In this document: positions 1 to 64,000 of the stretch, piece by piece
How positions within the stretch are numbered: position 1 is the stretch's first letter
Layout of the letters: each line of letters begins with the position of its first letter
Assembly: GCF_036924645.1 (NCBI RefSeq)
Contig: NZ_JAZHRX010000001.1
Coordinates: 2,108,001 to 2,172,000 of the forward strand
Direction: 5' to 3'
From: Bradyrhizobium sp. AZCC 2176
GTDB lineage: Bacteria; Pseudomonadota; Alphaproteobacteria; Rhizobiales; Xanthobacteraceae
DNA: 64,000 bases
Made by a program: the position numbers and the translations under genes
Notes under the pieces: generated by a model
The model's input: only the letters and a program-made list of their open reading frames with translations
What the model was told of the DNA's origin: nothing
The model's database searches: none

Positions 1-124
1 TGCGCCGATGATCTTGGGCACGCTCGGCGTCGTCGAGGTCGGCCTCAACGCGCTCAATATTCCCCACGGCAAGGGCGGAACCGAAGCCGCGATCGAATAT
101 CTCGGCGAGAACGTCGGGGCGTAA
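1..124 (+). CDS. class-V aminotransferase, alanine/serine-glyoxylate type (C-terminal end only)
   Basis: Only the last 40 codons are in the window, read in the frame that ends in TAA at 122-124. The piece contains LGTLGVVEVGL followed by IPHGKGG and AAIEYL. This resembles the C-terminal end of alanine--glyoxylate and serine--glyoxylate aminotransferases, where a GTLxGVExGL helix is followed by a PHxxGGxxAA segment. No catalytic lysine can be checked because the body of the gene lies upstream. The family assignment rests on this short tail alone and could be wrong. Confidence 0.55.
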   Translation, partial: APMILGTLGVVEVGLNALNIPHGKGGTEAAIEYLGENVGA

Positions 125-157
125 GCTCGACTATCGCCGGCTCGCGTACCGCTAGCG

Positions 158-313
158 GTCGTCCCTGCGAAAGCAAGGGACCCATACCGCGTGATCCATC
201 GATGAAGCGCCATGGCTGACGCTTTGCGTTGGCCAGCTAGCGCTCTGAGTTCTTGGGGCAGAGCCGTCTCCCGCTGTGCCACTTTCGCGGACAGCGGCGT
301 CCGCAGGGACGAC
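158..313. repeat. dispersed palindromic element with 12-bp terminal inverted repeats
   Basis: The ends, GTCGTCCCTGCG at 158-169 and CGCAGGGACGAC at 302-313, are exact reverse complements. The interior holds further GC-rich self-complementary stretches such as CTTTCGCGG against GCGAAAG. It fills most of the roughly 300-base space between the aminotransferase and the ABC ATPase, where no coding potential is seen. Its style matches the non-coding intergenic palindromes common in Bradyrhizobium and Rhodopseudomonas genomes. No second copy was found in this window. Confidence 0.6.
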
Positions 314-428
314 AAAGTCGTTAGTTCGTTTCCGAACTCAACTCCCTTTCCCATCCCGTTTTTGTCCGTATACTGGCATACCAAGCCGGGCGCTGATCCG
401 TGCACGAACAAGAGTGGGAGTGAGGCGA

Positions 429-1490
429 TTGGCGTCCGTTGATTTGCGCGGCCTGACCAAGCGATTTGGCTCGCTTGCGGTGGTCGATAACGTCTCATTG
501 AAAATCGACCATGGACAACTGGTCTGCCTGCTTGGGCCCTCCGGCTGCGGCAAGACCACCACACTGCGGCTGATCGCCGGTTTCCTGGAACCCTCCGACG
601 GCGAGATCCATGTCGGCGACCGGCTGGTGTCGTCGAAGGCGCGCACGCTGCCGCCCGAGCAGCGCAACATGTCGATGATTTTTCAGAGCTACGCGCTGTG
701 GCCGCACATGACGGTGACGGAAAACATCGTCTACGGCCTGCGCCTGCGCAAGCTCGACCGCGATACGATTGCAAAGAAGCTCGCGGCGATCCTTGCTACC
801 ACCAAGCTCGAAGCGCTGGCGCAGCGCTATCCCGGCGAACTCTCCGGCGGACAGCAGCAGCGCGTGGCGCTGGCACGCGCGCTGATCGTCGAACCGCAGA
901 CGCTGCTGCTCGACGAGCCGCTCTCCAACCTCGATGCCAATTTGCGCGAGGAGATGCGGTTCGAAATCCGCCGCCTGCATGATGAATATCGCTACACCAC
1001 CGTCTATGTTACCCATGACCAGTCCGAGGCCATGACCACGGCCGACCTGATCGCGGTCATGAATGGCGGGCGGATCGACCAGCTCGGCACACCCGAAGAC
1101 ATCTATGCCCGCCCGGAATCCGAATTCGTCGCCCGCTTCATCGGCGCCAGCAACGTCATCAAGGGCACCGCGCGCGATGCCAACCATGTTGCCTTTGCGG
1201 ACGCGACGCTGAAGGTGGTCGGCGCACCGCTCACGGCTGGTGAGGGCGCCGTGGTCGCGATCCGCCAGCACGACATCGGGCTATCGACGCAGACGCCGGC
1301 TTCGCCTGAAAATGCGATCAAGGCGGTCGTCACGCGCCAGGTCTATCTCGGCGCTGCGCGCGACTACATGGTCGAGGTGGCCGACGGCACCAGTTTGCGC
1401 GCCACCACGCCGACCGAAACCAATGTGCCAAAGGGCAGCGAGGTCTGGCTGACACTGCCACCCGAGCGCTGCCGGGCGCTCAGCCGATAA
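429..1490 (+). CDS. ABC transporter ATP-binding protein (Fe3+/2-aminoethylphosphonate/polyamine importer type)
   Basis: This 353-aa ATPase energises import by the binding protein and permease encoded just downstream. Walker A GPSGCGKTT lies near residues 36-44, the signature LSGGQQQR near 138, Walker B LLLDEPLSNLDA near 159 and the switch histidine (THD) near 196. A TOBE-like domain fills the last 100 residues. The frame is open further upstream, but homology begins at SVDLRGLTKRFG. I therefore chose TTG at 429, which has GAGG just before it; GTG at 414 or 420 is possible. The next gene starts 23 nt after the stop, so this is the first gene of a three-gene operon. Confidence 0.85.
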   Translation: MASVDLRGLTKRFGSLAVVDNVSLKIDHGQLVCLLGPSGCGKTTTLRLIAGFLEPSDGEIHVGDRLVSSKARTLPPEQRNMSMIFQSYALWPHMTVTENIVYGLRLRKLDRDTIAKKLAAILATTKLEALAQRYPGELSGGQQQRVALARALIVEPQTLLLDEPLSNLDANLREEMRFEIRRLHDEYRYTTVYVTHDQSEAMTTADLIAVMNGGRIDQLGTPEDIYARPESEFVARFIGASNVIKGTARDANHVAFADATLKVVGAPLTAGEGAVVAIRQHDIGLSTQTPASPENAIKAVVTRQVYLGAARDYMVEVADGTSLRATTPTETNVPKGSEVWLTLPPERCRALSR

Positions 1491-1513
1491 ACAAGAAACG
1501 ACGGAAGGACGCG

Positions 1514-2581
1514 ATGAACGGACGAAAACTTTCGCGGCGCGACATCCTGCAAGGCTCAGTGGCGCTGGCGGCCGGAACCGTGTTCGCCTCTCCCGTTCGC
1601 GCGCAGGCGCCGGAACCGGTCGCGATCACGCCGGCGCTGGTCGAGGCCGCGAAGAAGGAAGGCAAGCTGATCTTCTATTCATCGATGGACCTGCCGGTCG
1701 GTGAAAAACTCGGCAAGGCGTTCGAGGCCGCCTATCCCGGCATCACCATTCAGATCGAGCGTTCCGGCTCCGAGCGGTTGTTCCAGCGGATCGACCAGGA
1801 ATTTGCCAGCAACATTCGCGCCGCCGACATCGTCAACTCCTCCGACGCCTCGCACTTCATCGTCTGGAAGAAGAACGGCTGGCTGATGCCGTTCGTGCCC
1901 GAGGACGTCGCCAAGCATTTTCCGGAAAGCTATCGCGACCCCGACGGCATGTTCACGACCTCGCGCGTCTGGCTGTCGTCGATTGCCTATAACACCAACC
2001 TGGTCAAGCCCGAGGATGCGCCGAAGAGCTTTGCCGACCTGCTCGATCCCAAATGGGCGGGCAAGATGGTGAAGGGGCATCCCGCCTATAGCGGCACCAT
2101 CATGACCGCGACGTTCCAGACGGTGCGCGAGCTCGGCTGGGAGTACATGGAAAAGCTCGCAAAACAGCGCGTGATGCAGGTCCAGTCATCGACCGACCCG
2201 CCGAAAAAGCTGTCGCTCGGCGAGCGCGCGGTGATGGCCGACGGCAACGAATACGGCATCGTGCTGTTGAAGGAAGCCGGACAGCCGGTCGAACCGGTCT
2301 ACCCGACCGAAGGCACGCCGACGATTTCCGGACCAACCGGCATCTTCAAGACCGCCCAGCATCCCAATGCCGCAAAACTGTTCCAGGCCTGGCTGCATAC
2401 CCGCGAGACGCAGCAGTTCTTCATCGACTTCACCGCGCAGTATTCGGTGCACGCGCAGGTGCAATCGAAGCCGGGGCGACGGAAGATTTCGGACATCAAG
2501 CTGATGAAGGAAGATGCGGAGGGCGTGGAGAAGATGACCGAAGAGATCAAGACGCGCTATGCGCGGCTGTTCAGGGTTTGA
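1514..2581 (+). CDS. ABC transporter substrate-binding protein, Fe3+/phosphonate type (SBP family 1)
   Basis: The 355-aa periplasmic binding protein begins with an SRRDIL twin-arginine motif, a short alanine-rich hydrophobic stretch and an FASPVRAQ cleavage region, so Tat export is likely. The mature part (KLIFYSSMDLPVGEKLGKAFE and later DIVNSSDASHF) has the two-lobe type II fold pattern of FbpA/AfuA-like and phosphonate-binding proteins. It sits between the ATPase and permease genes. The ligand cannot be read from the sequence; ferric ion, a phosphonate or a small organic anion all occur in this family. Confidence 0.8.
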   Translation: MNGRKLSRRDILQGSVALAAGTVFASPVRAQAPEPVAITPALVEAAKKEGKLIFYSSMDLPVGEKLGKAFEAAYPGITIQIERSGSERLFQRIDQEFASNIRAADIVNSSDASHFIVWKKNGWLMPFVPEDVAKHFPESYRDPDGMFTTSRVWLSSIAYNTNLVKPEDAPKSFADLLDPKWAGKMVKGHPAYSGTIMTATFQTVRELGWEYMEKLAKQRVMQVQSSTDPPKKLSLGERAVMADGNEYGIVLLKEAGQPVEPVYPTEGTPTISGPTGIFKTAQHPNAAKLFQAWLHTRETQQFFIDFTAQYSVHAQVQSKPGRRKISDIKLMKEDAEGVEKMTEEIKTRYARLFRV

Positions 2582-2607
2582 GGATGGTGTTCGCCACACA
2601 TACCGCT

Positions 2608-2708
2608 GTCATTCCGGGATGGTCCGAAGGACCAGACCTCAGATGCGCACTGCGCATCGGGGAATCTCGAGATTCCGGGTTCGATGCTTTGCATCGCCCC
2701 GGAATGAC
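2608..2708. repeat. palindromic intergenic repeat, family A, copy 1
   Basis: The element starts with GTCATTCCGGGATGGTCCG and ends with CCCCGGAATGAC, so its ends are inverted repeats. It has an internal GGAATCTCGAGATTCC palindrome. A second copy lies at 9000-9082 in the opposite orientation and shares the outer arm, the GGTCCGAAGGACC stem and the central palindrome, while the distal loop differs. It separates the binding-protein and permease genes inside an operon, so it is probably transcribed and folded. Confidence 0.8.
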
Positions 2709-2723
2709 GGAGAGAAAATTCGC

Positions 2724-4442
2724 ATGACGGCAATCATCACCACCGCCGACACCCCAAAATCCCGCATCGACCTCACCCGCCCGGTCCTGTGGCTGTTTGC
2801 CGCCTTCATGATCGTGCTGATCGTGCTGCCACTATCGTGGCTGGCGGTGTTCGCGTTCACCGACAAGGCGCGGCATCCGACGCTGCAGAATTTCGTCACG
2901 CTGTTCACCGACCCGGCGTTCCTCGATCCCCTGCTGACGACTGCGATCATCGCCACCACCTCGGCGGTGGTCTGCTGCCTTGTCGCCGCTCCGATCGGCT
3001 GGCTGGTGTCGCGCACCGATATGCCGGGGCGGCAGATCATCCGCGCGCTGGTGACGGCGTCCTTTGTCACGCCGCCCTTCCTCGGCGCGGTCGCCTGGGA
3101 ATTGCTGGCGGCGCCCAACAGCGGACTGCTGAACCAGCTCTATCGCTATCTCACCGACGCAGAGGATCCGCTGTTCGACATCTATTCGCTGACCGGGCTG
3201 ATCTTCGTGATCTCCTGCTACACGTTTCCGTTTGTGTTCGTGCTGGTCGCCAATGCGCTCGACAACATGCCGGGCGAGCTGGAAGACGCCTCCGCCATTC
3301 TCGGCGGCAAGGCCTGGACCACCGCGCGGCGCGTCACGATACCCTTAGCGCTGCCCGCGCTGGTCGCCGGCGCGCTGATCGCATTCCTGCAGGCGATGAC
3401 GCTATTCGGATCGCCTGCGATCCTGGCGCTGCCGGCCGGCTTCCACACCATGACGACGAAAATCTGGAGCCTGTTCCAGTATCCGCCAAAACTCGAACTC
3501 GCCGCCGCCGCCGCCGTGCCGCTGTTGCTGCTCACGATATTGCTGCTGCAGGGCCAAAAATTCCTGCTCGGCCGCCGCGGCTTTTCCGTGGTCGGCGGCA
3601 AATATGGCGCGCCGCGTCCGATCGAGATGAGGGGATGGCGCTGGGCGGCGCTGGTGTTCTGCCTCATCGTGCTGCTCAATCCGGTGTTCCTGCCCTATTT
3701 CGCGCTGCTCAACGCGGCGTTTTCGCCGAACGCCACCACGCTGGTGACGCCGTCGACGGCGACGCTGCACAACATCGTGTTCGTCTTCACCGAACTGTCG
3801 TCGACCCAGCTCGCACTCAAGAACACCGTGATCCTGGGCGCATCGACGGCGACCATCGGCACGATCCTGGCGCTCGTCGTTGCCTATGTCACGACGCGCC
3901 GCGTGATCGCGAGCCACCGCGTGCTCGGCTTTCTCGCGACCGCACCGGTTGCTGTGCCCGGCATCGTGCTCGGCGTCGGGCTGTTCCTGAGCTACACGCG
4001 CCCGCCCTTCGTGCTGTACGGCACGCTGTGGATCCTGCTGCTGGCATTCCTCACCATCAATTTACCGTCGGCCTACCAGCAATTGCAGGCGGCGTTCGCG
4101 ACGATTCATCCCGAGCTGGAAGACGCCAGTCGCATCCTCGGCGCGACGCGGCTGCAGGCGTTGCGCCAGATCACCGCACCCTTGCTGCGCACCGGCGTGA
4201 TCGCGACCTGGTGCTTCATCTTCATCGGCGTGATGCGCGAACTGTCGGCTGCGATCGTGCTGTTCACCTCGCAGACCAAGGTGCTGTCGGTTTTGATCTA
4301 CGACCTCAACGAAAGCGGTGACCTCGCGGCGATTTCGGTGCTGGGTATCGCGATGCTGGTGATTACGTTCGCGGTGGTGCTCGCGGTGAACCGGATCCCG
4401 GTGTTCGGCGGCGGCGCCGCCGCGAGGTTAAGGAATAGTTGA
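2724..4442 (+). CDS. ABC transporter permease, fused two-domain (FbpB/ThiP-like)
   Basis: The 572-aa inner-membrane protein has about 12 hydrophobic segments. It carries two EAA-type loops, EDASAILGGKAWTTARRVTI in the first half and EDASRILGATRLQALRQITA in the second, so it is a tandem fusion of two permease domains and needs no partner permease. The frame is open upstream through the palindromic repeat. ATG at 2724 is chosen because recognisable sequence starts there and the upstream codons are repeat DNA. With the two preceding genes it forms a complete importer. Confidence 0.88.
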   Translation: MTAIITTADTPKSRIDLTRPVLWLFAAFMIVLIVLPLSWLAVFAFTDKARHPTLQNFVTLFTDPAFLDPLLTTAIIATTSAVVCCLVAAPIGWLVSRTDMPGRQIIRALVTASFVTPPFLGAVAWELLAAPNSGLLNQLYRYLTDAEDPLFDIYSLTGLIFVISCYTFPFVFVLVANALDNMPGELEDASAILGGKAWTTARRVTIPLALPALVAGALIAFLQAMTLFGSPAILALPAGFHTMTTKIWSLFQYPPKLELAAAAAVPLLLLTILLLQGQKFLLGRRGFSVVGGKYGAPRPIEMRGWRWAALVFCLIVLLNPVFLPYFALLNAAFSPNATTLVTPSTATLHNIVFVFTELSSTQLALKNTVILGASTATIGTILALVVAYVTTRRVIASHRVLGFLATAPVAVPGIVLGVGLFLSYTRPPFVLYGTLWILLLAFLTINLPSAYQQLQAAFATIHPELEDASRILGATRLQALRQITAPLLRTGVIATWCFIFIGVMRELSAAIVLFTSQTKVLSVLIYDLNESGDLAAISVLGIAMLVITFAVVLAVNRIPVFGGGAAARLRNS

Positions 4443-4445
4443 ACC

Positions 4446-4521
4446 GTAGGGTGGGCAAAGCGCAGCGTGCCCACCATTCGGCGATAGATGGTGGGCACGC
4501 TTCGCGCTTTGCCCACCCTAC
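4446..4521. repeat. palindromic intergenic repeat, family B (possible terminator)
   Basis: GTAGGGTGGGCAAAGCG at the left end is the exact reverse complement of CGCTTTGCCCACCCTAC at the right end, with a second nested stem (GTGCCCACCAT/ATGGTGGGCAC). The transcript would form a very long hairpin just after the permease stop. No U-run follows, so termination is only a possibility. This is a well-known style of dispersed repeat in Bradyrhizobium. Confidence 0.75.
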
Positions 4522-4594
4522 AGGTCAGCACATCTGGTAATCCGCCCCATTCGCCCCGATATAAGGCACGATCACTGAACCCAATGAGGACCGC

Positions 4595-6712
4595 GTGACC
4601 CAAGCCGCCGCCAAAAAGCCTGTCCTGTCGCCGCCGATCGCGCCGCGCCGCCCGCATTCCTTCACCACGCACGGCATCACGGTGACGGATGATTACGCAT
4701 GGCTGAAGGACGCCAGATGGCAGGAAGTGCTGCGCGATCCCTCGATCCTGGACCCGGATATCCGAAAGTATCTGGAAGCCGAGAACGACTACACCGAAAG
4801 CCTGCTCGGCCATACCGCGCCGCTACAGAAGAAGCTGGTGGCGGAAATGCGCGGGCGGATCAAGGAAGACGATTCCAGCGTGCCGGCGGCGGATGGTCCG
4901 TTTGCCTATTTGCGGAAATTCCGCGAGGGCGGGCAGCATGAGTTGTTCGGCCGCACACCGCGCGACGGCGGCGACGTGCAAATCGTGCTCGATGGCGACG
5001 CGCTGGCCGCCAACCAGGAATACTTCAAGTTCGGCGGCGCACGGCATTCGCCGGATCACAAACTGCAGGCATGGAGCGCCGACACCAAGGGCTCGGAGTA
5101 TTTCTCGATCCGGGTGCGCGACTGGCAGACAGGGACCGATCGCGACGACCTCGTCGAAGAGACCGATGGCGGCATCGTCTGGAGCAAGGATTGCAACAGC
5201 TTCTTTTACGTCAAGCTCGACGACAACCATCGACCGATGCAGGTCTGGCGCCACCGGCTCGGCACCAAACAGGTAGACGACACGCTGGTCTATGAAGAAA
5301 AAGACTCCGGCTGGTTCACCCATCTGCATGAGAGCTCTTCCGGGCGCTTCTGCGTGATCGCCGGCGGCGACCACGAAACATCAGAGCAACGGCTGATCGA
5401 CCTCGAACATCCCGAAGCGCCGCCGCGGCTTGTCGCGACGCGCGAGGAAGGCGTGCAATATTCGCTCGCCGACCGCGGCGACGAGCTGTTCATTCTCACC
5501 AACGCGGATGGCGCGATCGACTTCAAGGTCGTCACCGCACCCCTCGCCGCGCCCGAACGCGCCAACTGGCAAGATCTCATTCCGTATCGGGAAGGCGTCT
5601 ATGTGCTGGATGTCGAGCTCTATGCCAATCACATGGTGCGTCTGGAGCGCGCCAACGCGCTGCCCGCGATCATCATTCGTGATCTCACGAGCGGCGAAGA
5701 GCACGCCATCGCCTTCGACGAGGCCGCCTATTCGCTCGACACCATGGGCGGCTACGAGTTCGAAACCACGAATTTGCGATTCTCCTACTCGTCGATGACG
5801 ACGCCGGCGGAAGTCTATGACTACGACATGGCGACGCGGGCACGGGTGTTGCGCAAGCGGCAGGAGATTCCGTCCGGCCACAACCCGGCCGACTACGTCA
5901 CCACGCGCATCATGGCCACGTCGCATGACGGCGCGCTGGTGCCGGTCTCGATCCTGCACCGCAGGGACCTGGTGCGCGACGGCAAAGCGCCGCTGCTGCT
6001 CTACGGCTACGGCTCCTACGGCATGGCGATGCCGGCGTCCTTTGCCGCCAACCGGCTGTCGCTGGTCGATCGCGGCTTTGTCTACGCCATCGCACATATC
6101 AGAGGGGGCGCCGACAAGGGCTGGGGCTGGTATCTCGACGGCAAGCGCGAGAAGAAAACGAACTCGTTCGATGATTTCGCGGCGGCCGGACGCGCGCTGA
6201 TCGAGGCGAAGTACAGCAGCGCAAAACGCATCGTCGGCCATGGCGGCAGCGCCGGCGGCATGCTGATGGGTGCGGTCGCCAACCGCTCAGGCGAACTGTT
6301 CGCCGGCATCGTCGCCGAGGTGCCGTTCGTCGATGTGCTCAACACAATGCTCGACGACACGCTGCCGCTGACGCCGCCGGAATGGCCGGAATGGGGCAAC
6401 CCGATCGAAAGCGAAAAGGATTTTCGCACCATTTTGTCGTACTCGCCCTACGACAACCTCGCCGCCAAGGACTACCCGGCGATCCTCGCGATGGGCGGAC
6501 TGACCGATCCGCGCGTCACCTATTGGGAGCCCGCGAAATGGATCGCGCGGCTGCGCGCGACCATGAGCGGCGGCGGCCCGGTATTGCTGCGCACCAACAT
6601 GGGCGCCGGCCACGGCGGCGCGTCGGGGCGGTTCAACCGGCTGGATGAAGTGGCGATCGCGTATGCGTTCGCGCTGTGGGCGGTGGGGCTGGCGGAGAAG
6701 GGTGGGGTTTAG
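4595..6712 (+). CDS. ptrB: oligopeptidase B / S9 family prolyl oligopeptidase
   Basis: The 705-aa serine peptidase cleaves short peptides, in oligopeptidase B after basic residues, and is usually cytoplasmic. The N-terminal 400 residues form the beta-propeller domain (early motif DDYAWLKD). The C-terminal alpha/beta hydrolase domain carries GHGGSAGGML with the nucleophile Ser552, the acid Asp638 in LTDPRVTYWEPAKW and His673 in GAGHGGASGR. Length matches the family. GTG at 4595 has TGAGGA upstream. It is transcribed alone between two repeats. Confidence 0.88.
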   Translation: MTQAAAKKPVLSPPIAPRRPHSFTTHGITVTDDYAWLKDARWQEVLRDPSILDPDIRKYLEAENDYTESLLGHTAPLQKKLVAEMRGRIKEDDSSVPAADGPFAYLRKFREGGQHELFGRTPRDGGDVQIVLDGDALAANQEYFKFGGARHSPDHKLQAWSADTKGSEYFSIRVRDWQTGTDRDDLVEETDGGIVWSKDCNSFFYVKLDDNHRPMQVWRHRLGTKQVDDTLVYEEKDSGWFTHLHESSSGRFCVIAGGDHETSEQRLIDLEHPEAPPRLVATREEGVQYSLADRGDELFILTNADGAIDFKVVTAPLAAPERANWQDLIPYREGVYVLDVELYANHMVRLERANALPAIIIRDLTSGEEHAIAFDEAAYSLDTMGGYEFETTNLRFSYSSMTTPAEVYDYDMATRARVLRKRQEIPSGHNPADYVTTRIMATSHDGALVPVSILHRRDLVRDGKAPLLLYGYGSYGMAMPASFAANRLSLVDRGFVYAIAHIRGGADKGWGWYLDGKREKKTNSFDDFAAAGRALIEAKYSSAKRIVGHGGSAGGMLMGAVANRSGELFAGIVAEVPFVDVLNTMLDDTLPLTPPEWPEWGNPIESEKDFRTILSYSPYDNLAAKDYPAILAMGGLTDPRVTYWEPAKWIARLRATMSGGGPVLLRTNMGAGHGGASGRFNRLDEVAIAYAFALWAVGLAEKGGV

Positions 6713-6725
6713 TTGCTCCCTCACC

Positions 6726-6740
6726 CGGCGCTACGCGCCG
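6726..6740. terminator. hairpin between convergent genes
   Basis: CGGCGCTACGCGCCG folds into a 6-bp GC stem with a 3-nt loop in the 50-nt gap between two convergent genes. It could end transcription from both sides. There is no clear T-run, so the call is weak. Confidence 0.3.
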
Positions 6741-6762
6741 AGCGAGGTAATCCGGCAACTCA

Positions 6763-8205
6763 TTACGGCATCGTATAGGCCGTCTTGACTGTCGTATAGA
6801 ACTCGGCAGCGTAGCGGCCCTGTTCACGGGCGCCGAAGCTGGAGCCCTTTCGGCCGCCGAACGGCACGTGGTAATCGACGCCGGCGATCGGCAGGTTCAC
6901 CATCACCATGCCGGCTTCGGAATTGCGCTTGAAGTCGCTGGCGTACTTCAGACTGGTGGTGCAGATGCCGGATGACAGGCCAAAATCGGTGTCATTCGCG
7001 GTCGCCAGCGCTTCGGCATAATCCTTTACCCTGATGACCGCGGCCACCGGCCCGAATATTTCCTCGCGCGCGATCCGCATCGTGTTGGCCACGCCGGTGA
7101 ACAATGCCGGTTGCAGATAGAAGCCGGGCGCCGCGCGATTGAGACGCTCGCCACCGAAGGCAAGGTTGGCGCCTTCGTCCTTGCCGATGCTGATATATTT
7201 GAGATCCTGATCGAGCTGGCTCTGATCGACCACCGGGCCGATATCCGTGCCGGCCTTGACGGCGTCATCGACCTTCAGGCCGCGCATTCGCTCGGTGAGG
7301 GCCTCCACGAATTTGTCGTGGATGCCGGCGGTGACGATCAGCCGCGAGGCGGCGGTGCAACGCTGCCCCGTGGAAAAGAACGCGCTATTGGTGGCACATT
7401 CCACCGCGACCTTCAGATCCGCGTCATCCAGAACGACCAGCGGATTCTTGCCGCCCATCTCCAGCTGAAACTTCTTCATCGGCCGCGAAGCAATGCAGGC
7501 CGCCGCGATCTTCTGGCCGGTGGCCACCGATCCCGTGAAACTGATGGCCGCCACATCGGGATGCTCCAGCAACACCGCGCCGACTTCAGAGCCGCGTCCG
7601 ATCACGAGGTTGAGCACGCCCTTGGGCAGGCCCGCCCGGTGTAGAATATCGACCAGCGCCCAGGTCGAGCCCGGGACGAGATCGGCTGGCTTGATCACGA
7701 CAGTGTTGCCATAGGCCAGCGCTGGCGCGATCTTCCAGGCCGGAATCGCGATCGGGAAGTTCCATGGCGTGATCAGGCCGACAACGCCCAGCGCTTCGCG
7801 CGTGATCTCGATGTCGATGCCGGGGCGCACGGAAGCGAGTTTCTCGCCCGCCATCCGCAGGCATTCGCCGGCAAAGAACGCAAAGATCTGGCCGGCGCGC
7901 GCGACTTCGCCGATGCCTTCCGGCAGCGTCTTTCCTTCTTCGCGCGACAACAGCCGGCCCAGCTCGTCCTTACGCGCTAGGATTTCGTCCGAAGCCTTCT
8001 TCAGGACGTCGTAGCGCAGTTGCGGCGTGGATCGCGACCACGTCGGAAATGCGGTCTTTGCAGCGGTAATCGCAGCCTCCGCTTGCGCGCGCGTGCCGCG
8101 CACCGCTTGACCTACGATGTCCTTGGTATCGGATGGATTGACGTTCGGTGCGCGCGCGCCATCGGACAACCATTCGCCGTCGATCAGATTGTTGAACATC
8201 AGCAT
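6763..8205 (-). CDS. NAD(P)-dependent aldehyde dehydrogenase, 2,5-dioxovalerate (alpha-ketoglutarate semialdehyde) type
   Basis: The 480-aa enzyme has the full ALDH fold. It shows the Rossmann segment TPWNFPIAIPAWKIAPALAY, the general base Glu in LEMGGKNPLVVL, FTGSVATGQ, and the catalytic Cys283 in STGQRCTAASR. The C-terminal PFGGRKGSSFGAREQG is typical of semialdehyde dehydrogenases of aldonic-acid pathways. It is the last gene of the sugar-acid operon, so oxidation of alpha-ketoglutarate semialdehyde or a related aldehyde is the likely job, inferred from context. The start could also be the second Met (MFNNLID), two codons later. Confidence 0.82.
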   Translation of the reverse strand: MLMFNNLIDGEWLSDGARAPNVNPSDTKDIVGQAVRGTRAQAEAAITAAKTAFPTWSRSTPQLRYDVLKKASDEILARKDELGRLLSREEGKTLPEGIGEVARAGQIFAFFAGECLRMAGEKLASVRPGIDIEITREALGVVGLITPWNFPIAIPAWKIAPALAYGNTVVIKPADLVPGSTWALVDILHRAGLPKGVLNLVIGRGSEVGAVLLEHPDVAAISFTGSVATGQKIAAACIASRPMKKFQLEMGGKNPLVVLDDADLKVAVECATNSAFFSTGQRCTAASRLIVTAGIHDKFVEALTERMRGLKVDDAVKAGTDIGPVVDQSQLDQDLKYISIGKDEGANLAFGGERLNRAAPGFYLQPALFTGVANTMRIAREEIFGPVAAVIRVKDYAEALATANDTDFGLSSGICTTSLKYASDFKRNSEAGMVMVNLPIAGVDYHVPFGGRKGSSFGAREQGRYAAEFYTTVKTAYTMP

Positions 8206-8257
8206 GATGTGGACTCACTGTTGGAGAAAAAGCGTTCGGCGCCGGTCAGCGGACATT

Positions 8258-8977
8258 TTATCGCCCATTCGCCTTCCGCCAAGCTGCAAAATCCCTTGAC
8301 GTCTGCTCGTCGGTTGCGGGATAGAGGCCAAGGATCGAGCGGCCCTTGCGGACTTCCTCCGTGACAAAATCCTCGAACGCGGTCATCTCGACTGCCTCGT
8401 CGGCGATCTCGTCGGCGAGGTGCGCGGGGATCACGATGACGCCGTCGGCGTCGCCGAGGATGACGTCGCCGGGAAACACGGGCGCATCGCCGCAGCCGAT
8501 CGGGACGTTGATCTCGATCGCCTGATGCAGCGTCAGATTGGTCGGCGCACTCGGGCGATGGTGATAGGCGGGGAAGCCGAGATCCGCGATTTCGGCGGAA
8601 TCGCGAAAGCCGCCGTCGGTGATCACGCCGGCGCAGCCGCGCTGCATCAGCCGCGTCACCAGGATGGCGCCGGCGGATGCGGCACGGGCATCCTTGCGGC
8701 TGTCCATGACCAGCACGGCGCCGGGCGGGCAATCCTCAATCGCCTTGCGCTGCGGGTGCGCGCGATCACGAAACACGTCGATCTTGTTGAGATCCTCGCG
8801 CGCCGGCATGTAGCGCAGCGTAAAGGCCTCGCCGACCAGCACCGGCTGATCGGGACCGAGCGGATGCACGTCCTGGATCATCTGGATGCGAAAGCCGCGC
8901 TTGAACAGCGCGGTGGCGACGGTGGCGGTGGAAACCGTCTTCAGCTTGTTGCGGGTGGCGTCGCTTAGTTTTGTCAT
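8258..8977 (-). CDS. RraA-like / HMG-aldolase family protein
   Basis: This 239-aa protein belongs to the RraA/4-hydroxy-4-methyl-2-oxoglutarate aldolase family. Visible motifs are GCAGVITDGGFRDSAEI, which holds the family's Arg-Asp pair, CGDAPVFPGDVILGDADG and GVIVIPAHLADEIADEAVEM. In this neighbourhood a retro-aldol step on a 2-keto-3-deoxy sugar acid is more plausible than RNase E regulation; that is inference. I chose ATG at 8977 (MTKLSDAT). The frame is open to 9004, but that ATG lies in the family A repeat. Confidence 0.75.
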   Translation of the reverse strand: MTKLSDATRNKLKTVSTATVATALFKRGFRIQMIQDVHPLGPDQPVLVGEAFTLRYMPAREDLNKIDVFRDRAHPQRKAIEDCPPGAVLVMDSRKDARAASAGAILVTRLMQRGCAGVITDGGFRDSAEIADLGFPAYHHRPSAPTNLTLHQAIEINVPIGCGDAPVFPGDVILGDADGVIVIPAHLADEIADEAVEMTAFEDFVTEEVRKGRSILGLYPATDEQTSRDFAAWRKANGR

Positions 8978-8999
8978 GGTTCTCGCATTCCTTTCATCC

Positions 9000-9082
9000 G
9001 TCATTCCGGAGCGCTCGCGACAGCGAGCGAATCCGGAATCTCGAGATTCCGGGTCTGGTCCTTCGGACCATCCCGGAATGAC
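9000..9082. repeat. palindromic intergenic repeat, family A, copy 2 (inverted relative to copy 1)
   Basis: GTCATTCCGG at the left and CCGGAATGAC at the right are inverted. The middle contains GGAATCTCGAGATTCC, as in the copy at 2608-2708. On the minus strand it begins with the same GTCATTCCGGGATGGTCCG and GAAGGACCAGACC as copy 1. It lies inside the sugar-acid operon, between the lactonase and RraA-like genes. Confidence 0.8.
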
Positions 9083-9088
9083 GATTGC

Positions 9089-10180
9089 TCACACCGCCCC
9101 ATGCGACTCCACATAGAGCGCGTAGACCGAGTGGCAGCTCGTCATGTAGAGGCGGCTGTTCTTCGGGCCGCCGAAGGCGAGATTGGCGCAGCGCTCCGGC
9201 AAGCGGATGTGGGCGAGCGGCTTGCCGGCGGGGCTGAACACCATGACGCCGTCGAGATCCTCCGGCTTGCCCTTGAGCTGGTACACCCTGCGGCCGCCGA
9301 CATCCGTGGCCTCGGATTGCAGCGCGCCGTTGGATCCCCAGCCGCACCACAGATTGCCGTCACGGTCGACGCGGAAGCCGTCGAGCGCGCCCTGGTCCGC
9401 GGCATCGATCAGCTTGGTCTTGCCGCCGACCGTGCCGTCGGCATTGACGTCAAAGCTCCAGATGCTGCGGTTCGGCGTGCCCTTCCACTCCACGACATAG
9501 AGCTTCTTTTCGTCCGGCGAGAACGCGAGCCCGTTGGGATTGACGATGTCGGTAATGACGGCGGTAAGCTTGCCGTCCTTGGTCAGGCGGTAGACGTTGG
9601 TGGTGGCCTGCTCGGGCTTTTCCTTCTTGCCTTCCCACTCGCCATTGATGCCGAACAGCGGATCAGTGAACCAGATGGTGTCGTCGGATTTGACCACGAT
9701 GTCGTTCGGCGCATTCAGCCGCTTGCCCTCGAATTTGTCGGCCAGCACCGTGATCTTGCCGTCCTTCTCGGTGCGCGTGATGCGGCGGGTGACCGAGTGC
9801 TCGCAGGTGACGAGCCGGCCCTGACGGTCGCGCGCGTTGCCGTTGGCGTAATTGGCATTGGCGCGGAAGACGCTGGTCTGGTTGGTCTTCTCGTCGAACT
9901 TCATGATGCGGTTGTTGGGGATGTCGGAGAACAGGAGATAGCCGCCTTCAGGGAAGTAGGCCGGGCCTTCGGCCCAGCGCATGCCGGTCGCGACCTGTTC
10001 GACAGTCGAGGAATAGATCCGGTATTTGGCGAAGCTCGGATCAAGAATCTGCACCGCCGGATCCGGATAGCGCTGGTTCGGCGTGAACGGGAACGATTGC
10101 GCGCCGGCAGCGCGGCCGAGAAGCGTCGAAGCGGCGGCGGCGCCTGCCCCTGCGAGCAGATTGCGTCGTGACATGTTCAT
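9089..10180 (-). CDS. Tat-exported SMP-30/gluconolactonase family protein
   Basis: The 363-aa protein starts MNMSRRNLLAGAGAAAASTL, a twin-arginine signal with an AGAQS cleavage region, so it is predicted to act in the periplasm. The rest is a six-bladed SMP-30/gluconolactonase propeller. WAEGPAYFPEGGYLLFSDI, LNAPNDIVVKSDDTIWFTDP and NPNGLAFSPDEKKLYVVEW carry the Glu, Asn and Asp metal ligands of the family. It would open an aldonolactone. ATG at 10180 has GGGAGG about 8 nt upstream; the longer frame to 10258 enters a repeat. Confidence 0.82.
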   Translation of the reverse strand: MNMSRRNLLAGAGAAAASTLLGRAAGAQSFPFTPNQRYPDPAVQILDPSFAKYRIYSSTVEQVATGMRWAEGPAYFPEGGYLLFSDIPNNRIMKFDEKTNQTSVFRANANYANGNARDRQGRLVTCEHSVTRRITRTEKDGKITVLADKFEGKRLNAPNDIVVKSDDTIWFTDPLFGINGEWEGKKEKPEQATTNVYRLTKDGKLTAVITDIVNPNGLAFSPDEKKLYVVEWKGTPNRSIWSFDVNADGTVGGKTKLIDAADQGALDGFRVDRDGNLWCGWGSNGALQSEATDVGGRRVYQLKGKPEDLDGVMVFSPAGKPLAHIRLPERCANLAFGGPKNSRLYMTSCHSVYALYVESHGAV

Positions 10181-10228
10181 TGGTTGGTCCTCCCCTGGGA
10201 TATTTTCTGTTTTGTTCGGCTCTCTGAC

Positions 10229-10312
10229 CTCATTGCGAGGAGCGAAGCGACGAAGCAATCCATTCTTCCCTTGTGCCGTGAGATGGACTGCTTCGCTGCG
10301 CTCGCAATGACG
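10229..10312. repeat. palindromic intergenic repeat, family C
   Basis: CATTGCGAGGAGCGAAGCGA at 10231 pairs with TCGCTGCGCTCGCAATG ending at 10309, and GAAGCAATCCAT pairs imperfectly with ATGGACTGCTTC. The arms are typical of the CATTGCGAG...CTCGCAATG repeats spread through Bradyrhizobium genomes. It sits between the dehydratase and lactonase genes inside the operon. Confidence 0.75.
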
Positions 10313-10335
10313 TATTACCGCTAGTCGGATTACGG

Positions 10336-12072
10336 CTAGTAAATCGAAGGCTCCTCCACCGGGGCGCCAAATCCGGTCTCCAGAAAATCGAAATCGCAGC
10401 CTTCATTGGCCTGCTTGATATGCCTGGTGAACATCCAGCCATAGCCGCGCTCGTAACGCGGCTCCGGCGCCTTCCATGCGGCGCGGCGTTTTGCCAGTTC
10501 GGCCTCAGGCACATCGAGGTTGATGGTGCGTGCGTTGACATCAAGCGTGATCTTGTCGCCGGTTCGCACCAGCGCCAGCGGCCCGCCGATATAGGATTCC
10601 GGCGAGACGTGCAGGATGCAGGCGCCGTAACTGGTGCCGCTCATGCGCGCGTCCGACAGCCGCACCATGTCGCGCACGCCCTGTTTCACGAGTTTTGTGG
10701 GAATCGGCAGCATGCCCCATTCCGGCATGCCCGGCCCACCCTGCGGACCGGCATTGCGCAGGATCAGCACATGGTCGGCGGTCACATCCAGATTCGGATC
10801 GTCGATCGCCTTCTTCATGGAGGGATAATCGTCGAACACCAGCGCCGGGCCGGTATGCTTGAGGAAACGCAGCTCGCAGGCACTGGGCTTGATGACGCAG
10901 CCGTCGGGGGCGAGATTGCCCTTGAGCACGGCGAGCGCGCCCTCGGCGTAGATCGGATCCTTGACGGTGCGGATGACGTCGTCGTTGTAGACTTCCGCGC
11001 GCGCGATATTCTCGCCGAGAGTCTGGCCGGTCACCGTCATGACGTCGAGATGCAGATGCTCCCGGATGCGGCTCATCAGGCCCGGCAGGCCGCCGGCATA
11101 GAAGAAATCCTCCATCAGATATTTGTCGCCGCTCGGCCGCACATTGGCGATCACGGGCACCTTGCGGCTGGCCTTTTCGAAATCGTCGAGCCCGATGTCC
11201 TGGCCGGCGCGGCGCGCCTGGGCGATCAGATGGATGATCGCATTGGTCGAACAGCCCATCGCCATCGCGACCGTGATGGCATTCTCGAACGCCTCGCGGG
11301 TCTGGATCTTGTCCGGCGTCAGATCTTCCCACACCATTTCGACGATGCGGCGACCGCATTCCGACGCCATGCGGATATGACCGGCGTCGGCGGCGGGGAT
11401 CGAGGACGCGCCTGGCAAGGTCATGCCGAGCGATTCCGCGATTGCCGTCATGGTCGACGCCGTGCCCATGGTCATGCAGGTGCCGTAGCTGCGGGCGATA
11501 CCGGCTTCGACATCAACCCAGTCCTTGTCGGAGATTTTCCCCGCCCGCCGCTCGTCCCAGTATTTCCAGGCGTCCGAGCCCGAACCCAGCGTCTTGCCCT
11601 TCCAGTTGCCGCGCAGCATCGGGCCCGCGGGCAGATAGATCGTCGGCAGGCCCATGCTGGTAGCGCCGAGCAGGAGGCCCGGCGTGGTCTTGTCGCAGCC
11701 CCCCATCAGCACGACACCATCGACGGGATGGCCGCGAAGCAATTCCTCGGCGTCCATCGCCAGCATGTTGCGGTAGAGCATGGTGGTCGGCTTCAAAAAC
11801 GATTCCGACAGCGACAGCGCCGGCAGCTCCATTGGAAAGCCGCCCGCCATCAGGATGCCGCGCTTGACGTCGTCGACGCGCGATTTGAAATGCATGTGGC
11901 AGGGCTGCGCGTCGGACCAGGTGTTGAGGATTGCAATGACCGGCCGGCCCTTCCATTCCTCCGGCGCGTAGCCCATCTGCATCGCGCGCGAGCGATGACC
12001 GAAGGCGCGGAGATCGTCGGGCGCGAACCAGCGCGCGCTGCGGAGTTCGGCGGGGTTCTTTTTGTTGCTCAT
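10336..12072 (-). CDS. IlvD/Edd family sugar-acid dehydratase (L-arabonate dehydratase-like)
   Basis: The 578-aa dehydratase would convert an aldonate to its 2-keto-3-deoxy acid. The three cysteines that bind the Fe-S cluster in the family are present: Cys58 in NTWSDAQPCHMH, Cys126 in LMGGCDKTTPG and Cys199 in YGTCMTMGTASTM. Length and ERGYGWMFTRHI near the C-terminus match arabonate/pentonate dehydratases better than IlvD of branched-chain synthesis. ATG at 12072 overlaps the permease stop as ATGA, so translation is coupled; the frame is open to 12087. Confidence 0.83.
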   Translation of the reverse strand: MSNKKNPAELRSARWFAPDDLRAFGHRSRAMQMGYAPEEWKGRPVIAILNTWSDAQPCHMHFKSRVDDVKRGILMAGGFPMELPALSLSESFLKPTTMLYRNMLAMDAEELLRGHPVDGVVLMGGCDKTTPGLLLGATSMGLPTIYLPAGPMLRGNWKGKTLGSGSDAWKYWDERRAGKISDKDWVDVEAGIARSYGTCMTMGTASTMTAIAESLGMTLPGASSIPAADAGHIRMASECGRRIVEMVWEDLTPDKIQTREAFENAITVAMAMGCSTNAIIHLIAQARRAGQDIGLDDFEKASRKVPVIANVRPSGDKYLMEDFFYAGGLPGLMSRIREHLHLDVMTVTGQTLGENIARAEVYNDDVIRTVKDPIYAEGALAVLKGNLAPDGCVIKPSACELRFLKHTGPALVFDDYPSMKKAIDDPNLDVTADHVLILRNAGPQGGPGMPEWGMLPIPTKLVKQGVRDMVRLSDARMSGTSYGACILHVSPESYIGGPLALVRTGDKITLDVNARTINLDVPEAELAKRRAAWKAPEPRYERGYGWMFTRHIKQANEGCDFDFLETGFGAPVEEPSIY

Positions 12073-12932
12073 GATTGTGTGCCCCATTTCTGGACGGTGT
12101 TGCGCTCGATCGTGCGGAAGATCAGGTTCTCCACGATCAGGCCAATGACGATCACGGTCAACAGGCCGGCGAACACGGCAGGTATATCCAGGAGGTTGCG
12201 GTTCTCGAAGATGAACCAGCCGAGCCCGCCCTGCCCCGACGACACGCCGAACACCAGTTCGGCGGCGATCAGCGTGCGCCAGGCAAACGCCCAGCCGATC
12301 TTAAGTCCGGTCAGGATCGAGCCGAACGCCGCCGGAATGAGAATGCGCGCGACATAAGGCAAACCGCGCAGGCCGTAGTTGCGGCCGACCATGCGCAGGG
12401 TGTTCGACACGCTCTTGAAGCCGGAATGGGTGTTGAGCGCGACCGGCCACAGCACCGAATGGATCAGCACGAACACGAGGCTGCCGTTGCCGAGGCCGAA
12501 CCAGATCAGCGCCAATGGCAGCAGCGCAATCGCCGGCAGCGGGTTGAACATCGCCGTGATGGTTTCGAGAAAATCCGTGCCGATCCGGGTCGAGATCGCA
12601 AGGACAGTGAAGATCGCCGCGAGCACGATGCCGGCAGCATAGCCCATGAACAGCACCTTTAGCGACGCCCAGGCGCGCAAGGGAATGGTGCCGTCGCGCA
12701 CCCGGTCGAACATCGTCAGGATCGTGTCGTGGAAGGTCGGAAACAGCAGCGGATTGTCGAGAACGGTGCCGTAGAGTTCCCACGCCAGGGCGAGGAAGAT
12801 GATGATCACGGATTTGCGGACGAAGCCGTCGTTCCACAACAGCTCCGGCACCGTCAGCCTGCGCTCGACTTCGGCCGGAATGACCGCCGCCAAATCAGCG
12901 GCATCGCGCAGCAGGATTTTTGCCTCGCCCAT
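12069..12932 (-). CDS. ABC transporter permease, SsuC/TauC-like
   Basis: This 287-aa inner-membrane protein has six or so hydrophobic segments. A BPD_transp_1-type loop lies around residues 180-200 (TLRMVGRNYGLRGLPYVARI). It belongs to the nitrate/sulfonate/taurine permease group. It lies between the ATPase gene (12 nt gap) and the dehydratase (4-nt overlap), so the transporter probably brings in the sugar acid handled by the downstream enzymes rather than a sulfonate. Confidence 0.83.
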   Translation of the reverse strand: MGEAKILLRDAADLAAVIPAEVERRLTVPELLWNDGFVRKSVIIIFLALAWELYGTVLDNPLLFPTFHDTILTMFDRVRDGTIPLRAWASLKVLFMGYAAGIVLAAIFTVLAISTRIGTDFLETITAMFNPLPAIALLPLALIWFGLGNGSLVFVLIHSVLWPVALNTHSGFKSVSNTLRMVGRNYGLRGLPYVARILIPAAFGSILTGLKIGWAFAWRTLIAAELVFGVSSGQGGLGWFIFENRNLLDIPAVFAGLLTVIVIGLIVENLIFRTIERNTVQKWGTQS

Positions 12933-12944
12933 CGCGCGCTCCCC

Positions 12945-13709
12945 TCAATGTGCCGTGACAGCGTCGGCGAACAGGAGATCGTGGATCTGTTTCTCCAGCC
13001 GTGCAGCGCTGCCGTCCTCGCCGGATACCCGATCGACGTCGATGACCTCGGCCTTGACCCGGCCGGGATGCGGTGACAGCAGCAGGATGCGGTTGCCGAT
13101 CTTGATCGCTTCCGCGATCGAATGGGTGACGAACAGGACGGTGAATTTGGTTTCCGCCCAGAGCTGCAGCAACTCGTCCTGGCAGGTGCGCCGCGTCAGC
13201 GCGTCGAGGGCAGCGAACGGCTCGTCCATAAGCAAAATGTCCGGCTCCATCGCCATGCCGCGCGCGATCGCCACGCGCTGCTTCATGCCGCCGGACAGCG
13301 TGTGCGGATAGGCATCGACAACACGGGTGAGGCTGACCTTCTCGATATAGGCGCGCGCCCGCATCTCGGCGTCCTTGCGCGGCAGGCGGCGCGTCATCAG
13401 CAGCGGAAACATCACGTTTTCCAGCACCGTCTTCCACGGCAGCAACTGGTCGAACTCCTGGAAGATCATCATCCGATCGGCGCCGGGCTCTGAAATCTCC
13501 CGGCCTGAAATCTGCATCTTGCCTTCGCTTGGCTTCATGTAGCCGCCGACCGCTTTCAGCAGCGTCGACTTGCCGCAGCCGGAAGGGCCGAGCAGCACGA
13601 AGCGATCGGAACGATCGACCGTGAAGCTGACCCGCTCGGTCGCGGTCACCACCGCGCTCGAAGTCTTGTAGCGCAGCGTTACGTCACTGACATCGAGAAG
13701 CGCGGCCAT
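12945..13709 (-). CDS. ABC transporter ATP-binding protein, SsuB/TauB-like
   Basis: The 254-aa ATPase has Walker A GPSGCGKSTLLK, signature LSGGMKQRVAIARG, Walker B ILLMDEPFAALDALTR and the switch THSIAEA. The frame extends to 13871, but the extra N-terminus is low-complexity and antisense to the binding-protein gene. ATG at 13709 (MAALLDVSDV), 5 nt after the upstream stop, is the natural start. It powers the permease encoded next. Confidence 0.86.
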   Translation of the reverse strand: MAALLDVSDVTLRYKTSSAVVTATERVSFTVDRSDRFVLLGPSGCGKSTLLKAVGGYMKPSEGKMQISGREISEPGADRMMIFQEFDQLLPWKTVLENVMFPLLMTRRLPRKDAEMRARAYIEKVSLTRVVDAYPHTLSGGMKQRVAIARGMAMEPDILLMDEPFAALDALTRRTCQDELLQLWAETKFTVLFVTHSIAEAIKIGNRILLLSPHPGRVKAEVIDVDRVSGEDGSAARLEKQIHDLLFADAVTAH

Positions 13710-13714
13710 GTCGA

Positions 13715-14725
13715 TCAATTGCCCTTCAGGTCGTGCGCGACCGGCAGATAGTAATCGGTGAAGGCTTTGGGCATGGTCTTCAGCGTGCCGACCTTGAACA
13801 GATGGGCGGCAAATTTCATGGTGCCCTGCGGCTGCAGGTTCCACTCCATCATGCCGGGCTCCTTGAGCCATGCCAGGAGATCGTCGACGCTGGTCTTGTC
13901 GCCGGTGACCTCCTTGTAGATCTCGACAGCAGCCTTGGTGTCGCTGCGGATCAGGTCCTGCGCCTCCTTGGTGGCGTCACGCACCGCCTGCACGATCTTC
14001 GGGTTGGCGTCGGCAAATTTCGTCGTGGTGAAGAACTGCGCCTGGCTGAGCGGACCACCCATCACGTCGGGTGACGACAGCACCACATGTGCGCCGGGGA
14101 CGTTCTTCAGTTCGAGGAACGTGAACGGCGGGATCGAGAAATGATTGCGCACTTCGTGCTGCGTGTTGGTCAACGCCACATAGGCGTCGGGATGGCCGAG
14201 CTGCACGGTACTGGAATCGAGCTTGGACCATTGGTCGGCGCCGAAGGTTTCGGCCGCCGCGATCTGCAGCACGATCGCCTGCGTCGAGACCTTGACGGTG
14301 GGCACCGCGATCTTGTCGTTCGGGCCGAAATCCTTGATCGACTTGATATTCGGATCGCGACTGATCAGCGTCATTGGCTGCGCCGAGGTGGCGACGATGC
14401 CCTTGACGCCGCCGCGGGTGCGATCCCACAGCAGCAGGAGATTACCGGTCCCGGTGTTGAGGATGTCGACGCTGCCGGCGAGCAATGCATCGGTCTGCGC
14501 GCCGCCCCCACTCAAGTTGATCCATTTGGTGGTGACGCCGGGAACGCCGAGGGAAGCCGCATGCTTCTCGATCAGCTTGTTCTTTTCCATGATGTGCGAG
14601 GGCATGTAGAAAATGCCAGGCTGCCGCGACAACGTGACCTCCGACTTCTGCTGGGCCGATGCCTGAGAGCCCGGCAGCAACATCAGCATCGCAACGGCGC
14701 CCGCGCTCCACATCCTGCTTTTCAT
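13715..14725 (-). CDS. ABC transporter substrate-binding protein, NMT1/SsuA-like
   Basis: The 336-aa protein has a Sec signal peptide (MKSRMWSAGAVAMLMLLPGS, cleavage near ASAQQ) and an NMT1-type body with ITxxxINLSGGGAQTDALLAG-like features. It is the promoter-proximal gene of the minus-strand operon that runs to 6763. Upstream is the inverted repeat at 14764-14789. The ligand is unknown; a sugar acid is inferred from the enzymes in the same operon. Confidence 0.82.
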   Translation of the reverse strand: MKSRMWSAGAVAMLMLLPGSQASAQQKSEVTLSRQPGIFYMPSHIMEKNKLIEKHAASLGVPGVTTKWINLSGGGAQTDALLAGSVDILNTGTGNLLLLWDRTRGGVKGIVATSAQPMTLISRDPNIKSIKDFGPNDKIAVPTVKVSTQAIVLQIAAAETFGADQWSKLDSSTVQLGHPDAYVALTNTQHEVRNHFSIPPFTFLELKNVPGAHVVLSSPDVMGGPLSQAQFFTTTKFADANPKIVQAVRDATKEAQDLIRSDTKAAVEIYKEVTGDKTSVDDLLAWLKEPGMMEWNLQPQGTMKFAAHLFKVGTLKTMPKAFTDYYLPVAHDLKGN

Positions 14726-14763
14726 TGTGCATCTCCTCCGGTGTCTCGTTGACGCTTCTGGGG

Positions 14764-14789
14764 AGATGCACTAATGTATTAGTGCATCT
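14764..14789. promoter_or_regulatory. operator: perfect 12-bp inverted repeat for the divergent GntR regulator
   Basis: AGATGCACTAAT-GT-ATTAGTGCATCT is a perfect palindrome with a 2-nt centre. It lies 39 nt from the binding-protein start on one side and 32 nt from the GntR start on the other. FadR/FCD-type GntR proteins bind such A/T-centred palindromes, so this is the expected site for control of both divergent units. The match of repressor, position and symmetry makes the call strong, although binding itself is inferred. Confidence 0.75.
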
Positions 14790-14820
14790 GAAGCAAGTCC
14801 CCTAACCGGCCGGTCGCCTG

Positions 14821-15540
14821 ATGGCTCCCCCGCAAATCGTCTCCCGCCGCACGACGGCGCGGTCCGTCGACCGGCTTGATCGCGATCGCCAGGCAGCGCC
14901 ACAAGTGTTCGAGCGCCTGCGCAGCATGATTATTTCGCTGGAACTGCCGCCGGGATCGCCATTGTCGCGCGCAGCCTTGGCCGGCCAGTTCGGCGTCAGC
15001 TCGACGCCGATCCGCGATGCGCTGATGCGGCTCGAGGAGGAAGGCCTCGTCGAGGTGTTCCCGCAATATGCAACTGTGGTCAGCCGGGTCGACGTGCGGC
15101 TGGCGCAGCAGGCGCATTTCCTGCGGCAGGCGGTCGAACTCGAAATCGTGCGCGGGCTTGCGATCCAGCACGATGGGACGCTCGTCGCCGAGCTTCACGC
15201 GACGATTGCCCGCCAGCAGCAATATGCAAAAGCCGGCGACTTCGAAAAATTCATGGCCGCCGACAACGAGTTCCACAGCCAGCTCTATACGGCCGCCGAC
15301 AAGCAGGACATCTGGGGGCTGGTGCGCAGCCGCAGCGGGCATATCGACCGGCTGCGCCGGATGCATCTGCCCTCGCCCGGCAAGGCGCAGGATATCGTGC
15401 GGCATCACAGACTGATCGTGAAGGCAATCGATGCCGGCGAGCCTGACGAGGCGCAGAAGCATCTGCGCACGCATTTGTCGGGCACGCTCAGCGAGCTCGC
15501 CCGGATTCGGGCGCGTTACCCGGAATATCTCAGCAACTGA
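14821..15540 (+). CDS. GntR family transcriptional regulator, FadR/FCD subfamily
   Basis: The 239-aa regulator has an N-terminal winged helix (LRSMIISLELPPGSPLSRAA and STPIRDALMRLEEEGLVEV) and a C-terminal all-helical FCD domain that in the family binds a carboxylic acid and metal. The pattern NEFHSQLY and later HHRLIVKAIDAGEPDEAQ carries the usual ligand Asp/His residues. It is divergent from the sugar-acid transport and catabolism operon and should repress it until a pathway intermediate binds. Confidence 0.87.
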   Translation: MAPPQIVSRRTTARSVDRLDRDRQAAPQVFERLRSMIISLELPPGSPLSRAALAGQFGVSSTPIRDALMRLEEEGLVEVFPQYATVVSRVDVRLAQQAHFLRQAVELEIVRGLAIQHDGTLVAELHATIARQQQYAKAGDFEKFMAADNEFHSQLYTAADKQDIWGLVRSRSGHIDRLRRMHLPSPGKAQDIVRHHRLIVKAIDAGEPDEAQKHLRTHLSGTLSELARIRARYPEYLSN

Positions 15541-15794
15541 TCCTTGCTTATTCCCTGCCGCGCCTTGCGGCCTCGCTGCATGCGCAGGCCTCACACGGGC
15601 GAATCACGCTGCCCACGCAGCGCTTCATATTTGTCCGCCCGGCAAGATGCGGATAACTGCGTTTTTATCCCGGCTTTTTGACGGCCGGCCGGAACGTTCC
15701 TGCCGGCGAAGCAGTTGCGACAGGGCGAGAATTCGGCAAAACTCGCAACCTGCCGTTGACTTGACCCCAGCGGGGGCGCGGAGAACTTTTTACT

Positions 15795-16220
15795 TTGGCA
15801 AGAATACTGGTCGTGGATGACGATGTGGCGGTCCAGATGACCATCCGCCTGTTGCTGGAACGCGCAGGCCATAGCGTGGTCACTGCCGGTGACGGGCGAA
15901 AGGGCCTGGCATTGTGTCAGACCGGAGATTTCGACCTGTTGTTCCTCGACATTTTCATGCCGGGAATGGACGGATTTGAAACCATGCGGATGGTTCGCCT
16001 GCAGCAGCCGGAGATTCCGATCATCGTCATTTCCGGGCGGCCGGTCTCTTCGGAAGCAGACTCGGCGCCGGACTTCCTGACCATGGCGACCAAACTCGGA
16101 GCGGTCTCCAGCCTGCAGAAGCCGTTCCGGCCAGCCGACCTCCTGGCAGCCGTCACGGGCTCCCTGGAAGCCGCCGGGCGCGGTTCGCCATCGCGCGGCG
16201 GTGTTGCTTCCTCCCCGTAA
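15795..16220 (+). CDS. single-domain response regulator
   Basis: This 141-aa receiver-only protein has the acidic pair DDD at residues 8-10, phospho-acceptor Asp52 in FLDIFMPGMDG and Lys in LQKPFRP. It has no output domain. It starts at TTG (15795); an upstream GGAG at 15780 gives a long spacing, so the start is tentative. The hybrid kinase gene follows after 67 nt, and the two may work as a pair. A close relative is encoded at 26489-26905; both share an APDFL-MA-LGA segment after the fourth strand. Confidence 0.82.
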   Translation: MARILVVDDDVAVQMTIRLLLERAGHSVVTAGDGRKGLALCQTGDFDLLFLDIFMPGMDGFETMRMVRLQQPEIPIIVISGRPVSSEADSAPDFLTMATKLGAVSSLQKPFRPADLLAAVTGSLEAAGRGSPSRGGVASSP

Positions 16221-16287
16221 TGCGCCATAGCATCCGATTCGTCCGGCGGCTCGCCGGGCCGGAGCGGGAGGGCGAGCGAACAGCGAC

Positions 16288-19200
16288 ATGACGCTCACAA
16301 CCAGGCTTGCCATCGCTATGGTTGCGCTGGTCGCGATCGCGGTTACCGCGGTCGGATGGCTGAGCTATCGCAACCTCGAACAGGCGCTGCTGCAGCGGGC
16401 CCGCGACCGCATCGAGACGCATTCGCGGCAGGTCGCGACCGATCTCGAATACTACGCGGCCAGCGCGACCGGAGATGTTGCGGGCTTTCGTTCGGCGGTG
16501 GCGCTAAATGGACTGGTCCGCGCCCGCCAGGCGGGCGGCATCGATCCGATCGACGGCGTCTCCGAAAAAACCTGGCGCGACCGGATCGCATCGCGTTTCG
16601 CGGCGGAACTCGAAGCCAAGCCCACCTACGCGATGTTTCGGATCATCGGCCTCGACGACGGCGGCCGCGAGTTGGTCCGCGTCGACCGCAATGGACCGAA
16701 CGGCACGGTGCGCATCGTTTCCGAAGCCGCCTTGCAGAAGCGAGCCGACCGCGTCTACTTCCAGGAAACGATCCGGCTCGGTCCCAACCAAATCTACGTC
16801 TCGCCGCTGGATCTCGGTCGCTTCAATGGACTGATCGAGGAGGTGCACCGGCCGACAATTCGCGTCGCGACGCCGATCTTCGCGAACGACGGCAAACTGT
16901 TCGGCATTTTCATGGTCAATGTCGACATGCGGCGCGCGTTCGACCGTGTCAGATCATCGGTGTTGCCCGGCGAGACGATCTATGTCGTCAACCAGTCAGG
17001 CGACTATCTCATTCATCCGGATCGCTCGCGGGAATTCGGCGCGCTGCTCGGCAAGCCGAATGATTGGAAAGCAGACTTCCCTCATCTGGCGTCGCGGGCA
17101 GGAGCAAAGCAAGGCAGTGCCGAGATCGTACCGGACCATACCGCCCGATCCAACGGGATCGCGTTTGCACCCGCCATCCTAGCCGGTTCCGAATGGGCTG
17201 CGGTGATCGAGACCACCCCTAACGCCGTGATCATGGCGCCGGCTGCGAGCATCAGGAACACCTCCCTTCTGGTCGGCGCGATCGCGGTGTTGTCAGCTGC
17301 CATGCTGGCGCTGCTGATCGCGAGGTCGCTGACCCGGCCGATCGTCCGGCTGACCGAAGCCGTTCAGGGGGTGGCCCGCAAGGGGAAGGTCGCCATTCCG
17401 GTCGACGCAGGCGGCGAGACCGGCGTGCTCGCGCGCGCGTTTGCGCAAGCGATCGAGGAAGTGAATGCGAAAACGGTTGCGCTCGAACAGGAGGTCCAGG
17501 AGCATCGTCGCACCGTAGCGGCGCGCGACCATCATGCCGAGCGGGAACGGCTGTTCAGCGCGGCGGTCGAGTCCTCCAACGACGCCATCATCACGATGTC
17601 GCTCGACGGCACCATCACCGGCTGGAACTCGGCGGCGGAGCGGCTGTTCGGATACAGCGCGGCGGAAGCCGCGGGCAACAACATCACGCTGCTCGTGCCC
17701 GAAGATCGGCTGCCGGAGCTGCAGGATGCGCTGCGCCGGATCGGCTGGGGCGAAAGCATCGAGCACAGTGAAACGGAGCGGATGCGAAAAGGCGGCCAGC
17801 GGATCGAAGTCTCGCTCAGCATCTCCCCGATCAAGTCGCCCTCAGGCGCGACCATCGGCATCTCGAAGGTGGCGCGCGACATCACCGAAATCAACAAGAC
17901 CAGGCAGGTGCTGCGGCAGCAGACCGAAGAGCTTCGCCGCATCTTCGAGACCTCGCAGGATCTGATCATGGTGATGGATTGCCGCGGATTCCTGGTTCAG
18001 ATCAGCCCGAGCTGCGAGGCCATATTGGGTTATCGGCCGGCGGAAATGATCGGCCGCAGTGGCGAGGATTTCATTCATCCCGACCATCTTGAGACCTCCC
18101 GCCAGGAAATGCGCGCGGCACGGCGCGGGCAGCGCCCGAAGATTTCCGATACGCGCTGCATCCACAAGGACGGGCGGGAGGTGTGGCTGTCATGGCTCGG
18201 AACATGGTCCGAGCCGGCCAAGCGCTTCTTCTTCGTCGGCCGCGACATGACCGAGAGCCGGCTGGCGCAGGAGGCGCTGCGCGAAAGCGAACGACTGGCG
18301 CGCGGCATCGTCAACACGGCGCTCGATGCCTTCGTCCAGATCGACGAGCAGGGCTTCATCCGGGAATGGAATGCACAGGCCGAAAATATCTTTGGATGGT
18401 CGCGCGATGAAGCGCTCGGGAAGAACGTGTTCGAACTGATGGGCCAGCCGGACGGGCAAGGCCCTCTCAAGAAAGCCCTGCAATCCTTCCTGCTTTCCGG
18501 CAACGAGGTGGTCCGTCAGCCCCGCCGCGAACTCGAGATAAGGCGACGGGACGGAAAGAAAATCACCGCGGAGCTGAGCATCGCCGCGCTGAGGACGCGC
18601 GGTGGCTTCGTCTTCAACGGATTCGTCCGCGATCTCACCGACAGGATCGCGGCCGAGGAGCGGATCAGACAGGCCGAGAAAATGGAGGCGATGGGCCAGC
18701 TCACCGGCGGCATCGCGCACGACTTCAACAATATCCTGACCGTGATCACGGGAACGATCGAAATCCTGGCCGATGCCGTCAAGGGCGAACCGCAGCTTGC
18801 CGCCATCACGCGAATGATCGACGAGGCCGCCTCGCGCGGCGCCGACCTCACCCAGCACCTGCTCGCGTTCGCGCGCAAGCAGCCGCTCGAACCGAAGGTA
18901 ACCGACGTCAACACGCTGATCATCGACACCGCGAAACTGCTGCAGCGGACGCTCGGCGAGCATGTCGAGATCGAATCCGTGTTCGATGAAGAGGCCTGTC
19001 CGGCGATCGTCGATCCCAATCAGCTCGCCACCGCGATCCTCAATCTGGCCCTCAACGCCCGCGACGCGATGCCTGACGGCGGCAAGCTGATCATCGAGAC
19101 CGGCTTCGTCGTGCTCGATGACAATTATGCGCGGATGCACAGCGACGTCCGGCCCGGCCGCTACGCGATGATCGCGGTGAGCGACACCGGGAACGGCATC

Positions 19201-19794
19201 CCGGCCGCGATGCTCGACAAGGTATTCAATCCGTTCTTCACGTCGAAGGGTCCCGGCAAGGGCACCGGCCTTGGGCTGAGCATGGTATACGGCTTCATCA
19301 AGCAATCGGCCGGCCACATCATGATCTACAGCGAGGAAGGCCACGGCACGACGATCAGGATGTATCTGCCGCCGGCCACGGGCGCATTGCCGGCGGCCGA
19401 ACTGTCACTGGCGCCGGCCGTCGAGGGCGGCCACGAAACGATTCTGGTGGTGGAGGACGACAAGCTGGTGCGCGACTACGTTTTGGCGCAACTGCATTCG
19501 CTCGGTTACGTCACGCTGGATGCGGCGAACGCGACCGAGGCGCTTGCGCTGGTCCACGCCGGGCATGCGTTCGACCTGCTGTTCACCGACGTGATCATGC
19601 CCGGCATGAACGGCCGCCAGCTCGCCGACGAAATATTGAAGGTCAAGCCCGGCCTGAGCGTGTTGTTCACCTCGGGCTATACCGAGAATGCCATCATTCA
19701 TCACGGCCGGCTCGACGAAGGCGTATTGCTGCTCGCCAAGCCCTACCGGAAATCGGATATGGCGATCATGATCCGCAAAGCGCTCGCCGATTGA
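16288..19794 (+). CDS. membrane-bound hybrid sensor histidine kinase (Cache-HAMP-PAS x3-HisKA-HATPase-REC)
   Basis: The 1168-aa protein starts with a membrane segment (LAIAMVALVAIAVTAVGWLS). A periplasmic Cache-like sensor of about 290 residues, a second membrane segment near 325-345 and a HAMP linker follow. Then come three PAS domains, seen from the repeated starts DAIITMSLDGTITGWN, DLIMVMDCRGFLVQISPS and DAFVQIDEQGFIREWN. The phospho-acceptor is His811 in GGIAHDFNNILTVITG. The ATPase shows NLALNARDAMP, DTGNGIP and GKGTGLGLSMVYGF. The C-terminal receiver has Asp1101 in FTDVIMPGMNG. It probably feeds the receiver protein encoded upstream and/or the FixJ-like protein encoded downstream. Confidence 0.9.
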   Translation: MTLTTRLAIAMVALVAIAVTAVGWLSYRNLEQALLQRARDRIETHSRQVATDLEYYAASATGDVAGFRSAVALNGLVRARQAGGIDPIDGVSEKTWRDRIASRFAAELEAKPTYAMFRIIGLDDGGRELVRVDRNGPNGTVRIVSEAALQKRADRVYFQETIRLGPNQIYVSPLDLGRFNGLIEEVHRPTIRVATPIFANDGKLFGIFMVNVDMRRAFDRVRSSVLPGETIYVVNQSGDYLIHPDRSREFGALLGKPNDWKADFPHLASRAGAKQGSAEIVPDHTARSNGIAFAPAILAGSEWAAVIETTPNAVIMAPAASIRNTSLLVGAIAVLSAAMLALLIARSLTRPIVRLTEAVQGVARKGKVAIPVDAGGETGVLARAFAQAIEEVNAKTVALEQEVQEHRRTVAARDHHAERERLFSAAVESSNDAIITMSLDGTITGWNSAAERLFGYSAAEAAGNNITLLVPEDRLPELQDALRRIGWGESIEHSETERMRKGGQRIEVSLSISPIKSPSGATIGISKVARDITEINKTRQVLRQQTEELRRIFETSQDLIMVMDCRGFLVQISPSCEAILGYRPAEMIGRSGEDFIHPDHLETSRQEMRAARRGQRPKISDTRCIHKDGREVWLSWLGTWSEPAKRFFFVGRDMTESRLAQEALRESERLARGIVNTALDAFVQIDEQGFIREWNAQAENIFGWSRDEALGKNVFELMGQPDGQGPLKKALQSFLLSGNEVVRQPRRELEIRRRDGKKITAELSIAALRTRGGFVFNGFVRDLTDRIAAEERIRQAEKMEAMGQLTGGIAHDFNNILTVITGTIEILADAVKGEPQLAAITRMIDEAASRGADLTQHLLAFARKQPLEPKVTDVNTLIIDTAKLLQRTLGEHVEIESVFDEEACPAIVDPNQLATAILNLALNARDAMPDGGKLIIETGFVVLDDNYARMHSDVRPGRYAMIAVSDTGNGIPAAMLDKVFNPFFTSKGPGKGTGLGLSMVYGFIKQSAGHIMIYSEEGHGTTIRMYLPPATGALPAAELSLAPAVEGGHETILVVEDDKLVRDYVLAQLHSLGYVTLDAANATEALALVHAGHAFDLLFTDVIMPGMNGRQLADEILKVKPGLSVLFTSGYTENAIIHHGRLDEGVLLLAKPYRKSDMAIMIRKALAD

Positions 19795-19823
19795 TGACGG
19801 CGCCGCCGCGTCCGGCGCAGACT

Positions 19824-19882
19824 TGATCCGACACGCGCTTGATCCGACGCAGAGATGATCCGACACACCGAGATGATCCGAC
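19824..19882. repeat. four short direct repeats (TGATCCGAC) between convergent genes
   Basis: TGATCCGACAC or TGATCCGACGC occurs at 19824, 19840, 19856 and 19874, a period of 16-18 nt. It is followed by the inverted form GGATCA at 19893. The array lies between the convergent hybrid kinase and FixJ-like genes. Its role is unknown; slippage expansion or a protein-binding array are both possible. Confidence 0.55.
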
Positions 19883-19943
19883 GCATTGCGTTGGATCAGG
19901 CTTGCCTGCGATCAGGCCTGTGTGCCTGCAATCAAAGCTCCAA

Positions 19944-20585
19944 TCAAACCTGACCCTGACGCTGGGTAGTCATCACGATCCGGACCAGGTCGGCGGCATT
20001 TCGCGCGCCGAGCTTCTTCATGATATTGGCGCGGTGATCCTCGATCGTGCGCGGGCTGATCCCGAGATGCCGCCCCGCTTCCTTGTTGGAAGCGCCGGCG
20101 GTGAACTGTTCCAGCACCTCGCGTTCGCGCCGCGTGAGCGGTTCGCGTCCGGGAAAATGCAGGGTTGCAATCCGCGATGGCGCGTTTTGCGCCTGCCGGC
20201 GCACGTAAGCCTCGATCGCCTCATCGAGCCGCGCCACGATTTCGCTGCCGCGAAACGGTTTTTCGATGAAGTCCAGCGCGCCGCTCTTGATGGCGCTGAC
20301 CGCCATGGCGATGTCGCCCTGCCCCGAGATCATGAAGATCGGCGCGGGGTAATCCTCACCATGAAGCTCTTTCAGGATATCGAGGCCGGACTTCCCGGGG
20401 ATATGCACATCGAGCAGGATGCAGGATGGCGTCCGGGTTCGCGCAACCGCCAGCAGCGCGGCGCCGTCGGCGAAACAGATGACCTGATAGCCACCTGCCG
20501 TCAGGACCATCGACAGCGTGTCGCGAACGGCAGGGTCGTCATCAACTACAAAGATCTCCCCACGGGAGGGGGCTTTTTCAGCCAT
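19944..20585 (-). CDS. FixJ/NarL-type response regulator with LuxR HTH
   Basis: The 213-aa protein has an N-terminal receiver with acidic residues VVDDDP, Asp59 in LLDVHIPGKSG and Lys in FIEKPFRG. A C-terminal LuxR-type HTH follows, with LTRREREVLEQF, SNKEAGRHLGISPRTIEDHRANIM and KKLGARNAADLVR. The overall layout is that of FixJ. A CCGTA-N4-TACGG palindrome lies 68 nt upstream of its start and may be an autoregulatory site. It is convergent with the hybrid kinase, a likely partner. Confidence 0.88.
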   Translation of the reverse strand: MAEKAPSRGEIFVVDDDPAVRDTLSMVLTAGGYQVICFADGAALLAVARTRTPSCILLDVHIPGKSGLDILKELHGEDYPAPIFMISGQGDIAMAVSAIKSGALDFIEKPFRGSEIVARLDEAIEAYVRRQAQNAPSRIATLHFPGREPLTRREREVLEQFTAGASNKEAGRHLGISPRTIEDHRANIMKKLGARNAADLVRIVMTTQRQGQV

Positions 20586-20630
20586 GTTCCATCGTCCATG
20601 CGTGGTTGAATGTGACGCACACTCGGATAA

Positions 20631-20666
20631 CGGTATTCAACTCCATACCGGACCGTATTTGTACGG
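20631..20666. promoter_or_regulatory. intergenic inverted repeats, including CCGTA palindrome site 1
   Basis: In the divergent space between the FixJ-like gene and a small plus-strand ORF, CGGTAT-N8-ATACCG (20631-20650) is followed by CCGTATTTGTACGG (20653-20666). The second motif recurs five more times between 25.9 and 30.4 kb, always between signalling genes. It is 61 nt before the plus-strand start and 68 nt before the minus-strand start, a normal position for an operator. Confidence 0.6.
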
Positions 20667-20726
20667 GACCACAGCTTAACGCACAAGTAGCAACGCGCCC
20701 CTAGAAAATGACTGAGGAGTGCACCC

Positions 20727-20969
20727 ATGCAGAATGGAGCAGGCGACGGCGTCGCACAGGCGCCCTACGACCAGAATGACGGCTACCGCGCCGTGGTTTC
20801 GGACCTCGTTAGCCTGGTCGAGCACGTCCAGAACAGCCTGCGGCTGATCGAACAGATGATCGCAAAGGAAACCTCACTGGAAACTTCACCGGAAACTTCG
20901 CCTGGCAGTTCCGAAAGTTCCACCAACTTTTCAATTCCGATGGGATCGAAACGGGCTCTGGATTTCTAA
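20727..20969 (+). CDS. small hypothetical protein with Glu/Thr/Ser repeat tail
   Basis: An 80-residue ORF with a good ribosome site (TGAGGAG, 8 nt before ATG). Residues 20-47 look helical and amphipathic (VVSDLVSLVEHVQNSLRLIE). They are followed by a degenerate repeat (ETSLETSPETSPGSSESS) encoded by tandem copies of an ACTGGAAACTTC-like unit. No family is recognised. The strong ribosome site and the upstream palindrome argue for a real gene. Confidence 0.55.
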   Translation: MQNGAGDGVAQAPYDQNDGYRAVVSDLVSLVEHVQNSLRLIEQMIAKETSLETSPETSPGSSESSTNFSIPMGSKRALDF

Positions 20970-20984
20970 GCGGCACAATCGACC

Positions 20985-21305
20985 TCAGTGCATCGCCTCT
21001 TCGGCCTTCGAAGCACCCGGCCGCTTCTTGGCGTGCTTGCCCCTCAGGAAGCGGATGTCCATTTCCGTGCCGTTGACGCGAACGAGCTCGCACCGGCGAT
21101 AGGCGAGGCCGGTTGACGACAGCAGCAGGAAGAACTCCTTGAGATTGAGGCCCTGAATGGAGCCTTCCACGGTCAGCGTGGCGTCGGTGTCCGAGATCGC
21201 GTTGAGTTGGCAGTCTCTGCGCCAGGTTCCGTCGATCGCCATGATGCAGACATCATAGCCCCGGCTGAATGTAACCCGCTCCGCGCCTTTGCTGTCCTCC
21301 GTCAT
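20985..21305 (-). CDS. PilZ-domain-like protein
   Basis: This 106-aa protein has the spacing of a PilZ domain. An Arg-containing start (RVTFSRGYD) is followed by short beta strands (DCQLNAISDTDATLTVEG, EFFLLLSSTGLAYRRCELV and MDIRFL). The canonical RxxxR and DxSxxG c-di-GMP motifs are degenerate (RDCQLNAISDTDA), so ligand binding is uncertain. It is the last gene of the che operon, 3 nt after cheR, and probably links chemotaxis signalling to c-di-GMP or motor control. Confidence 0.65.
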   Translation of the reverse strand: MTEDSKGAERVTFSRGYDVCIMAIDGTWRRDCQLNAISDTDATLTVEGSIQGLNLKEFFLLLSSTGLAYRRCELVRVNGTEMDIRFLRGKHAKKRPGASKAEEAMH

Positions 21306-21308
21306 CGC

Positions 21309-22181
21309 TCACCGTCCCGCCATCGCCGCGATTTTTGGCATCGACACTGCGGCCAGCGGAGACGCGGCACGCGCGCCGCTCGGCCGATAGAGACCGCGCT
21401 TGTCCGGGAACGGCTTGAAGACATCCGTCAGGCCGACGACGGTTTCCGCCGCGCCCAGCACCAGGAAGCCATCGCCTTCCATCGCCTTGGCGAGACGGCC
21501 GAAGATACTGATCTTGGTGTCCTGATCGAAATAGATCAGGACGTTCCGGCAGAAGATGACGTCGAAGACGCCGAGCTGGGAGAAATCGTGCAGCAGGTTC
21601 AGTTGCCGGTGCTGAACCATGGCGCGCAGCTCCGGGCCGATCTGCCAGAGCTCGCCGTTCTGCCTGAAATACTTGACCAGCAGTTGAATCGGAAGGCCGC
21701 GCTGCACCTCGAACTGGCTGTAGACGCCCGACTTCGATTTCTCGAGCACTTCCGTGGACAGGTCGGTCGCGATGATTTCGATGCGCCATCCGGCAAGCAC
21801 CGCGCCCATTTCCTTCAGCGACATGGCAAGCGAATACGGCTCCTGGCCGGTCGAGCCGGCAGCGCACCATATCCTGATGCTCTTGCGGTTGGCGCGCGCC
21901 TTTAACATCTCCGGCATGATCGTATCGCGAAAGTGTTCGAACGGCACCTTGTCGCGGAAGAAGAAGGTTTCATTGGTGGTCATGGCTTCGACCACCTGGG
22001 CAATGATCGACGACGACCCGGCCTTCATCTTCTGCACGAGTTCGCCGATACCAGGCACACCGCATTTGCGCGATAGCGGCAGCAGACGGCTTTCGATCAG
22101 ATATTGCTTGTCTGCCGACAGGTCGAGGCCGGAATGATCCTTCAGGAGCTTACGCAGATACTCATAGTCTGGCGGGGTCAC
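21309..22181 (-). CDS. cheR: CheR-type chemoreceptor methyltransferase
   Basis: The 290-aa enzyme methylates glutamates on chemoreceptors using S-adenosylmethionine. The N-terminal helical domain (LLKDHSGLDLSADKQYLIESRL) and the motif TTNETFFFRD are followed by the SAM site RIWCAAGSTGQEPYSLAM, then IIATDLSTEVLEKSK and FDVIFCRNVLIYFD. All are standard CheR features. The start is GTG at 22181 with GAGAGG upstream. No cheB is found in the operon or window. Confidence 0.9.
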   Translation of the reverse strand: MTPPDYEYLRKLLKDHSGLDLSADKQYLIESRLLPLSRKCGVPGIGELVQKMKAGSSSIIAQVVEAMTTNETFFFRDKVPFEHFRDTIMPEMLKARANRKSIRIWCAAGSTGQEPYSLAMSLKEMGAVLAGWRIEIIATDLSTEVLEKSKSGVYSQFEVQRGLPIQLLVKYFRQNGELWQIGPELRAMVQHRQLNLLHDFSQLGVFDVIFCRNVLIYFDQDTKISIFGRLAKAMEGDGFLVLGAAETVVGLTDVFKPFPDKRGLYRPSGARAASPLAAVSMPKIAAMAGR

Positions 22182-22209
22182 GGGGGCCTCTCAGGGCAAG
22201 CGGATAAGA

Positions 22210-22599
22210 TTAAACCGGGCTCTGTTCCGTGAACTCGATCAGGCCGACTTCCAGAAACTTCGCCGCGACGATGTCCCGGTCGAACGGCTTCATGATGTAT
22301 TCGTTCGCACCGGCATCCAGCGCGCGCGAAATATGATCCATGCCGTTTTCGGTGGTGCAGAACACCACCTTGGGCACATCGCCGCCGGGCAGGCGGCGCA
22401 GATGGCCGAGGAATTCGTAGCCGTCCATGACAGGCATGTTCCAGTCGAGCAGGACGGCTGTAGGCATGGCGCTCCTGCAGGCCTCGAGCGCCTGCTCACC
22501 GTCCTCGGCCTCGGTGATCTGAAAATCCATTTCTTCCAGGATGCGGCGTGCGATCTTTCGCACGACGCTGGAGTCATCGACCACGAGACAGGTTTTCAT
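22210..22599 (-). CDS. cheY: CheY-like response regulator
   Basis: The 129-aa receiver has Asp52 in LLDWNMPVMDG, acidic pair VVDDSS and Lys in IMKPFDRD; Thr of the FCTTEN strand is present. It lies between cheW and cheR in the operon, so it should be phosphorylated by the downstream-facing CheA system and act on the flagellar motor or a competing sink. The CheA of this operon has its own receiver as well. Confidence 0.88.
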   Translation of the reverse strand: MKTCLVVDDSSVVRKIARRILEEMDFQITEAEDGEQALEACRSAMPTAVLLDWNMPVMDGYEFLGHLRRLPGGDVPKVVFCTTENGMDHISRALDAGANEYIMKPFDRDIVAAKFLEVGLIEFTEQSPV

Positions 22600-22628
22600 T
22601 TTGAGGCCTCCTTGCTTGACGAGCGGCG

Positions 22629-23102
22629 CTACGCTGCGAGGGTTGTTTTCGGCACGATTTCGAGAACGCGATCGACGTCGAGGACGACCATGAGCTGGCC
22701 GTCGAGACGGTGGACGCCGCCGGCGAGCTTGGCCATGCGGGGATCGAGGTTGACGGGGTTTTCCTCGCGGCCGTTATCGTGGAGTTTCAGGACCTCGCCG
22801 ATCTGGTCGATCAGGAGGCCGTAGGACTCGCCGCGCAGATCGACGCCGACCGCCATCGGCGGCTTGCCGTCGTCGTTCCTGGGCAGGCCGAGGCGGGCGC
22901 GCATGTTGACCACGGTGACGATGCGGCCGCGCAGGTTGAGCACGCCGGCGATCTCGGCGGAGGACAGCGGCACCCGGGTCAGCCGTTCCGGCATGAACAC
23001 GTCCTGCACCCGCGAGATCGGCAGGCCGAACAATTGCCCGCCGATCACGGCGGTGACGTATTCGGCCACGGTGCCCTCGATGGTCTCGGTCTTGGTTGTC
23101 AT
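22629..23102 (-). CDS. cheW: chemotaxis coupling protein CheW
   Basis: The 157-aa protein is a single CheW SH3-like domain with GGQLFGLPISRVQDVF, AGVLNLRGRIVTVVNMRARLG and VDQIGEVL-like segments. It couples chemoreceptors to the CheA encoded 33 nt upstream. Short gaps to cheA and cheY support one operon. Confidence 0.9.
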   Translation of the reverse strand: MTTKTETIEGTVAEYVTAVIGGQLFGLPISRVQDVFMPERLTRVPLSSAEIAGVLNLRGRIVTVVNMRARLGLPRNDDGKPPMAVGVDLRGESYGLLIDQIGEVLKLHDNGREENPVNLDPRMAKLAGGVHRLDGQLMVVLDVDRVLEIVPKTTLAA

Positions 23103-23135
23103 GGTCTTGCTTCCTTATGCCCCGGCCAAGCCCGC

Positions 23136-25871
23136 TTACGCCGCGTGCCGGGTCTCGGCGGTCTGTTCCTTCAGCGCCGCGATCAGGCCGGGACGGTCGA
23201 ACTTGGCGACGTAGTCGTGGAAGCCGGCCTGCCGCCCGCGCTCGATCGCCGCCGGCGACACCAGCGAGGACAGCGCGATGATCGGCATCGTGCTCAGATT
23301 GTTGTCGGCGCGGATCACTTCGGCGAACTCGAAGCCGTTCATGTCCGGCATCTCGATGTCGGTCAGCACCACGTCGAAGCTGTGGCCGGAGCGCAGCGCC
23401 GACAGCCCCTCCTGCGCGTTGACCGCGACCCGCACCTTGTAGCCGGCCGCCTTCAAGACCGGGGCCAGCATGTTGCGGAAGAAGGCACTGTCGTCGACCA
23501 AGAGCACCGACTGCGCCGTCGATGACGCCCGCATCTCCTTGCGCGAGAACCAGTCGGCAAACGCCATCGGCAGGAAATGGCCGACGTCGATCACCTCGGT
23601 AGCCTGGCCCTTGATCACCGCGGAACCCAGGATGCCGTCCTGCTGGCCGGCGACCTCGATGTGCAGCCGCTCCTCGACGATGTCGATGATCTCGTCGACC
23701 ACGAGCCCCATCGAGCGGCCATCGTCGGCGAACACCAGGATCGGCTGCGAGCCCTGGGTCTGGACGGTGACCCCGTTCATCTGCACCAGCGGCATCAATT
23801 GCTCGCGGTACTGCACCATGTAGCGGCCGTTACTGAGCTCGATCTTGTCGGTGGCGATCTCCTCCAGCCGAGTGACGAGGCCGAGCGGCACCGCCTTGGG
23901 CTGCGCGGAACCGGCGCGGAACACCAACAGCGAGGTGAGCTGTTCGCCGGACATCGCATGCGCGGCGGAGGCTTCATCGGCCATCTCATGGGCCGAGGAA
24001 CCGGAGGCGCCGAGCGCCTTGGCAATGCCGTTGGGGTCGATGATCATGATGACCGCGCCATCGCCCAGAATGGTGTTGCCGGAGAACATGTCGATGTGCC
24101 GCAGCTTGGTCGACATCGGCTTGACCACGATTTCTTCGGTGTGGAACACGCCGTCGACCACGATGCCGAAGGTCTGGCTGCCGACCTGCGTCACCACGAT
24201 AAAGCCGTTCTCGGGGTCGCTCGAGGAGCCGTCGTCGATCTTCAGGAGCTTCTTCAGGTGCATCAGCGGCAGCAGCTTGTTGCGCAGCCGCAGGACCGCG
24301 GTGTCCTTGATGCGCTCGATGCGGTGTTCGGAGTTGGCGCGGGCGCGCACCAGCTCGACCACCGACAATTGCGGGATCGCAAAGCGGTCGCCGGCGGCTT
24401 CCACGATCAGCGCCGAGACGATCGCCAGGGTCAGCGGGATCTTGATGGTGACGGAGGAACCCTCGCCCGCCACGCTCTTGATGTCGATGGTGCCGCCGAT
24501 CTGGTCGATATTGGTGCGCACCACGTCCATGCCGACGCCGCGGCCGGAGACCGAGGTGACGGTGGCCGCGGTGGAGAAGCCCGGCGCGAAGATGAACTTG
24601 TGGATCTGGGCCTCGGTCATCTTCTCCAGCTCGGCCTCGCTGACGAGACCGTTCTGCAGCGCCTTGGCCTTGATCCGCTCGGTGTTGAGCCCGCGGCCAT
24701 TATCGGCGATGCAGATGATGATGTGGCCGCCCTCGTGATAGGCCGACAGGCGGATGGTGCCCTGCTCGCCCTTGCCGCTGGCCAGCCGCTCGGCCGGGGT
24801 CTCCAGGCCATGGTCGGCGGAGTTGCGCACCATGTGGGTCAGCGGATCCTTGATCAGGTCGAGCACCTGGCGGTCGAGCTCGGTGTCGGCGCCGTGCATC
24901 TCCAGATCGATCTGCTTGCCGAGTTCGCCGGAGAGGTCACGCACGATCCTGGGCAGCTTCTGCCAGGCATTGCCGATCGGCTGCATCCGCGTCTTCATGA
25001 CGCCTTCCTGCAGTTCGGCGGTGACGTTGGAGAGCCGCTGCAGCGGCACCTTGAACTCGGTGTCCTCGTTGCGGCGGGAGATCTCCAGCAGCTGGTTGCG
25101 GGTCAGCACCAGCTCGGAGACCATCGTCATCAGATGTTCGAGCGTGTCGACGTTGACGCGGATCGACTGGTTGGCGATCTTGTCGGCGACCTCGCCGTCG
25201 GCATCGGTGGCCGCGGCGCGCTTGGCCGGCTTGGGCTTGACGATTTCTTTGGCGACTTCCTTGGCGCCTTCCTTGACTTCCGGCTCGGGCTGTTGCGCAA
25301 CCGGCGCGGGCTTCGGCGCGACGTCGGTTTCGGTCTCGCGGAAGGCGCGCTCGAGGTCGTCGAGCGAGACTTCGCCGGGACGTAAGGGGCGTTCCAGCAC
25401 CTGGTCGACCAGCGTGCCTGCCGTCACCGCGGGCGGAGCCGGCGGCGCGACGGGGACGGGCGCGGGGGCGGCCTCAGCCACGGCTTCGGCATGCCGGGCG
25501 CCTTCGGCCATCGCATGCAGCTTCTCGATCAGGTCTTCGTCGGTGCCTTCGGGCTCGGTCTCGGTGGCCTCCAGCCCGGCGAGGATTTCCTTGATGCGGT
25601 CGATCGAGGACAGGATCAGCGTCACGGCCTCGGCCTTGACCGGCATGCCGTCGCGGAATTTGCCCATCAAGGTCTCGCCGGCATGGGCGAGCGCTTCGAG
25701 CCGCGGCAGGCCTAGAAAGCCGCAGGTGCCCTTGATGGTGTGGACCAGCCGGAAGATGTTATCGAGAATCTTCGCGTCGCTCGGGTCCTGCTCGAACCGC
25801 ACCAACTGATTGTCGACCGTATCCAGGCTCTCATTGGTCTCCGTCAGGAACTCCCGCAACAGATCATCCAT
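23136..25871 (-). CDS. cheA: hybrid chemotaxis histidine kinase CheA with C-terminal receiver
   Basis: The 911-aa kinase has an Hpt domain with His44 in RLVHTIKGTCGFLG, a proline/alanine-rich linker (about 130-220), a dimerisation domain and the HATPase (LTHMVRNSADHGLE, DNGRGLN, SGRGVGMDVVRTNI). A CheW domain (SVVELVRARANSEHR) and a second CheW-like domain (LLVFRAGSAQPKAVPLGLV) follow. The C-terminus is a receiver with Asp in VLTDIEMPDMNG. No clear P2 domain was seen. It heads the che operon; a CCGTA palindrome lies 85 nt upstream of the ATG. Confidence 0.9.
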   Translation of the reverse strand: MDDLLREFLTETNESLDTVDNQLVRFEQDPSDAKILDNIFRLVHTIKGTCGFLGLPRLEALAHAGETLMGKFRDGMPVKAEAVTLILSSIDRIKEILAGLEATETEPEGTDEDLIEKLHAMAEGARHAEAVAEAAPAPVPVAPPAPPAVTAGTLVDQVLERPLRPGEVSLDDLERAFRETETDVAPKPAPVAQQPEPEVKEGAKEVAKEIVKPKPAKRAAATDADGEVADKIANQSIRVNVDTLEHLMTMVSELVLTRNQLLEISRRNEDTEFKVPLQRLSNVTAELQEGVMKTRMQPIGNAWQKLPRIVRDLSGELGKQIDLEMHGADTELDRQVLDLIKDPLTHMVRNSADHGLETPAERLASGKGEQGTIRLSAYHEGGHIIICIADNGRGLNTERIKAKALQNGLVSEAELEKMTEAQIHKFIFAPGFSTAATVTSVSGRGVGMDVVRTNIDQIGGTIDIKSVAGEGSSVTIKIPLTLAIVSALIVEAAGDRFAIPQLSVVELVRARANSEHRIERIKDTAVLRLRNKLLPLMHLKKLLKIDDGSSSDPENGFIVVTQVGSQTFGIVVDGVFHTEEIVVKPMSTKLRHIDMFSGNTILGDGAVIMIIDPNGIAKALGASGSSAHEMADEASAAHAMSGEQLTSLLVFRAGSAQPKAVPLGLVTRLEEIATDKIELSNGRYMVQYREQLMPLVQMNGVTVQTQGSQPILVFADDGRSMGLVVDEIIDIVEERLHIEVAGQQDGILGSAVIKGQATEVIDVGHFLPMAFADWFSRKEMRASSTAQSVLLVDDSAFFRNMLAPVLKAAGYKVRVAVNAQEGLSALRSGHSFDVVLTDIEMPDMNGFEFAEVIRADNNLSTMPIIALSSLVSPAAIERGRQAGFHDYVAKFDRPGLIAALKEQTAETRHAA

Positions 25872-25954
25872 ATGAGCACGCCTTCCAAAGATTCAGAAAC
25901 TGGTCGCCTCTCAGGCATAACCTTTCGGGTTTCACAGCCACGTTAATTTCACTG

Positions 25955-25970
25955 TCCGTGCTAATACGGA
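25955..25970. promoter_or_regulatory. CCGTA palindrome site 2, upstream of cheA
   Basis: TCCGTGCTAATACGGA has matching TCCGT/ACGGA ends with a 6-nt middle, one mismatch in the inner pair compared with the perfect copy at 28538. It lies 85 nt upstream of the cheA start and would control the whole che operon. Confidence 0.55.
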
Positions 25971-26072
25971 TAGGGTGAATAATGTCGTTACGAGCTGGCG
26001 CACCGGCGTGCTCGGGGCGCCGACCGGGACGTGGCAACGACAGCTGAGAGCCTCCACGATAAACGGGTGACG

Positions 26073-26258
26073 TCACCGGCTGGCGGTTTTATGGAAGAGC
26101 GCGCGGCGAAGATCGAAGCCGTCAGGCCGCGAGGTCAAGGTTTTGCCGGAGAGGCGGCCGGGGGCCGCAGTGCGGTTGGCGGTGAAGCTGGTGCCGGCTC
26201 CGGGGTTACCGGTGAGTCCGAGCGACGAGAGCGCGCTGCCGGTACCGATGATCGACAT
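26073..26258 (-). CDS. possible small hypothetical protein
   Basis: A 61-codon ORF starting MSIIGTGSALSSLGLTG. It has a GGAG about 4 nt before the ATG and a CCGTA-type palindrome (26265-26278) directly upstream. Composition is serine- and glycine-rich at the N-terminus and basic at the C-terminus. No family is recognised. The opposite strand has a competing 88-codon ORF with poorer composition; neither is certain. Confidence 0.35.
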   Translation of the reverse strand: MSIIGTGSALSSLGLTGNPGAGTSFTANRTAAPGRLSGKTLTSRPDGFDLRRALFHKTASR

Positions 26259-26488
26259 GCCGCTCCGTACAAATACGCGAGACCAAGAAAACCTTAGCCA
26301 ATTTCATTTATGATAAACAGAATCTTACCGACGCAGGCCGCGGTTTCATTGCAGGCCTTCCGACTGCGGATACGGCATCGTCGATCAATCGCGAGAGGCA
26401 CCGATGACTGCACGACGTTCGATCGAACACTCGATCGCATCGAAGAGATTGCCAACGCGCATCGCGATGACGCTGGACCAGCTGGCAG

Positions 26489-26905
26489 CTAGCCCGACTG
26501 AACGACACCCGGGAAATGGGACCGAGCTTCGGCAAGACATTCGTTAACGACCGCCAGCAGCGCCCCGGGCGTGAACGGCTTGCGCAGGCAGCGCGCGGCA
26601 CCGAGTTCGATCGCCATGCGCAGGAAGTCCGGCGCCGGGGAGTCGAGGTTGGCAAAGGCGTATCCCGACATCGCAATCAGGGGAACCGTCGGCGCGCGCT
26701 CGTGGAATATCCTGATCGATTCGAAGCCGCGCATGTGCGGCATGAAGATGTCGACGAGCATCAGGTCGAAGCACGAGTCTTCCAGCGCACGAAGCCCGGC
26801 TTCGCCGCCGTCGGCTATCGTCACGTCAAAGCCGTGACGCTCGAGATAGATCTCGATGGCCGCGCAGACCATGGGGTCGTCATCGACGACCAAGATGCGG
26901 CGCAT
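26489..26905 (-). CDS. single-domain response regulator
   Basis: The 138-aa receiver-only protein (VVDDDP at the start, Asp52 in LVDIFMPHMRG, Lys in LRKPFTPG) is a paralogue of the 15795-16220 protein. The frame is open to 27184, but GGGAGGG 5-10 nt before ATG 26905 and the start of the domain there fix the start. It is not directly next to a kinase gene, so its partner is unknown. Confidence 0.82.
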   Translation of the reverse strand: MRRILVVDDDPMVCAAIEIYLERHGFDVTIADGGEAGLRALEDSCFDLMLVDIFMPHMRGFESIRIFHERAPTVPLIAMSGYAFANLDSPAPDFLRMAIELGAARCLRKPFTPGALLAVVNECLAEARSHFPGVVQSG

Positions 26906-27717
26906 TGGCCCCCTCCCTCCCAGCGTCGGACGCGCCGTGTCGGCGATCCCCACCAGGGACAGCCCTTCACTCAATCGCACTGCGGTTTGCGAATCAGTAC
27001 ACATTTCCGCCCCAATCGACCCGACCTGTCTGCCCTCCACAGTGTATAAGGCCGGTTCCACAACCTGATCCTCGCATGCTGAGAACTCATACCTAGCTCG
27101 GCATACCAAACGCCGTGCCGTGATTGATGCGAGACGTTCGAGCTCCCCGCCTTCGATGCGAACGGGAATCGCGCCCTCCCCCATCGATTGCTGAAGGTCC
27201 TGTGTTGCAGGTCCTGTGTTGCACGTCTCGTCGGCGGCGGAGTTCGCGTCGCCCTATCTCGAATCAGCGGCGGACTGCCGCTGACCAATGCGAGCGTCGT
27301 GACGCCGGGCACGACCCCGTCGCCGACGTCGCGGATTTTCGTATCGAGCGCGGCAGCGCACTTCGAAAGCAACTCGCCCCTGTAGCTGCAGGCCCGGCAA
27401 TCTGCTCCACGCCATGCGTCACCGGCCAAATCGCACGCGTCACGCCCGTCATTGCATGCGCGGGAATCATGCGACAGCGAGGCGCTGTTGCCGACCCGGG
27501 AAATTGCCCGCGCCAATGATCGGCGAATAGCTGCCGCCCGGGCACCTGCTCAACGATGCTCGCATCCTGGAAAGGCCGATGCAGCGATGACCACGTGCGT
27601 CCATTTTGCTAATTTTTCTTGCCAATGAAATGTGCAAGGATCATCCTGCATTTCGGATCGTACGCAGCAGGCGCCAGACGCCAGCGACCGGCTTAGCCCG
27701 TAAGGCAGGAGACTGCT
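26906..27717. other. 812-base spacer without a recognisable gene
   Basis: Several overlapping ORFs up to 180 codons are open on both strands, but all are arginine-, cysteine- or serine-rich and lack family resemblance or ribosome sites. The segment contains a tandem 14-bp duplication, GGTCCTGTGTTGCA, at 27196-27209 and 27210-27223. It may be a decayed gene. The 150 bases before 27718 are more AT-rich and probably hold the promoter of the Crp-type gene. Confidence 0.45.
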
Positions 27718-28443
27718 TTGGATTCAGCCCCTCGTTCTCCGAATGGATTTTTGTCCTCGCTGACCGCGGACGACTTCGAGTTGATTCGCCCGCATCTGCG
27801 CAGCGCCGATCTCAGCCCCGATATGGTGCTGGTCGAAGTCGACGAAACGCTCAAGCGTGCGTACCTCCCGCACAAGGGCGTCATTTCGCTGGTCGTGAAG
27901 CTCGCGCGCGGCGAGCACGTCCAGATCGCGATGATCGGCCGCGACAGCATCTTCGGCGCGTTCTCCGCGCTCGGCGACCCCGTTGCGCTGAACACCGCGG
28001 AGGTGCTGGTGCCCGGCGCCGCCTCGACCATCGATCTCGACCAGCTTCGTATTGCCGCCGACCAGAGCGCAACGTTGCGTACCGCGCTGACGCGCCATGG
28101 CCTCGCCGTCTATGCGCAAATCCAGCAGACTGCCGGCTGCAACGCCTCGCACACGGTAGAGTCGCGGCTGGCGCGGTGCCTGTTGCATACGCGCGACCTC
28201 TCCGGCAGCGACAAGCTCGTGCTGACCCAGGAAGCGATGGCGCAGATGATCGGCGCCCGCCGCAACAGCGTTTCGCTGGTAGCCAACACGCTGCAGCAGG
28301 CCAATTTCATCCACTACAGCCGCGGGCATATCGAAATCACCAACGTGGACGGCCTGATCAAGACATCCTGCGAGTGCTACGCGACGGTCAAGGCGCAGTA
28401 CACGCGGCTGCTGCATCCGCGCGTCCACAGCGCGGCCGCTTGA
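27718..28443 (+). CDS. Crp/Fnr family transcriptional regulator
   Basis: The 241-aa protein has an N-terminal cyclic-nucleotide-binding-like beta barrel (YLPHKGVISLVVKL and VQIAMIGRDSIFGAFSALG) and a C-terminal winged helix (LTQEAMAQMIGARRNSVSLV). The cyclic-nucleotide phosphate cassette (GE...RSA) is not conserved, and there is no N-terminal cysteine cluster, so neither classical cAMP nor Fnr iron-sulfur sensing is supported. The start is TTG at 27718 with CAGGAGA upstream. It lies inside the signalling block and could control it. Confidence 0.85.
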   Translation: MDSAPRSPNGFLSSLTADDFELIRPHLRSADLSPDMVLVEVDETLKRAYLPHKGVISLVVKLARGEHVQIAMIGRDSIFGAFSALGDPVALNTAEVLVPGAASTIDLDQLRIAADQSATLRTALTRHGLAVYAQIQQTAGCNASHTVESRLARCLLHTRDLSGSDKLVLTQEAMAQMIGARRNSVSLVANTLQQANFIHYSRGHIEITNVDGLIKTSCECYATVKAQYTRLLHPRVHSAAA

Positions 28444-28537
28444 CCGCTTGCGGCGATCAGCGGCGGCCGCAGCCCGATCTGTGATACGCATCGCACCGTC
28501 GCTGCGCGCGAGGATTGCGAAATCCCCCGACACCCCA

Positions 28538-28551
28538 CCGTATTAATACGG
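28538..28551. promoter_or_regulatory. CCGTA palindrome site 3 (perfect), upstream of cheY-like gene
   Basis: CCGTATTAATACGG is a perfect 14-bp palindrome, the best copy of the motif. It lies in the 287-base space after the Crp-type gene and 180 nt before the CheY-like start. Confidence 0.6.
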
Positions 28552-28730
28552 CCAATCGCAACTCCTGCAGCGTTTCGGCCGGCATCGAGTTAACGCGCTG
28601 TTCAACGAGCCCTGATACTTGTCGCGGTGCTGACGGGTGCGGGTTCGAGAAAAGGCAATCGAGACTCTTTTCGCGTGCGACGCGCATTCACCTGTGTTCG
28701 GCGGCTTGCTGTTTGCGCGGAGTTAAGGAC

Positions 28731-29123
28731 ATGGCTTTTGATTTGTCGATGCCGATCCTGGTGGTCGATGACTACAGCACCATGATCCGCATCATCCGCA
28801 ACCTTCTCAAGCAACTCGGATTCGAGAACGTCGACGAAGCCAGCGACGGATCGGCCGCGCTCGCCAAGATGCAGACCAAGCGCTACGGCCTCGTGATCTC
28901 CGACTGGAACATGGAGCCGATGACCGGCTACGATCTGCTCAAGGAAGTCCGCGCCAGCCCGGAATTCTCCAAGACGCCTTTCATCATGATCACGGCTGAA
29001 TCCAAGACCGAAAACGTCATCGCGGCGAAGAAGGCCGGCGTCAACAATTACATCGTCAAGCCGTTCAATGCCGCAACGCTGAAGACCAAGATGGAAGCAG
29101 TGTTCCCCGACGCTGCCGGCTGA
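28731..29123 (+). CDS. CheY-like chemotaxis response regulator
   Basis: The 130-aa receiver is of classical CheY type. VVDDYSTMIRIIRNLLKQLG carries the acidic pair, Asp58 is in ISDWNMEPMTG, Thr/Ala in MITAES and Lys in YIVKPFNAATL. Chemotaxis CheY proteins share the FENVDEASDG pattern. The frame is open from 28515, but TAAGGA before ATG 28731 and the domain start settle the start. It is outside the che operon but shares the upstream palindrome class. Confidence 0.88.
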   Translation: MAFDLSMPILVVDDYSTMIRIIRNLLKQLGFENVDEASDGSAALAKMQTKRYGLVISDWNMEPMTGYDLLKEVRASPEFSKTPFIMITAESKTENVIAAKKAGVNNYIVKPFNAATLKTKMEAVFPDAAG

Positions 29124-29138
29124 CATCGCGCCGACTAA

Positions 29139-29152
29139 CCGTACTTCTACGG
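29139..29152. promoter_or_regulatory. CCGTA palindrome site 4
   Basis: CCGTACTTCTACGG lies 15 nt after the CheY-like stop and 66 nt before the small hypothetical gene at 29218. Its outer five pairs are perfect. Confidence 0.55.
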
Positions 29153-29217
29153 CTTGGGATTTTCACCTCCGGATAACGTTGACTGAGGATAGTTGCGTGG
29201 ACCAAGGGAGTGCCCTC

Positions 29218-29463
29218 ATGTTCACGTTTGAAACGAGCGATCAGAAAGAAGTGCGGCGTTTCCGTATCGCCCAGTTCAATGGCAGGACCGCAACCGCGCG
29301 TTCGGCCGGATCGGCAGTCACCGGCCACGTTCGATCGATCGTGGAAAACAAGTCGAGCGTTCCGGCAGCGTGGACCATCACGATCATCCCGGAAGAGCCC
29401 AGGCCGACGCTCGCGTTGCGGCCCGCACCGCGCCCCCGCTCCTTCATGGAAGACTTCTGCTGA
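29218..29463 (+). CDS. small hypothetical protein
   Basis: The 81-residue protein (MFTFETSDQKEVRRFRIAQF...) has a good ribosome site (GGGAG, 8 nt before ATG 29218). It has alternating beta-like hydrophobics (WTITIIPEEPRPTLALRP). No family is recognised. The frame is open to TTG 29179. The upstream palindrome suggests control together with the neighbouring signalling genes. Confidence 0.6.
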   Translation: MFTFETSDQKEVRRFRIAQFNGRTATARSAGSAVTGHVRSIVENKSSVPAAWTITIIPEEPRPTLALRPAPRPRSFMEDFC

Positions 29464-29574
29464 ACGGCAGAACGCGCGATCCCCAAAGTCCTGCCCGGCT
29501 TGCCCGCTTCCGGCACATCGATAGCTCGAAGCCGCGCGCAAGGCCGCGCATCGCAGGCATCATTTCGGGAAAAA

Positions 29575-30195
29575 TCAGGCAGGCTGCAGCAGCGCCTTGC
29601 GGACCAAATCCGCAGTGTTGCGGGCGCCCAGCTTGCGCATGGCCTCGGCGCGGTGGCTTTCGAATGTCCTTGGGCTGATATTCATCCGCAAGGCGCCTTG
29701 CTTGTTGGAGCACCCTTCGCTGATCAGGCTCAGCACCTCGCGCTCGCGCCGGGTCAGCGGCTTCTGGCCGGACCCCGGCGCCAAAGTCAGATTCGGCTTG
29801 CGGGCGCCATCCGCGGAGCGGCGGGACTGGCCCTCGCCGGCCTGCTTGCAGACGACATCGGAAGCCGGCGCCGGGTGATTGTCCGACATCTGCTTCACCA
29901 GCGCGCAGACGCGTTCGGTTTGCTGAAGCGCGTTCTCGACCACCTGCTGCAGGTAGAGCCGGTTGCCGGGTGCCTGCGAAAACTGGTGGCTGTGCTGCTT
30001 GATCTCATTCATGTAGAGCAGCAGCGCCGTCAGGGGTCCGTTCAACTGCCGGGCAATCGCAGCGCTCGCCTCTGCCGCGGCACGCGAGCGCGCGGCGGAC
30101 AGTTGGACGATCTCAGGATTCTCTTCGAGAGGTGTGATGCTTTCCATCCACTTCGTGAAGTGCGAATCAGCGGCGTGATGGTCTTGTCCTGACAT
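29575..30195 (-). CDS. LuxR-type regulator with degenerate histidine-kinase dimerisation domain
   Basis: The 206-aa protein has an unusual N-terminal part. AIARQLNGPLTALLLYMNEI, followed by LQQVVENALQQTERVCALVKQM, closely resembles the DHp/HisKA helices of FixL-type kinases, but the phospho-acceptor His is replaced by Arg (ARQLN instead of AHELN). The C-terminal HTH is of LuxR type (LTRREREVLSLI, SNKQGALRMNISPRTFESHRAEAM). It is much like the HTH of the FixJ-like protein at 19944. It may dimerise with, or titrate, a kinase. Confidence 0.75.
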   Translation of the reverse strand: MSGQDHHAADSHFTKWMESITPLEENPEIVQLSAARSRAAAEASAAIARQLNGPLTALLLYMNEIKQHSHQFSQAPGNRLYLQQVVENALQQTERVCALVKQMSDNHPAPASDVVCKQAGEGQSRRSADGARKPNLTLAPGSGQKPLTRREREVLSLISEGCSNKQGALRMNISPRTFESHRAEAMRKLGARNTADLVRKALLQPA

Positions 30196-30604
30196 ATAAC
30201 CGTTTTATCGGCTTCACCCTCGTTCATGGTTAATTTGCCCACCAGTAAGACTACGGAGAACTTCATCCGCGCGCCCTGTTGGCAGGCGTAAATCGGCTAA
30301 AAACCCCTCGAATCGGGTCAGTATCGGCCGTTTTTGGGCGCAAATTCATGATCCAAACGTGAATACCGTAGCTCGCTACTCCCGCATTTTTACGGTGGAT
30401 CCATTTACTTTGTTAATGGATCACAACCGTTCTCAGTCGGCTTTCCGAGTCCTTCGGCACACGTGCGTATGATGTGCTAGCCGGCCGCGACAACGCGGGG
30501 GCGAAGTCGCCATTTTTTGCCGATTTCCGATTTACAGGCCTCGGCAGCCTCGCAATGATCGGGGCCCAAAACCATCCCGCAACGAATCCAAAAAGGAGAC
30601 GGCG
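30196..30604. other. divergent regulatory spacer (409 bases)
   Basis: No coding potential. It contains CCGTA-type palindrome site 5 (CCGCATTTTTACGG, 30382-30395) and, directly after it, an 8-bp inverted repeat GATCCATT-N9-AATGGATC (30398-30422). AT-rich tracts near 30220-30360 suit promoters for both flanking genes. Confidence 0.5.
30382..30422. promoter_or_regulatory. CCGTA palindrome site 5 and adjacent 8-bp inverted repeat
   Basis: CCGCATTTTTACGG (30382-30395) has one outer mismatch. GATCCATT at 30398-30405 pairs exactly with AATGGATC at 30415-30422. The two sit between the LuxR-DHp gene and the divergent exported-protein gene. Confidence 0.5.
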
Positions 30605-31042
30605 ATGTCGCAGGCAAAGGGATCATGGATGACGATGGCGGCGCTGGCCGGCGTCCTGGCATTCAGTTCGGGCGTGGCGGCACAAACCGCGCCGCCACCA
30701 ACTGCATCGCCACCGGCGGAGAACGCGGCGCCAACGGCCGACAACGCCGTGATGCTGACCGTATTCCTGAAACACGACCAGTCGCGCCCCCTGAGCGAAC
30801 TCAACGCGCAGCTTCAGCGCCAGGGCTATTACAAGGCCTTCCCGCCTGAAGGCGTCGAAGTCGTGAGCTGGTATGTGATGATGGGAATCGGGCAGGTGGT
30901 GACGCTGCGGCTGCCGGCATCGCGGCTGCGCGAAGTCAACCGCATCCTCGAGAACACCGCCTGGGGCAGCTACCGCACCGAGTTCTATCCGACCTATGAT
31001 TACAAGGCGATCGGCACCGCGGCTCACGAAAAGGCGCAGTAG
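30605..31042 (+). CDS. hypothetical exported protein
   Basis: The 145-aa protein has a signal peptide (MTMAALAGVLAFSSGVAAQ), a proline/alanine-rich linker (TAPPPTASPPAENAAP) and an alpha/beta domain with VMLTVFLKHDQSRPLSELNA and GVEVVSWYVMMGIGQVVTLR. AAGGAG precedes the ATG. It has a pattern seen in small secreted proteins of Bradyrhizobium, but no function is recognised. Confidence 0.65.
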   Translation: MSQAKGSWMTMAALAGVLAFSSGVAAQTAPPPTASPPAENAAPTADNAVMLTVFLKHDQSRPLSELNAQLQRQGYYKAFPPEGVEVVSWYVMMGIGQVVTLRLPASRLREVNRILENTAWGSYRTEFYPTYDYKAIGTAAHEKAQ

Positions 31043-31090
31043 GGCGGCGCTGAACAGTTCCGACCGGAATGAGGCAACGATTCCGAGGAA

Positions 31091-31297
31091 TCAGCCAAGC
31101 CTGGAGATCTGTTCCTCGGTTACGACCCGCTCGATGTTCTCGGTCTTGCTCTTGATACGATAGCGCGGGCGGCCGTCGGCCTCGATCGGCAGGCAGGTGA
31201 CGATGGTGTAGACGCTGCGCTCCTTCGCCATGGCGCGGCCCTGCGGGCCCTGCTGCTGGTGATGAACGTCGTCATTGATCGCGAAGTTATGGGCCAT
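31091..31297 (-). CDS. small hypothetical protein
   Basis: A 68-residue protein (MAHNFAINDDVHHQQQ...), ending ENIERVVTEEQISRLG. The C-terminal 35 residues look like a compact beta domain (YRIKSKTENIERVVTE). ATG at 31297 is preferred over the longer frame to 31429 because an A/G-rich AGAAAG precedes it and the longer N-terminus looks non-coding. No family is recognised. Confidence 0.55.
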   Translation of the reverse strand: MAHNFAINDDVHHQQQGPQGRAMAKERSVYTIVTCLPIEADGRPRYRIKSKTENIERVVTEEQISRLG

Positions 31298-31397
31298 CGT
31301 CGGTCTTTCTGTTGAAAAAAGGCTTGTAATCTCAACAGCCTCGCAAGGCAACAGGTCGTTCGGCGGATTTTGACAAGACGATCTCGGGTTCCGCCCG

Positions 31398-32400
31398 TCA
31401 GGCCACCAAGAGCGCCTTTCGCCTGCCAATCCGCGCGATCGATTTCTCTATGGCCGACCCGGACAAGCTCTTACCGCGCAGGCTCCGTTCGACGTATTCG
31501 GCGATACCGGCTATCTCCTGTTCCTGATCGAACAGGTTGTTGCCGATGCAGAGCATGTCCATGCCTGCCTGCAGCGACTGCAGGCTGGCCTCCCTGGTGC
31601 CCAGCGCCTTCTGTAATCCCTGCATCTGCATGTCATCGGTAATCAAGAGCGTGTCCGGAAGGCGCTTGCGCAAACGGCCAATTGCCGCCGCGGACAGCGT
31701 TATCGGGCGATCCCTGTCCCATTGCCTCACGATGGCATGGCTGACCAGCACCGCATCGCCGAACATCTTTGGCGCGAGCGAATAGAACAGCTCTTCCTGC
31801 TCATCCCGAAGCGCATCTGAGATATCCATGAACTCCTGATGCGAATCGACGAGCGCGCCGCCGATGCCAGGGAAATGCTTCAGGCACAGGCCGACGCGCT
31901 GCATCCGTGCCACCTCGCTTGCCAGCAACGCGTTGGCTTCCACTTCCGCAATGTCGGCGGAGTAGGAACGCTTGATCTTTCCAATATTCGGATTGTCGGG
32001 GTTGTAATCGACGTCGATGACCGGCGCGAAATCATAGTGGATGCCGAGCCGGCGCATCTCGGCAAAGCTCGCGGCGAGCATCGCGCTTCTGATCCGGCGC
32101 GAGATGATTGAATTCCTTTGCGCTCGGCAGGGGCGCAAAGCCGCAGGCCTCCTTCAGCCGCCGCACCAGGCCGCCCTCCTGATCGATGAACACCATCGGC
32201 GCGGAAGGCAGCGCGGCAATCTCCGCGCAGAGGCGCTGCACCTGCTCCGGCGATTCAATGTTGTTGTCGTAGGCTCGCGTCTGGCAGGAATAGTCGAACA
32301 GGATCACGCCGCCGAGACCGTAGCGGCCAGCGAACTCCTTCAGCCATTCCGGAACGATTTTGCCGAAGAAGCCGAGGATGAAGAGTTCGCCGATGGGCAT
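31398..32400 (-). pseudogene. glycoside hydrolase family 3 (NagZ-like beta-N-acetylhexosaminidase), frameshifted
   Basis: The N-terminal frame (MPIGELFILGFFGKIVPEWL ... VFIDQEGGLVRRLKEA) runs from 32400 into HLAPDQKRDARR. The rest of the enzyme continues in another frame from SFAEMRRLGIHYDFAPVIDV through the KHFPGIGGALVDSH motif and TDDMQMQGLQ, which holds the nucleophile Asp. The switch lies near 32085, in a stretch where both frames overlap. NagZ removes N-acetylglucosamine from recycled peptidoglycan. The gene is either inactivated by a single indel or carries a sequencing error. Confidence 0.75.
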
Positions 32401-32738
32401 GGTGGCAGTTCCAGGCAGCAATCCTGCGACGCGCATCGGCGCCAGGCAAGATGGCGGAGGGTTTCGGAGAAGGCCTGCACCAACCCGCCCGGCCGCGGCA
32501 AGCCAGATATGTGACGCGACGCACATTTGTCCGCGCGCAGGTGGGCTAGGCTTCAGTTCGCGAGAGGTGCTGTGGGGGAGACTCAGCCCGCGTCAACCGC
32601 TCGAACTCACATGAGATGTGGTGCCTGCGTAACAAGCAGGCGATCGTCAAAGCTGAAAGCGTACGAGCAATGCGGCACATCAACCCAATCTCAAACCGAT
32701 CGTTGCGGCGGGGATTTCGCTGCGCGATTTCGCAGACC

Positions 32739-33488
32739 ATGAAGCAGGCAGTTGTCATCCTGGCTTGCGGCTTCGCTCTGCTGAGTGGCCTCCGCCCTGC
32801 CCTTGCCGACGCCGCATCCGACCGGGACATGGCCAATCGCTACGAGCAGGCCGCGCAAGCGGGCGATGATGATGCCCAGTTCTACCTTGGGGCACTTCAT
32901 TCAGCAGGCGTCGGCCGTTCGCGCAGCGACGCGGAGGCATTTCGCTGGTTCTCGCGCGCCGCCGATCAGGGACATGCCCACGCCATGTTGATCGTTGCCG
33001 GCCTCTATGCGAGCGGGCGCGGCATAACCAAGGACAATGTGAAGGCCTATAGCTGGGCCTACATCGTCGCTTCGGCGAGCAAAGCCGACGAGGATCGCAA
33101 CGGTGCGCGGCAATTGATGTCGCTGCTCATGAAGAAGATGACGAGCGATGAAATCGGCCGCGCCGTGGTGGCCGCAAGAGCCTGGCGCGCCGTTCGGGCT
33201 GCCGGCGCGGGCAAGGCTCCGAGTATCGAAAAAGCTGTGGAGTCGGACCAGCCCGCGCCCGCCGCGCCCCCATCAGCACCCGCGGTCGTACAGCCGGCGC
33301 CCGCAGCCCCGTCGTCTTCCGCGGTCACGCCACCAGCGGTCTCGCAGCCGGCGCCATCCAACGTCACGGTATTGCCGGCATCTCCCAAGGTCACATCGGC
33401 GGCTCCGGTGAAGAATGCAAGGCGAGACGATGCTCGTGATCTGCTCGACCAGGTTCCACCGGGCCTGCGCAAGCGGTTTGGTTTTTGA
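32739..33488 (+). CDS. exported Sel1-repeat protein
   Basis: The 249-aa protein has a signal peptide (MKQAVVILACGFALLSGLRP, cleavage near ALADA). Sel1-type TPR repeats follow (ANRYEQAAQAGDDDAQFYLG and AEAFRWFSRAADQGHAHAML, then NVKAYSWAYIVASA). The tail is long and Ala/Pro-rich (QPAPAAPPSAPAVVQPAPAA) and ends in RDLLDQVPPGLRKRFGF. Sel1 proteins act as protein-interaction scaffolds. The start is weakly supported; the frame is open upstream to 32616. It precedes the export-system genes by 15 nt and may be cotranscribed. Confidence 0.72.
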   Translation: MKQAVVILACGFALLSGLRPALADAASDRDMANRYEQAAQAGDDDAQFYLGALHSAGVGRSRSDAEAFRWFSRAADQGHAHAMLIVAGLYASGRGITKDNVKAYSWAYIVASASKADEDRNGARQLMSLLMKKMTSDEIGRAVVAARAWRAVRAAGAGKAPSIEKAVESDQPAPAAPPSAPAVVQPAPAAPSSSAVTPPAVSQPAPSNVTVLPASPKVTSAAPVKNARRDDARDLLDQVPPGLRKRFGF

Positions 33489-33503
33489 TTAAGGGGACGC
33501 ACC

Positions 33504-34709
33504 ATGAGATTGCAGCATCTCGTCACAACCGGAATTCTGGCTATCGCCGCAGCAGGAGCCGGCTATTACGGCTATTCCCACTTGCTTCGTCCGCCGCTGG
33601 TGACCACCAGCATTGCGGGCCTCGCGCCGGTTTCCGAAGCGGTTTACGGAACGGGCACCGTCGAGCCCGAGCGCTGGGCCAAGGTGGTGCCGCTGCAGCG
33701 CCGCCGGCTGGTCGAGCTTTGCCGGTGCGAGGGACAGGTGGTCAAGAGCGGTCAGATCCTCGCCCGCCAGGACGACGCCGAGGAGCGCAGCGCGCTGGAT
33801 CAGATGGAAATCAATCGAGGCCAGCTCGAACGCGATCTGGCGCGCGCCGAGAAGGATCGCGACAAGAACGATGCCACGCGCACCGAGTACGAGCAGCGCT
33901 GGACCAAGCTTGAGGAAGCAAAATCGAAGATCGCCGCGCAGAAGGTGCGGCTGGACTCGCTGCTGCTGAGAGCGCCGCTCGACGGCATGGTACTGCGGCG
34001 CGACAGCGAGGTCGGCGAGATCGCCGGTCCCACCGATGTCCTGTTCTGGGTGGGACCGCCTGCTCCGATGCAGGTCGTTGCCGAAATCAACGAGGAGGAG
34101 ATCAACCGCATCGCGGCCGGCCAGAAGGCTCTTCTGCGAAGCGAGGCTTTCCCCGGAAGGGCCCTGCGCGCCACGGTCGCCCAGATCACGCCCAAGGGCG
34201 ATCCGACCCGAAAAACCTTCCGCGTCTATCTGCGGCTGCCGCAGGATACGCCGCTGCGGATTGGCATGTCAGTCGAGACCAATATCATCTTCCGCGAGAA
34301 GCAGGCGGCCGTCGTCGTACCGGCAGAGGCCGTCGCAGGCGAGTCGGTCCAGATGGTTGATGACGGCCGGGTCAGACGCGTGGCCGTGAAAGTCGGCATC
34401 CGCGGCAGCCGCAACATCGAGATCATCGGCGACGTATCCAAGGGCACCCCTGTGCTTTCGCCCGCACGCATCGATCTCGCTGACGGCGCCAGGATTCGCA
34501 TCGACAACAGCCTGACCAGGGCTGTGGAACCGGCGGCAGCGAGTGAACCGACCGATCAGCCAGCCGCAACACCCGAAGCCACCGTGGTAGCCTCGGCCAC
34601 CACAGCTCCATCGGATCCCGATGATGCGGTGATTTCGGCAGCCATGACCGCCCACATCGATTCCGTCGTCAATGACGCCCGTCGCAACATGATCAGCAAC
34701 AGCCGGTAG
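33504..34709 (+). CDS. periplasmic adaptor (membrane fusion) protein, MacA/HlyD family
   Basis: The 401-aa protein has an N-terminal membrane anchor (TTGILAIAAAGAGYYGYSHL). A barrel-sandwich/lipoyl part (GTGTVEPERWAKVVPLQRRR and GQVVKSGQILARQD), a coiled coil (about 90-145, ERDLARAEKDRDKNDATRTE) and a beta-barrel region (NEEEINRIAAGQKALLRSEA) follow. It would bridge the FtsX-type permease to an outer-membrane channel. The three genes from here to 36669 are contiguous. No outer-membrane TolC gene is present. Confidence 0.83.
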   Translation: MRLQHLVTTGILAIAAAGAGYYGYSHLLRPPLVTTSIAGLAPVSEAVYGTGTVEPERWAKVVPLQRRRLVELCRCEGQVVKSGQILARQDDAEERSALDQMEINRGQLERDLARAEKDRDKNDATRTEYEQRWTKLEEAKSKIAAQKVRLDSLLLRAPLDGMVLRRDSEVGEIAGPTDVLFWVGPPAPMQVVAEINEEEINRIAAGQKALLRSEAFPGRALRATVAQITPKGDPTRKTFRVYLRLPQDTPLRIGMSVETNIIFREKQAAVVVPAEAVAGESVQMVDDGRVRRVAVKVGIRGSRNIEIIGDVSKGTPVLSPARIDLADGARIRIDNSLTRAVEPAAASEPTDQPAATPEATVVASATTAPSDPDDAVISAAMTAHIDSVVNDARRNMISNSR

Positions 34710-34714
34710 CCGCC

Positions 34715-35953
34715 GTGAAGCTTCTGTTCAACATCGCATGGACTCACGTCAGCACCCGGGTGCGGCAAACCCTTGTGGGCATGGCCGGCGTGTCCATGGG
34801 GGTCGGCTTCACCATCATGATGGCGGGCCTGATGCAGGGTTCGCAGCTCGACTTCCTGCGGCAGCTCGTCGACACCATGCCGCATATCACGGTCGAGGAC
34901 GAGCGGCGCTCCGTGCCGACGCAACCCGCAGAGCAGGAATATGCGGCGGTCCAGATGTCCGACATCGCCAATGTCGGCAAACGTCCCGGAATCAAATATT
35001 CGGAATCGGTGATGAGCTCGCTGCGCTCCTGGATACCCGGCGACGTGGCTCCCTCGGCGAAGACCACCGCGATCATCAATCACGGCGGCGCGCGCATCGG
35101 CATCACCCTGACCGGCATCGACCCCCGCCGTGAGGTTCAGGTCTCGAAACTCGCCACTCAAATGCGTGAGGGAAAGCTCGACGACCTTTCACGCGCGCCG
35201 AACGGCATCATCATGGGCGAGGCCCTGGCCGAAAAACTCGGCGTGAAAACCGGCCACACCGTCCTGCTGATCGGCGGCCAGGGCGTCCAACTGAATTCGA
35301 CGGTCGCTGGGCTCTATCTCTCCGGCCTGAAGCGCGTCGATGAGAGCCAGATCTATTCGCTGATGGGGCCGGCGCAGGTCATGATGGGGCAAAGCGGGGT
35401 CGTCAACCAGCTCCGACTGCGGTTGAACGATCCCATGCTGGCGCAAAAGGTCGCCGCCCAGGTCGAAGCGCAGACCGGCTACAAGTCGGTATCCTGGCAG
35501 GAAGCCAATGCCGACTTGCTGTCGTCCTTTACCGTGCGCGATTTCATCGTGCTCACCGTGATGGGCGCGATGTTGCTGACATCGTCCTTTGCGACCTACA
35601 ACATCATCTCGACGATCACGCACGAGAAGCGCCAGGACATCGCGATCATGAAATCGCTCGGCATGCGCGAGTATGCGGTGCGACGGATCTTCATCATCGA
35701 AGCCGCCATCATCGGCGTGGTCGGCATCCTGTTCGGGTGGATCCTCGGTTACCTGCTCTGCTACGGCTGGTCGAAGATCACGATCTTCAATCCGCTAACG
35801 GGCACGACCGTTCCGCTGCAGATCTATTACTCGCTGACGCACTATTTGATCGCCGGCGGCATATCTCTTGTTTGCTGCGCAGGGGCGGCCTACTTCCCGG
35901 CGCGCAAGGCAACCTGCGTGCATCCAGTTGAAATCATCCGGGGGGCATCATGA
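34715..35953 (+). CDS. ABC transporter permease, FtsX/MacB-LolC type
   Basis: This 412-aa inner-membrane protein has the MacB/LolC plan. One N-terminal membrane helix (RQTLVGMAGVSMGVGFTIMM) is followed by a large periplasmic domain (about 50-270) and three C-terminal helices. The FtsX motif is near EKRQDIAIMKSLGMREYAVR. It starts with GTG or ATG around 34715 just after the adaptor gene. Its stop overlaps the ATPase start as ATGA. It forms a mechanotransmission-type exporter with its neighbours. Confidence 0.85.
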   Translation: MKLLFNIAWTHVSTRVRQTLVGMAGVSMGVGFTIMMAGLMQGSQLDFLRQLVDTMPHITVEDERRSVPTQPAEQEYAAVQMSDIANVGKRPGIKYSESVMSSLRSWIPGDVAPSAKTTAIINHGGARIGITLTGIDPRREVQVSKLATQMREGKLDDLSRAPNGIIMGEALAEKLGVKTGHTVLLIGGQGVQLNSTVAGLYLSGLKRVDESQIYSLMGPAQVMMGQSGVVNQLRLRLNDPMLAQKVAAQVEAQTGYKSVSWQEANADLLSSFTVRDFIVLTVMGAMLLTSSFATYNIISTITHEKRQDIAIMKSLGMREYAVRRIFIIEAAIIGVVGILFGWILGYLLCYGWSKITIFNPLTGTTVPLQIYYSLTHYLIAGGISLVCCAGAAYFPARKATCVHPVEIIRGAS

Positions 35954-36669
35954 CCGAGGTCGCTTTGCAGGCGGTTGAACTGGTTCGCCGCATCGAGGGC
36001 GCGGTGTCGCATACCCTCGTCAACGGCATTGACCTTGCGGTGAACAAGGGCGAATTCGTCGCCATCACCGGGCCGTCGGGATCGGGCAAATCGTCGCTGC
36101 TCTATCTCCTGGGCCTGCTCGATGCGCCCAGCGAAGGCGAAGTCATGATCTGCGGGCAGCCCACCTCGAAACTATCGGAGTCAGACCGGGCCGATGTCCG
36201 CCTCACCAAATGCGGCTTCGTGTTCCAGTTCCATTTCCTGCTGCCGGAGTTCACCTCGCTCGACAATGTGCTGCTGCCGATGCGCGCCGCGGGCAAGATG
36301 ACTGAAGGCGAGATGCGCGAGCGCGGCCTTGCTCTCTTGGGCTCGCTCGGGCTTGGCGAGCACGCCAACAAGCGCCCCAACCAGCTCTCCGGCGGCCAGC
36401 GCCAGCGGGTCGCCATTGCGCGTGCGCTAGCCAACCGCCCCGAGATCATCGTCGCTGATGAGCCGACCGGCGCACTCGATACGGCATCGACGGAGCAGGT
36501 GTTTTCGATCCTTCGCGACATCGCGGACCAGGGCCAAACCGTGGTCGTGGTGACCCACGATCCAGCGCTCGCCGCCCGCGCCGACCGCCGCATCCATATC
36601 GTCGACGGCAAGATCGCGGAGGTTACGGGGCGGGGTGGAGGCGAGCTGGTTTGCGCGGCGGGAAGTTAA
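35950..36669 (+). CDS. ABC transporter ATP-binding protein, LolD/MacB type
   Basis: The 239-aa ATPase shows Walker A GPSGSGKSSLLYLLG, the signature LSGGQRQRVAIARAL, Walker B IIVADEPTGALD and switch VVVTHDPALA. Its 4-nt overlap with the permease gene indicates coupled translation. The trio resembles MacAB or DevBCA-type exporters. The substrate is unknown. The stop codon is 8 nt before the first tRNA-Ser-derived scar, so the accessory region starts immediately afterwards. Confidence 0.88.
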   Translation: MTEVALQAVELVRRIEGAVSHTLVNGIDLAVNKGEFVAITGPSGSGKSSLLYLLGLLDAPSEGEVMICGQPTSKLSESDRADVRLTKCGFVFQFHFLLPEFTSLDNVLLPMRAAGKMTEGEMRERGLALLGSLGLGEHANKRPNQLSGGQRQRVAIARALANRPEIIVADEPTGALDTASTEQVFSILRDIADQGQTVVVVTHDPALAARADRRIHIVDGKIAEVTGRGGGELVCAAGS

Positions 36670-36676
36670 TCAGGGG

Positions 36677-36725
36677 TGGCGGAGAGGGAGGGTTTCTGGG
36701 TTCCTCTCCGAGGAGCACCGTCAAC
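36677..36725. repeat. tRNA-Ser 3'-end scar, copy 1 (attachment-site-like)
   Basis: TGGCGGAGAGGGAGGG at 36677-36692 equals the reverse complement of the CCA-proximal end of a tRNA-Ser. It is followed by TTCTGGGTTCCTCTCCG and CACCG, which parallel the flank of the copy at 61341. No tRNA body is attached. This pattern is typical of the duplicated end left by a tyrosine-recombinase element that uses tRNA-Ser. Confidence 0.6.
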
Positions 36726-37107
36726 CCTGATCCAATTCCCCGGTGAAGCGGTCTCGTCCCTTCCAATACGGGCATTGGGGACAAGACTCGCCCATCGGAT
36801 AATCGATCCCTTCTTCGTGAGGACAGCCCATGATCCCATCCACCATCGCCACCGACCGCGCCGAATGCTGGCGCAGATACGCGGCGATCTCGACCAGAAT
36901 GGTCTTGTCTGTCCGCACGTCGCCGGCTTCCGAAAACCACCGGTGCAACTTGGGCTCGGCTCCCTCACATGGAATCACAGACACGGCAACTTTCGAAGCG
37001 CGCTGGTTATCAGGACCATAGAAGGCGATCGTGCCGACGGGATAGCCGCGCATTCCTTGCTTGGCTTTCTTTCTGAGCCATTTGTCAGGCTGCGGTCCAA
37101 TCTTCAT
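36721..37107 (-). CDS. hypothetical protein with zinc-ribbon-like C-terminus
   Basis: The 128-aa protein (MKIGPQPDKWLRKKAKQGM...) has mixed alpha/beta character in its first 90 residues. It ends in a Cys/His cluster (MGCPHEEGIDYPMGESCPQC) that could bind zinc. AAGGAGCG lies 4 nt before ATG 37107; the frame is open to 37122. No family is recognised. It lies directly next to the first scar as possible island cargo. Confidence 0.6.
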   Translation of the reverse strand: MKIGPQPDKWLRKKAKQGMRGYPVGTIAFYGPDNQRASKVAVSVIPCEGAEPKLHRWFSEAGDVRTDKTILVEIAAYLRQHSARSVAMVDGIMGCPHEEGIDYPMGESCPQCPYWKGRDRFTGELDQG

Positions 37108-37279
37108 TTTCGCTCCTTGCACTCATTGGCATGACAGCTTGGACGATTTCTTGGAAAGATGCAGCATGCTGGCGGGCCACGAAAAGATGGGCATTATGTC
37201 TTCCACGCCATAGCTACCTAACTCCACGCTGCCGCTCTTTCTGTTTGTCGCTCCGTTACAAACGGGCTTAACGATCATC

Positions 37280-37293
37280 CTACCAGAAGGTAG
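37280..37293. promoter_or_regulatory. possible TetR operator
   Basis: CTACC-AGAA-GGTAG is an inverted repeat 8 nt upstream of the TetR-family start codon. A related CTACCTACTAG lies upstream of the membrane-protein gene near 37955. Autorepression is a common mode for the family; the call rests on symmetry and position only. Confidence 0.4.
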
Positions 37294-37301
37294 ATTAAGA
37301 T

Positions 37302-37901
37302 ATGAGCAGCTTGTCTACCACCGCTGACGACATCCTGGCTTGTGCGCGTTCACTGATCGTCGCTGGCGGCTACAACGGTTTCAGTTATGCCGACATCGCT
37401 GATGTGGTCGGGATTCGCAAGGCGAGCATCCATCACCATTTCCCAGGCAAGGTCGATCTGGTCCGAACGCTGGTTGCGCGGTATCGGGAAGAAGCTGAAG
37501 CGGGGATGGCGAATCTCGAACGTCGGGTATCCGATCCGCTCGAACAGCCTCGGTTCTACGCTGGGTATTGGGAGGCCTGCATCGCGGATGCCAGCGCTCC
37601 GTTTTGTGTCTGCGCGCTGTTGGCAAGCCAGCTCCCCGTTCTGCCCGACGAAGTTGGCCTTGAGGTCCGGGCGCATTTCCGTTCCCTGTCAGCGTGGCTG
37701 ACATCCGTGCTGGAGCGCGGCGCGCGGCACGGCCAACTTCAACTGATGAGTAGCCCTCGTGCCGAGGCTGAAGCGTTCATGGCGACGGTTCACGGTGCGA
37801 TGCTTTCGGCGCGGGCCTATGGCGATCCGAAGATATTCGGCGCCGTGACAGGCCCGCTCTTGCTGCGACTCGCTGCGCGTCCCCTCCAGAGCGGGTCCTA
37901 G
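37302..37901 (+). CDS. TetR/AcrR family transcriptional regulator
   Basis: The 199-aa protein has an N-terminal TetR HTH (ADDILACARSLIVAGGYNGF, then YADIADVVGIRKASIHHHFP and GKVDLVRTLVARY) and a helical ligand domain with CCALLASQLPVLPDEV-like features (TetR_C-type). It is followed after 85 nt by a DUF308-type membrane-protein gene, the likely target. Both are bracketed by two tRNA-Ser-derived scars. Confidence 0.85.
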   Translation: MSSLSTTADDILACARSLIVAGGYNGFSYADIADVVGIRKASIHHHFPGKVDLVRTLVARYREEAEAGMANLERRVSDPLEQPRFYAGYWEACIADASAPFCVCALLASQLPVLPDEVGLEVRAHFRSLSAWLTSVLERGARHGQLQLMSSPRAEAEAFMATVHGAMLSARAYGDPKIFGAVTGPLLLRLAARPLQSGS

Positions 37902-37986
37902 ATCTCAAATAACCATCACCGTGGTCGCTCGGCGAAGTTCGTCGACAGACGTCTCTACCTACTAGTCGAAAGGAATATCGATCAAA

Positions 37987-38559
37987 ATGACGGTTCACAG
38001 TTGCGATCTTTCTCGCGCCAGCCAGGAACAATGGCTCAAGCTCTATTACTTCGCTCGGACAGCGTTCTCGGCTGTCTGGGTGGCGGCTGCCTTTACGGTG
38101 GGACAGCATTCCTGGGTGATCGCGGCGGCTTTACTCGTGGCTTATCCTGCATGGGATGCCCTCGCCAATCTTGTCGACGCATCGCGCAGCGGAGGATTGG
38201 GACAGAATCGCACGCAGACCATCAACGTCGTCGTCAGTGCGGCGACAACGCTCGCGGTTGTTGTCGCGCTGGAGATCAGCATGAACTGGGTGCTCGCGGC
38301 ATTCGGCGTATGGGCGATTCTGTCTGGCCTGCTTCAATTCTGCACCGCAGTCCGCCGTTGGAAGAGCTATGGCGCGCAGTGGGCGATGATCCTGAGCGGA
38401 GGGCAATCAGCGCTGGCAGGCACGTTTTTCATCGTGCAGGCGCGGATGCCGATGCCGCCATCCATCACCAACGTGGCTGGCTATGCCGCAGTAGGCGCCT
38501 TCTACTTCCTGGTTTCGGCGGTGTGGCTGAGCGTGAGCCAATTGCGGAAGGCTGCATAG
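37987..38559 (+). CDS. DUF308-like integral membrane protein
   Basis: The 190-aa protein has about six hydrophobic helices (TAFSAVWVAAAFTVG, WVIAAALLVAYPAWDALANL, VVVSAATTLAVVVALEIS and others). A WAILSGLLQFCTAVRRWKSY segment is typical of DUF308/HdeD-like proteins. The function is unknown; some relatives help acid or stress tolerance. Its position behind a TetR gene suggests ligand-induced expression. Confidence 0.7.
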   Translation: MTVHSCDLSRASQEQWLKLYYFARTAFSAVWVAAAFTVGQHSWVIAAALLVAYPAWDALANLVDASRSGGLGQNRTQTINVVVSAATTLAVVVALEISMNWVLAAFGVWAILSGLLQFCTAVRRWKSYGAQWAMILSGGQSALAGTFFIVQARMPMPPSITNVAGYAAVGAFYFLVSAVWLSVSQLRKAA

Positions 38560-38681
38560 AGGGTCGAGGACAAGGAGGTCCGCATCGTGTGGTCAAGAGC
38601 AGCCCGCTCCGAATCTTGGTGGCGATCTTTAGCTCAGGCGTGAAATCGGATACCCTGGGCGTGCCCAGTTTTGTTCCGAAG

Positions 38682-38795
38682 TGGCGGAGAGGGAGGGATT
38701 CTCAGCCACTCTCCGGATCATATCGAAAACTGCATAAATATCAGCGTTTTCCAGACAACCCGCCGGGATGTGTGTACCAAGAGTTTGTACCGAAT
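38682..38795. repeat. tRNA-Ser 3'-end scar, copy 2, with conserved 95-base flank
   Basis: TGGCGGAGAGGGAGGGATTC at 38682-38701 equals the last 20 nt (including CCA) of a tRNA-Ser read on the minus strand. The following 95 bases are conserved with the copy at 61341 (CGAAAAC, CAGCGTT, TCCAGACAACC, GTGTGTACC, TTGTACC). The two TGTACC blocks could be arm-type integrase sites. No tRNA body and no integrase gene are present. Confidence 0.65.
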
Positions 38796-39062
38796 CATCG
38801 TTCACAGCACAAGCGTGGGGACTAGTTCTATCGCAAGCCGACGCCGAGACCACGTGGTAGGTCCTCGCGCGCGTAGTGCCGGCATCGTTATGCTGAGACC
38901 GCCCGGCTCGAGATCGACGCTCTCACCGATCGGTGCCGCGCCGGCTGGGGCCCGGGATATCCGGACAAGATTGATCCGGAGGTTCCGCAGCGAACACTCC
39001 GGCGCGCCCGGTTCGGCGTCGACCTGCTCCGCTATCCGGACGACGACGAGTTCTACAGCCTT
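38796..39062. other. gene debris between scar 2 and a VapC fragment
   Basis: A plus-strand frame from about 38890 to 39055 reads HRYAETARLEIDALTDRCR and RFGVDLLRYPDDDEFYSLG with no start or end of its own. It looks like the inside of a real protein but no family is recognised. It is cut by the VapC-like fragment on the other strand. Confidence 0.4.
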
Positions 39063-39329
39063 GGCATGGCCGCCGATCTGCATGTCGTGCGGACCACTGG
39101 GCGTTCCCGCGCGCTCGAGTTCTGCCCGGCCCTGACCATAGTGCGCAGCCGCTTTCTCGGCAAACGGCAGCACATCGAGACGCGCTACGAAATTCTCGAT
39201 TGCCGTTAGGTTATGAGCGCGGCGTGCGGACTTCTCCGCGGCATAGTGCAACTCGCCGAGCGCGATGCCGGAGATGCAGAGCTGTTCAGCCAGCGCATTG
39301 AACTTTTCACGTAGCTCAAGCGGATAGTT
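39063..39329 (-). pseudogene. VapC-type PIN-domain toxin, truncated
   Basis: The frame reads NYPLELREKFNALAEQLCIS, GIALGELHYAAEKSARR and AGTPSGPHDMQIGGHA, which are typical internal segments of VapC ribonuclease toxins (the ALGELH helix and the GPHDMQIGGHA acidic site). The N-terminal MLDTN segment with the first catalytic Asp and the C-terminal VTNN segment are missing, so it should be inactive. No antitoxin gene is visible. Confidence 0.65.
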
Positions 39330-39368
39330 CTGCTCGCCCTTGGGGGACCTGCGGAGGTAGCCGCAAGA

Positions 39369-39548
39369 AGTCTGAGCCGAGCGCAGCGCGGCCGCGAACG
39401 GCCATGCCGAACGGGTATCAGGCACCACAACATATGCCGCGCGAAGCCCGGCGCCGATGCATTTGGCTAGGCCGGCGACGTGCCAGGTAAGATCCGGTGC
39501 GATCGCCGCGAAAGGAGCGTGCCCGCCCGGCATTTCATCATTGTACAA
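39369..39548 (-). pseudogene. PLP-dependent aminotransferase (MocR-like) fragment
   Basis: About 60 codons read YNDEMPGGHAPFAAIAPDL and TWHVAGLAKCIGAGLRAAYV, which includes the Lys of an aminotransferase class I/II active site (GLAKCIGAGLR). Neither end of the gene is present. It joins directly to the VapC remnant, which shows a recombination junction near 39350. Confidence 0.55.
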
Positions 39549-39665
39549 TTCGATTTGACATTATGAATGCTTCAATGTGGTACGACCGAAAAGGCGCTCG
39601 GGCGCTGCTGCAAGACGTGCGGCCCGCCCCACCAAAAACGCTCGATACGCAGGAGGAACACCACG

Positions 39666-40637
39666 ATGATCGATCGACGTTCACTGTTGCTTGGCGGCGC
39701 GCTTGCTTCAATCGCGCGTCCGGCGCTCAGCCAGACGAAGTACCCCAACCGCACCGTCACGATGGTGTCTCCATTTGCTGCGGGAGGCCAATTGGAGCCA
39801 ATCGGCCGTATCATCAGCAAGCACATGCAGTCAGTGCTCGGACAAGCTTTCGTCATTGAGAATAGGCCCGGCGCGGGCGGGACTATTGGCGCTCAGTATG
39901 TGACACGCTCGGCGCCGGACGGGAGCACTCTTTTGCTCGGAACGACAAGTACCTTCGTGATTGCTCCGTACATCTTCAAACCGCAGCCCTACGATCCCCT
40001 CGTCAGTCTAGCGCCGATCATCGCCTTAACCGAAAACGCCACCGTCTTGATCGCTAGCGAAAAGAGCGGGTTCAAAAGCCTCAAGGACCTTTTGGAAGCC
40101 GCCAAGCAGAAGCCCGCCAACGTGACCGTCGCCTCGGCAGGCAACGGAAGCTTCCCGCACGTGTTCTCCGAACTATTCTCCTCGCTCACCGACGTTAAGC
40201 TAACTCATATCCCGTACCGCGGCGGCGCGCCTGCGATGAACGACCTGATCGGTGGACAAGTCGACATCTTCTTCGAAGTCGTGCCGAGCGCGATCCCTCA
40301 GATCCAGTCCAAGCAGGCTTTTCCTCTTCTCGTCAGCGGCAACAAGCGCGTGCCGCTGCTTGCCGACGTGCCCACCGCAGCGGAAATGGGCTATCCGGAT
40401 CTCAATCTCACGTCTTGGAATGGGCTTGCCGCACCTGCCGGTACGCCAGCGTCGGTTATAGAAATACTAAACAAAGAATCAAATGAAGCGCTTCGATCCG
40501 AAGAGATGACGGTTTACCTCGACCGTTTGGGAATTTCGGCGATTGGCGGATCTCCCAAGGACATGGCCGCGCGCATGGCGCAGGAATCCGCGATCTACAA
40601 GCGACTCATCGAGAGTAGAGGGATCACTGTCCAGTGA
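39666..40637 (+). CDS. tripartite tricarboxylate transporter substrate-binding protein (TctC/Bug family)
   Basis: The 323-aa protein has an RR-containing signal (MIDRRSLLLGGALASIARPA, ALSQT cleavage). The Bug fold follows with YPNRTVTMVSPFAAGGQLEP, ENRPGAGGTIGAQYVTRSAP and the later YRGGAPAMNDLIGGQVDIFF. Such proteins bind carboxylates. No TctA/TctB partners are nearby, as is usual for the many orphan Bug genes of this group. GGAGG precedes ATG 39666. An aromatic or hydroxy acid ligand is possible from context. Confidence 0.85.
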   Translation: MIDRRSLLLGGALASIARPALSQTKYPNRTVTMVSPFAAGGQLEPIGRIISKHMQSVLGQAFVIENRPGAGGTIGAQYVTRSAPDGSTLLLGTTSTFVIAPYIFKPQPYDPLVSLAPIIALTENATVLIASEKSGFKSLKDLLEAAKQKPANVTVASAGNGSFPHVFSELFSSLTDVKLTHIPYRGGAPAMNDLIGGQVDIFFEVVPSAIPQIQSKQAFPLLVSGNKRVPLLADVPTAAEMGYPDLNLTSWNGLAAPAGTPASVIEILNKESNEALRSEEMTVYLDRLGISAIGGSPKDMAARMAQESAIYKRLIESRGITVQ

Positions 40638-40768
40638 CGAAGTCGCGCGGATCGCGACCATCGTGACAAGGCAGGCCGCGTTTCATTGCCTTCCAGAGAC
40701 ATGCCGAGCCGAAGAGCCGCACCGTCGGATAATCCGAGCCAGGCAGCAGTTACGGCCCAGCTGGTTGA

Positions 40769-42517
40769 TTAGTGGGTCGTCTTGGATACTTCAAGAATAA
40801 GGCGGTCGGACCGGGGCAGGTCGAATCGGGGCTCGATGCCCAGCAGCGGCGCGATCCGCTCGATCACCTTGCCGCCGGTGGGCACCGCGTTCCAGCCCGA
40901 GGTGATGAAACCATGGGTTTCCGGCAGCGCCTGCGGCTCGTCCAGCATGATCAGGATCTGATATTTCGGATCGTCGCAGGGCATGATTGCGGTGAACGAG
41001 TTCAGAACGCGCTTTTTGGCATAGCGGCCGTTGATGACCTTCTCGGACGTGCCGGTCTTGCCCCCGATGTAGTAGCCCTTGACGTCCGCCTGGCGCGCCG
41101 ACCCGACCTCCGCATTGAGCCGCATCAGATACCGCATCTTGTCGCTGGTCTCCGGCTTGATGACGCGCTTGGCCATCGCCGCCGCTTCGGATTCGCTGCG
41201 CTTCATGAATGTCGGCGGAATCAGATAGCCGCCGTTCATCAACGCGTTGATGCCCATCACCGCCTGGAGCGGCGCCACCGACAGGCCCTGGCCGAACGCG
41301 ATGGTGACCGTGTTCAGCTCCCCCCAGCGTCGCGGCACCAGCGGCGCCGCGCTCTCCGGCAACTCGGTGCGCAGCCGCGTCAACTGGCCCATCTTGGCCA
41401 GGAACGCCTTGTGCGCCTCGACGCCCTGGCTGAGCGCGATCCGCGCCGCACCGATATTGGACGAATAGGTGAACACTTCCTTGGTGTTGATGAACCGTCC
41501 GAGCGAGTGGCTGTCGTGGATCGTGAACTTGCCGTAGTGCAGATTTCCCCGCGCATCCCACGACGAATTCAGGTTGATCTTGCCGGAATCGAGCGCCATT
41601 GCCAGCGTGAACGCCTTGAAGGTCGAGCCCATCTCGTAGAGGCCGGTGGTCAGGCGGTTGATGCGGTCGGGATCGTGCGCTTCCATCGGATTGTTGGGAT
41701 CGAAGTCCGGCAAGGAGACCATCGCGACGATCTCGCCGGTCTTGACGTTGGAGACGATGCCGGAGGCGGCCTTGGCGTGAAACTTGTCCTTGGCCTTCAG
41801 CAGTTCGTCGCGCAGCGCATGCTCGACGCGCAGATCCACCGACAGCTCGATCGGCTTCTGCAGCCGGTCGGTGGCAAAGCCGGCGCGGTGGAGATCGGCA
41901 AGTCCTTGGTTGTCGAGCCACTTCTCCAGGCCGGCGATGCCCTGATTGTCGATGTTGACGAGACCGATGAGATGGGCGACCTCGTTGCCGGTCGGGTAGA
42001 CGCGCTTGTTCTCGCGCAGGAAGCCGATGCCGGGAATACCGAGCCTGTGGATGTCCTGCTGCTGCTTCGCCGTAATCTCGCGCTTCAGCCACACGAAACC
42101 CTTGCGCGACGACAGGCGCTCGCGCACCTCGGCTCCGTCGAGATCGGGCACGGTCGCGGTCAGAAGCTCGATCGCCTCGTCCTTGTCGATGATGCGGCGC
42201 GGCTCGCCAAACATGCTGGCCGCCTTGACGTCGGTCGCGAGGATCGCGCCGTTGCGGTCGACGATATCGGGACGCGCGGTCGCAACCACTTCCTGCGAGG
42301 CGACGCGACGCGCGCTGTGCGCGTCGGCGCCGATCGCAAACATCACGAGCCGGCCGCCGATCAGGGCGTAGACCAAGGCAAAGACGAGCATCGCAAGGCC
42401 GACACGCGCCCGCGCCTTTGCGGCGCGATCGACGTTCCGCCCGTAGAGCAGACTGCGGATCAGCCGCTGCCGCCAGGGCTCGGTTGGCGTGGACTTGGCC
42501 GGCGTCGGAGCGCTCAT
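40769..42517 (-). CDS. peptidoglycan D,D-transpeptidase, FtsI/PBP2-like (paralogue outside dcw context)
   Basis: The 582-aa protein has a short cytoplasmic tail, one membrane helix ([20 protein letters not shown]), a PBP dimer domain and a transpeptidase domain. The transpeptidase motifs are SxxK at Ser298 (MGSTFKAFT), SxN (TYSSNIG) and KTG at Lys487 (GGKTGTSEK). All catalytic motifs are intact. FtsI normally sits in the division cluster between ftsL and murE; here only a frameshifted ftsL precedes it and murE is absent, so this is probably a moved second copy. Confidence 0.85.
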
Positions 42518-42526
42518 TTCTTGTCC

Positions 42527-42876
42527 TCAGGTTGCGCCACGCTCGCGGCTTTGATGGGCTTGAGCCCCAATGGGCTCTGGCTTGCCAGGTCCGAACTTCC
42601 GCGGCGGACGCTCCGGCCCGTTCTTCAGCGGGTGACATTGCGCTCGGTTGACCGCTTTCAGCGACAGATGCCGCTCGGCAAGGCCTTGCAGGCGCAACGC
42701 CGCATCGAGCTTGGGCCATCGGGAGCGCAGCGATGCGATCGCATCGCGTTGCTCGCGGAATTCCGCGTGCAGCCGCAGCCCCTTCTCGGCGCGGGTGCTG
42801 GCGTCCATTTTGATCCAGCAGAGATACTCCGCCGAAGAGACTATCCCGCGATGACCAGGAATTGGATGATGCGCAT
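42527..42876 (-). pseudogene. ftsL remnant, one-base frameshift
   Basis: Reading from ATG 42876 gives MRIIQFLVIAG and then a stop. One base back, the next frame continues SSAEYLCWIKMDASTRAEKG, QRDAIASLRSRWPKLDAALR, LQGLAERHLSLKAVNRAQ and PERPPRKFG. That is the membrane helix, coiled coil and tail of alphaproteobacterial FtsL. A one-base loss near 42847 explains the break. It ends 10 nt before the FtsI paralogue, as in a dcw cluster. Confidence 0.7.
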
Positions 42877-43343
42877 GCGCTAACCAAATCGTATGGGAGC
42901 TGGGGTTCTCCCTCTCCCGGTCGGCGGCGCTTCCGGGCGTGGTCCGCACCGATCGGCACTCGGGCCGAGGTGGTGCTGCAAGGCCACGTACGCCGTCGTA
43001 CCGCCGTGCTGAAGGCGGAAGGTCGGTGCTCGGACGATAGGGGTCGGCCGCTCCTACGTCTGCGGCGTCGCCGCGGCCGGAGAGCAAGGACCAAGCGGCA
43101 TCCTTTAGAACTTCCGTACGGGGATTGGAGGCCTAGCATTGACCGGCTACGCAGCGTTCCCCGAGTTGGACCAAGCATGGGTCCTGATCGGCAGGCGGCG
43201 GGAGATCCAGAATTCTTTGTATCGGACTCACCGCTGTGGACCACCGCGAAGCATCGGCTAACAGGCTCGAATTTACAGAATTGCTGCACTGACTTTGAGG
43301 ACAGTCTCTTTAGGCCCCGCTTGGAGATCATGACATCGAAAGC
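42877..43343. other. 467-base spacer without a recognisable gene
   Basis: Open frames on both strands are arginine-rich and show no family features. I looked for an rsmH (mraW) tail, which would normally precede ftsL, and did not find one. No promoter or hairpin is clear. Confidence 0.4.
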
Positions 43344-43979
43344 TTATTCAGCGTCTGATTGACGTGACGGATGTGCCGTTTGGAAGGCCGGATGAGCCGT
43401 TGCTGAAGACACGACACGATTGATTCGCGGGAAGTTGGAGAGCGATACGCCGAAGCGCTGGGCGGCGTAGACCTGCGGAATCAGGTAAACATCCGCGAGG
43501 CCGGGCGCTGGACCGAAGCAGTAATCTTTGCCGATAATCAGCGACTCGACCGCAGAGAAGCCTTCGCCGATCCAGCGCGCGATCCAGGCGCCAACCTCCT
43601 CCTCCGAGCGGCCAAAGTTCCGACGCAGGTGGTTTAGAGGGCCGATATTGTGCAGCGGATGGACGTCGCAGCCGATGATCGCCGCAACGGCTCTAACTCG
43701 GGCTCGCGCTACCGGATCCTGCGGCAAAAGCGGCGGATCTGGAAAGACCTCCTCCAGATATTCAATGATGGCAGGCGACTGGATCAGCACGCGTTCGCTG
43801 TCGAGCGCCAGACAGGGGACTCGTTGCTGCGGGTTAATCTGGCGATACGTCTCGGTCCGATGCTCTCCGCCGTTGCGCACGAGGTGGATTGGCACCTGCT
43901 CCGGTGCCAAGCCTTTGAGGGCCAGCACTATGCGAAGCCGGTAAGACGATGTCGAGCGCCAGTAGCCGTAGAGTTTCAC
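43344..43979 (-). CDS. maiA: maleylacetoacetate isomerase (zeta-class GST)
   Basis: The 211-aa enzyme isomerises maleylacetoacetate to fumarylacetoacetate with glutathione. It begins [20 protein letters not shown], where SSxR is the zeta-class active-site motif. NPQQRVPCL, LIQSPAIIEYLEE and the C-terminal GPAPGLADVYLIPQVYAAQR follow. The GTG start at 43979 overlaps the fahA stop as GTGA. It is the last gene of the homogentisate operon. Confidence 0.9.
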   Translation of the reverse strand: MKLYGYWRSTSSYRLRIVLALKGLAPEQVPIHLVRNGGEHRTETYRQINPQQRVPCLALDSERVLIQSPAIIEYLEEVFPDPPLLPQDPVARARVRAVAAIIGCDVHPLHNIGPLNHLRRNFGRSEEEVGAWIARWIGEGFSAVESLIIGKDYCFGPAPGLADVYLIPQVYAAQRFGVSLSNFPRINRVVSSATAHPAFQTAHPSRQSDAE

Positions 43980-45289
43980 CCGACAGCTTCCCGGATGACT
44001 GCTCGGCATTCGCCAAAACCGATAGTGACGAAACCCTCGCGCACCCCGCGGGCTCGCAGGATGATCTCGTCGCCATCCTCCAAAAATCGCCGCTCCTCTC
44101 CAGAGGCAAGGCGGATCGGTTGTTGGCCCCCGACGGTGGCCTCGACGAGGCTGCCGCAAGACTGCAGGTCTGGGCCCGATATCGTGCCAGTCCCTAGTAA
44201 GTCGCCTGGCTGCAGGTTGCAGCCGCCGCAGGTATGATGAGCGATCATCTGCGCAACCGTCCAATACATGTGGCGCGTGTTAGAAGCCGAGACCCGGTGG
44301 GGAGCCAAACCAGCCTTGCTCATCCCCGGCGTCAGCATCAGCACGTCAAGCTGGATGTCGAAGCCGCCTTCGCGCTGGTCCGTGTCATCGATAAGGTAGG
44401 CCAGTGGTCGCGGATCGCCCTTCGGCCTGGGAGGAAGAGCGATACGGAATGGCGCGAGCGCTTCGGGCGTGATGATCCAGGGCGAGATCGTCGTAGCAAA
44501 ATTCTTGGCCAAAAAGGGTCCTAGCGGCTGGTACTCCCAAGCCTGAATGTCCCGGGCTGACCAATCGTTCAGGAGGCAGCATCCGGCAACGTGCGCGGCA
44601 GCCTCGCCGACCGGGATTGGTTCTCCGAGCGCGTTGCCGGGGCCGATCCAGACTCCAAGTTCAAGTTCGAAATCGAGCCGGCGAGAGGGACCGAACGCAG
44701 GCTCGGTCGCACCCGGCGCGTTGGATTGCCCATGCGGGCGGCGCACAGCGGTGCCGGACGGGCGGATTGACGAAGCGCGGCCGTGATAGCCGATTGGCAA
44801 GTGCTTATAGTTCGGCAAGAGCGGATTATCCGGGCGAAACTGCTTGCCGATGTTCTCCGCATGGCGGATGCCGACATAGAAGTCGGTGTAGTCGCCGATT
44901 GCGGCTGGCAATTGCAGTGTGCAGGCCGATGCTTCGTACAAGAGAGGCGCGATCGTCCCGCGTTCGGGCTGCCCTTCTGCGAGCAGCTCAGAGAGGCGGG
45001 CCCGCAAAGCTCGGCGCGCCCCACCCCCGAGCGCAAGGAGGCGGTTGAGCGACGTGCCCGCCGCAGCTTCAACTGCTGCTGCTGCTTCGCCGGACAGGAG
45101 GTTGGCTGCTAGCACGGCCGGCAGGTCGAGGATGGCCTCGCCAATCGCGATGCCCGCTCGCGGAGTCTCCCCTCGCGGCGAAAATACGCCGAGCGGCAAG
45201 TTCTGGATCGGGAAGTCCCGATGCCCGTTGGCGGTGGGCACCCAAGAGCGCAGGCCCGCATCGTGGGTGCGGTCGAGTTCCGTCATCAA
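43976..45289 (-). CDS. fahA: fumarylacetoacetase
   Basis: The 437-aa hydrolase splits fumarylacetoacetate into fumarate and acetoacetate. The SH3-like N-terminal part ([20 protein letters not shown]) is followed by the catalytic domain: [17 protein letters not shown] with the catalytic His, [30 protein letters not shown] and the metal/Lys region [20 protein letters not shown]. Its ATG overlaps the hmgA stop (ATGA), so it is coupled to hmgA. Confidence 0.93.
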
Positions 45290-46647
45290 CGGGCCTCCGA
45301 CAGCCGCGGATCGAACTTTCTTTTGAGCTTGCGACCATACTCGCCGTACTGCTTCTGCAAAGCCTGGTGCTCGGCCGCAAAGCGGCTGACCTTCTGTGGA
45401 AAGCGCGTCTCAAACATGAAGGCGAGCGTACCCTCAAGCTTGTGGGGCTTGAGCTCAGCATCAGAGGCCTTCTCGAAGGTATCCGCATCTGGGCCGTGCG
45501 GCAGCAAAGTGTTGTGAAGGGAGGCTCCCCCGGGCTGGAAACCACCTTCAGTCTTGGCGTCATAGACCCCGTAGACCAATCCCATGAATTCACTCATGAC
45601 GTTGAGATGGTACCAAGGCGGCCTGAAGGTGTTCTCCGCTACGAGCCAGCGGTCAGAGAAGATCACGAAGTCGACATTAGCGGTGCCGGGTGTTTCGGAG
45701 GCTGAGGTGAGCACCGTGAAAATCGACGGATCGGCATGGTCAAATAGAATAGGCCCGACCGGAGAGAACTTGCGTAAATCGTACTTGTAGGGTGCGTAGT
45801 TGCCATGCCAAGCGACCACATCGAGAGGTGAGTGGTCGATCGCCGTCGCCCAGATGTTGCCGCCCCACTTTACCAGCAGGGTACCGGGCTCATCGCGATC
45901 CTCGTAAGCGGCCACCGGTGTGAGAAAGTCGCGCTGATTGGCGAGGCAATTAGCTCCGATCGGCCCGCGCTCTGGTAAGGTGAACGCTCCACCGTAATTC
46001 TCGCAGATGTACCCCCGGGCGGGGCCACCTTGCAGGTCAACTGCAAACTTTACTCCCCGCGGTATCACACAGATCTCGCCGGGTTCGACTTCGATGATGC
46101 CGAATTCAGTGCGGAAGAGGAGCCGCCCCTCCTGCGGCACAATCAGCATCTCGCCATCGGCATTGTAGAAGTATTCGTCTGGCATCGAGCGGTTGACAAA
46201 ATAGAGGTGTGCGCCCATGCCCGCTTGTGCGCCCGCGTCTCCCGCCGTCGTCATCGTGCGAATGCCCTCGACGAAGGAGAGCGGCATGGATGGCATCGGG
46301 ACAGGATCCCAGCGCAAAGGCGCAATCGGAGTCTCCGCCTCCTGGGCGGGCGCTGTACGCCACAGACCAATCTCCGCCTTTTTGAACGCGCCCCAGTGCA
46401 TGACGGTTGGACGAATTCGGTAAAGCCAGGAGCGCTCGTTCACAGTGCGCGGCGCGGTAAAGGCCGAGCCCGAAAGTTGCTCGGCATAAAGGCCGTAGGG
46501 ACATTTTTGCGGCGAGTTGCGGCCAATCGGAAGCGCGCCGGGGAGCGCCTCGGTCTCGAAGCCGTTGCCAAAGCCGGACATGTAGCCGGGCGTGATACCC
46601 GAGCCACTCGCAAGCTTTCCATGGGCGGATGGCGTCTGTGCGTTCAT
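45286..46647 (-). CDS. hmgA: homogentisate 1,2-dioxygenase
   Basis: The 453-aa iron dioxygenase opens homogentisate to maleylacetoacetate. Recognisable are [19 protein letters not shown] near residue 23, [27 protein letters not shown] and [20 protein letters not shown], which contains the metal-ligand His/Glu pair. [14 protein letters not shown] follows. The frame is open far upstream, but AGGAAGGG before ATG 46647 fixes the start 5 nt after the MFS stop. Length matches the family. Confidence 0.93.
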
Positions 46648-46652
46648 GTTGG

Positions 46653-48017
46653 CTACCCTTCCTGTTGATGTCTGCGAACGGCCGCGTTCGCGAAAGGTGT
46701 GACAGCGATCAATGTTGCACCAAGGATCAGGAGCACCGCTGCGAACAGAAGGCCCGCCGCAAAGTTTCCTGTGAGATCGCGCAATACTCCAATGACATAT
46801 GGACTGACGATCGATCCCATGATTCCGGCCATGGTGATCAGCGCCAAACCCGCGGGTTTTGCCGCAGCACTTAGGTGGCTCGCGGGGATGGCCCAAAACA
46901 CGCCCAGAGCTCCGTAAGCGCCTGCCGTGGTCAGGATCAGCCCAAGGAAGCGGAAGATCGGATCCGAACCAAATCCCGCCATCAGCCATCCTAGCGCTGC
47001 GAACAGCATTGGCAGAACCGTGTACATGCGCCGGGTGCCGGCGCGGTCGGACATGCGGCTGAGCCAGAGCATGACGAAGCACGCGCATACGGCAGGAATG
47101 CTGGCTAGAAGAGTGGCTGCCGTCGGCGTCCAACCACTTGAAACGTCCTTTACGATCTGTGGAAGCCATGTCGAGATTGCGTTAAGGGACGTGACGAGAC
47201 AGAAGTAGATCAGGGCAAGCGTCGCAATCACGGGTCTCCAGAGCGCCTGGACAACCGCGCGGGTGCTCTTGTCGCCGCCTGTTCTGGAGCCTCCCTCCTC
47301 ATCCGAGATCGCTCGCTCCAGAACCTCGGCCTCGCGTTGGGTGAGCCAGGATGCCTTGGAAGGCCTATCGCTGAGCACGAACCAAGCCGTCACCCCCAGG
47401 ATGACCGAGGGCGCGCCCTCGATGATGAACAACCATTGCCAACCCTTGAGGCCGGCGGTGCCGTCGAGCTGCAAGATCAGCCCCGAGATCAGCGAGCCGG
47501 TAGCAATCGTGAAGGGCTGCCCCACGAGGAACAGGGCGGTCGCACGTGCCCGTCGATGCGCCGGCACCCAATAAGTCAGATAGAGAAGCACGCCAGGCAT
47601 GAGCCCCGCCTCGGCGATGCCGACGATAAAGCGCAGTGCGTAGAGACTATGAGGGCCGACTGCGAGACACGTCAGGCAAGCAGCGATGCCCCACGTCACC
47701 ATGATTCTCGGGATCCAGATCCGCGCGCCGTACTTTGCCAAAGCCAGATTGCTGGGCAGCTCGAAAGCGACGTAGCCGATATAGAAAAGCGAGTTTGCCA
47801 TTCCGAACTGGCTGGCAGTCAGGCCGAGATCGCGGTTCATCGTCAGCGCAGCGAAACCGATATTGATTCGATCGATAAAGCCGACAACGAAAACAATGAA
47901 CAGGAAAAATATCAGCCTGCGATCAACCTTGCGCAGTATGGTCTCGATCTCGTCATCAGGGGGAGCCCAACTAGCCAAACTTGAATCGCGATATGCGTGG
48001 TTCATCGCCGTCGTCAT
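46653..48017 (-). CDS. MFS transporter, anion:cation symporter (ACS) family
   Basis: The 454-aa protein has about 12 membrane helices, with [20 protein letters not shown] and [15 protein letters not shown] at the start, and the conserved [20 protein letters not shown]. Members carry aromatic acids such as 4-hydroxyphenylacetate, tartrate or phthalate. Being cotranscribed with hmgA, fahA and maiA, it probably imports the aromatic substrate of the pathway. GGGAGG precedes ATG 48017. Confidence 0.87.
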
Positions 48018-48296
48018 GCAATTCCTCCCAATCGTTTTTCAATTCGTTAGTTGTTTTGGCATTGCCTTTCTCGACGACTTCCCAGGGCAGCCGTTTCGCA
48101 CGCGGGCCGGCAATCTGTCGAAGGGCAAGGACTCCCTATCCGCCACAATCGCTCGTAGGAGGTCCTGACCGCGAGGGCACATTCGGCTCCTAAGGAAATC
48201 GCAAACGCAATCTCAGCACTGCTTTGGCCTACGGCGCCTGACGGCATACCGGATGCGACGTACCGCGCCGCCGTTACCTCTGCTCCTGAAGGTGTG

Positions 48297-49988
48297 TCAT
48301 CGCTCAATCGGAGCCCGAACCGGAGGATCGCCCAGCGGATTCGGCGGCGCCGGCCGGGGCGCCTTGGCGAAGGGCGGCTGTTGGAGACGCATGAGATGCC
48401 AGGGACTGGGCATCTCTCCGACAGAAACCTCGATGACACTCGGGCCTCCCGCCGCGAAGGCCGATCTGAGGAGCGCTGTGAGACGGCCAGGCGATTCAGC
48501 TCGCTCGTATGGAATCGAGAAAGCCTTAGCGAGAACCGAAAAGTCGGGATTGCACAGATCGACGCCGAACTCGGCCCCAAACAGATCCTTTTGCATCGTC
48601 CTGACGTTTCCGAAATGACCATCGTTGAAGATCACGGCGGCAACGTTCAAGTTGTATTTCCGGGCCGTTGCCAATTCCTGCATGTTCCAACCGAAGCCCC
48701 CATCGCCGTTGAGGCTGATGACGGGTCGGCCCGGATTTCCGACCGCCACGCCGAGCGCCGTCGGGTAACCGAATCCCAGCGTCCCCTGGTAGCCCGGTGT
48801 GATGAAGGTGTTGGGTCCGTAGACCGGGAAATGAAAGCGCCCGAGATAGCCAACTTGAGTCAGATCATTCACAAAGAAACCGTCGTCCGGAAGCGCCTCT
48901 CGGAGCGCATGCAGCCATGAGGCCTGCGGCTGAATGAGGTTTGCTTGTTCATCGGACCAGGCGCGGACCCGGCCAAGGTCAGCCGCGATCACTGAGGGAC
49001 GCCGCGCGACTGCAGCAGCGAGCGCCTTCAGTCCGAGGGCCGCATCAGCCACAATAGCCACATCGGCGCGGCGGGGCGGCTTCCAGGCAGAGCGATCGAG
49101 GTTGATGTAGATATACCGCGCTCGATCTGATGGCCAGGCGGGCTTTCCAACCTGCGTGTCGACGAAACGGCTTCCGACCACGACGACCACGTCGGCATGA
49201 GGAAATACGGCGCGTCCGCCAAGTGCGTTCAGCGCAAGCGAATGCCGGTCTGAGACCGCACCCCGACCGTTTTCACCCATAACGATCGGCGCATCGAGGC
49301 GTTCGGCCAATTCGGCCAGCGGTCCGGAAGCCTTCGCCGCCAATGCGCCGCCGCCAACGTAGATAACGGGAAAAGATGCCTCGTTGAGTAGCTGCGCGGC
49401 TTTCTCTATCGCGAGTGTTTCGGGCTCGTCGAAGCTAGATACCAGCGGAGTGTCAACGAGCGGGATGTCATCCTCCACGTTGAGCAGGTCCTGCGCAACC
49501 TCGAACGCGACTGGCCGAGGTTGGCCGGAGGAGGCTTGCTGCAACGCTTCATGAAGAACAGCTGGGATTTCGACCGTCGCGCTGGGGCGCCCCTGCCACT
49601 TTGTTACCTTTGCCAAGATTTCGGTTTGGCCATTGACCTCATGCAGCAGCCCAACCCCCTTGCCGCGCCCTCCAAAGTTGATGTCACCCGCTATGCAAAC
49701 GACTCGTGAATTGCAGGCGTACGCTGTCGCGAGGCCCGCCATAGCATTGAGGACACCCGGACCAGGAACGACCATGCACGCACCGATGCGCCCGGTGGAC
49801 CGAGCATAGCCGTCGGCCATGTAAGACGTCGCCTGTTCGTGACGTGGGACAATGACGCGGATATTGTCGCGGCATTGCCTCAGGCCCTCAAAGGCCCAAT
49901 CCAGCTGAATACCTGGGATGGCAAAAACATCCCTGACGCCCTCAAGCGCGAGCTGTCTTGCAAGGGCCGTCCCACCAGTCTGTCTCAT
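48297..49988 (-). CDS. thiamine-diphosphate enzyme, benzoylformate/arylpyruvate decarboxylase or acetolactate-synthase-like
   Basis: The 563-aa protein has the three ThDP-enzyme domains. The catalytic Glu is in PRHEQATSYMADGYARSTG. The middle domain has FPVIYVGGGALAAKASGPLA, and the Mg/ThDP motif is GDGGFGWNMQELATARKYNL. The annotation family is broad (acetolactate synthase-like). Its position between a 2-hydroxyacid dehydrogenase and an aldehyde dehydrogenase suggests decarboxylation of an aryl-2-oxo acid to an aldehyde, which is inference. A -35-like TTGACA lies upstream at 50048-50053 on the minus strand. Confidence 0.78.
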   Translation of the reverse strand: MRQTGGTALARQLALEGVRDVFAIPGIQLDWAFEGLRQCRDNIRVIVPRHEQATSYMADGYARSTGRIGACMVVPGPGVLNAMAGLATAYACNSRVVCIAGDINFGGRGKGVGLLHEVNGQTEILAKVTKWQGRPSATVEIPAVLHEALQQASSGQPRPVAFEVAQDLLNVEDDIPLVDTPLVSSFDEPETLAIEKAAQLLNEASFPVIYVGGGALAAKASGPLAELAERLDAPIVMGENGRGAVSDRHSLALNALGGRAVFPHADVVVVVGSRFVDTQVGKPAWPSDRARYIYINLDRSAWKPPRRADVAIVADAALGLKALAAAVARRPSVIAADLGRVRAWSDEQANLIQPQASWLHALREALPDDGFFVNDLTQVGYLGRFHFPVYGPNTFITPGYQGTLGFGYPTALGVAVGNPGRPVISLNGDGGFGWNMQELATARKYNLNVAAVIFNDGHFGNVRTMQKDLFGAEFGVDLCNPDFSVLAKAFSIPYERAESPGRLTALLRSAFAAGGPSVIEVSVGEMPSPWHLMRLQQPPFAKAPRPAPPNPLGDPPVRAPIER

Positions 49989-50228
49989 TCCACACCCTTC
50001 GTTGGCTCGCGCTTTGACAAGGAGGTACTAATGCGGTTGACGTACAATGTCAAATATAATTCATAATAATCAAATCACACGCGAGGCCGGCAAACTTGCC
50101 AACCCTTGCGAGGCCGTAGGGCAGACTTCCACACTGGGCCGCGTTCTTGCCGATAGTGGATCGAGAGCGGCGAGTAACCGCGCCTCGCCTACCAGATCAC
50201 TAATTAAACAATGTGATAAGCTATTTGA
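49989..50228. promoter_or_regulatory. AT-rich promoter region of the ThDP-enzyme gene
   Basis: On the minus strand, TTGACA (50053-50048) is followed 17 nt later by TAGTAC, a fair sigma-70 promoter for the ThDP-enzyme operon. The motif ATTTGACATTGT here recurs in the promoters at 39553, 53625 and 54618. The remainder is AT-rich without genes. Confidence 0.45.
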
Positions 50229-51662
50229 TTAGATACTAGTTGCTATTGTGAGCTTTTGTGGAGGCAGCGATGACGGCTCAGAACCGATTTTGCCGGGATT
50301 CATTATTCCGCGCGGATCGAGCGCACTTTTGATGAGGTGCATTGCGTCGAGTGCCGCCTCGCCGTGCTCTTCCAAGAGATATGGCAGCTTCGCGATACCG
50401 ATCCCCTGTTCGCCACTTACCGTGCCTCCGTACGCGATGGCCCGGTGGTTCAAGCGCTCGATCATCGCGCGGACCGCTTCCCTCTGGCTCGGCAACTCCG
50501 GGTCGACGAGGTAGGCAACGTGAAAGTTGCCGTCGCCGACATGACCAAGGATCTTGCCATCGATCCCGGAAGCTTCGATCTCTGACTGCGCGGCCGCGAT
50601 GTTATCCGCCAAACGCGAAATCGGGACGCAAACATCCGTGCGCCAGACTTCTGCACCCGGCTTCCAAGCACTCGTTGCATAGAGCGACTCATGCCGAGCC
50701 TGCCAAAGCCTGCTCCGTTCGGCAGGGTCTCGCGACCAAGCAAAGTCGAGTGCCCCGCACGTCGCCGCGATCTCGCCGAATGCGCGCGCCTGCTGATCCA
50801 CATGATCAGGCGCACCGACGAACTCAACGAACAGGGTGGGCGCCACCGGTAATCCAAGCTTCGAGTAGCTGTTCGCCATCCTGATGGACAGCGAATCCAT
50901 AAATTCAATGCGCGCGACATCGAGCCCCATGTGCATCGCGTCGACCACTGAAGCGATTGCACCCGCGGTCGCTCCAAACGGGCAAGCTCCAACACACACC
51001 GCTTCCGGGATCGGGTGCAGGCGAACGGTAAGTTCCGTGAAGATGCCGAGTGTGCCCTCCGATCCGACGAAGAGCCTGACCAAATCGTAGCCACTTGAAG
51101 ATTTCCGCGCGCGCGACCCCACTCGTGTCACCCGCCCGCCGGCCAATACAACGCGGGCGGCGGTCACGGTTTCGCGCATCGTGCCATAGCGCACCGCATT
51201 GGTGCCGGACGCGCGCGTCGAAGCCATCCCGCCGATGGTAGCGTCCGCACCAGGATCGATTGCGAAGAACAGGCCCTTGTCGCGCAGATGCTGATTGAGT
51301 TGCTTGCGCGTCACGCCAGGCTGCACCACCGCATCAAAGTCGTCCTCATTCACAGCCAAGACCTGGTTCATGCGCGTCAGGTTCAAAGCTATTCCGCCTC
51401 GGACGGCCAGGATGTGCCCTTCAAGCGAGCTCTGATTGCCGTGCGCGACGATCGGCACGCCGAACTCGTGGCAAGCCTCAAGCACCCGGCAGACGTCGTC
51501 CTCGCTCTCAGCGAACACGACTGCATCCGGTAGAGCGGGCGGCAGTCGGGACCAATCTTTGCCGTGTTGTTCGCGCACCGAGCCGCCGGTGGCTAAGCGC
51601 TCCCCGAGAGATGCCCGCAGGCGTTCGAGACATGAGGTCAAGCCTGTATTGTGAAGTGTCAT
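50229..51662 (-). CDS. FAD-linked D-2-hydroxyacid dehydrogenase (GlcD/D-LDH, VAO fold)
   Basis: The 477-aa flavoprotein has the FAD-binding 4 domain (PIVAHGNQSSLEGH, FFAIDPGADATIGGMASTRA, SGTNAVRYGTMRETV, YDLVRLFVGSEGTLGIFTEL) and the FAD-oxidase C domain with GHVGDGNFHVAYL and the final SGEQGIGIAKLPYL. This is the D-lactate dehydrogenase (cytochrome) type, which oxidises D-2-hydroxy acids. In this operon an aryl-lactate or mandelate-like substrate is inferred. Confidence 0.83.
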   Translation of the reverse strand: MTLHNTGLTSCLERLRASLGERLATGGSVREQHGKDWSRLPPALPDAVVFAESEDDVCRVLEACHEFGVPIVAHGNQSSLEGHILAVRGGIALNLTRMNQVLAVNEDDFDAVVQPGVTRKQLNQHLRDKGLFFAIDPGADATIGGMASTRASGTNAVRYGTMRETVTAARVVLAGGRVTRVGSRARKSSSGYDLVRLFVGSEGTLGIFTELTVRLHPIPEAVCVGACPFGATAGAIASVVDAMHMGLDVARIEFMDSLSIRMANSYSKLGLPVAPTLFVEFVGAPDHVDQQARAFGEIAATCGALDFAWSRDPAERSRLWQARHESLYATSAWKPGAEVWRTDVCVPISRLADNIAAAQSEIEASGIDGKILGHVGDGNFHVAYLVDPELPSQREAVRAMIERLNHRAIAYGGTVSGEQGIGIAKLPYLLEEHGEAALDAMHLIKSALDPRGIMNPGKIGSEPSSLPPQKLTIATSI

Positions 51663-51821
51663 GCTTTTGATAACCTTGCTCGAGGCCGTCGTGATCGATT
51701 CAGCGGTCAGAACGGCGCGGGTTGACGCGGATACAGCGGTTCTAGCCGGTCATGCGCAGTCGCAGAGCGCACTTTCGCAATCTTCAGCATTAAAGATCTT
51801 TAGCCGCATGCGTTTAGGGCC

Positions 51822-53264
51822 CTACAGCGGCAAGCCAGGTGGCGTCTGGACCCCATGCACCGCTTTGTACTGGAGAAAGCTCTCGATGCCATAGCGACCA
51901 TTCTCGCGCCCGAAACCGGACCAGCCGCAGCCACCAAAGGGCGTGGCGTAGTTTTGCGGGGCGCCGTTGATCGAAACTTGCCCAGTCCTCAGACGTCTAG
52001 CGACTTCAACACCGCGTTCCCGGTTCGAAGTCCAAATTCCGCCCGAGAGTCCGAACCTCGTCGCGTTGGCGAGTTCGACTGCCTCGTCGAGACTGCTGTA
52101 GTGCAGCAGGCTGAGGACAGGCCCGAACGCCTCCTCTCGCACGACCTCCATGCCGGCCGTCAAATCTGTTAGAACAGTCGGGTACATGTAGTAGCCGCGC
52201 GTGAGCCCCTCCGGTGCACCAGGGCCGCCGATGATCGCGCGAGCTCCCTGCGAAAGCGCTTCCGTAATCATTCGCCGGACGCGATCGCGCCCCGCTCCGC
52301 TTGCCAGTGGCCCGATACGGGTTTCCGGCGCGAGAGGATGTCCCATGACCCAATCTGCACCCAACGATTGACAGAGAGCCTCGATTTCAGTTCTGGCCTC
52401 CATCGGTACGATCAGACGGGTCTGGGCAACACAGACCTGCCCACTGTTGCTGAAACAGGACCGCAGCACGCCAGCTACTGCCGCTTCGAGGTCGGCGTCG
52501 TCCAGTATGACGGCTGCAGATTTGCCACCAAGTTCGAGCTTGACCTGCTTGATATGCTCCCCCGCCAAGGCGGCTACTTTACGTCCGGCCCTCACAGAGC
52601 CCGTGAAGCTCACGAGATCGATCTCGGGATGCTCCACCAGAGCGCGGCCAGTCTCGCCGTCTCCGAAAACCACATTCACGACCCCGGCCGGAACACCAAC
52701 CTCATCGAGCACTTCCACAAGGGCCCGTGCTGTCGACGGGGCTAGCTCGCTCGGCTTCACGATGACAGTGCATCCCGCGGCGATAGCTGCGCCGACCTTT
52801 GCGATTATCTGATGCAGCGGCGCATTCCATGGCGTGATAGCGGCTATTACGCCGACTGGTTCGCGCCATACGACTGAGCTCGCGGCGTTCTCCTCGAACG
52901 CAATCGCCTGAAGCGCCTCCACCATCGCAGCAAGGTTCCGGATCGGCATCGGGACCTGAAATTGCCTGCCGAACCACAACGGGCTTCCAATCTCACGTGC
53001 AAGGGTCTCGGCGAAAAGCTCGGTTCGGGCTTCGAGCCTCTGGGCAATGTGAAGAAGCAATGCAGCCCTGTTCTCCAGACTGGAGCCGCGCCAGACGGCA
53101 AGTGCACGCCGCGCAGAGCTGACTGCTGCGTCCACTTCAGCCGGCGACGCGCAGCTCACCTCAGTCAGGATCTGCTCTGTGCTGGGATCGATGACCGGGA
53201 GCATGCGGCTGGAGGTCCCACGGTGCCAGCCCCCATCTATCCAATGCGCATCGACAGGTCTCAC
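51822..53264 (-). CDS. NAD(P)-dependent aldehyde dehydrogenase
   Basis: The 480-aa ALDH has the base Glu in LELGGKSAAVILD, catalytic Cys in NSGQVCVAQTRL, FTGSVRAGRKVA and AAITPWNAPLHQIIAKVGAA. It is likely to oxidise the arylaldehyde made by the ThDP enzyme to the arylacetate or arylformate, inferred from context. The start is GTG 53264, overlapping the upstream stop as GTGA, so it is coupled to a 101-aa ORF. Confidence 0.83.
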   Translation of the reverse strand: MRPVDAHWIDGGWHRGTSSRMLPVIDPSTEQILTEVSCASPAEVDAAVSSARRALAVWRGSSLENRAALLLHIAQRLEARTELFAETLAREIGSPLWFGRQFQVPMPIRNLAAMVEALQAIAFEENAASSVVWREPVGVIAAITPWNAPLHQIIAKVGAAIAAGCTVIVKPSELAPSTARALVEVLDEVGVPAGVVNVVFGDGETGRALVEHPEIDLVSFTGSVRAGRKVAALAGEHIKQVKLELGGKSAAVILDDADLEAAVAGVLRSCFSNSGQVCVAQTRLIVPMEARTEIEALCQSLGADWVMGHPLAPETRIGPLASGAGRDRVRRMITEALSQGARAIIGGPGAPEGLTRGYYMYPTVLTDLTAGMEVVREEAFGPVLSLLHYSSLDEAVELANATRFGLSGGIWTSNRERGVEVARRLRTGQVSINGAPQNYATPFGGCGWSGFGRENGRYGIESFLQYKAVHGVQTPPGLPL

Positions 53265-53566
53265 GGGCGCACCTCGTCCGGAGCATTGAAGCGTGCGAAC
53301 AGGGCCGGCAATGCGCAGCGCAAGGTCGTGACGAACGTCGACAGACGCATCGAGTGCCTTGCCCCTTGCACCTGCCCGAGCAGCACCTCGAGCTTGTTCG
53401 GCTCGCGTGTGCCCGGCAACAAGCGCTGGAATTCAGAAGGGTGACGGAGACCAGGGGCCATGTTCCGAGCGGCCGAGTCCAGCATGCTCATGCAGGTCTC
53501 AAGACCAATTGAGCTGACGTACACGTCTGCCCCAACCCGGAACGCCCTAGCGACCGCTCGGCCCAT
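53261..53566 (-). CDS. small hypothetical protein coupled to the aldehyde dehydrogenase
   Basis: The 101-aa ORF (MGRAVARAFRVGADVYVSSI...) has GAGGAGGG 5 nt before ATG 53566; the frame is also open to 53584. It ends in a 4-nt overlap with the dehydrogenase. No family is recognised. It reads GLETCMSMLDSAARNMAP and TREPNKLEVLLGQVQG and has no membrane segment. It may be a small subunit or simply a leader ORF. Confidence 0.5.
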   Translation of the reverse strand: MGRAVARAFRVGADVYVSSIGLETCMSMLDSAARNMAPGLRHPSEFQRLLPGTREPNKLEVLLGQVQGARHSMRLSTFVTTLRCALPALFARFNAPDEVRP

Positions 53567-53724
53567 GGTACCCTCCTCGTTCATCGAATGCGGTTCTGTG
53601 GATCGCTACTATGATCCGAGGATTTTGTCAAATTTGATTATACTATTACAAATAATGCGGTTTGCTATGCGCTTTGACCGCGCGAAGTGTTAAATGTTGT
53701 GCCAGAGGGTGGGACGAGGTGAAC
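53567..53724. promoter_or_regulatory. divergent promoter region between aldehyde-dehydrogenase unit and IclR gene
   Basis: An AT-rich stretch (53620-53660) contains TTGTCAAATTTGA, whose minus strand reads TTGACAA with ATTTGACA overlapping, the same ATTTGACA block found upstream of three other catabolic genes. As IclR regulators bind A/T-rich palindromes in such divergent spaces, this is a candidate site. Confidence 0.45.
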
Positions 53725-54552
53725 ATGAAGACGGTCGAGAAGGAACAGCGCCATATCCAATCGATCGAGGTCGGCTTTCGTCTGATCGGGGTTCTTGAGG
53801 CGGCGCGGGCCAAGCTTCCTCTGAAGACAATTGCCGAGCGTGCCGGCATGCCGGCCAGCAAGGCTCACCTTTACATGGTGAGCTTTCTACGGCTCGGCCT
53901 GGTGGCGCAGGATCCTGCCACAATGCGCTACGGCCTTGGGCCTTATGCCGTTCAACTCGGCCTTGCGGGATTGCGGCAACTGGATGTTGTCGATCTCGCC
54001 CGAGGGCCAATGGAGGAGTTGCAGCAAAGCGTCGGACTGTCGGTCCACTTATCCATCTGGGGAAACATGGGACCGACGATAGTCGCGAAGTCCGATGGTG
54101 AACTCGACGTCCCGATGATTATCAAGGTCGGCCATGTACTTCCGTTGCTCACGTCGGCTACGGGACGGGTCTTCCTGTCACTGCTGCCCGCAGCGTCGTT
54201 GGCGCCGATACTTCACCGTGTTCCCACGCCCTCGGCGGCGGCCCGCGCGGTGATCGAAGAGGCAAAGCGAGAGATGGGTCGTAACGGCGTGACCACGTCG
54301 GACAGCCGCGTGCACGAGGGATTTGCCGCCGTCTCTGGCCCCATATTCGACCATTCCGGCGCTCTCGCCGCGAGCATGACGCTCATTGGGCAACGCTCGC
54401 ACGTGCCGCTCGACGGGCGCGGCTCAATTGTCGAGAAGCTGAAGGCCGCCTGCGACCTAGTTACGCGCGCGATGGGGCGGGAAGCCGCTGCTTCCGATGC
54501 CTTACAGGAGGACCCTGGTCCCAGACGGACGGCTAGATCGACGCGCGCCTGA
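53725..54552 (+). CDS. IclR family transcriptional regulator
   Basis: The 275-aa protein has an IclR winged helix (IQSIEVGFRLIGVLEAARAK, then LPLKTIAERAGMPASKAHLY and MVSFLRLGLVAQDP). The ligand-binding domain is typical (VGHVLPLLTSATGRVFLSL, AAVSGPIFDHSGALAASMTL). GAGGTG precedes ATG 53725; the frame is open to 53662. IclR proteins commonly control aromatic catabolism, including homogentisate and protocatechuate routes. It is divergent from the aldehyde-dehydrogenase operon. Confidence 0.85.
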   Translation: MKTVEKEQRHIQSIEVGFRLIGVLEAARAKLPLKTIAERAGMPASKAHLYMVSFLRLGLVAQDPATMRYGLGPYAVQLGLAGLRQLDVVDLARGPMEELQQSVGLSVHLSIWGNMGPTIVAKSDGELDVPMIIKVGHVLPLLTSATGRVFLSLLPAASLAPILHRVPTPSAAARAVIEEAKREMGRNGVTTSDSRVHEGFAAVSGPIFDHSGALAASMTLIGQRSHVPLDGRGSIVEKLKAACDLVTRAMGREAAASDALQEDPGPRRTARSTRA

Positions 54553-54619
54553 CTCTGACAAATGGGCACCATCCAAGTGCTGCACTGTCACTTCAGCCGC
54601 CTGCAGCGCGAGCCGTCAT

Positions 54620-54649
54620 TTGACATTGACTAATTGAATTCGTTAATAT
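54620..54649 (+). promoter_or_regulatory. sigma-70 type promoter of the FAD monooxygenase gene
   Basis: TTGACA at 54620-54625 and TAATAT at 54644-54649 are separated by 18 nt, near consensus. The start codon is 155 nt further on, so a long leader is implied. The -35 lies in an ATTTGACATTG motif that recurs in this region. Confidence 0.55.
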
Positions 54650-54803
54650 ACGACGGCTTTCCAGCCGCTATCAGGTGCGCATGACGCTCCAGTAAGGACG
54701 CATCCGGCAGGCCTCGCGAAGCGCGCGGGCGCTCGGATCACCGAGCACCCCATCATGTCGTTCGTGAACGCGCACGGTCGCGCCAATTAATTGGGAGAAT
54801 GCG

Positions 54804-55997
54804 ATGAAGCAGCAAAGAATCACTGTTATCGGCGCCGGCATCGGCGGGCTGGCCGCCTCATGTGCGCTCTTGCAGAGAGGGTTCGATGTCGAGGTTTACG
54901 AGCAAGCAGAGGTTCTCGGCGAGGTCGGCGCAGGGGTGCAGATCTCGGCGAACGGCGCAAAGGCGCTAATAGATCTGGGACTGCGCGACAAGATCAGCGC
55001 GGTCGCTTGCGAAGCCTCTTCGAAAGCCGTTCGCATTTGGAATACCGGAAAGGAGTGGAAGCTGTTCGACCTTGGCGTCGACTCGATAGAAAGATTTGGC
55101 GCTCCGTATTGGAGCCTCCATCGCGCAGACCTGCACGGCGTTCTCCTCGATGCAGTCCGTGCAAGGAAAGCCGACGCCATTCACACGGGAAAGAAGTGCG
55201 TCGAAATCAAGAGCGAACCGGGCAAGGTCCATGTTCGCTTTGCTGATGGTTCGTCCGCAACTTGCGATGCGCTGGTCGGCGCTGACGGTGTCCATTCGCA
55301 GATTCGACAATCGCTATTAGGCCCCTCCAAGGCACAGTTCACTGGCCTTATGGCTTGGCGCGGAACCATACCTATGGAGCGCTTGTCAAAAGAACTTCGA
55401 AGACCGATTGGCCTTAACTGGATCGGTCCTGGAGCGCATGTCATCACATACCCGATCCGAAGCGGAGAGCTTCTAAACTTTGTTGGCATCGTCGAGCGAC
55501 CGGAATGGCAGGTTGAATCATGGTCGACGCGCGGCACAAAAGAGGAATGTGCGGCAGATTTCGAAGGCTGGCACCCGCTCGTTCTAGAAATTATCAGCCA
55601 ATTGGGCACTCCATACAAATGGGCACTTTGTGGTCGCGAACCGCTGCAGCAATATGCCTATGGGAACATCTGCTTGATTGGGGATGCGGCGCATCCGACT
55701 CTTCCATTCCTTGCTCAGGGCGCTGTAATGGCCCTTGAAGATGCCATAGTGCTTGGCCGGTGCTTCGTGAAATACCCCTCGCCCGAGCACGCATTTAAAA
55801 GATTTGAAGAACTCCGCGTTGAGCGCACATCTTCCATGGTCCGCGGAGCATCGGAAAATGCTTCGCGCTTCCATAGCGCCGATCTGGCGGATCCCAAATT
55901 GGCAGAGAATTACGTTGCAAGAGAGTGGCAGCCGGAACGCGTGAAGAAGCGTTATGATTGGCTCTTCGAATACGATGTAAACACAGTCACCGTTTAG
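54804..55997 (+). CDS. FAD-dependent aromatic monooxygenase (salicylate/3-hydroxybenzoate 6-hydroxylase type)
   Basis: The 397-aa class A flavoprotein monooxygenase has the GxGxxG nucleotide fold (ITVIGAGIGGLAASCALL), the DG motif (CDALVGADGVHSQIRQSLLG) and the GD motif (YGNICLIGDAAHPTLPFLAQ). LGEVGAGVQISANGAKAL is typical of salicylate and 3-hydroxybenzoate hydroxylases. It inserts one oxygen into a phenolic acid with NAD(P)H. If it hydroxylates 3-hydroxyphenylacetate at C6 it would make homogentisate for hmgA; this is inference. It starts at ATG 54804 with GGGAG upstream. Confidence 0.83.
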   Translation: MKQQRITVIGAGIGGLAASCALLQRGFDVEVYEQAEVLGEVGAGVQISANGAKALIDLGLRDKISAVACEASSKAVRIWNTGKEWKLFDLGVDSIERFGAPYWSLHRADLHGVLLDAVRARKADAIHTGKKCVEIKSEPGKVHVRFADGSSATCDALVGADGVHSQIRQSLLGPSKAQFTGLMAWRGTIPMERLSKELRRPIGLNWIGPGAHVITYPIRSGELLNFVGIVERPEWQVESWSTRGTKEECAADFEGWHPLVLEIISQLGTPYKWALCGREPLQQYAYGNICLIGDAAHPTLPFLAQGAVMALEDAIVLGRCFVKYPSPEHAFKRFEELRVERTSSMVRGASENASRFHSADLADPKLAENYVAREWQPERVKKRYDWLFEYDVNTVTV

Positions 55998-56494
55998 TGC
56001 TCGGCATGAGCGCAGCCCCCTTCCAAGGGGGGTCGAGTCGCCTCGACCAAAGCAATGTCAACAAAGAAGCCCCAGAATCAGAAATATGTACCGTCCCTCG
56101 TGACGCTCACAGGGCTGGTTGGCGAAGAGCTTGCCTTCAGCAACGCACAGCGTTTGACCTGCAAAGTCTACATGAGCAGCGCCTCATCCTCAAAAATTGC
56201 CAGACCATGTTCTGATCAAGAAGCTGCACCAAAACACCTGAGCCTTCCGACGCGCCCGATCGCCGGCACGGGATCAGCCGTCGTCCGGATGATCGAGGGA
56301 TGGCTATCGATGCGAGCCAAGTCATGCAGCGATGGCATTTCCGTTCGTAACGAATTCGTCATCAAAGACTTCGGGCTGGCTCGACTGCTCGTCGCGAAAG
56401 CTAAATCGACAGCACCGGACAGATCTCGCCTCTCATAGCCACAGTCGGTCCGTTCGGTTGGCGATGAACCTTAAATCGTGAACGCGATTACACG
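55998..56494. other. 497-base spacer without a recognisable gene
   Basis: A plus-strand ORF of 127 codons (56055-56438) and shorter ones have no family resemblance, no domain-like pattern and no clear ribosome site. The composition is lower in GC than the flanks. It is probably decayed DNA between the monooxygenase and the DUF2130-like fragment. Confidence 0.4.
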
Positions 56495-56680
56495 ATTTCA
56501 TGTCCTTCAAGCGCTCGATCGCGTCGTCGCGATCCTTGATCTGCGTTTCGTACTCGTCCTTGAGCGATTGCTCGGAGAGCTGCTTTTCAAGCTGCACCTG
56601 CTTGATCCCGTTCTTCAGCTCATCGCGCTCCTTTTCAATGGCGCCAACCGCTTCGGTCTGCTCCTTGAGAGAAGAGCAAG
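56495..56680 (-). pseudogene. DUF2130-like coiled-coil fragment
   Basis: The minus strand reads EKERDELKNGIKQVQLEKQL, SEQSLKDEYETQIKDRDD and AIERLKDMKS with no start. The IERLKDMK step is where the coiled coil of DUF2130 proteins joins their conserved KLSTKMVGE domain, but here the sequence changes to CNRVHDLRF. It is a truncated inner piece fused to the end of the LysR remnant. Confidence 0.45.
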
Positions 56681-56699
56681 ATATGCCCGCCGCAATCCT

Positions 56700-57528
56700 G
56701 TGGTCTTGAATTCACAGAAAAATTTGAGCCGTTCGCACGCTCGGCCATTTCGCCACCTATCGGAGTCAATCGACTGATCAGCGCTGCCTGCGTAGTCAAG
56801 ACTGCCGTAACCGCCCCGGTCGGGCCCGGCTTCCAGCAATGCATGCTGTCGCCCGATCGGAGCGAGCCGCGGGCGACGACCGTCTCCTTTTCGGCCCCGT
56901 CCGACAATCGCCATTTAGGAAAGGTCGTCAGCCTCGGAAATTCAAGGCAATTGTGCCGCTCCAGATCGCGCGGCCGGGCCGGCTTTCCGTGGCGCTCGAG
57001 GTAGCTGGGTGATGCGCATACAATGCGCTGATGGTCGCCCAGCTTGCGCGCGACGAGCCGGTTGTCGCTCAGGGTGCCGATACGTACGGCGGCGTCGAAG
57101 CCATCTCCGACCAGATCCAGAAATCGCTCGCTGTAGTCCACCTCGACGTGGACGGCGGGATATCGGGACAGAAACTCCGGAAGCAGCGGCGCGAGCCACA
57201 TGCGTCCCATGGCCGCCGGAAACGCGAGACGTAGCCTGCCGTGTCTCTCAGTAGCGCCGGGGGATGCCTCCGTTTCCACTTCCCTGATCAGGTCGCCCGC
57301 GGCTTGGAGCTTCTCGCACAAACGTCGTCCCGCCTCCGTTATCCGGACCTGACGGGTCGTGCGTTCGACGAGACGCACTCCAAGACGCGCCTCCATCGCC
57401 TGTATCCGCTTCGAAACGGTCGTCGGATGACGCTGCAGCGCACGGCCCGCCAGGATGAACGAACCGGTGTCCACCACCGCGAGCAATGCCGCGAGCTCCT
57501 CTGCGTGAGCCCTCTGCGATTGGTTCAC
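56700..57528 (-). pseudogene. LysR-family regulator, frameshifted and truncated at its C-terminus
   Basis: The first 220 residues are a normal LysR protein: AALLAVVDTGSFILAGRALQ, HPTTVSKRIQAMEARLGVRL and VDYSERFLDLVGDGFDAAVR. After GSLRSGDSMH the original frame changes to unrelated sequence, while a second frame continues ALLEAGPDRGGYGSLD, the expected next helix. A frameshift lies near 56840 and the end runs into the DUF2130 fragment. A regulator lacking the last strands is probably inactive. Confidence 0.6.
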
Positions 57529-57706
57529 CGATTATCCGGCCGCCGAATGGTCAGAGCCCATCCTTATGAGTGAAAAAACCTGAAGAGTGCAAGAGCCAGT
57601 GGACCTCTCCAAAATGGTAGCAGATATTCCGGCAGAAGCGGCAGCCGTTCCACTGTCCAAGAGCGAATGTCCAATTGCCTCCGCCGTAGCGGTTGAGGCG
57701 CCGCCC

Positions 57707-58348
57707 CTAATCTCGTCGAGGTTTCCACATTTCCCCGCTCGCTCCACGCACGCAGAAGGCGACGATTGCTTTGGCTTGGCGCTGACGCTCAACAGTAGTG
57801 AGACTGTCCCGGGCCAGAGGACCTACGAGACCTTCGAATAGCGATCCGACGATGCATGCGGCGGAGGCTTCCACGTCCTGATCGGGGAATTCTCCGTCAC
57901 GAATTCCCTGCCCGATAATTCCCTCGAACACCCGCGCAAGTTTCCTCCGATATTTGAGGCGCGCCGACTCGATTTCCGGCTCAACCGGCTCGGCAACGAG
58001 TGCATGTGCGAGTTTGCGGCCCAGGAGCGCGCGGCTCGCGAAGACCCACGCGGAGGCCGAAAGGCGTTCAGAGGCCGTACCATCCTGCTCGGCGACCGTC
58101 GCGACGGCATCCACCTCACGCTGGGCCACGTTGGCGACGACCTCGACCATGAGTTCGGCCTTCGACGGGAAATTGCGGTAGAGCGTGCCCAGCGCAACGC
58201 CGGCGGTCTCGGCGACCGCATTCATCTGGGTGTCCCGGAATCCGACGGCGGTGACCAACACCCGAGCCGCACGCAGAATGGATGCGCGTTTGTCCGGAGA
58301 CGGAGTTCTGGTCCGTACCCTGCGCGCCGCCTTGCTTGCACCTGACAT
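57707..58348 (-). CDS. TetR/AcrR family transcriptional regulator
   Basis: The 213-aa protein has a TetR HTH near residues 20-65 (RASILRAARVLVTAVGFRDT, then NAVAETAGVALGTLYRNFPS and KAELMVEVVANVA) and a long helical ligand domain. It is divergent from the acyl-CoA synthetase gene; the 16-bp palindrome at 58531 lies between them. Control of a fatty- or aryl-acyl-CoA operon fits the family. Confidence 0.87.
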   Translation of the reverse strand: MSGASKAARRVRTRTPSPDKRASILRAARVLVTAVGFRDTQMNAVAETAGVALGTLYRNFPSKAELMVEVVANVAQREVDAVATVAEQDGTASERLSASAWVFASRALLGRKLAHALVAEPVEPEIESARLKYRRKLARVFEGIIGQGIRDGEFPDQDVEASAACIVGSLFEGLVGPLARDSLTTVERQRQAKAIVAFCVRGASGEMWKPRRD

Positions 58349-58518
58349 GTCGCTGATCCGGTAGGGTTTCGGGCTGGGCTCAAGATAGACTGTCTTTGCC
58401 GTCCGAATGCAAGTCTGGTTCTAGCTGAAGCGACGCGCGACGGCATAGGCGGCGCGAGACGTGTGCGTTGCGCTGCTTTTCCCGCGATTTTGGCTGTACC
58501 ACCGCCCCCGGATTCTGC

Positions 58519-58547
58519 TTGACAAACTAGAATTAGAATTCTAATTT
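58519..58547 (+). promoter_or_regulatory. sigma-70 promoter with overlapping TetR operator
   Basis: TTGACA (58519-58524) and TAATTT (58542-58547) have a 17-nt spacer. Overlapping the spacer and -10 is the perfect 16-bp palindrome AATTAGAATTCTAATT (58531-58546). Binding there would block the polymerase, an ideal arrangement for the divergent TetR repressor. The start codon at 58767 is some 220 nt further on. Confidence 0.7.
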
Positions 58548-58766
58548 CATGTTCGGAAATTTGATTGACTTGCCTGCTTCAAGCTGTCGGCAGAACAGCG
58601 GCGATAGGAAATTCAGGTTCTAGCTTCCGCAGACATGCACCGCGAGGATGCCGAAGAAGGTTGGCGGCGCGTTCGCCCTTTCACGAATTCTCTCGATGCG
58701 ATGCTTTTGCCGCGGCGGACGGACCGATCGACGTGCAGCAAGCCAGCTCACACGGAGGAAGCCATC

Positions 58767-60440
58767 TTGTCGTCTCATCAGCACGCAGCCGCGCTATCCC
58801 GGATCGAAGAACTTGTGTCGCTCTACAGCGATCCGAAAGCGTGCGCCGCCGAACTTCTATGCGACCGGTACGCGCGCGACGCGCTGGCCTACCGGATTGT
58901 CGGAGCGGATCTCGAAGCGACCGACATCACCTACGGGCGCCTGCGCGAGGAGTCCGAGAAGTTTGCCGCTGCGCTCGCTGACCTCGGAGTCGGGCCGGGG
59001 GACCGCGTCGCCACGCTGATGGGAAAGAGCCTGGAATATCTCGTTGCCCTCGTCGGCATCTGGCGACTTGGCGCGGTGCATGTGCCGATCTTCACGGCCT
59101 TCGCTCCCGCAGGCGTCTCTTTTCGACTGATCCGCAGCCAGGCGAAGGTCGTCGTCTGCGACGAAAGCCAGCAGAAGAAATTGCTGCCCGGTGATGACAT
59201 GCCCGCCGACGGAGGCTGGAAGATCGTGACCACGGCCAGCGAACGGGCCGGCATTCCCGGCTCGCTGCGATTCTCCGAATTGATGGCCGCTCACGCGCGT
59301 GGCCGGACAGCGGCGCGCTTGGGAGGCGATGCGCCGATCATTCAGATCTACACCTCCGGAACCACGGGAACACCAAAGGGAGTTCTGGTGCCCACGAAGG
59401 CGCTTGCCGGTTTCCGGGCTTATGCCGAGTTCGGACTGGGGCTCCGCCCCGACGATCTCTACTGGTGTGCGGCCGACCCGGGCTGGGCTTACGGCCTGTA
59501 CTTCGGAATCCTGGGCTCGCTCACCACCGGTACGCCTAGCCTGCTTCTGACCGCAGGTTTCGACGCGGCAAGCACGTTCGAAGTCCTGTCGCGATACAGC
59601 GTGACGAATTTTGCCGCAGCCCCGACCGTGTACCGGGCGATGCGTGCATTCGAAGGGCCGCGGTCGAAGATCACAAAGCTGCGCCACGCGTCGAGCGCGG
59701 GCGAACCTCTCACTCCGGAGGTCAATCTCTGGGCCGGCGATGCCTTGGGCGTCGCCGTCCACGATCACTACGGTCAGACGGAGGCCGGCATGCTGATCAA
59801 CAACCATCATCATCCCGACCTCGTCGCCCCCCTGAAGCCGGGGTCCATGGGCGTTCCGCTGCCCGGCTGGTCAGCGCTGGTGCTCAAGGAAACGGAAGAT
59901 GCTCCCGCTCCCGACGGGGAGCTCGGTCGAGTGGCGATCGAGCTGAAGGATAGTCCTCTCGCTTGGTTCAGCGGCTACATCGACGACGCGCAGAAGAGCG
60001 CAGAAAAGTTTTCCGGAAACGGCCGATGGTATCTCACCGGGGACGCGGGCTGGCGCGATGACGAGGGCTACTACCATTTCTCCTCCCGCGACGACGATGT
60101 CATCATCATGGCGGGATATCGGATCGGCCCCTTCGAGATTGAATCGATCGTTGTGACGCATCCCGCCGTCAGCGAATGCGCCGTCATTGCGGTGCCAGAC
60201 ACCACGCGCGGCGAAGTACTGGAATGCTTCGTCGTCCTGCGATCAGGCGAAAAGCCATCCGCACAGACGGTCAAGAGCATCCAGGACTGGGTGAAAACCC
60301 GCTACGCCGCGCACGCCTATCCCAGACAGGTGCATTTCGTCGACAGCCTTCCAAAAACGCCGAGCGGAAAGGTCCAGCGCTTCGTGCTGCGCCAGAGGCG
60401 GCGTGAAGAATTGGGGACTCTCGCGACGGAAACGCGCTGA
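58767..60440 (+). CDS. acyl-CoA synthetase (AMP-forming ligase)
   Basis: The 557-aa adenylate-forming ligase activates a carboxylic acid to its CoA thioester. It has the P-loop-like IIQIYTSGTTGTPKGVLVPT, the WCAADPGWAYGLYFG segment of medium-chain/acetyl-CoA-synthetase-like enzymes, YGQTEAGM and the C-terminal hinge GYRIGPFEIESIVVTHPAVS. The catalytic Lys is near PKTPSGKVQRFVLRQR. The frame is open from 58635, but GGAGGA 7 nt before TTG 58767 and normal length favour that start. Substrate unknown. Confidence 0.85.
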   Translation: MSSHQHAAALSRIEELVSLYSDPKACAAELLCDRYARDALAYRIVGADLEATDITYGRLREESEKFAAALADLGVGPGDRVATLMGKSLEYLVALVGIWRLGAVHVPIFTAFAPAGVSFRLIRSQAKVVVCDESQQKKLLPGDDMPADGGWKIVTTASERAGIPGSLRFSELMAAHARGRTAARLGGDAPIIQIYTSGTTGTPKGVLVPTKALAGFRAYAEFGLGLRPDDLYWCAADPGWAYGLYFGILGSLTTGTPSLLLTAGFDAASTFEVLSRYSVTNFAAAPTVYRAMRAFEGPRSKITKLRHASSAGEPLTPEVNLWAGDALGVAVHDHYGQTEAGMLINNHHHPDLVAPLKPGSMGVPLPGWSALVLKETEDAPAPDGELGRVAIELKDSPLAWFSGYIDDAQKSAEKFSGNGRWYLTGDAGWRDDEGYYHFSSRDDDVIIMAGYRIGPFEIESIVVTHPAVSECAVIAVPDTTRGEVLECFVVLRSGEKPSAQTVKSIQDWVKTRYAAHAYPRQVHFVDSLPKTPSGKVQRFVLRQRRREELGTLATETR

Positions 60441-60441
60441 C

Positions 60442-61170
60442 ATGGACGCCGATGCCTCGCTCCCGCCTTCCCCGCCGCGCATTCACCGATCAGAACCATA
60501 CCTGGTTTCGCCGGTGATCGAAGCGGTCGTTAACCGGCGCTCCGTGCGCAGTTTCTTGCCTACTCCGGTGCCGTTGCGCGTGGTGAAGGAGATCCTTTCG
60601 GCTGCCTCGCGCGCCCCGTCAGGCACGAACTTCCAGCCTTGGAAGGTCCACGTGACGACCGGAGCAACGCTAGCCCGGCTCTGCCGGGCGGTCACGCAGG
60701 CCGCAATGGCGGGAGAGCGGTCCGACGAATATTTCTATGCTCCGGCCCCTTTGATGGAGCCCTACCTCTCGCGTCGACGCAAGGTCGGATACGACCTTTA
60801 CGAGCTGTACGGTATCGCACGTGACGACTACCCGGCGCGCAAGCAGGCAATGTTGCGCAATTTCGAATTCTTCGGCGCACCGGTCGGTCTGTTCTTCACC
60901 ATGGACCGGCGGCTATTGGTCGGCTCCTGGCTCGACTGCGGCATGTTCATGCAGAATGTGATGATTGTGGCGAGAGCGTTCGGACTGGGGACCTGCGCGC
61001 AGCAGGCCTGGTGCGAGTACGGCGGCGTCGTGCACGAACAGCTCGGCATTCCCGCCAGCCAGATCATTCTGTCGGGAATGGCGCTGGGGCATCCAGATCC
61101 CGACTCGCGCGCGAACACTCTAGTCAGCGATCGCGTCGGCGTCGACGATTTCACCGTCGTCCACGAATAA
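60442..61170 (+). CDS. nitroreductase-family oxidoreductase
   Basis: The 242-aa FMN enzyme has VVNRRSVRSFLPTPVPLRVV, AASRAPSGTNFQPWKVHV, LDCGMFMQNVMIVARAFGLG and ILSGMALGHPDPDS, the FMN-binding pattern of nitroreductases. It starts one base after the ligase stop, so both are cotranscribed under the TetR site. Its natural substrate (quinone, nitro-aromatic or enoyl compound) is unknown. Confidence 0.83.
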   Translation: MDADASLPPSPPRIHRSEPYLVSPVIEAVVNRRSVRSFLPTPVPLRVVKEILSAASRAPSGTNFQPWKVHVTTGATLARLCRAVTQAAMAGERSDEYFYAPAPLMEPYLSRRRKVGYDLYELYGIARDDYPARKQAMLRNFEFFGAPVGLFFTMDRRLLVGSWLDCGMFMQNVMIVARAFGLGTCAQQAWCEYGGVVHEQLGIPASQIILSGMALGHPDPDSRANTLVSDRVGVDDFTVVHE

Positions 61171-61231
61171 GTGGCGAGGCGCCGCCGCAGCTACCAGCCC
61201 ACTATCCGCCACCGATCCGGGATCTTCCAAA

Positions 61232-61346
61232 GTGCAAATCGAACAGCGTGTATTTCTCGTAACTGGCGCCGGCTCGGGACTGGGCGCCGCCGTCGCCCGA
61301 CGTCTCACGGCGGCAGGCGGCTTCGTCGTCATTGCCGATGTGAAGG
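61232..61346 (+). pseudogene. short-chain dehydrogenase (SDR), N-terminal fragment cut at scar 3
   Basis: From GTG 61232 the frame reads QIEQRVFLVTGAGSGLGAAV and LTAAGGFVVIADVK, the Rossmann start of an SDR of the 3-hydroxyacyl-CoA dehydrogenase type II group. At GAT GTG AAG GAG it runs into the third tRNA-Ser-derived repeat and loses all similarity. The gene was the third of the ligase operon before the element cut it. Confidence 0.7.
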
Positions 61347-61455
61347 AGGGATTCTCAGCTCCTCTCCGGAGACCACCGAAAACGGCAGTAAAAACAGCGT
61401 TCTCCAGACAACCTCGGCAGGTTGTGTGTACCGACAGTATGTACCGGAACCGATG
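61341..61455. repeat. tRNA-Ser-derived scar, copy 3
   Basis: GGAGGGATTC (61346-61355 region), CTCAGC, CTCCGGAGACCACCGAAAAC, CAGCGTTCTCCAGACAACC, GTGTGTACC and TATGTACC match the copy at 38682-38795 in order and spacing. The left part of the tRNA-Ser match is replaced by the SDR gene. It marks the right boundary of the roughly 22.6-kb segment. Confidence 0.65.
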
Positions 61456-61630
61456 TCCAGCTCAAGTGGATCGAGCAGATGGTAAACGATTTCCATCATC
61501 CCGAACATCGATCGCAAATCACACCGGGCCTGCTCGCGGACACAGCTGCCTCGCATCAATCCAGCGCGAGGGCTGCGCGTTGGGGTTAACTCATGCGCGA
61601 AATCCGCGTAAGCACTGCGTAAGCAGTAAG
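61456..61630. other. short gene-free stretch right of scar 3
   Basis: No ORF with a family pattern is seen. CGCGTAAGCACTGCGTAAGCAGTAAG near 61605-61630 is a short duplicated AAGCA tract directly before the tRNA-Arg remnant. Confidence 0.4.
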
Positions 61631-61816
61631 CACCCGTAGCTCAGCTGGATAGAGCGTCGCCCTCCGAAGGCTTCGGAGGGCAGCTCTTCGGCACTTAGCT
61701 GACATGAAGGTCTCGGCGAACGTCCGCTTCGCGCCAGAAGAGGTCGTTCGCCAGAGGGCAGCTTATGACCCACACCGAGGCGTTTGACAGTTCAGGTCGG
61801 ATCCTGTTGGGCGACT
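61631..61816 (+). pseudogene. tRNA-Arg(CCG) gene split by about 115 bases
   Basis: GCACCCGTAGCTCAGCTGGA and TAGAGCG (61631-61657) form a normal acceptor, D-arm and connector. TCGCC CTCCGAA GGC follows, the anticodon stem-loop with CCG. Then, instead of the stem's other half, an inverted copy begins: GCCCTCCGAA at 61660-61669 and TTCGGAGGGC at 61673-61682 form a 10-bp hairpin. A decayed T-arm and acceptor end (CAGGTCGGATCCTGTTGGGCG) appears at about 61793-61813. The tRNA cannot be functional as written. Confidence 0.65.
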
Positions 61817-61957
61817 GGTACTTCGCTTCAAATTGCCGCCGCTAAGGCGCCCGCGGCTATGTGGAAGATGGTGGCTGACTGTGAAGTACTTTATATCCCT
61901 GTGTTCTCGGCCCAGGCTAAGATTGGGTAAGGCTTCTTACTTTGAAGGAGGCATCCG

Positions 61958-62164
61958 ATGCTCGCGACAATCAAATGGAACTCCCGATACAACGTTCGCG
62001 AATGGATGATGATGGCTGGAGCTCTCGTCGTCCAACTCAGCGCACTGAATGCATTACGACAGAGGGGTGAAAGCAAACCAAGGCGGCCACTCTGGAAACA
62101 CTTCGACGACACCCATCATTGGGACTCAAACGCGGAGGAATGGGTGCCCAACGTTGATCAGTGA
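61958..62164 (+). CDS. small hypothetical protein
   Basis: A 68-residue ORF (MLATIKWNSRYNVREWMMMA...) with a strong ribosome site AAGGAGG 7 nt before the ATG. It has one short hydrophobic stretch (MMMAGALVVQLSALNAL) and a Trp/His-rich tail (LWKHFDDTHHWDSNAEEW). No family is recognised. Confidence 0.5.
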   Translation: MLATIKWNSRYNVREWMMMAGALVVQLSALNALRQRGESKPRRPLWKHFDDTHHWDSNAEEWVPNVDQ

Positions 62165-62280
62165 TCGTGCAAGGTGTTAGGCGTCCCGAAGGCCAGATTC
62201 CAAGACTTCAAGATCCTCTCGCTGACGGGCCAGTCGAGGGCTGCCGTCGCGTACCTAGGCTCGTTCGATCGGATGATGGA

Positions 62281-63192
62281 TCATGGTTCTACTAGATCCC
62301 CTGGTGGCTGGCTCGCGAAGCGTTCGACCAGAAAATCGATGAAAAGTCGCACCTTGACTGCCAAGTGCCGCGTCGGTGGATAGATCGCGTAAAGGTGCAG
62401 TGGCGGTGCCTGATATCCTTCGAGGAATCTCTGTAGCGCGCCTTCGCGCAGGGCATCGCCGGCGATGAAGGTCGGCAGCAACGCAACGCCCCTGCCCGCG
62501 ATCGCGGCGTCGCGCAGCACCTCGGCGTTGTTTGCGCACAGCGTCCATTCCGGCTGAACCCAGTGGTCCCCATCGGGGCCAGTCAATTTCCACTGATTGC
62601 CGGTCAGCAGAAAGCCATAGGTCAGCAGCGCGTGACTCCGCAATTCGTTGGGATGTTTCGGCGTGCCATACTGCTCAAGATAATCCGGCGCCGCGCAGAT
62701 TGCCCGATCGATCGCCAGGATCTTGCGCGCAATCAGGCTCGACGATTCAAGATCAGCGATGCGCAAGGTGACGTCATAACCACCCTGCACCGGATCGATC
62801 TGCTCGTCGCTGAGCACAAGGTGAATACGGAGCTCCGGATACAGCGCCATGAAATCCGCGACGGCCGGGCCGAGCTGGAGCGTGCCGAAGGACATCGGCG
62901 CATTGACGCGCAACAGGCCGCGCGGCGTCGCCTGCGCCTGCGCGACGGCGTGATCGGCTGCGTCGAGGTCGGCAAGAATCACGAGTGCGCGCTCGAAATA
63001 GGCCTGGCCGTTTTCGTTCGGGCTGGCGTGCCGGGTGGTGCGGTTCAGGAGTTGTACGCCGAGGTCCTGCTCAAGATCGCTGACATACTTGCTGATCGCT
63101 GAGCGCGAGAGCCTGAGTTGCCGGCCGGCTTCCGAGAAGCTGCCGAGTTCGACCACTTTGACGAAGGCGCGGAGGCTGCTGAGCTTATCCAT
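62281..63192 (-). CDS. LysR-family transcriptional regulator
   Basis: The 303-aa regulator (MDKLSSLRAFVKVVELGSFS) has the LysR HTH with SRSAISKYVSDLEQDLGVQL and NRTTRHASP and a complete effector domain (LLRVNAPMSFGTLQLGPAVA, LHLYAIYPPTRHLAVKVRLF). The frame opens at 63219; I chose the internal ATG at 63192 because homologues start MDKL. It is divergent from the dioxygenase gene, which it most likely controls. Confidence 0.85.
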   Translation of the reverse strand: MDKLSSLRAFVKVVELGSFSEAGRQLRLSRSAISKYVSDLEQDLGVQLLNRTTRHASPNENGQAYFERALVILADLDAADHAVAQAQATPRGLLRVNAPMSFGTLQLGPAVADFMALYPELRIHLVLSDEQIDPVQGGYDVTLRIADLESSSLIARKILAIDRAICAAPDYLEQYGTPKHPNELRSHALLTYGFLLTGNQWKLTGPDGDHWVQPEWTLCANNAEVLRDAAIAGRGVALLPTFIAGDALREGALQRFLEGYQAPPLHLYAIYPPTRHLAVKVRLFIDFLVERFASQPPGDLVEP

Positions 63193-63308
63193 GATTGTCA
63201 TCAAATCATAGACAGTCATGTCATGAAAGACCGGATTGTCCTTGAGTTAGCCTATGCCAATTATCCCTGACAACGGAGGCCGGGCGCCTCGTAATCTAGG
63301 AGAAGACC

Positions 63309-64000
63309 ATGTCAGGCATCCATCATGTCACCGCCATCGCAGGTAACGCCCTGCGAAACTTCGACTTTTACACCCGTTCGCTCGGTCTCCGCTTCGTCAA
63401 GAAGACCGTCAATTTCGACGACCCCGGTACCTATCACTTCTATTACGGCGACGAGACCGGCCATCCCGGCACAATCCTCACCTTCTTCCCGTGGGAAGGC
63501 GCAGCGGCAGGCCGCGGCGGTGTCGGCCAGACCCAGCAGACCGCGTTCCGCGTGCCGGCTCGCTCGCTCGGCTATTGGACGCACCGTTTCATTGAAAAGG
63601 GCATCGCCCACGAGGCACTGGAGAAGCGCTTTGGCGAAGCCGTGCTGCCCTTCACCGATCCGGACGGCATGAGCCTCGCACTGGTCGGCGTCCCCGGCGC
63701 CGAGAACGAGGCCGGCTGGAGCAACGGTGACGTGCCGGGGGAACATGCGATCCGCGGTTTTCATGGAGTCACGCTGCTGCTTGAGAATGCCGCCAAGACC
63801 AGTTCGATCCTGACCGACGTGTTCGGCTTCAAGGAAACCGCCCGCGAAGGCTCAATCATCCGTCTCACGGCGGACAATGCCGCCGGTGGCATCGTTGACA
63901 TCTATGAGGCCAAGGGTTTCCTGCCCGGACGCCAGGGCACCGGCTCGGTGCATCACGTCGCCTTCCGCGCCGTCGACGACGCCGACCAGGCCGAGATGTC
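63309..64000 (+). CDS. ring-cleaving dioxygenase / glyoxalase (VOC) family protein, partial
   Basis: The gene starts at ATG 63309 with GGAG upstream and runs off the window end; about 230 codons are seen. Two VOC modules are visible: SGIHHVTAIAGNALRNFDFY with SLGLRFVKKTVNFDDPGTYH, and FHGVTLLLENAAKTSSILTD followed by GSVHHVAFRAVDDADQAEM. The metal-ligand His and Glu positions are present. Relatives (MhqO/LinE-like) cleave hydroquinones. It is divergent from the LysR gene. Confidence 0.82.
   Translation, partial: MSGIHHVTAIAGNALRNFDFYTRSLGLRFVKKTVNFDDPGTYHFYYGDETGHPGTILTFFPWEGAAAGRGGVGQTQQTAFRVPARSLGYWTHRFIEKGIAHEALEKRFGEAVLPFTDPDGMSLALVGVPGAENEAGWSNGDVPGEHAIRGFHGVTLLLENAAKTSSILTDVFGFKETAREGSIIRLTADNAAGGIVDIYEAKGFLPGRQGTGSVHHVAFRAVDDADQAEM

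Follow-up and report, generated by a model that had tools for sequence, protein, structure and literature searches.

A second, dedicated homogentisate module in Bradyrhizobium sp. AZCC 2176 with a possible upper pathway from hydroxyphenyl-lactate or hydroxyphenylpyruvate

In the soil bacterium Bradyrhizobium sp. AZCC 2176, a conserved block of genes forms a dedicated homogentisate (HGA) module, the second in its genome. In the reading that best explains it, for which we hold belief and doubt to be about equal, the block was acquired as a dedicated catabolic module with a homogentisate pathway of its own at the end, and it leads from (3-)hydroxyphenyl-lactate or -pyruvate through hydroxyphenylacetate to HGA. 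A hydroxyaryl-lactate, or the arylpyruvate itself, would enter the cell, and a flavin adenine dinucleotide (FAD) dehydrogenase would oxidize the lactate to hydroxyphenylpyruvate. A thiamine diphosphate (ThDP) enzyme would decarboxylate the latter to hydroxyphenylacetaldehyde, an aldehyde dehydrogenase (ALDH) would form hydroxyphenylacetate, and a one-component flavin monooxygenase (FMO) would hydroxylate the ring to give homogentisate, which HmgA, MaiA, and FahA would convert to fumarate and acetoacetate. The enzyme classes of the upper proteins follow from their sequences; we infer every upper substrate and the order of these steps. A 3-hydroxyphenyl (meta) substrate seems likeliest because the 4-hydroxyphenylpyruvate dioxygenase (HPPD) encoded elsewhere in the genome would already make homogentisate from 4-hydroxyphenylpyruvate in one step; a separate decarboxylase, dehydrogenase, and hydroxylase would be most sensible for a substrate that HPPD could not use.

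The window, i.e., the whole stretch of 64,000 nucleotides that was analyzed, contains the nine genes named in the original prediction, all as open frames with family matches. Families were called with NCBIfam equivalog cutoffs (in bits) and Pfam profile scores. Small corrections apply to the starts of HmgA (46647), FahA (45286), and IclR (53725) and to the limits of MaiA (43344 to about 43980). A TctC-type gene outside the limits first drawn was added to the block, as it moves with the unit.

39567..40637, plus strand: periplasmic binding protein of the TctC type, included in the conserved unit (PF03401, 206 bits)
43344..43980 (start approximate), minus strand: MaiA, maleylacetoacetate isomerase (TIGR01262, 264 bits; cutoff, 171)
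43976..45286, minus strand: FahA, fumarylacetoacetase (TIGR01266, 555 bits; cutoff, 375; 88% identity in G630)
45286..46647, minus strand: HmgA, homogentisate 1,2-dioxygenase, the genome's second copy (TIGR01015, 668 bits; cutoff, 511)
46653..48017, minus strand: MFS carrier, HpaX-like (TIGR02332, 448 bits, below the cutoff of 615)
48297..49988, minus strand: ThDP-dependent 2-oxoacid decarboxylase-like enzyme (PRK08266), proposed arylpyruvate decarboxylase (NF006122, 663 bits; cutoff, 571)
50229..51662, minus strand: LDHD-like FAD dehydrogenase of the D-2-hydroxyacid type in which the catalytic His is replaced by Gln (8jdc, 460 bits; residue alignment)
51822..53264, minus strand: aldehyde dehydrogenase, proposed hydroxyphenylacetaldehyde dehydrogenase (PF00171, 493 bits)
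53725..54552, plus strand: IclR-type regulator (PF01614, PF09339)
54804..55997, plus strand: single-component class A FMO, the proposed homogentisate-forming enzyme (highest-ranking relatives of solved structure, 8rqh, 8x38, and 8uiq)

The conserved block comprises positions 43284 to 56011 of the window plus the TctC gene at 39532 to 40657. It recurs in a second genome (G630) with identical gene order and 84 to 93% DNA identity, and the conserved part stops there 14 bp past the FMO stop codon. The TctC-type protein is 92 to 93% identical in G630, where it adjoins MaiA, and the MFS gene is a mere remnant. Among 265 genomes of the genus, ThDP, FMO, and HmgA genes at >90% identity co-occurred in the same two. 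Judged from sequence, the nine genes form one unit with shared inheritance. Neighboring upper genes are 159 to 279 bp apart (with small ORFs in the gaps), so a single transcript is no more than presumed; the block may be jointly transcribed and may be regulated by the IclR protein. Terminator-like sites occurred at chance level (13 versus 12.0 expected; standard deviation [SD], 3.6), and promoter-like sites were somewhat above chance (8 versus 3.4 expected; SD, 1.9), which is not decisive. The strongest palindrome in the gaps lies at 54727 to 54750, between the IclR and FMO genes. IclR homologs (43 to 51%) adjoin FMO relatives in four other loci (L083, L086, L137, and L192), and in L192 a TctC homolog (62%) sits beside the IclR and FMO homologs.

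The equivalog scores of HmgA, MaiA, and FahA, all above their cutoffs, support their identity as homogentisate pathway enzymes, as originally predicted. The His/Glu/His metal stretch of HmgA, residues that we take to be the metal ligands, was conserved in an alignment with 3zds and 1ey2. The host carries an HPPD (378 bits; cutoff, 277), another HmgA (70% identical to that of the block), and a FahA (46%) at about 2.073 to 2.078 Mb, approximately 76 kb from the block. The predicted lack of HPPD is thus correct for the cluster and wrong for the genome. Tyrosine catabolism (HPPD, HmgA, and FahA) uses the same lower enzymes as the block but enters through HPPD, whose gene lies in the separate locus.

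For the upper pathway, the genes that accompany the ThDP family in other genomes lend indirect support to the predicted conversion of arylpyruvate through arylacetaldehyde to arylacetate. The family (NF006122/PRK08266) is named only "hypothetical protein." In the alignment, Glu51 and the GDG motif were invariant and Asn455 occurred in at least 90% of the rows. A benzoylformate decarboxylase identity was considered and rejected: NF006122/PRK08266 was the best match, and acetolactate synthases ranked higher in the PDB list. Two relatives (60 and 62% identical) are located in homoprotocatechuate clusters, one (L110) with HpaD (436 bits; cutoff, 321) and HpaE (765 bits; cutoff, 638) and the other (L078) with HpaE (771 bits; cutoff, 638) and HpaR (146 bits; cutoff, 121), which makes an arylacetate the probable acid product of these clusters. 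With 94/94 support, slightly below the tool's starred level, the window enzyme grouped with these two. Across the 30 other ThDP loci, an ALDH homolog (44 to 53%) lay immediately downstream of the ThDP gene in 12, an HcaE-type ring dioxygenase was nearby in 13, and GlcD-like dehydrogenases and HisC-like aminotransferases, which could supply 2-oxoacids, were each present in 8; HmgA, FahA, and MaiA were found in none of the limited stretches around these 30 loci. To our knowledge, the PRK08266 clusters with HcaE/HcaF are uncharacterized. Their ThDP enzyme, and often their ALDH, is homologous to that of the block, but they combine a ring dioxygenase (HcaE/HcaF), an SDR, and, in two, homoprotocatechuate cleavage (HpaD/HpaE), where the block has an FMO and homogentisate.

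The first oxidation is less secure. Among relatives of solved structure, mouse LDHD is nearest to the dehydrogenase, and it oxidizes D-phenyllactate (PMC10589216). A His-to-Ala change at the base position abolishes the mouse enzyme's activity. This base (His443) is Gln in the window and G630 dehydrogenases and His in 29 of 29 other homologs, and its loss places hydroxyacid oxidation as the first step in doubt. Both cluster copies also carry Arg for Ser365 and Leu for Trp351, changes found in 0 of the 29 others. These three changes would fit a dehydrogenase with a function other than D-2-hydroxyacid oxidation, in which case the real entry compound would be something else, for example, free arylpyruvate or another phenolic acid. 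We consider this unlikely, though worth weighing, as Arg347 and all three metal ligands (His398, His405, and Glu442) are retained, a sign that the enzyme still acts on a 2-hydroxycarboxylate bound to the metal. The original prediction also admitted mandelate. That branch fails, and was rejected on chemical grounds, because its product is a benzoate and not HGA.

The FMO (397 amino acids) has tropone 2-monooxygenase (8rqh, 278 bits) and 6-hydroxynicotinate 3-monooxygenase (8uiq, 214 bits) among its nearest solved relatives, whose substrates differ from those proposed here. Its sequence places it as a one-component enzyme of the group formed by 3-hydroxybenzoate 6-monooxygenase (3HB6H), NicC, and tropone monooxygenase. 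Hydroxylation of phenols at the para or ipso position would suit this group; we know of no member that makes homogentisate, and the presumed substrate and hydroxylation step were assigned by gene position alone. Gentisate dioxygenase-like cupins adjoin FMO relatives in 6 of 28 loci (three of the six, when scanned, scored 192, 221, and 322 bits against a cutoff of 442), so ring-cleavage substrates of the 2,5-dihydroxy type are the probable products of the group, in keeping with the preferred reading. His212 and Tyr216 were invariant in the 29 rows of alignment A1 and aligned with His and Tyr in all 12 true 3HB6Hs (the proteins over the NF006021 cutoff), corresponding to the His213/Tyr217 pair whose importance in 3HB6H, also a class A FMO, is described in PMC5472690 and PMC6043778. 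In contrast, the Gln that precedes the YxAQG motif in 12 of 12 true 3HB6Hs (Q305 in Martelella) is Pro301 in the FMO and Pro in all 28 other A1 rows, and the block has HmgA rather than a gentisate dioxygenase.

A para substrate for the same module is rather unlikely, on balance. Here the FMO would attack 4-hydroxyphenylacetate at C1 and the side chain would migrate (EC 1.14.13.18), giving homogentisate. Some of the nearest solved relatives of the FMO are ipso-hydroxylases, judged by their names or known chemistry (decarboxylative vanillate 1-hydroxylase and 6-hydroxynicotinate 3-monooxygenase), and these share its Pro in place of the 3HB6H Gln; the carrier is similar to HpaX, a 4-hydroxyphenylacetate permease, and 4-hydroxyphenyl-lactate is the commoner compound in nature. 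However, such a route would be redundant for 4-hydroxyphenylpyruvate given the host HPPD, and the enzyme described for the reaction (PMC9338888) is the two-component HpaH/HpaC.

A C6-C1 route, which we judge quite unlikely, would run from hydroxymandelate or hydroxyphenylglyoxylate through hydroxybenzaldehyde to hydroxybenzoate; the FMO would then make gentisate, cleaved by a gentisate dioxygenase elsewhere, and the hmg genes would be mere neighbors. Such a route would fit an Aminobacter locus (L116), where a ThDP relative (52%) adjoins an aromatic aminotransferase, PobA, and CHA aldolase. The gentisate dioxygenase-like cupins beside FMO relatives would fit it as well, and hydroxycinnamoyl-CoA lyase and UbiD genes beside several relatives point to hydroxybenzoates. 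A true gentisate dioxygenase is encoded at 2.98 Mb in the host (610 bits; cutoff, 442), which leaves room for a gentisate-forming FMO, and no 3HB6H was found in its genome at an E value of 1e-130 or better, so that job is vacant. Nevertheless, the C6-C1 route leaves the co-inheritance of HmgA, FahA, and MaiA unexplained, the closest ThDP relatives belong to Rieske/arylacetate clusters, and, besides the Pro/Gln difference, the FMO scores 290 bits against NF006021 (cutoff, 459) and is 29 to 31% identical to true 3HB6Hs. A patchwork of unrelated aromatic genes with no joint function, as might be argued from the gaps between upper genes, the MFS loss in G630, and the differing relatives of the upper and lower parts, is very unlikely in view of the shared gene order, intact frames, and joint presence.

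The preferred route to homogentisate thus depends on a coupling seen in one lineage and two genomes, as HmgA was found in none of the limited stretches around the 30 other ThDP loci and the 28 FMO-relative loci. At the latter, the lower pathway was represented only in L130, by a FahA (49%) at a distance of 8 kb from the FMO, and in L126, by a MaiA-like gene (46%). In another genome (G702), an FMO relative (48 to 49%, L142) sits inside a ThDP/HpaDE cluster that does not evidently yield homogentisate.

Homogentisate-forming hydroxylases resemble the proposed step in part. A 3-hydroxyphenylacetate 6-hydroxylase with a larger subunit (about 63 kDa) was reportedly purified from Flavobacterium (1991), and hydroxyphenylacetate hydroxylases are said to have come from Rhodococcus erythropolis (1996); these FAD enzymes convert hydroxyphenylacetates to homogentisate and were likened to the FMO by description only. 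In Pseudomonas putida U, mhaAB with hmgABC (with a likely homolog in B. xenovorans LB400) hydroxylates hydroxyphenylacetate to homogentisate beside an hmg cluster, as proposed here. MhaAB is a two-component system, with a flavoprotein of about 560 residues and a 60-residue partner (PMC3053370), whereas the block pairs a one-component FMO of 397 residues, 14 bp after which conservation ends, with an upper decarboxylase/dehydrogenase module. The 4-hydroxyphenylacetate 1-hydroxylase HpaH/HpaC of Delftia acidovorans likewise yields homogentisate without HPPD but has two components, where the block carries one FMO gene (a comparison by description). No homogentisate is reported to have come from plants carrying constructs of the Delftia genes or from Escherichia coli clones of hpaHC from Ruegeria and Halomonas (PMC9338888). 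An upper module of this type coupled to homogentisate did not appear among the matches listed in the open-license PMC literature.

The most far-reaching possibility is a one-component homogentisate-forming hydroxylase unlike the gene-described ones, possibly acting by ipso attack with migration of the side chain, and joined to a ThDP module that shortens side chains and whose LDHD-type dehydrogenase works without the usual catalytic His; we think this improbable. If the proposed route is true, the block would supply the gene of a one-component hydroxylase leading to homogentisate, the gene-described bacterial hydroxylases being, as far as we know, two-component. The unnamed ThDP family PRK08266, which is repeatedly found next to aromatic ring hydroxylases in several bacterial groups, would likewise gain a function, and the block would offer a natural test of an LDHD-type enzyme working without its base.

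All of the genes that the original prediction placed in a single cluster were present in the window, with matches to the corresponding families.

Window 43284-56011, minus strand: aldehyde dehydrogenase (ALDH), LDHD-like FAD dehydrogenase, ThDP-dependent decarboxylase-like enzyme (ThDP enzyme), MFS carrier, HmgA, FahA, and MaiA
Window 43284-56011, plus strand: IclR regulator and class A flavin monooxygenase (FMO)

The lower steps, as predicted for HmgA, FahA, and MaiA, are well supported by sequence: all three proteins passed curated equivalog cutoffs in profile searches, and the metal-binding stretch of HmgA could be aligned with those of the solved bacterial and human enzymes. The MFS carrier was HpaX-like (below the HpaX cutoff), and the FMO resembled 3-hydroxybenzoate 6-hydroxylase (3HB6H), below that family's cutoff.

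The cluster is not the tyrosine pathway of the host, whose 4-hydroxyphenylpyruvate dioxygenase (HPPD; 378 bits), another HmgA, and FahA are encoded near 2.073-2.078 Mb, some 76 kb away from the cluster HmgA. A true gentisate dioxygenase (610 bits) is encoded at 2.98 Mb. Because of these separate loci, we consider the module to be an additional homogentisate branch that is entered by a route of its own. Among 397 genomes searched, nine from other families of the order encoded HmgAs 77 to 83% identical to the cluster HmgA, which was more distant from the host's own second HmgA (only 70%). FahAs beside eight of these nine were 64 to 72% identical to the cluster FahA, compared with 46% for the host's second FahA. 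In other genomes of the order (loci L094 and L095), hmgA-fahA-maiA occurred with an IclR homolog and TctC; TctA- and PdxA-like ORFs were seen by eye, and HPPD, likewise by eye, was not noticed.

The ThDP enzyme clearly belonged to PRK08266 (663 bits versus a cutoff of 571), a family without an assigned function. Besides the window and G630, a second genome of the genus carrying the same block, we compared 30 ThDP loci (19 from one genome scan, ten from further genomes, among them the host's second locus, and one from an Aminobacter plasmid). A homologous ALDH lay directly downstream in 12 of the 30. Other neighbors were HcaE-type ring dioxygenases (13 loci), GlcD-like FAD dehydrogenases (8), HisC-like aminotransferases (8, and a ninth at 35%), HpaD with HpaE (2), and an aromatic aminotransferase with PobA (1). 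Profile searches placed HpaD and HpaE (L110) and HpaE and HpaR (L078) above cutoffs. HmgA, FahA, and MaiA were found in none of the 30 stretches, whose lengths (6 to about 50 kb) give the absence of a neighbor little weight. An arylpyruvate decarboxylase fits this company, because suppliers of 2-oxo acids lie on one side of the reaction and aldehyde dehydrogenase and arylacetate cleavage on the other. The main counterexample is the Aminobacter locus, which speaks for arylglyoxylates; in a 25-row tree, its enzyme fell outside the group joining the window enzyme with the Rieske and HpaDE types (94/94, slightly short of the support that the tool marks with a star).

On that plasmid (Aminobacter aminovorans pAA01), genes for the ThDP enzyme, the aromatic aminotransferase, PobA, Rieske and VanB-type proteins, and a CHA aldolase occur together, a set that looks like a hydroxyphenylglycine or arylglyoxylate route. 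The host's second PRK08266 enzyme (62%; in the locus at 5183001-5203000 of the host genome) neighbors a PRK06126 FAD hydroxylase, an HcaE/HcaF-like dioxygenase, an SDR, an IclR-like ORF, and TctC genes. Comparable gene sets are present at Roseomonas, Variovorax, Alcaligenes, and Ramlibacter loci and in further genomes of the host's family.

Of the predicted upper pathway, the ThDP and ALDH steps are thus supported by genomic company; the inferred substrates of the dehydrogenase and FMO are doubtful. The nearest solved relative of the dehydrogenase was mouse LDHD (460 bits), a general D-2-hydroxyacid dehydrogenase that oxidizes D-phenyllactate among other substrates (PMC10589216). Arg347 and the ligands His398, His405, and Glu442 were kept. 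The base His443 was replaced by Gln in both cluster copies (window and G630) and was His in all 29 other homologs, which were the best matches only from a search matching 226 of 248 family genomes. Trp351 was changed to Leu and Ser365 to Arg, neither change occurring in the 29, and Ile407 to Ala, as in two of them. Either another base is used, or the substrate or reaction differs.

Around 28 FMO relatives (42 to 59% identity), gentisate-dioxygenase-like cupins adjoined the gene in six loci and FAH-family hydrolases in seven; others had hydroxycinnamoyl-CoA genes, UbiD decarboxylases, or Mo-hydroxylases. HmgA was found at none of the 28, one of which (L130) encoded FahA (49%) about 8 kb away. 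All three cupins scanned missed the gentisate cutoff. A His/Tyr pair described as important in 3HB6H (PMC5472690, PMC6043778) was present in the window FMO, which had Pro301 versus Gln in all 12 proteins above the 3HB6H cutoff; in the host genome, 3HB6H matches reaching E 1e-130 were absent. Nearest to the window FMO in the tree was that of L083 (support, 100/98), which neighbored UbiD and a Mo-hydroxylase. A related IclR-FMO pair recurred in L083, L086, L137, and L192, accompanied in L192 by a 62% TctC. From these neighborhoods and residues, the FMO group probably hydroxylates phenolic acids at the para or ipso position and feeds varied lower pathways, that of the window lineage being homogentisate.

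Among 265 genomes of the genus, only G630 (93%) besides the host had a ThDP enzyme of >90% identity; five further genomes and the second host locus had one at 60 to 62%. The FMO (95%) and HmgA (91%) were found in the same two genomes, and FMOs at 58 to 59% in three more. In G630 these genes recur in unchanged order, with 84 to 87% DNA identity over window 43284-46845, 48285-49987, and 50263-56011 and 93% over TctC (39532-40657); its MFS gene is a remnant. The conserved block ends 14 bp past the FMO stop. Window 40657-43284, absent from G630, encodes an FtsI-like penicillin-binding protein, of which another copy (80% identity) lies at 4.06 Mb. The block could plausibly have been transferred as a cassette, because a Strawberry-notch helicase domain and a TrbI conjugation gene adjoin the G630 cluster (positions 752-3090 of locus L107). 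About 160 bases at window 56490-56658 are 90 to 93% identical to 11 Bradyrhizobium plasmids, 10 of which have an annotated DUF2130 gene at that place.

Most likely, a hydroxyaryl-lactate or -pyruvate would be converted to hydroxyphenylacetaldehyde, then to hydroxyphenylacetate, and finally to homogentisate. A meta-hydroxyl substrate is favored because HPPD already serves para substrates. The module is a variant within known homogentisate catabolism rather than a separate kind of system.
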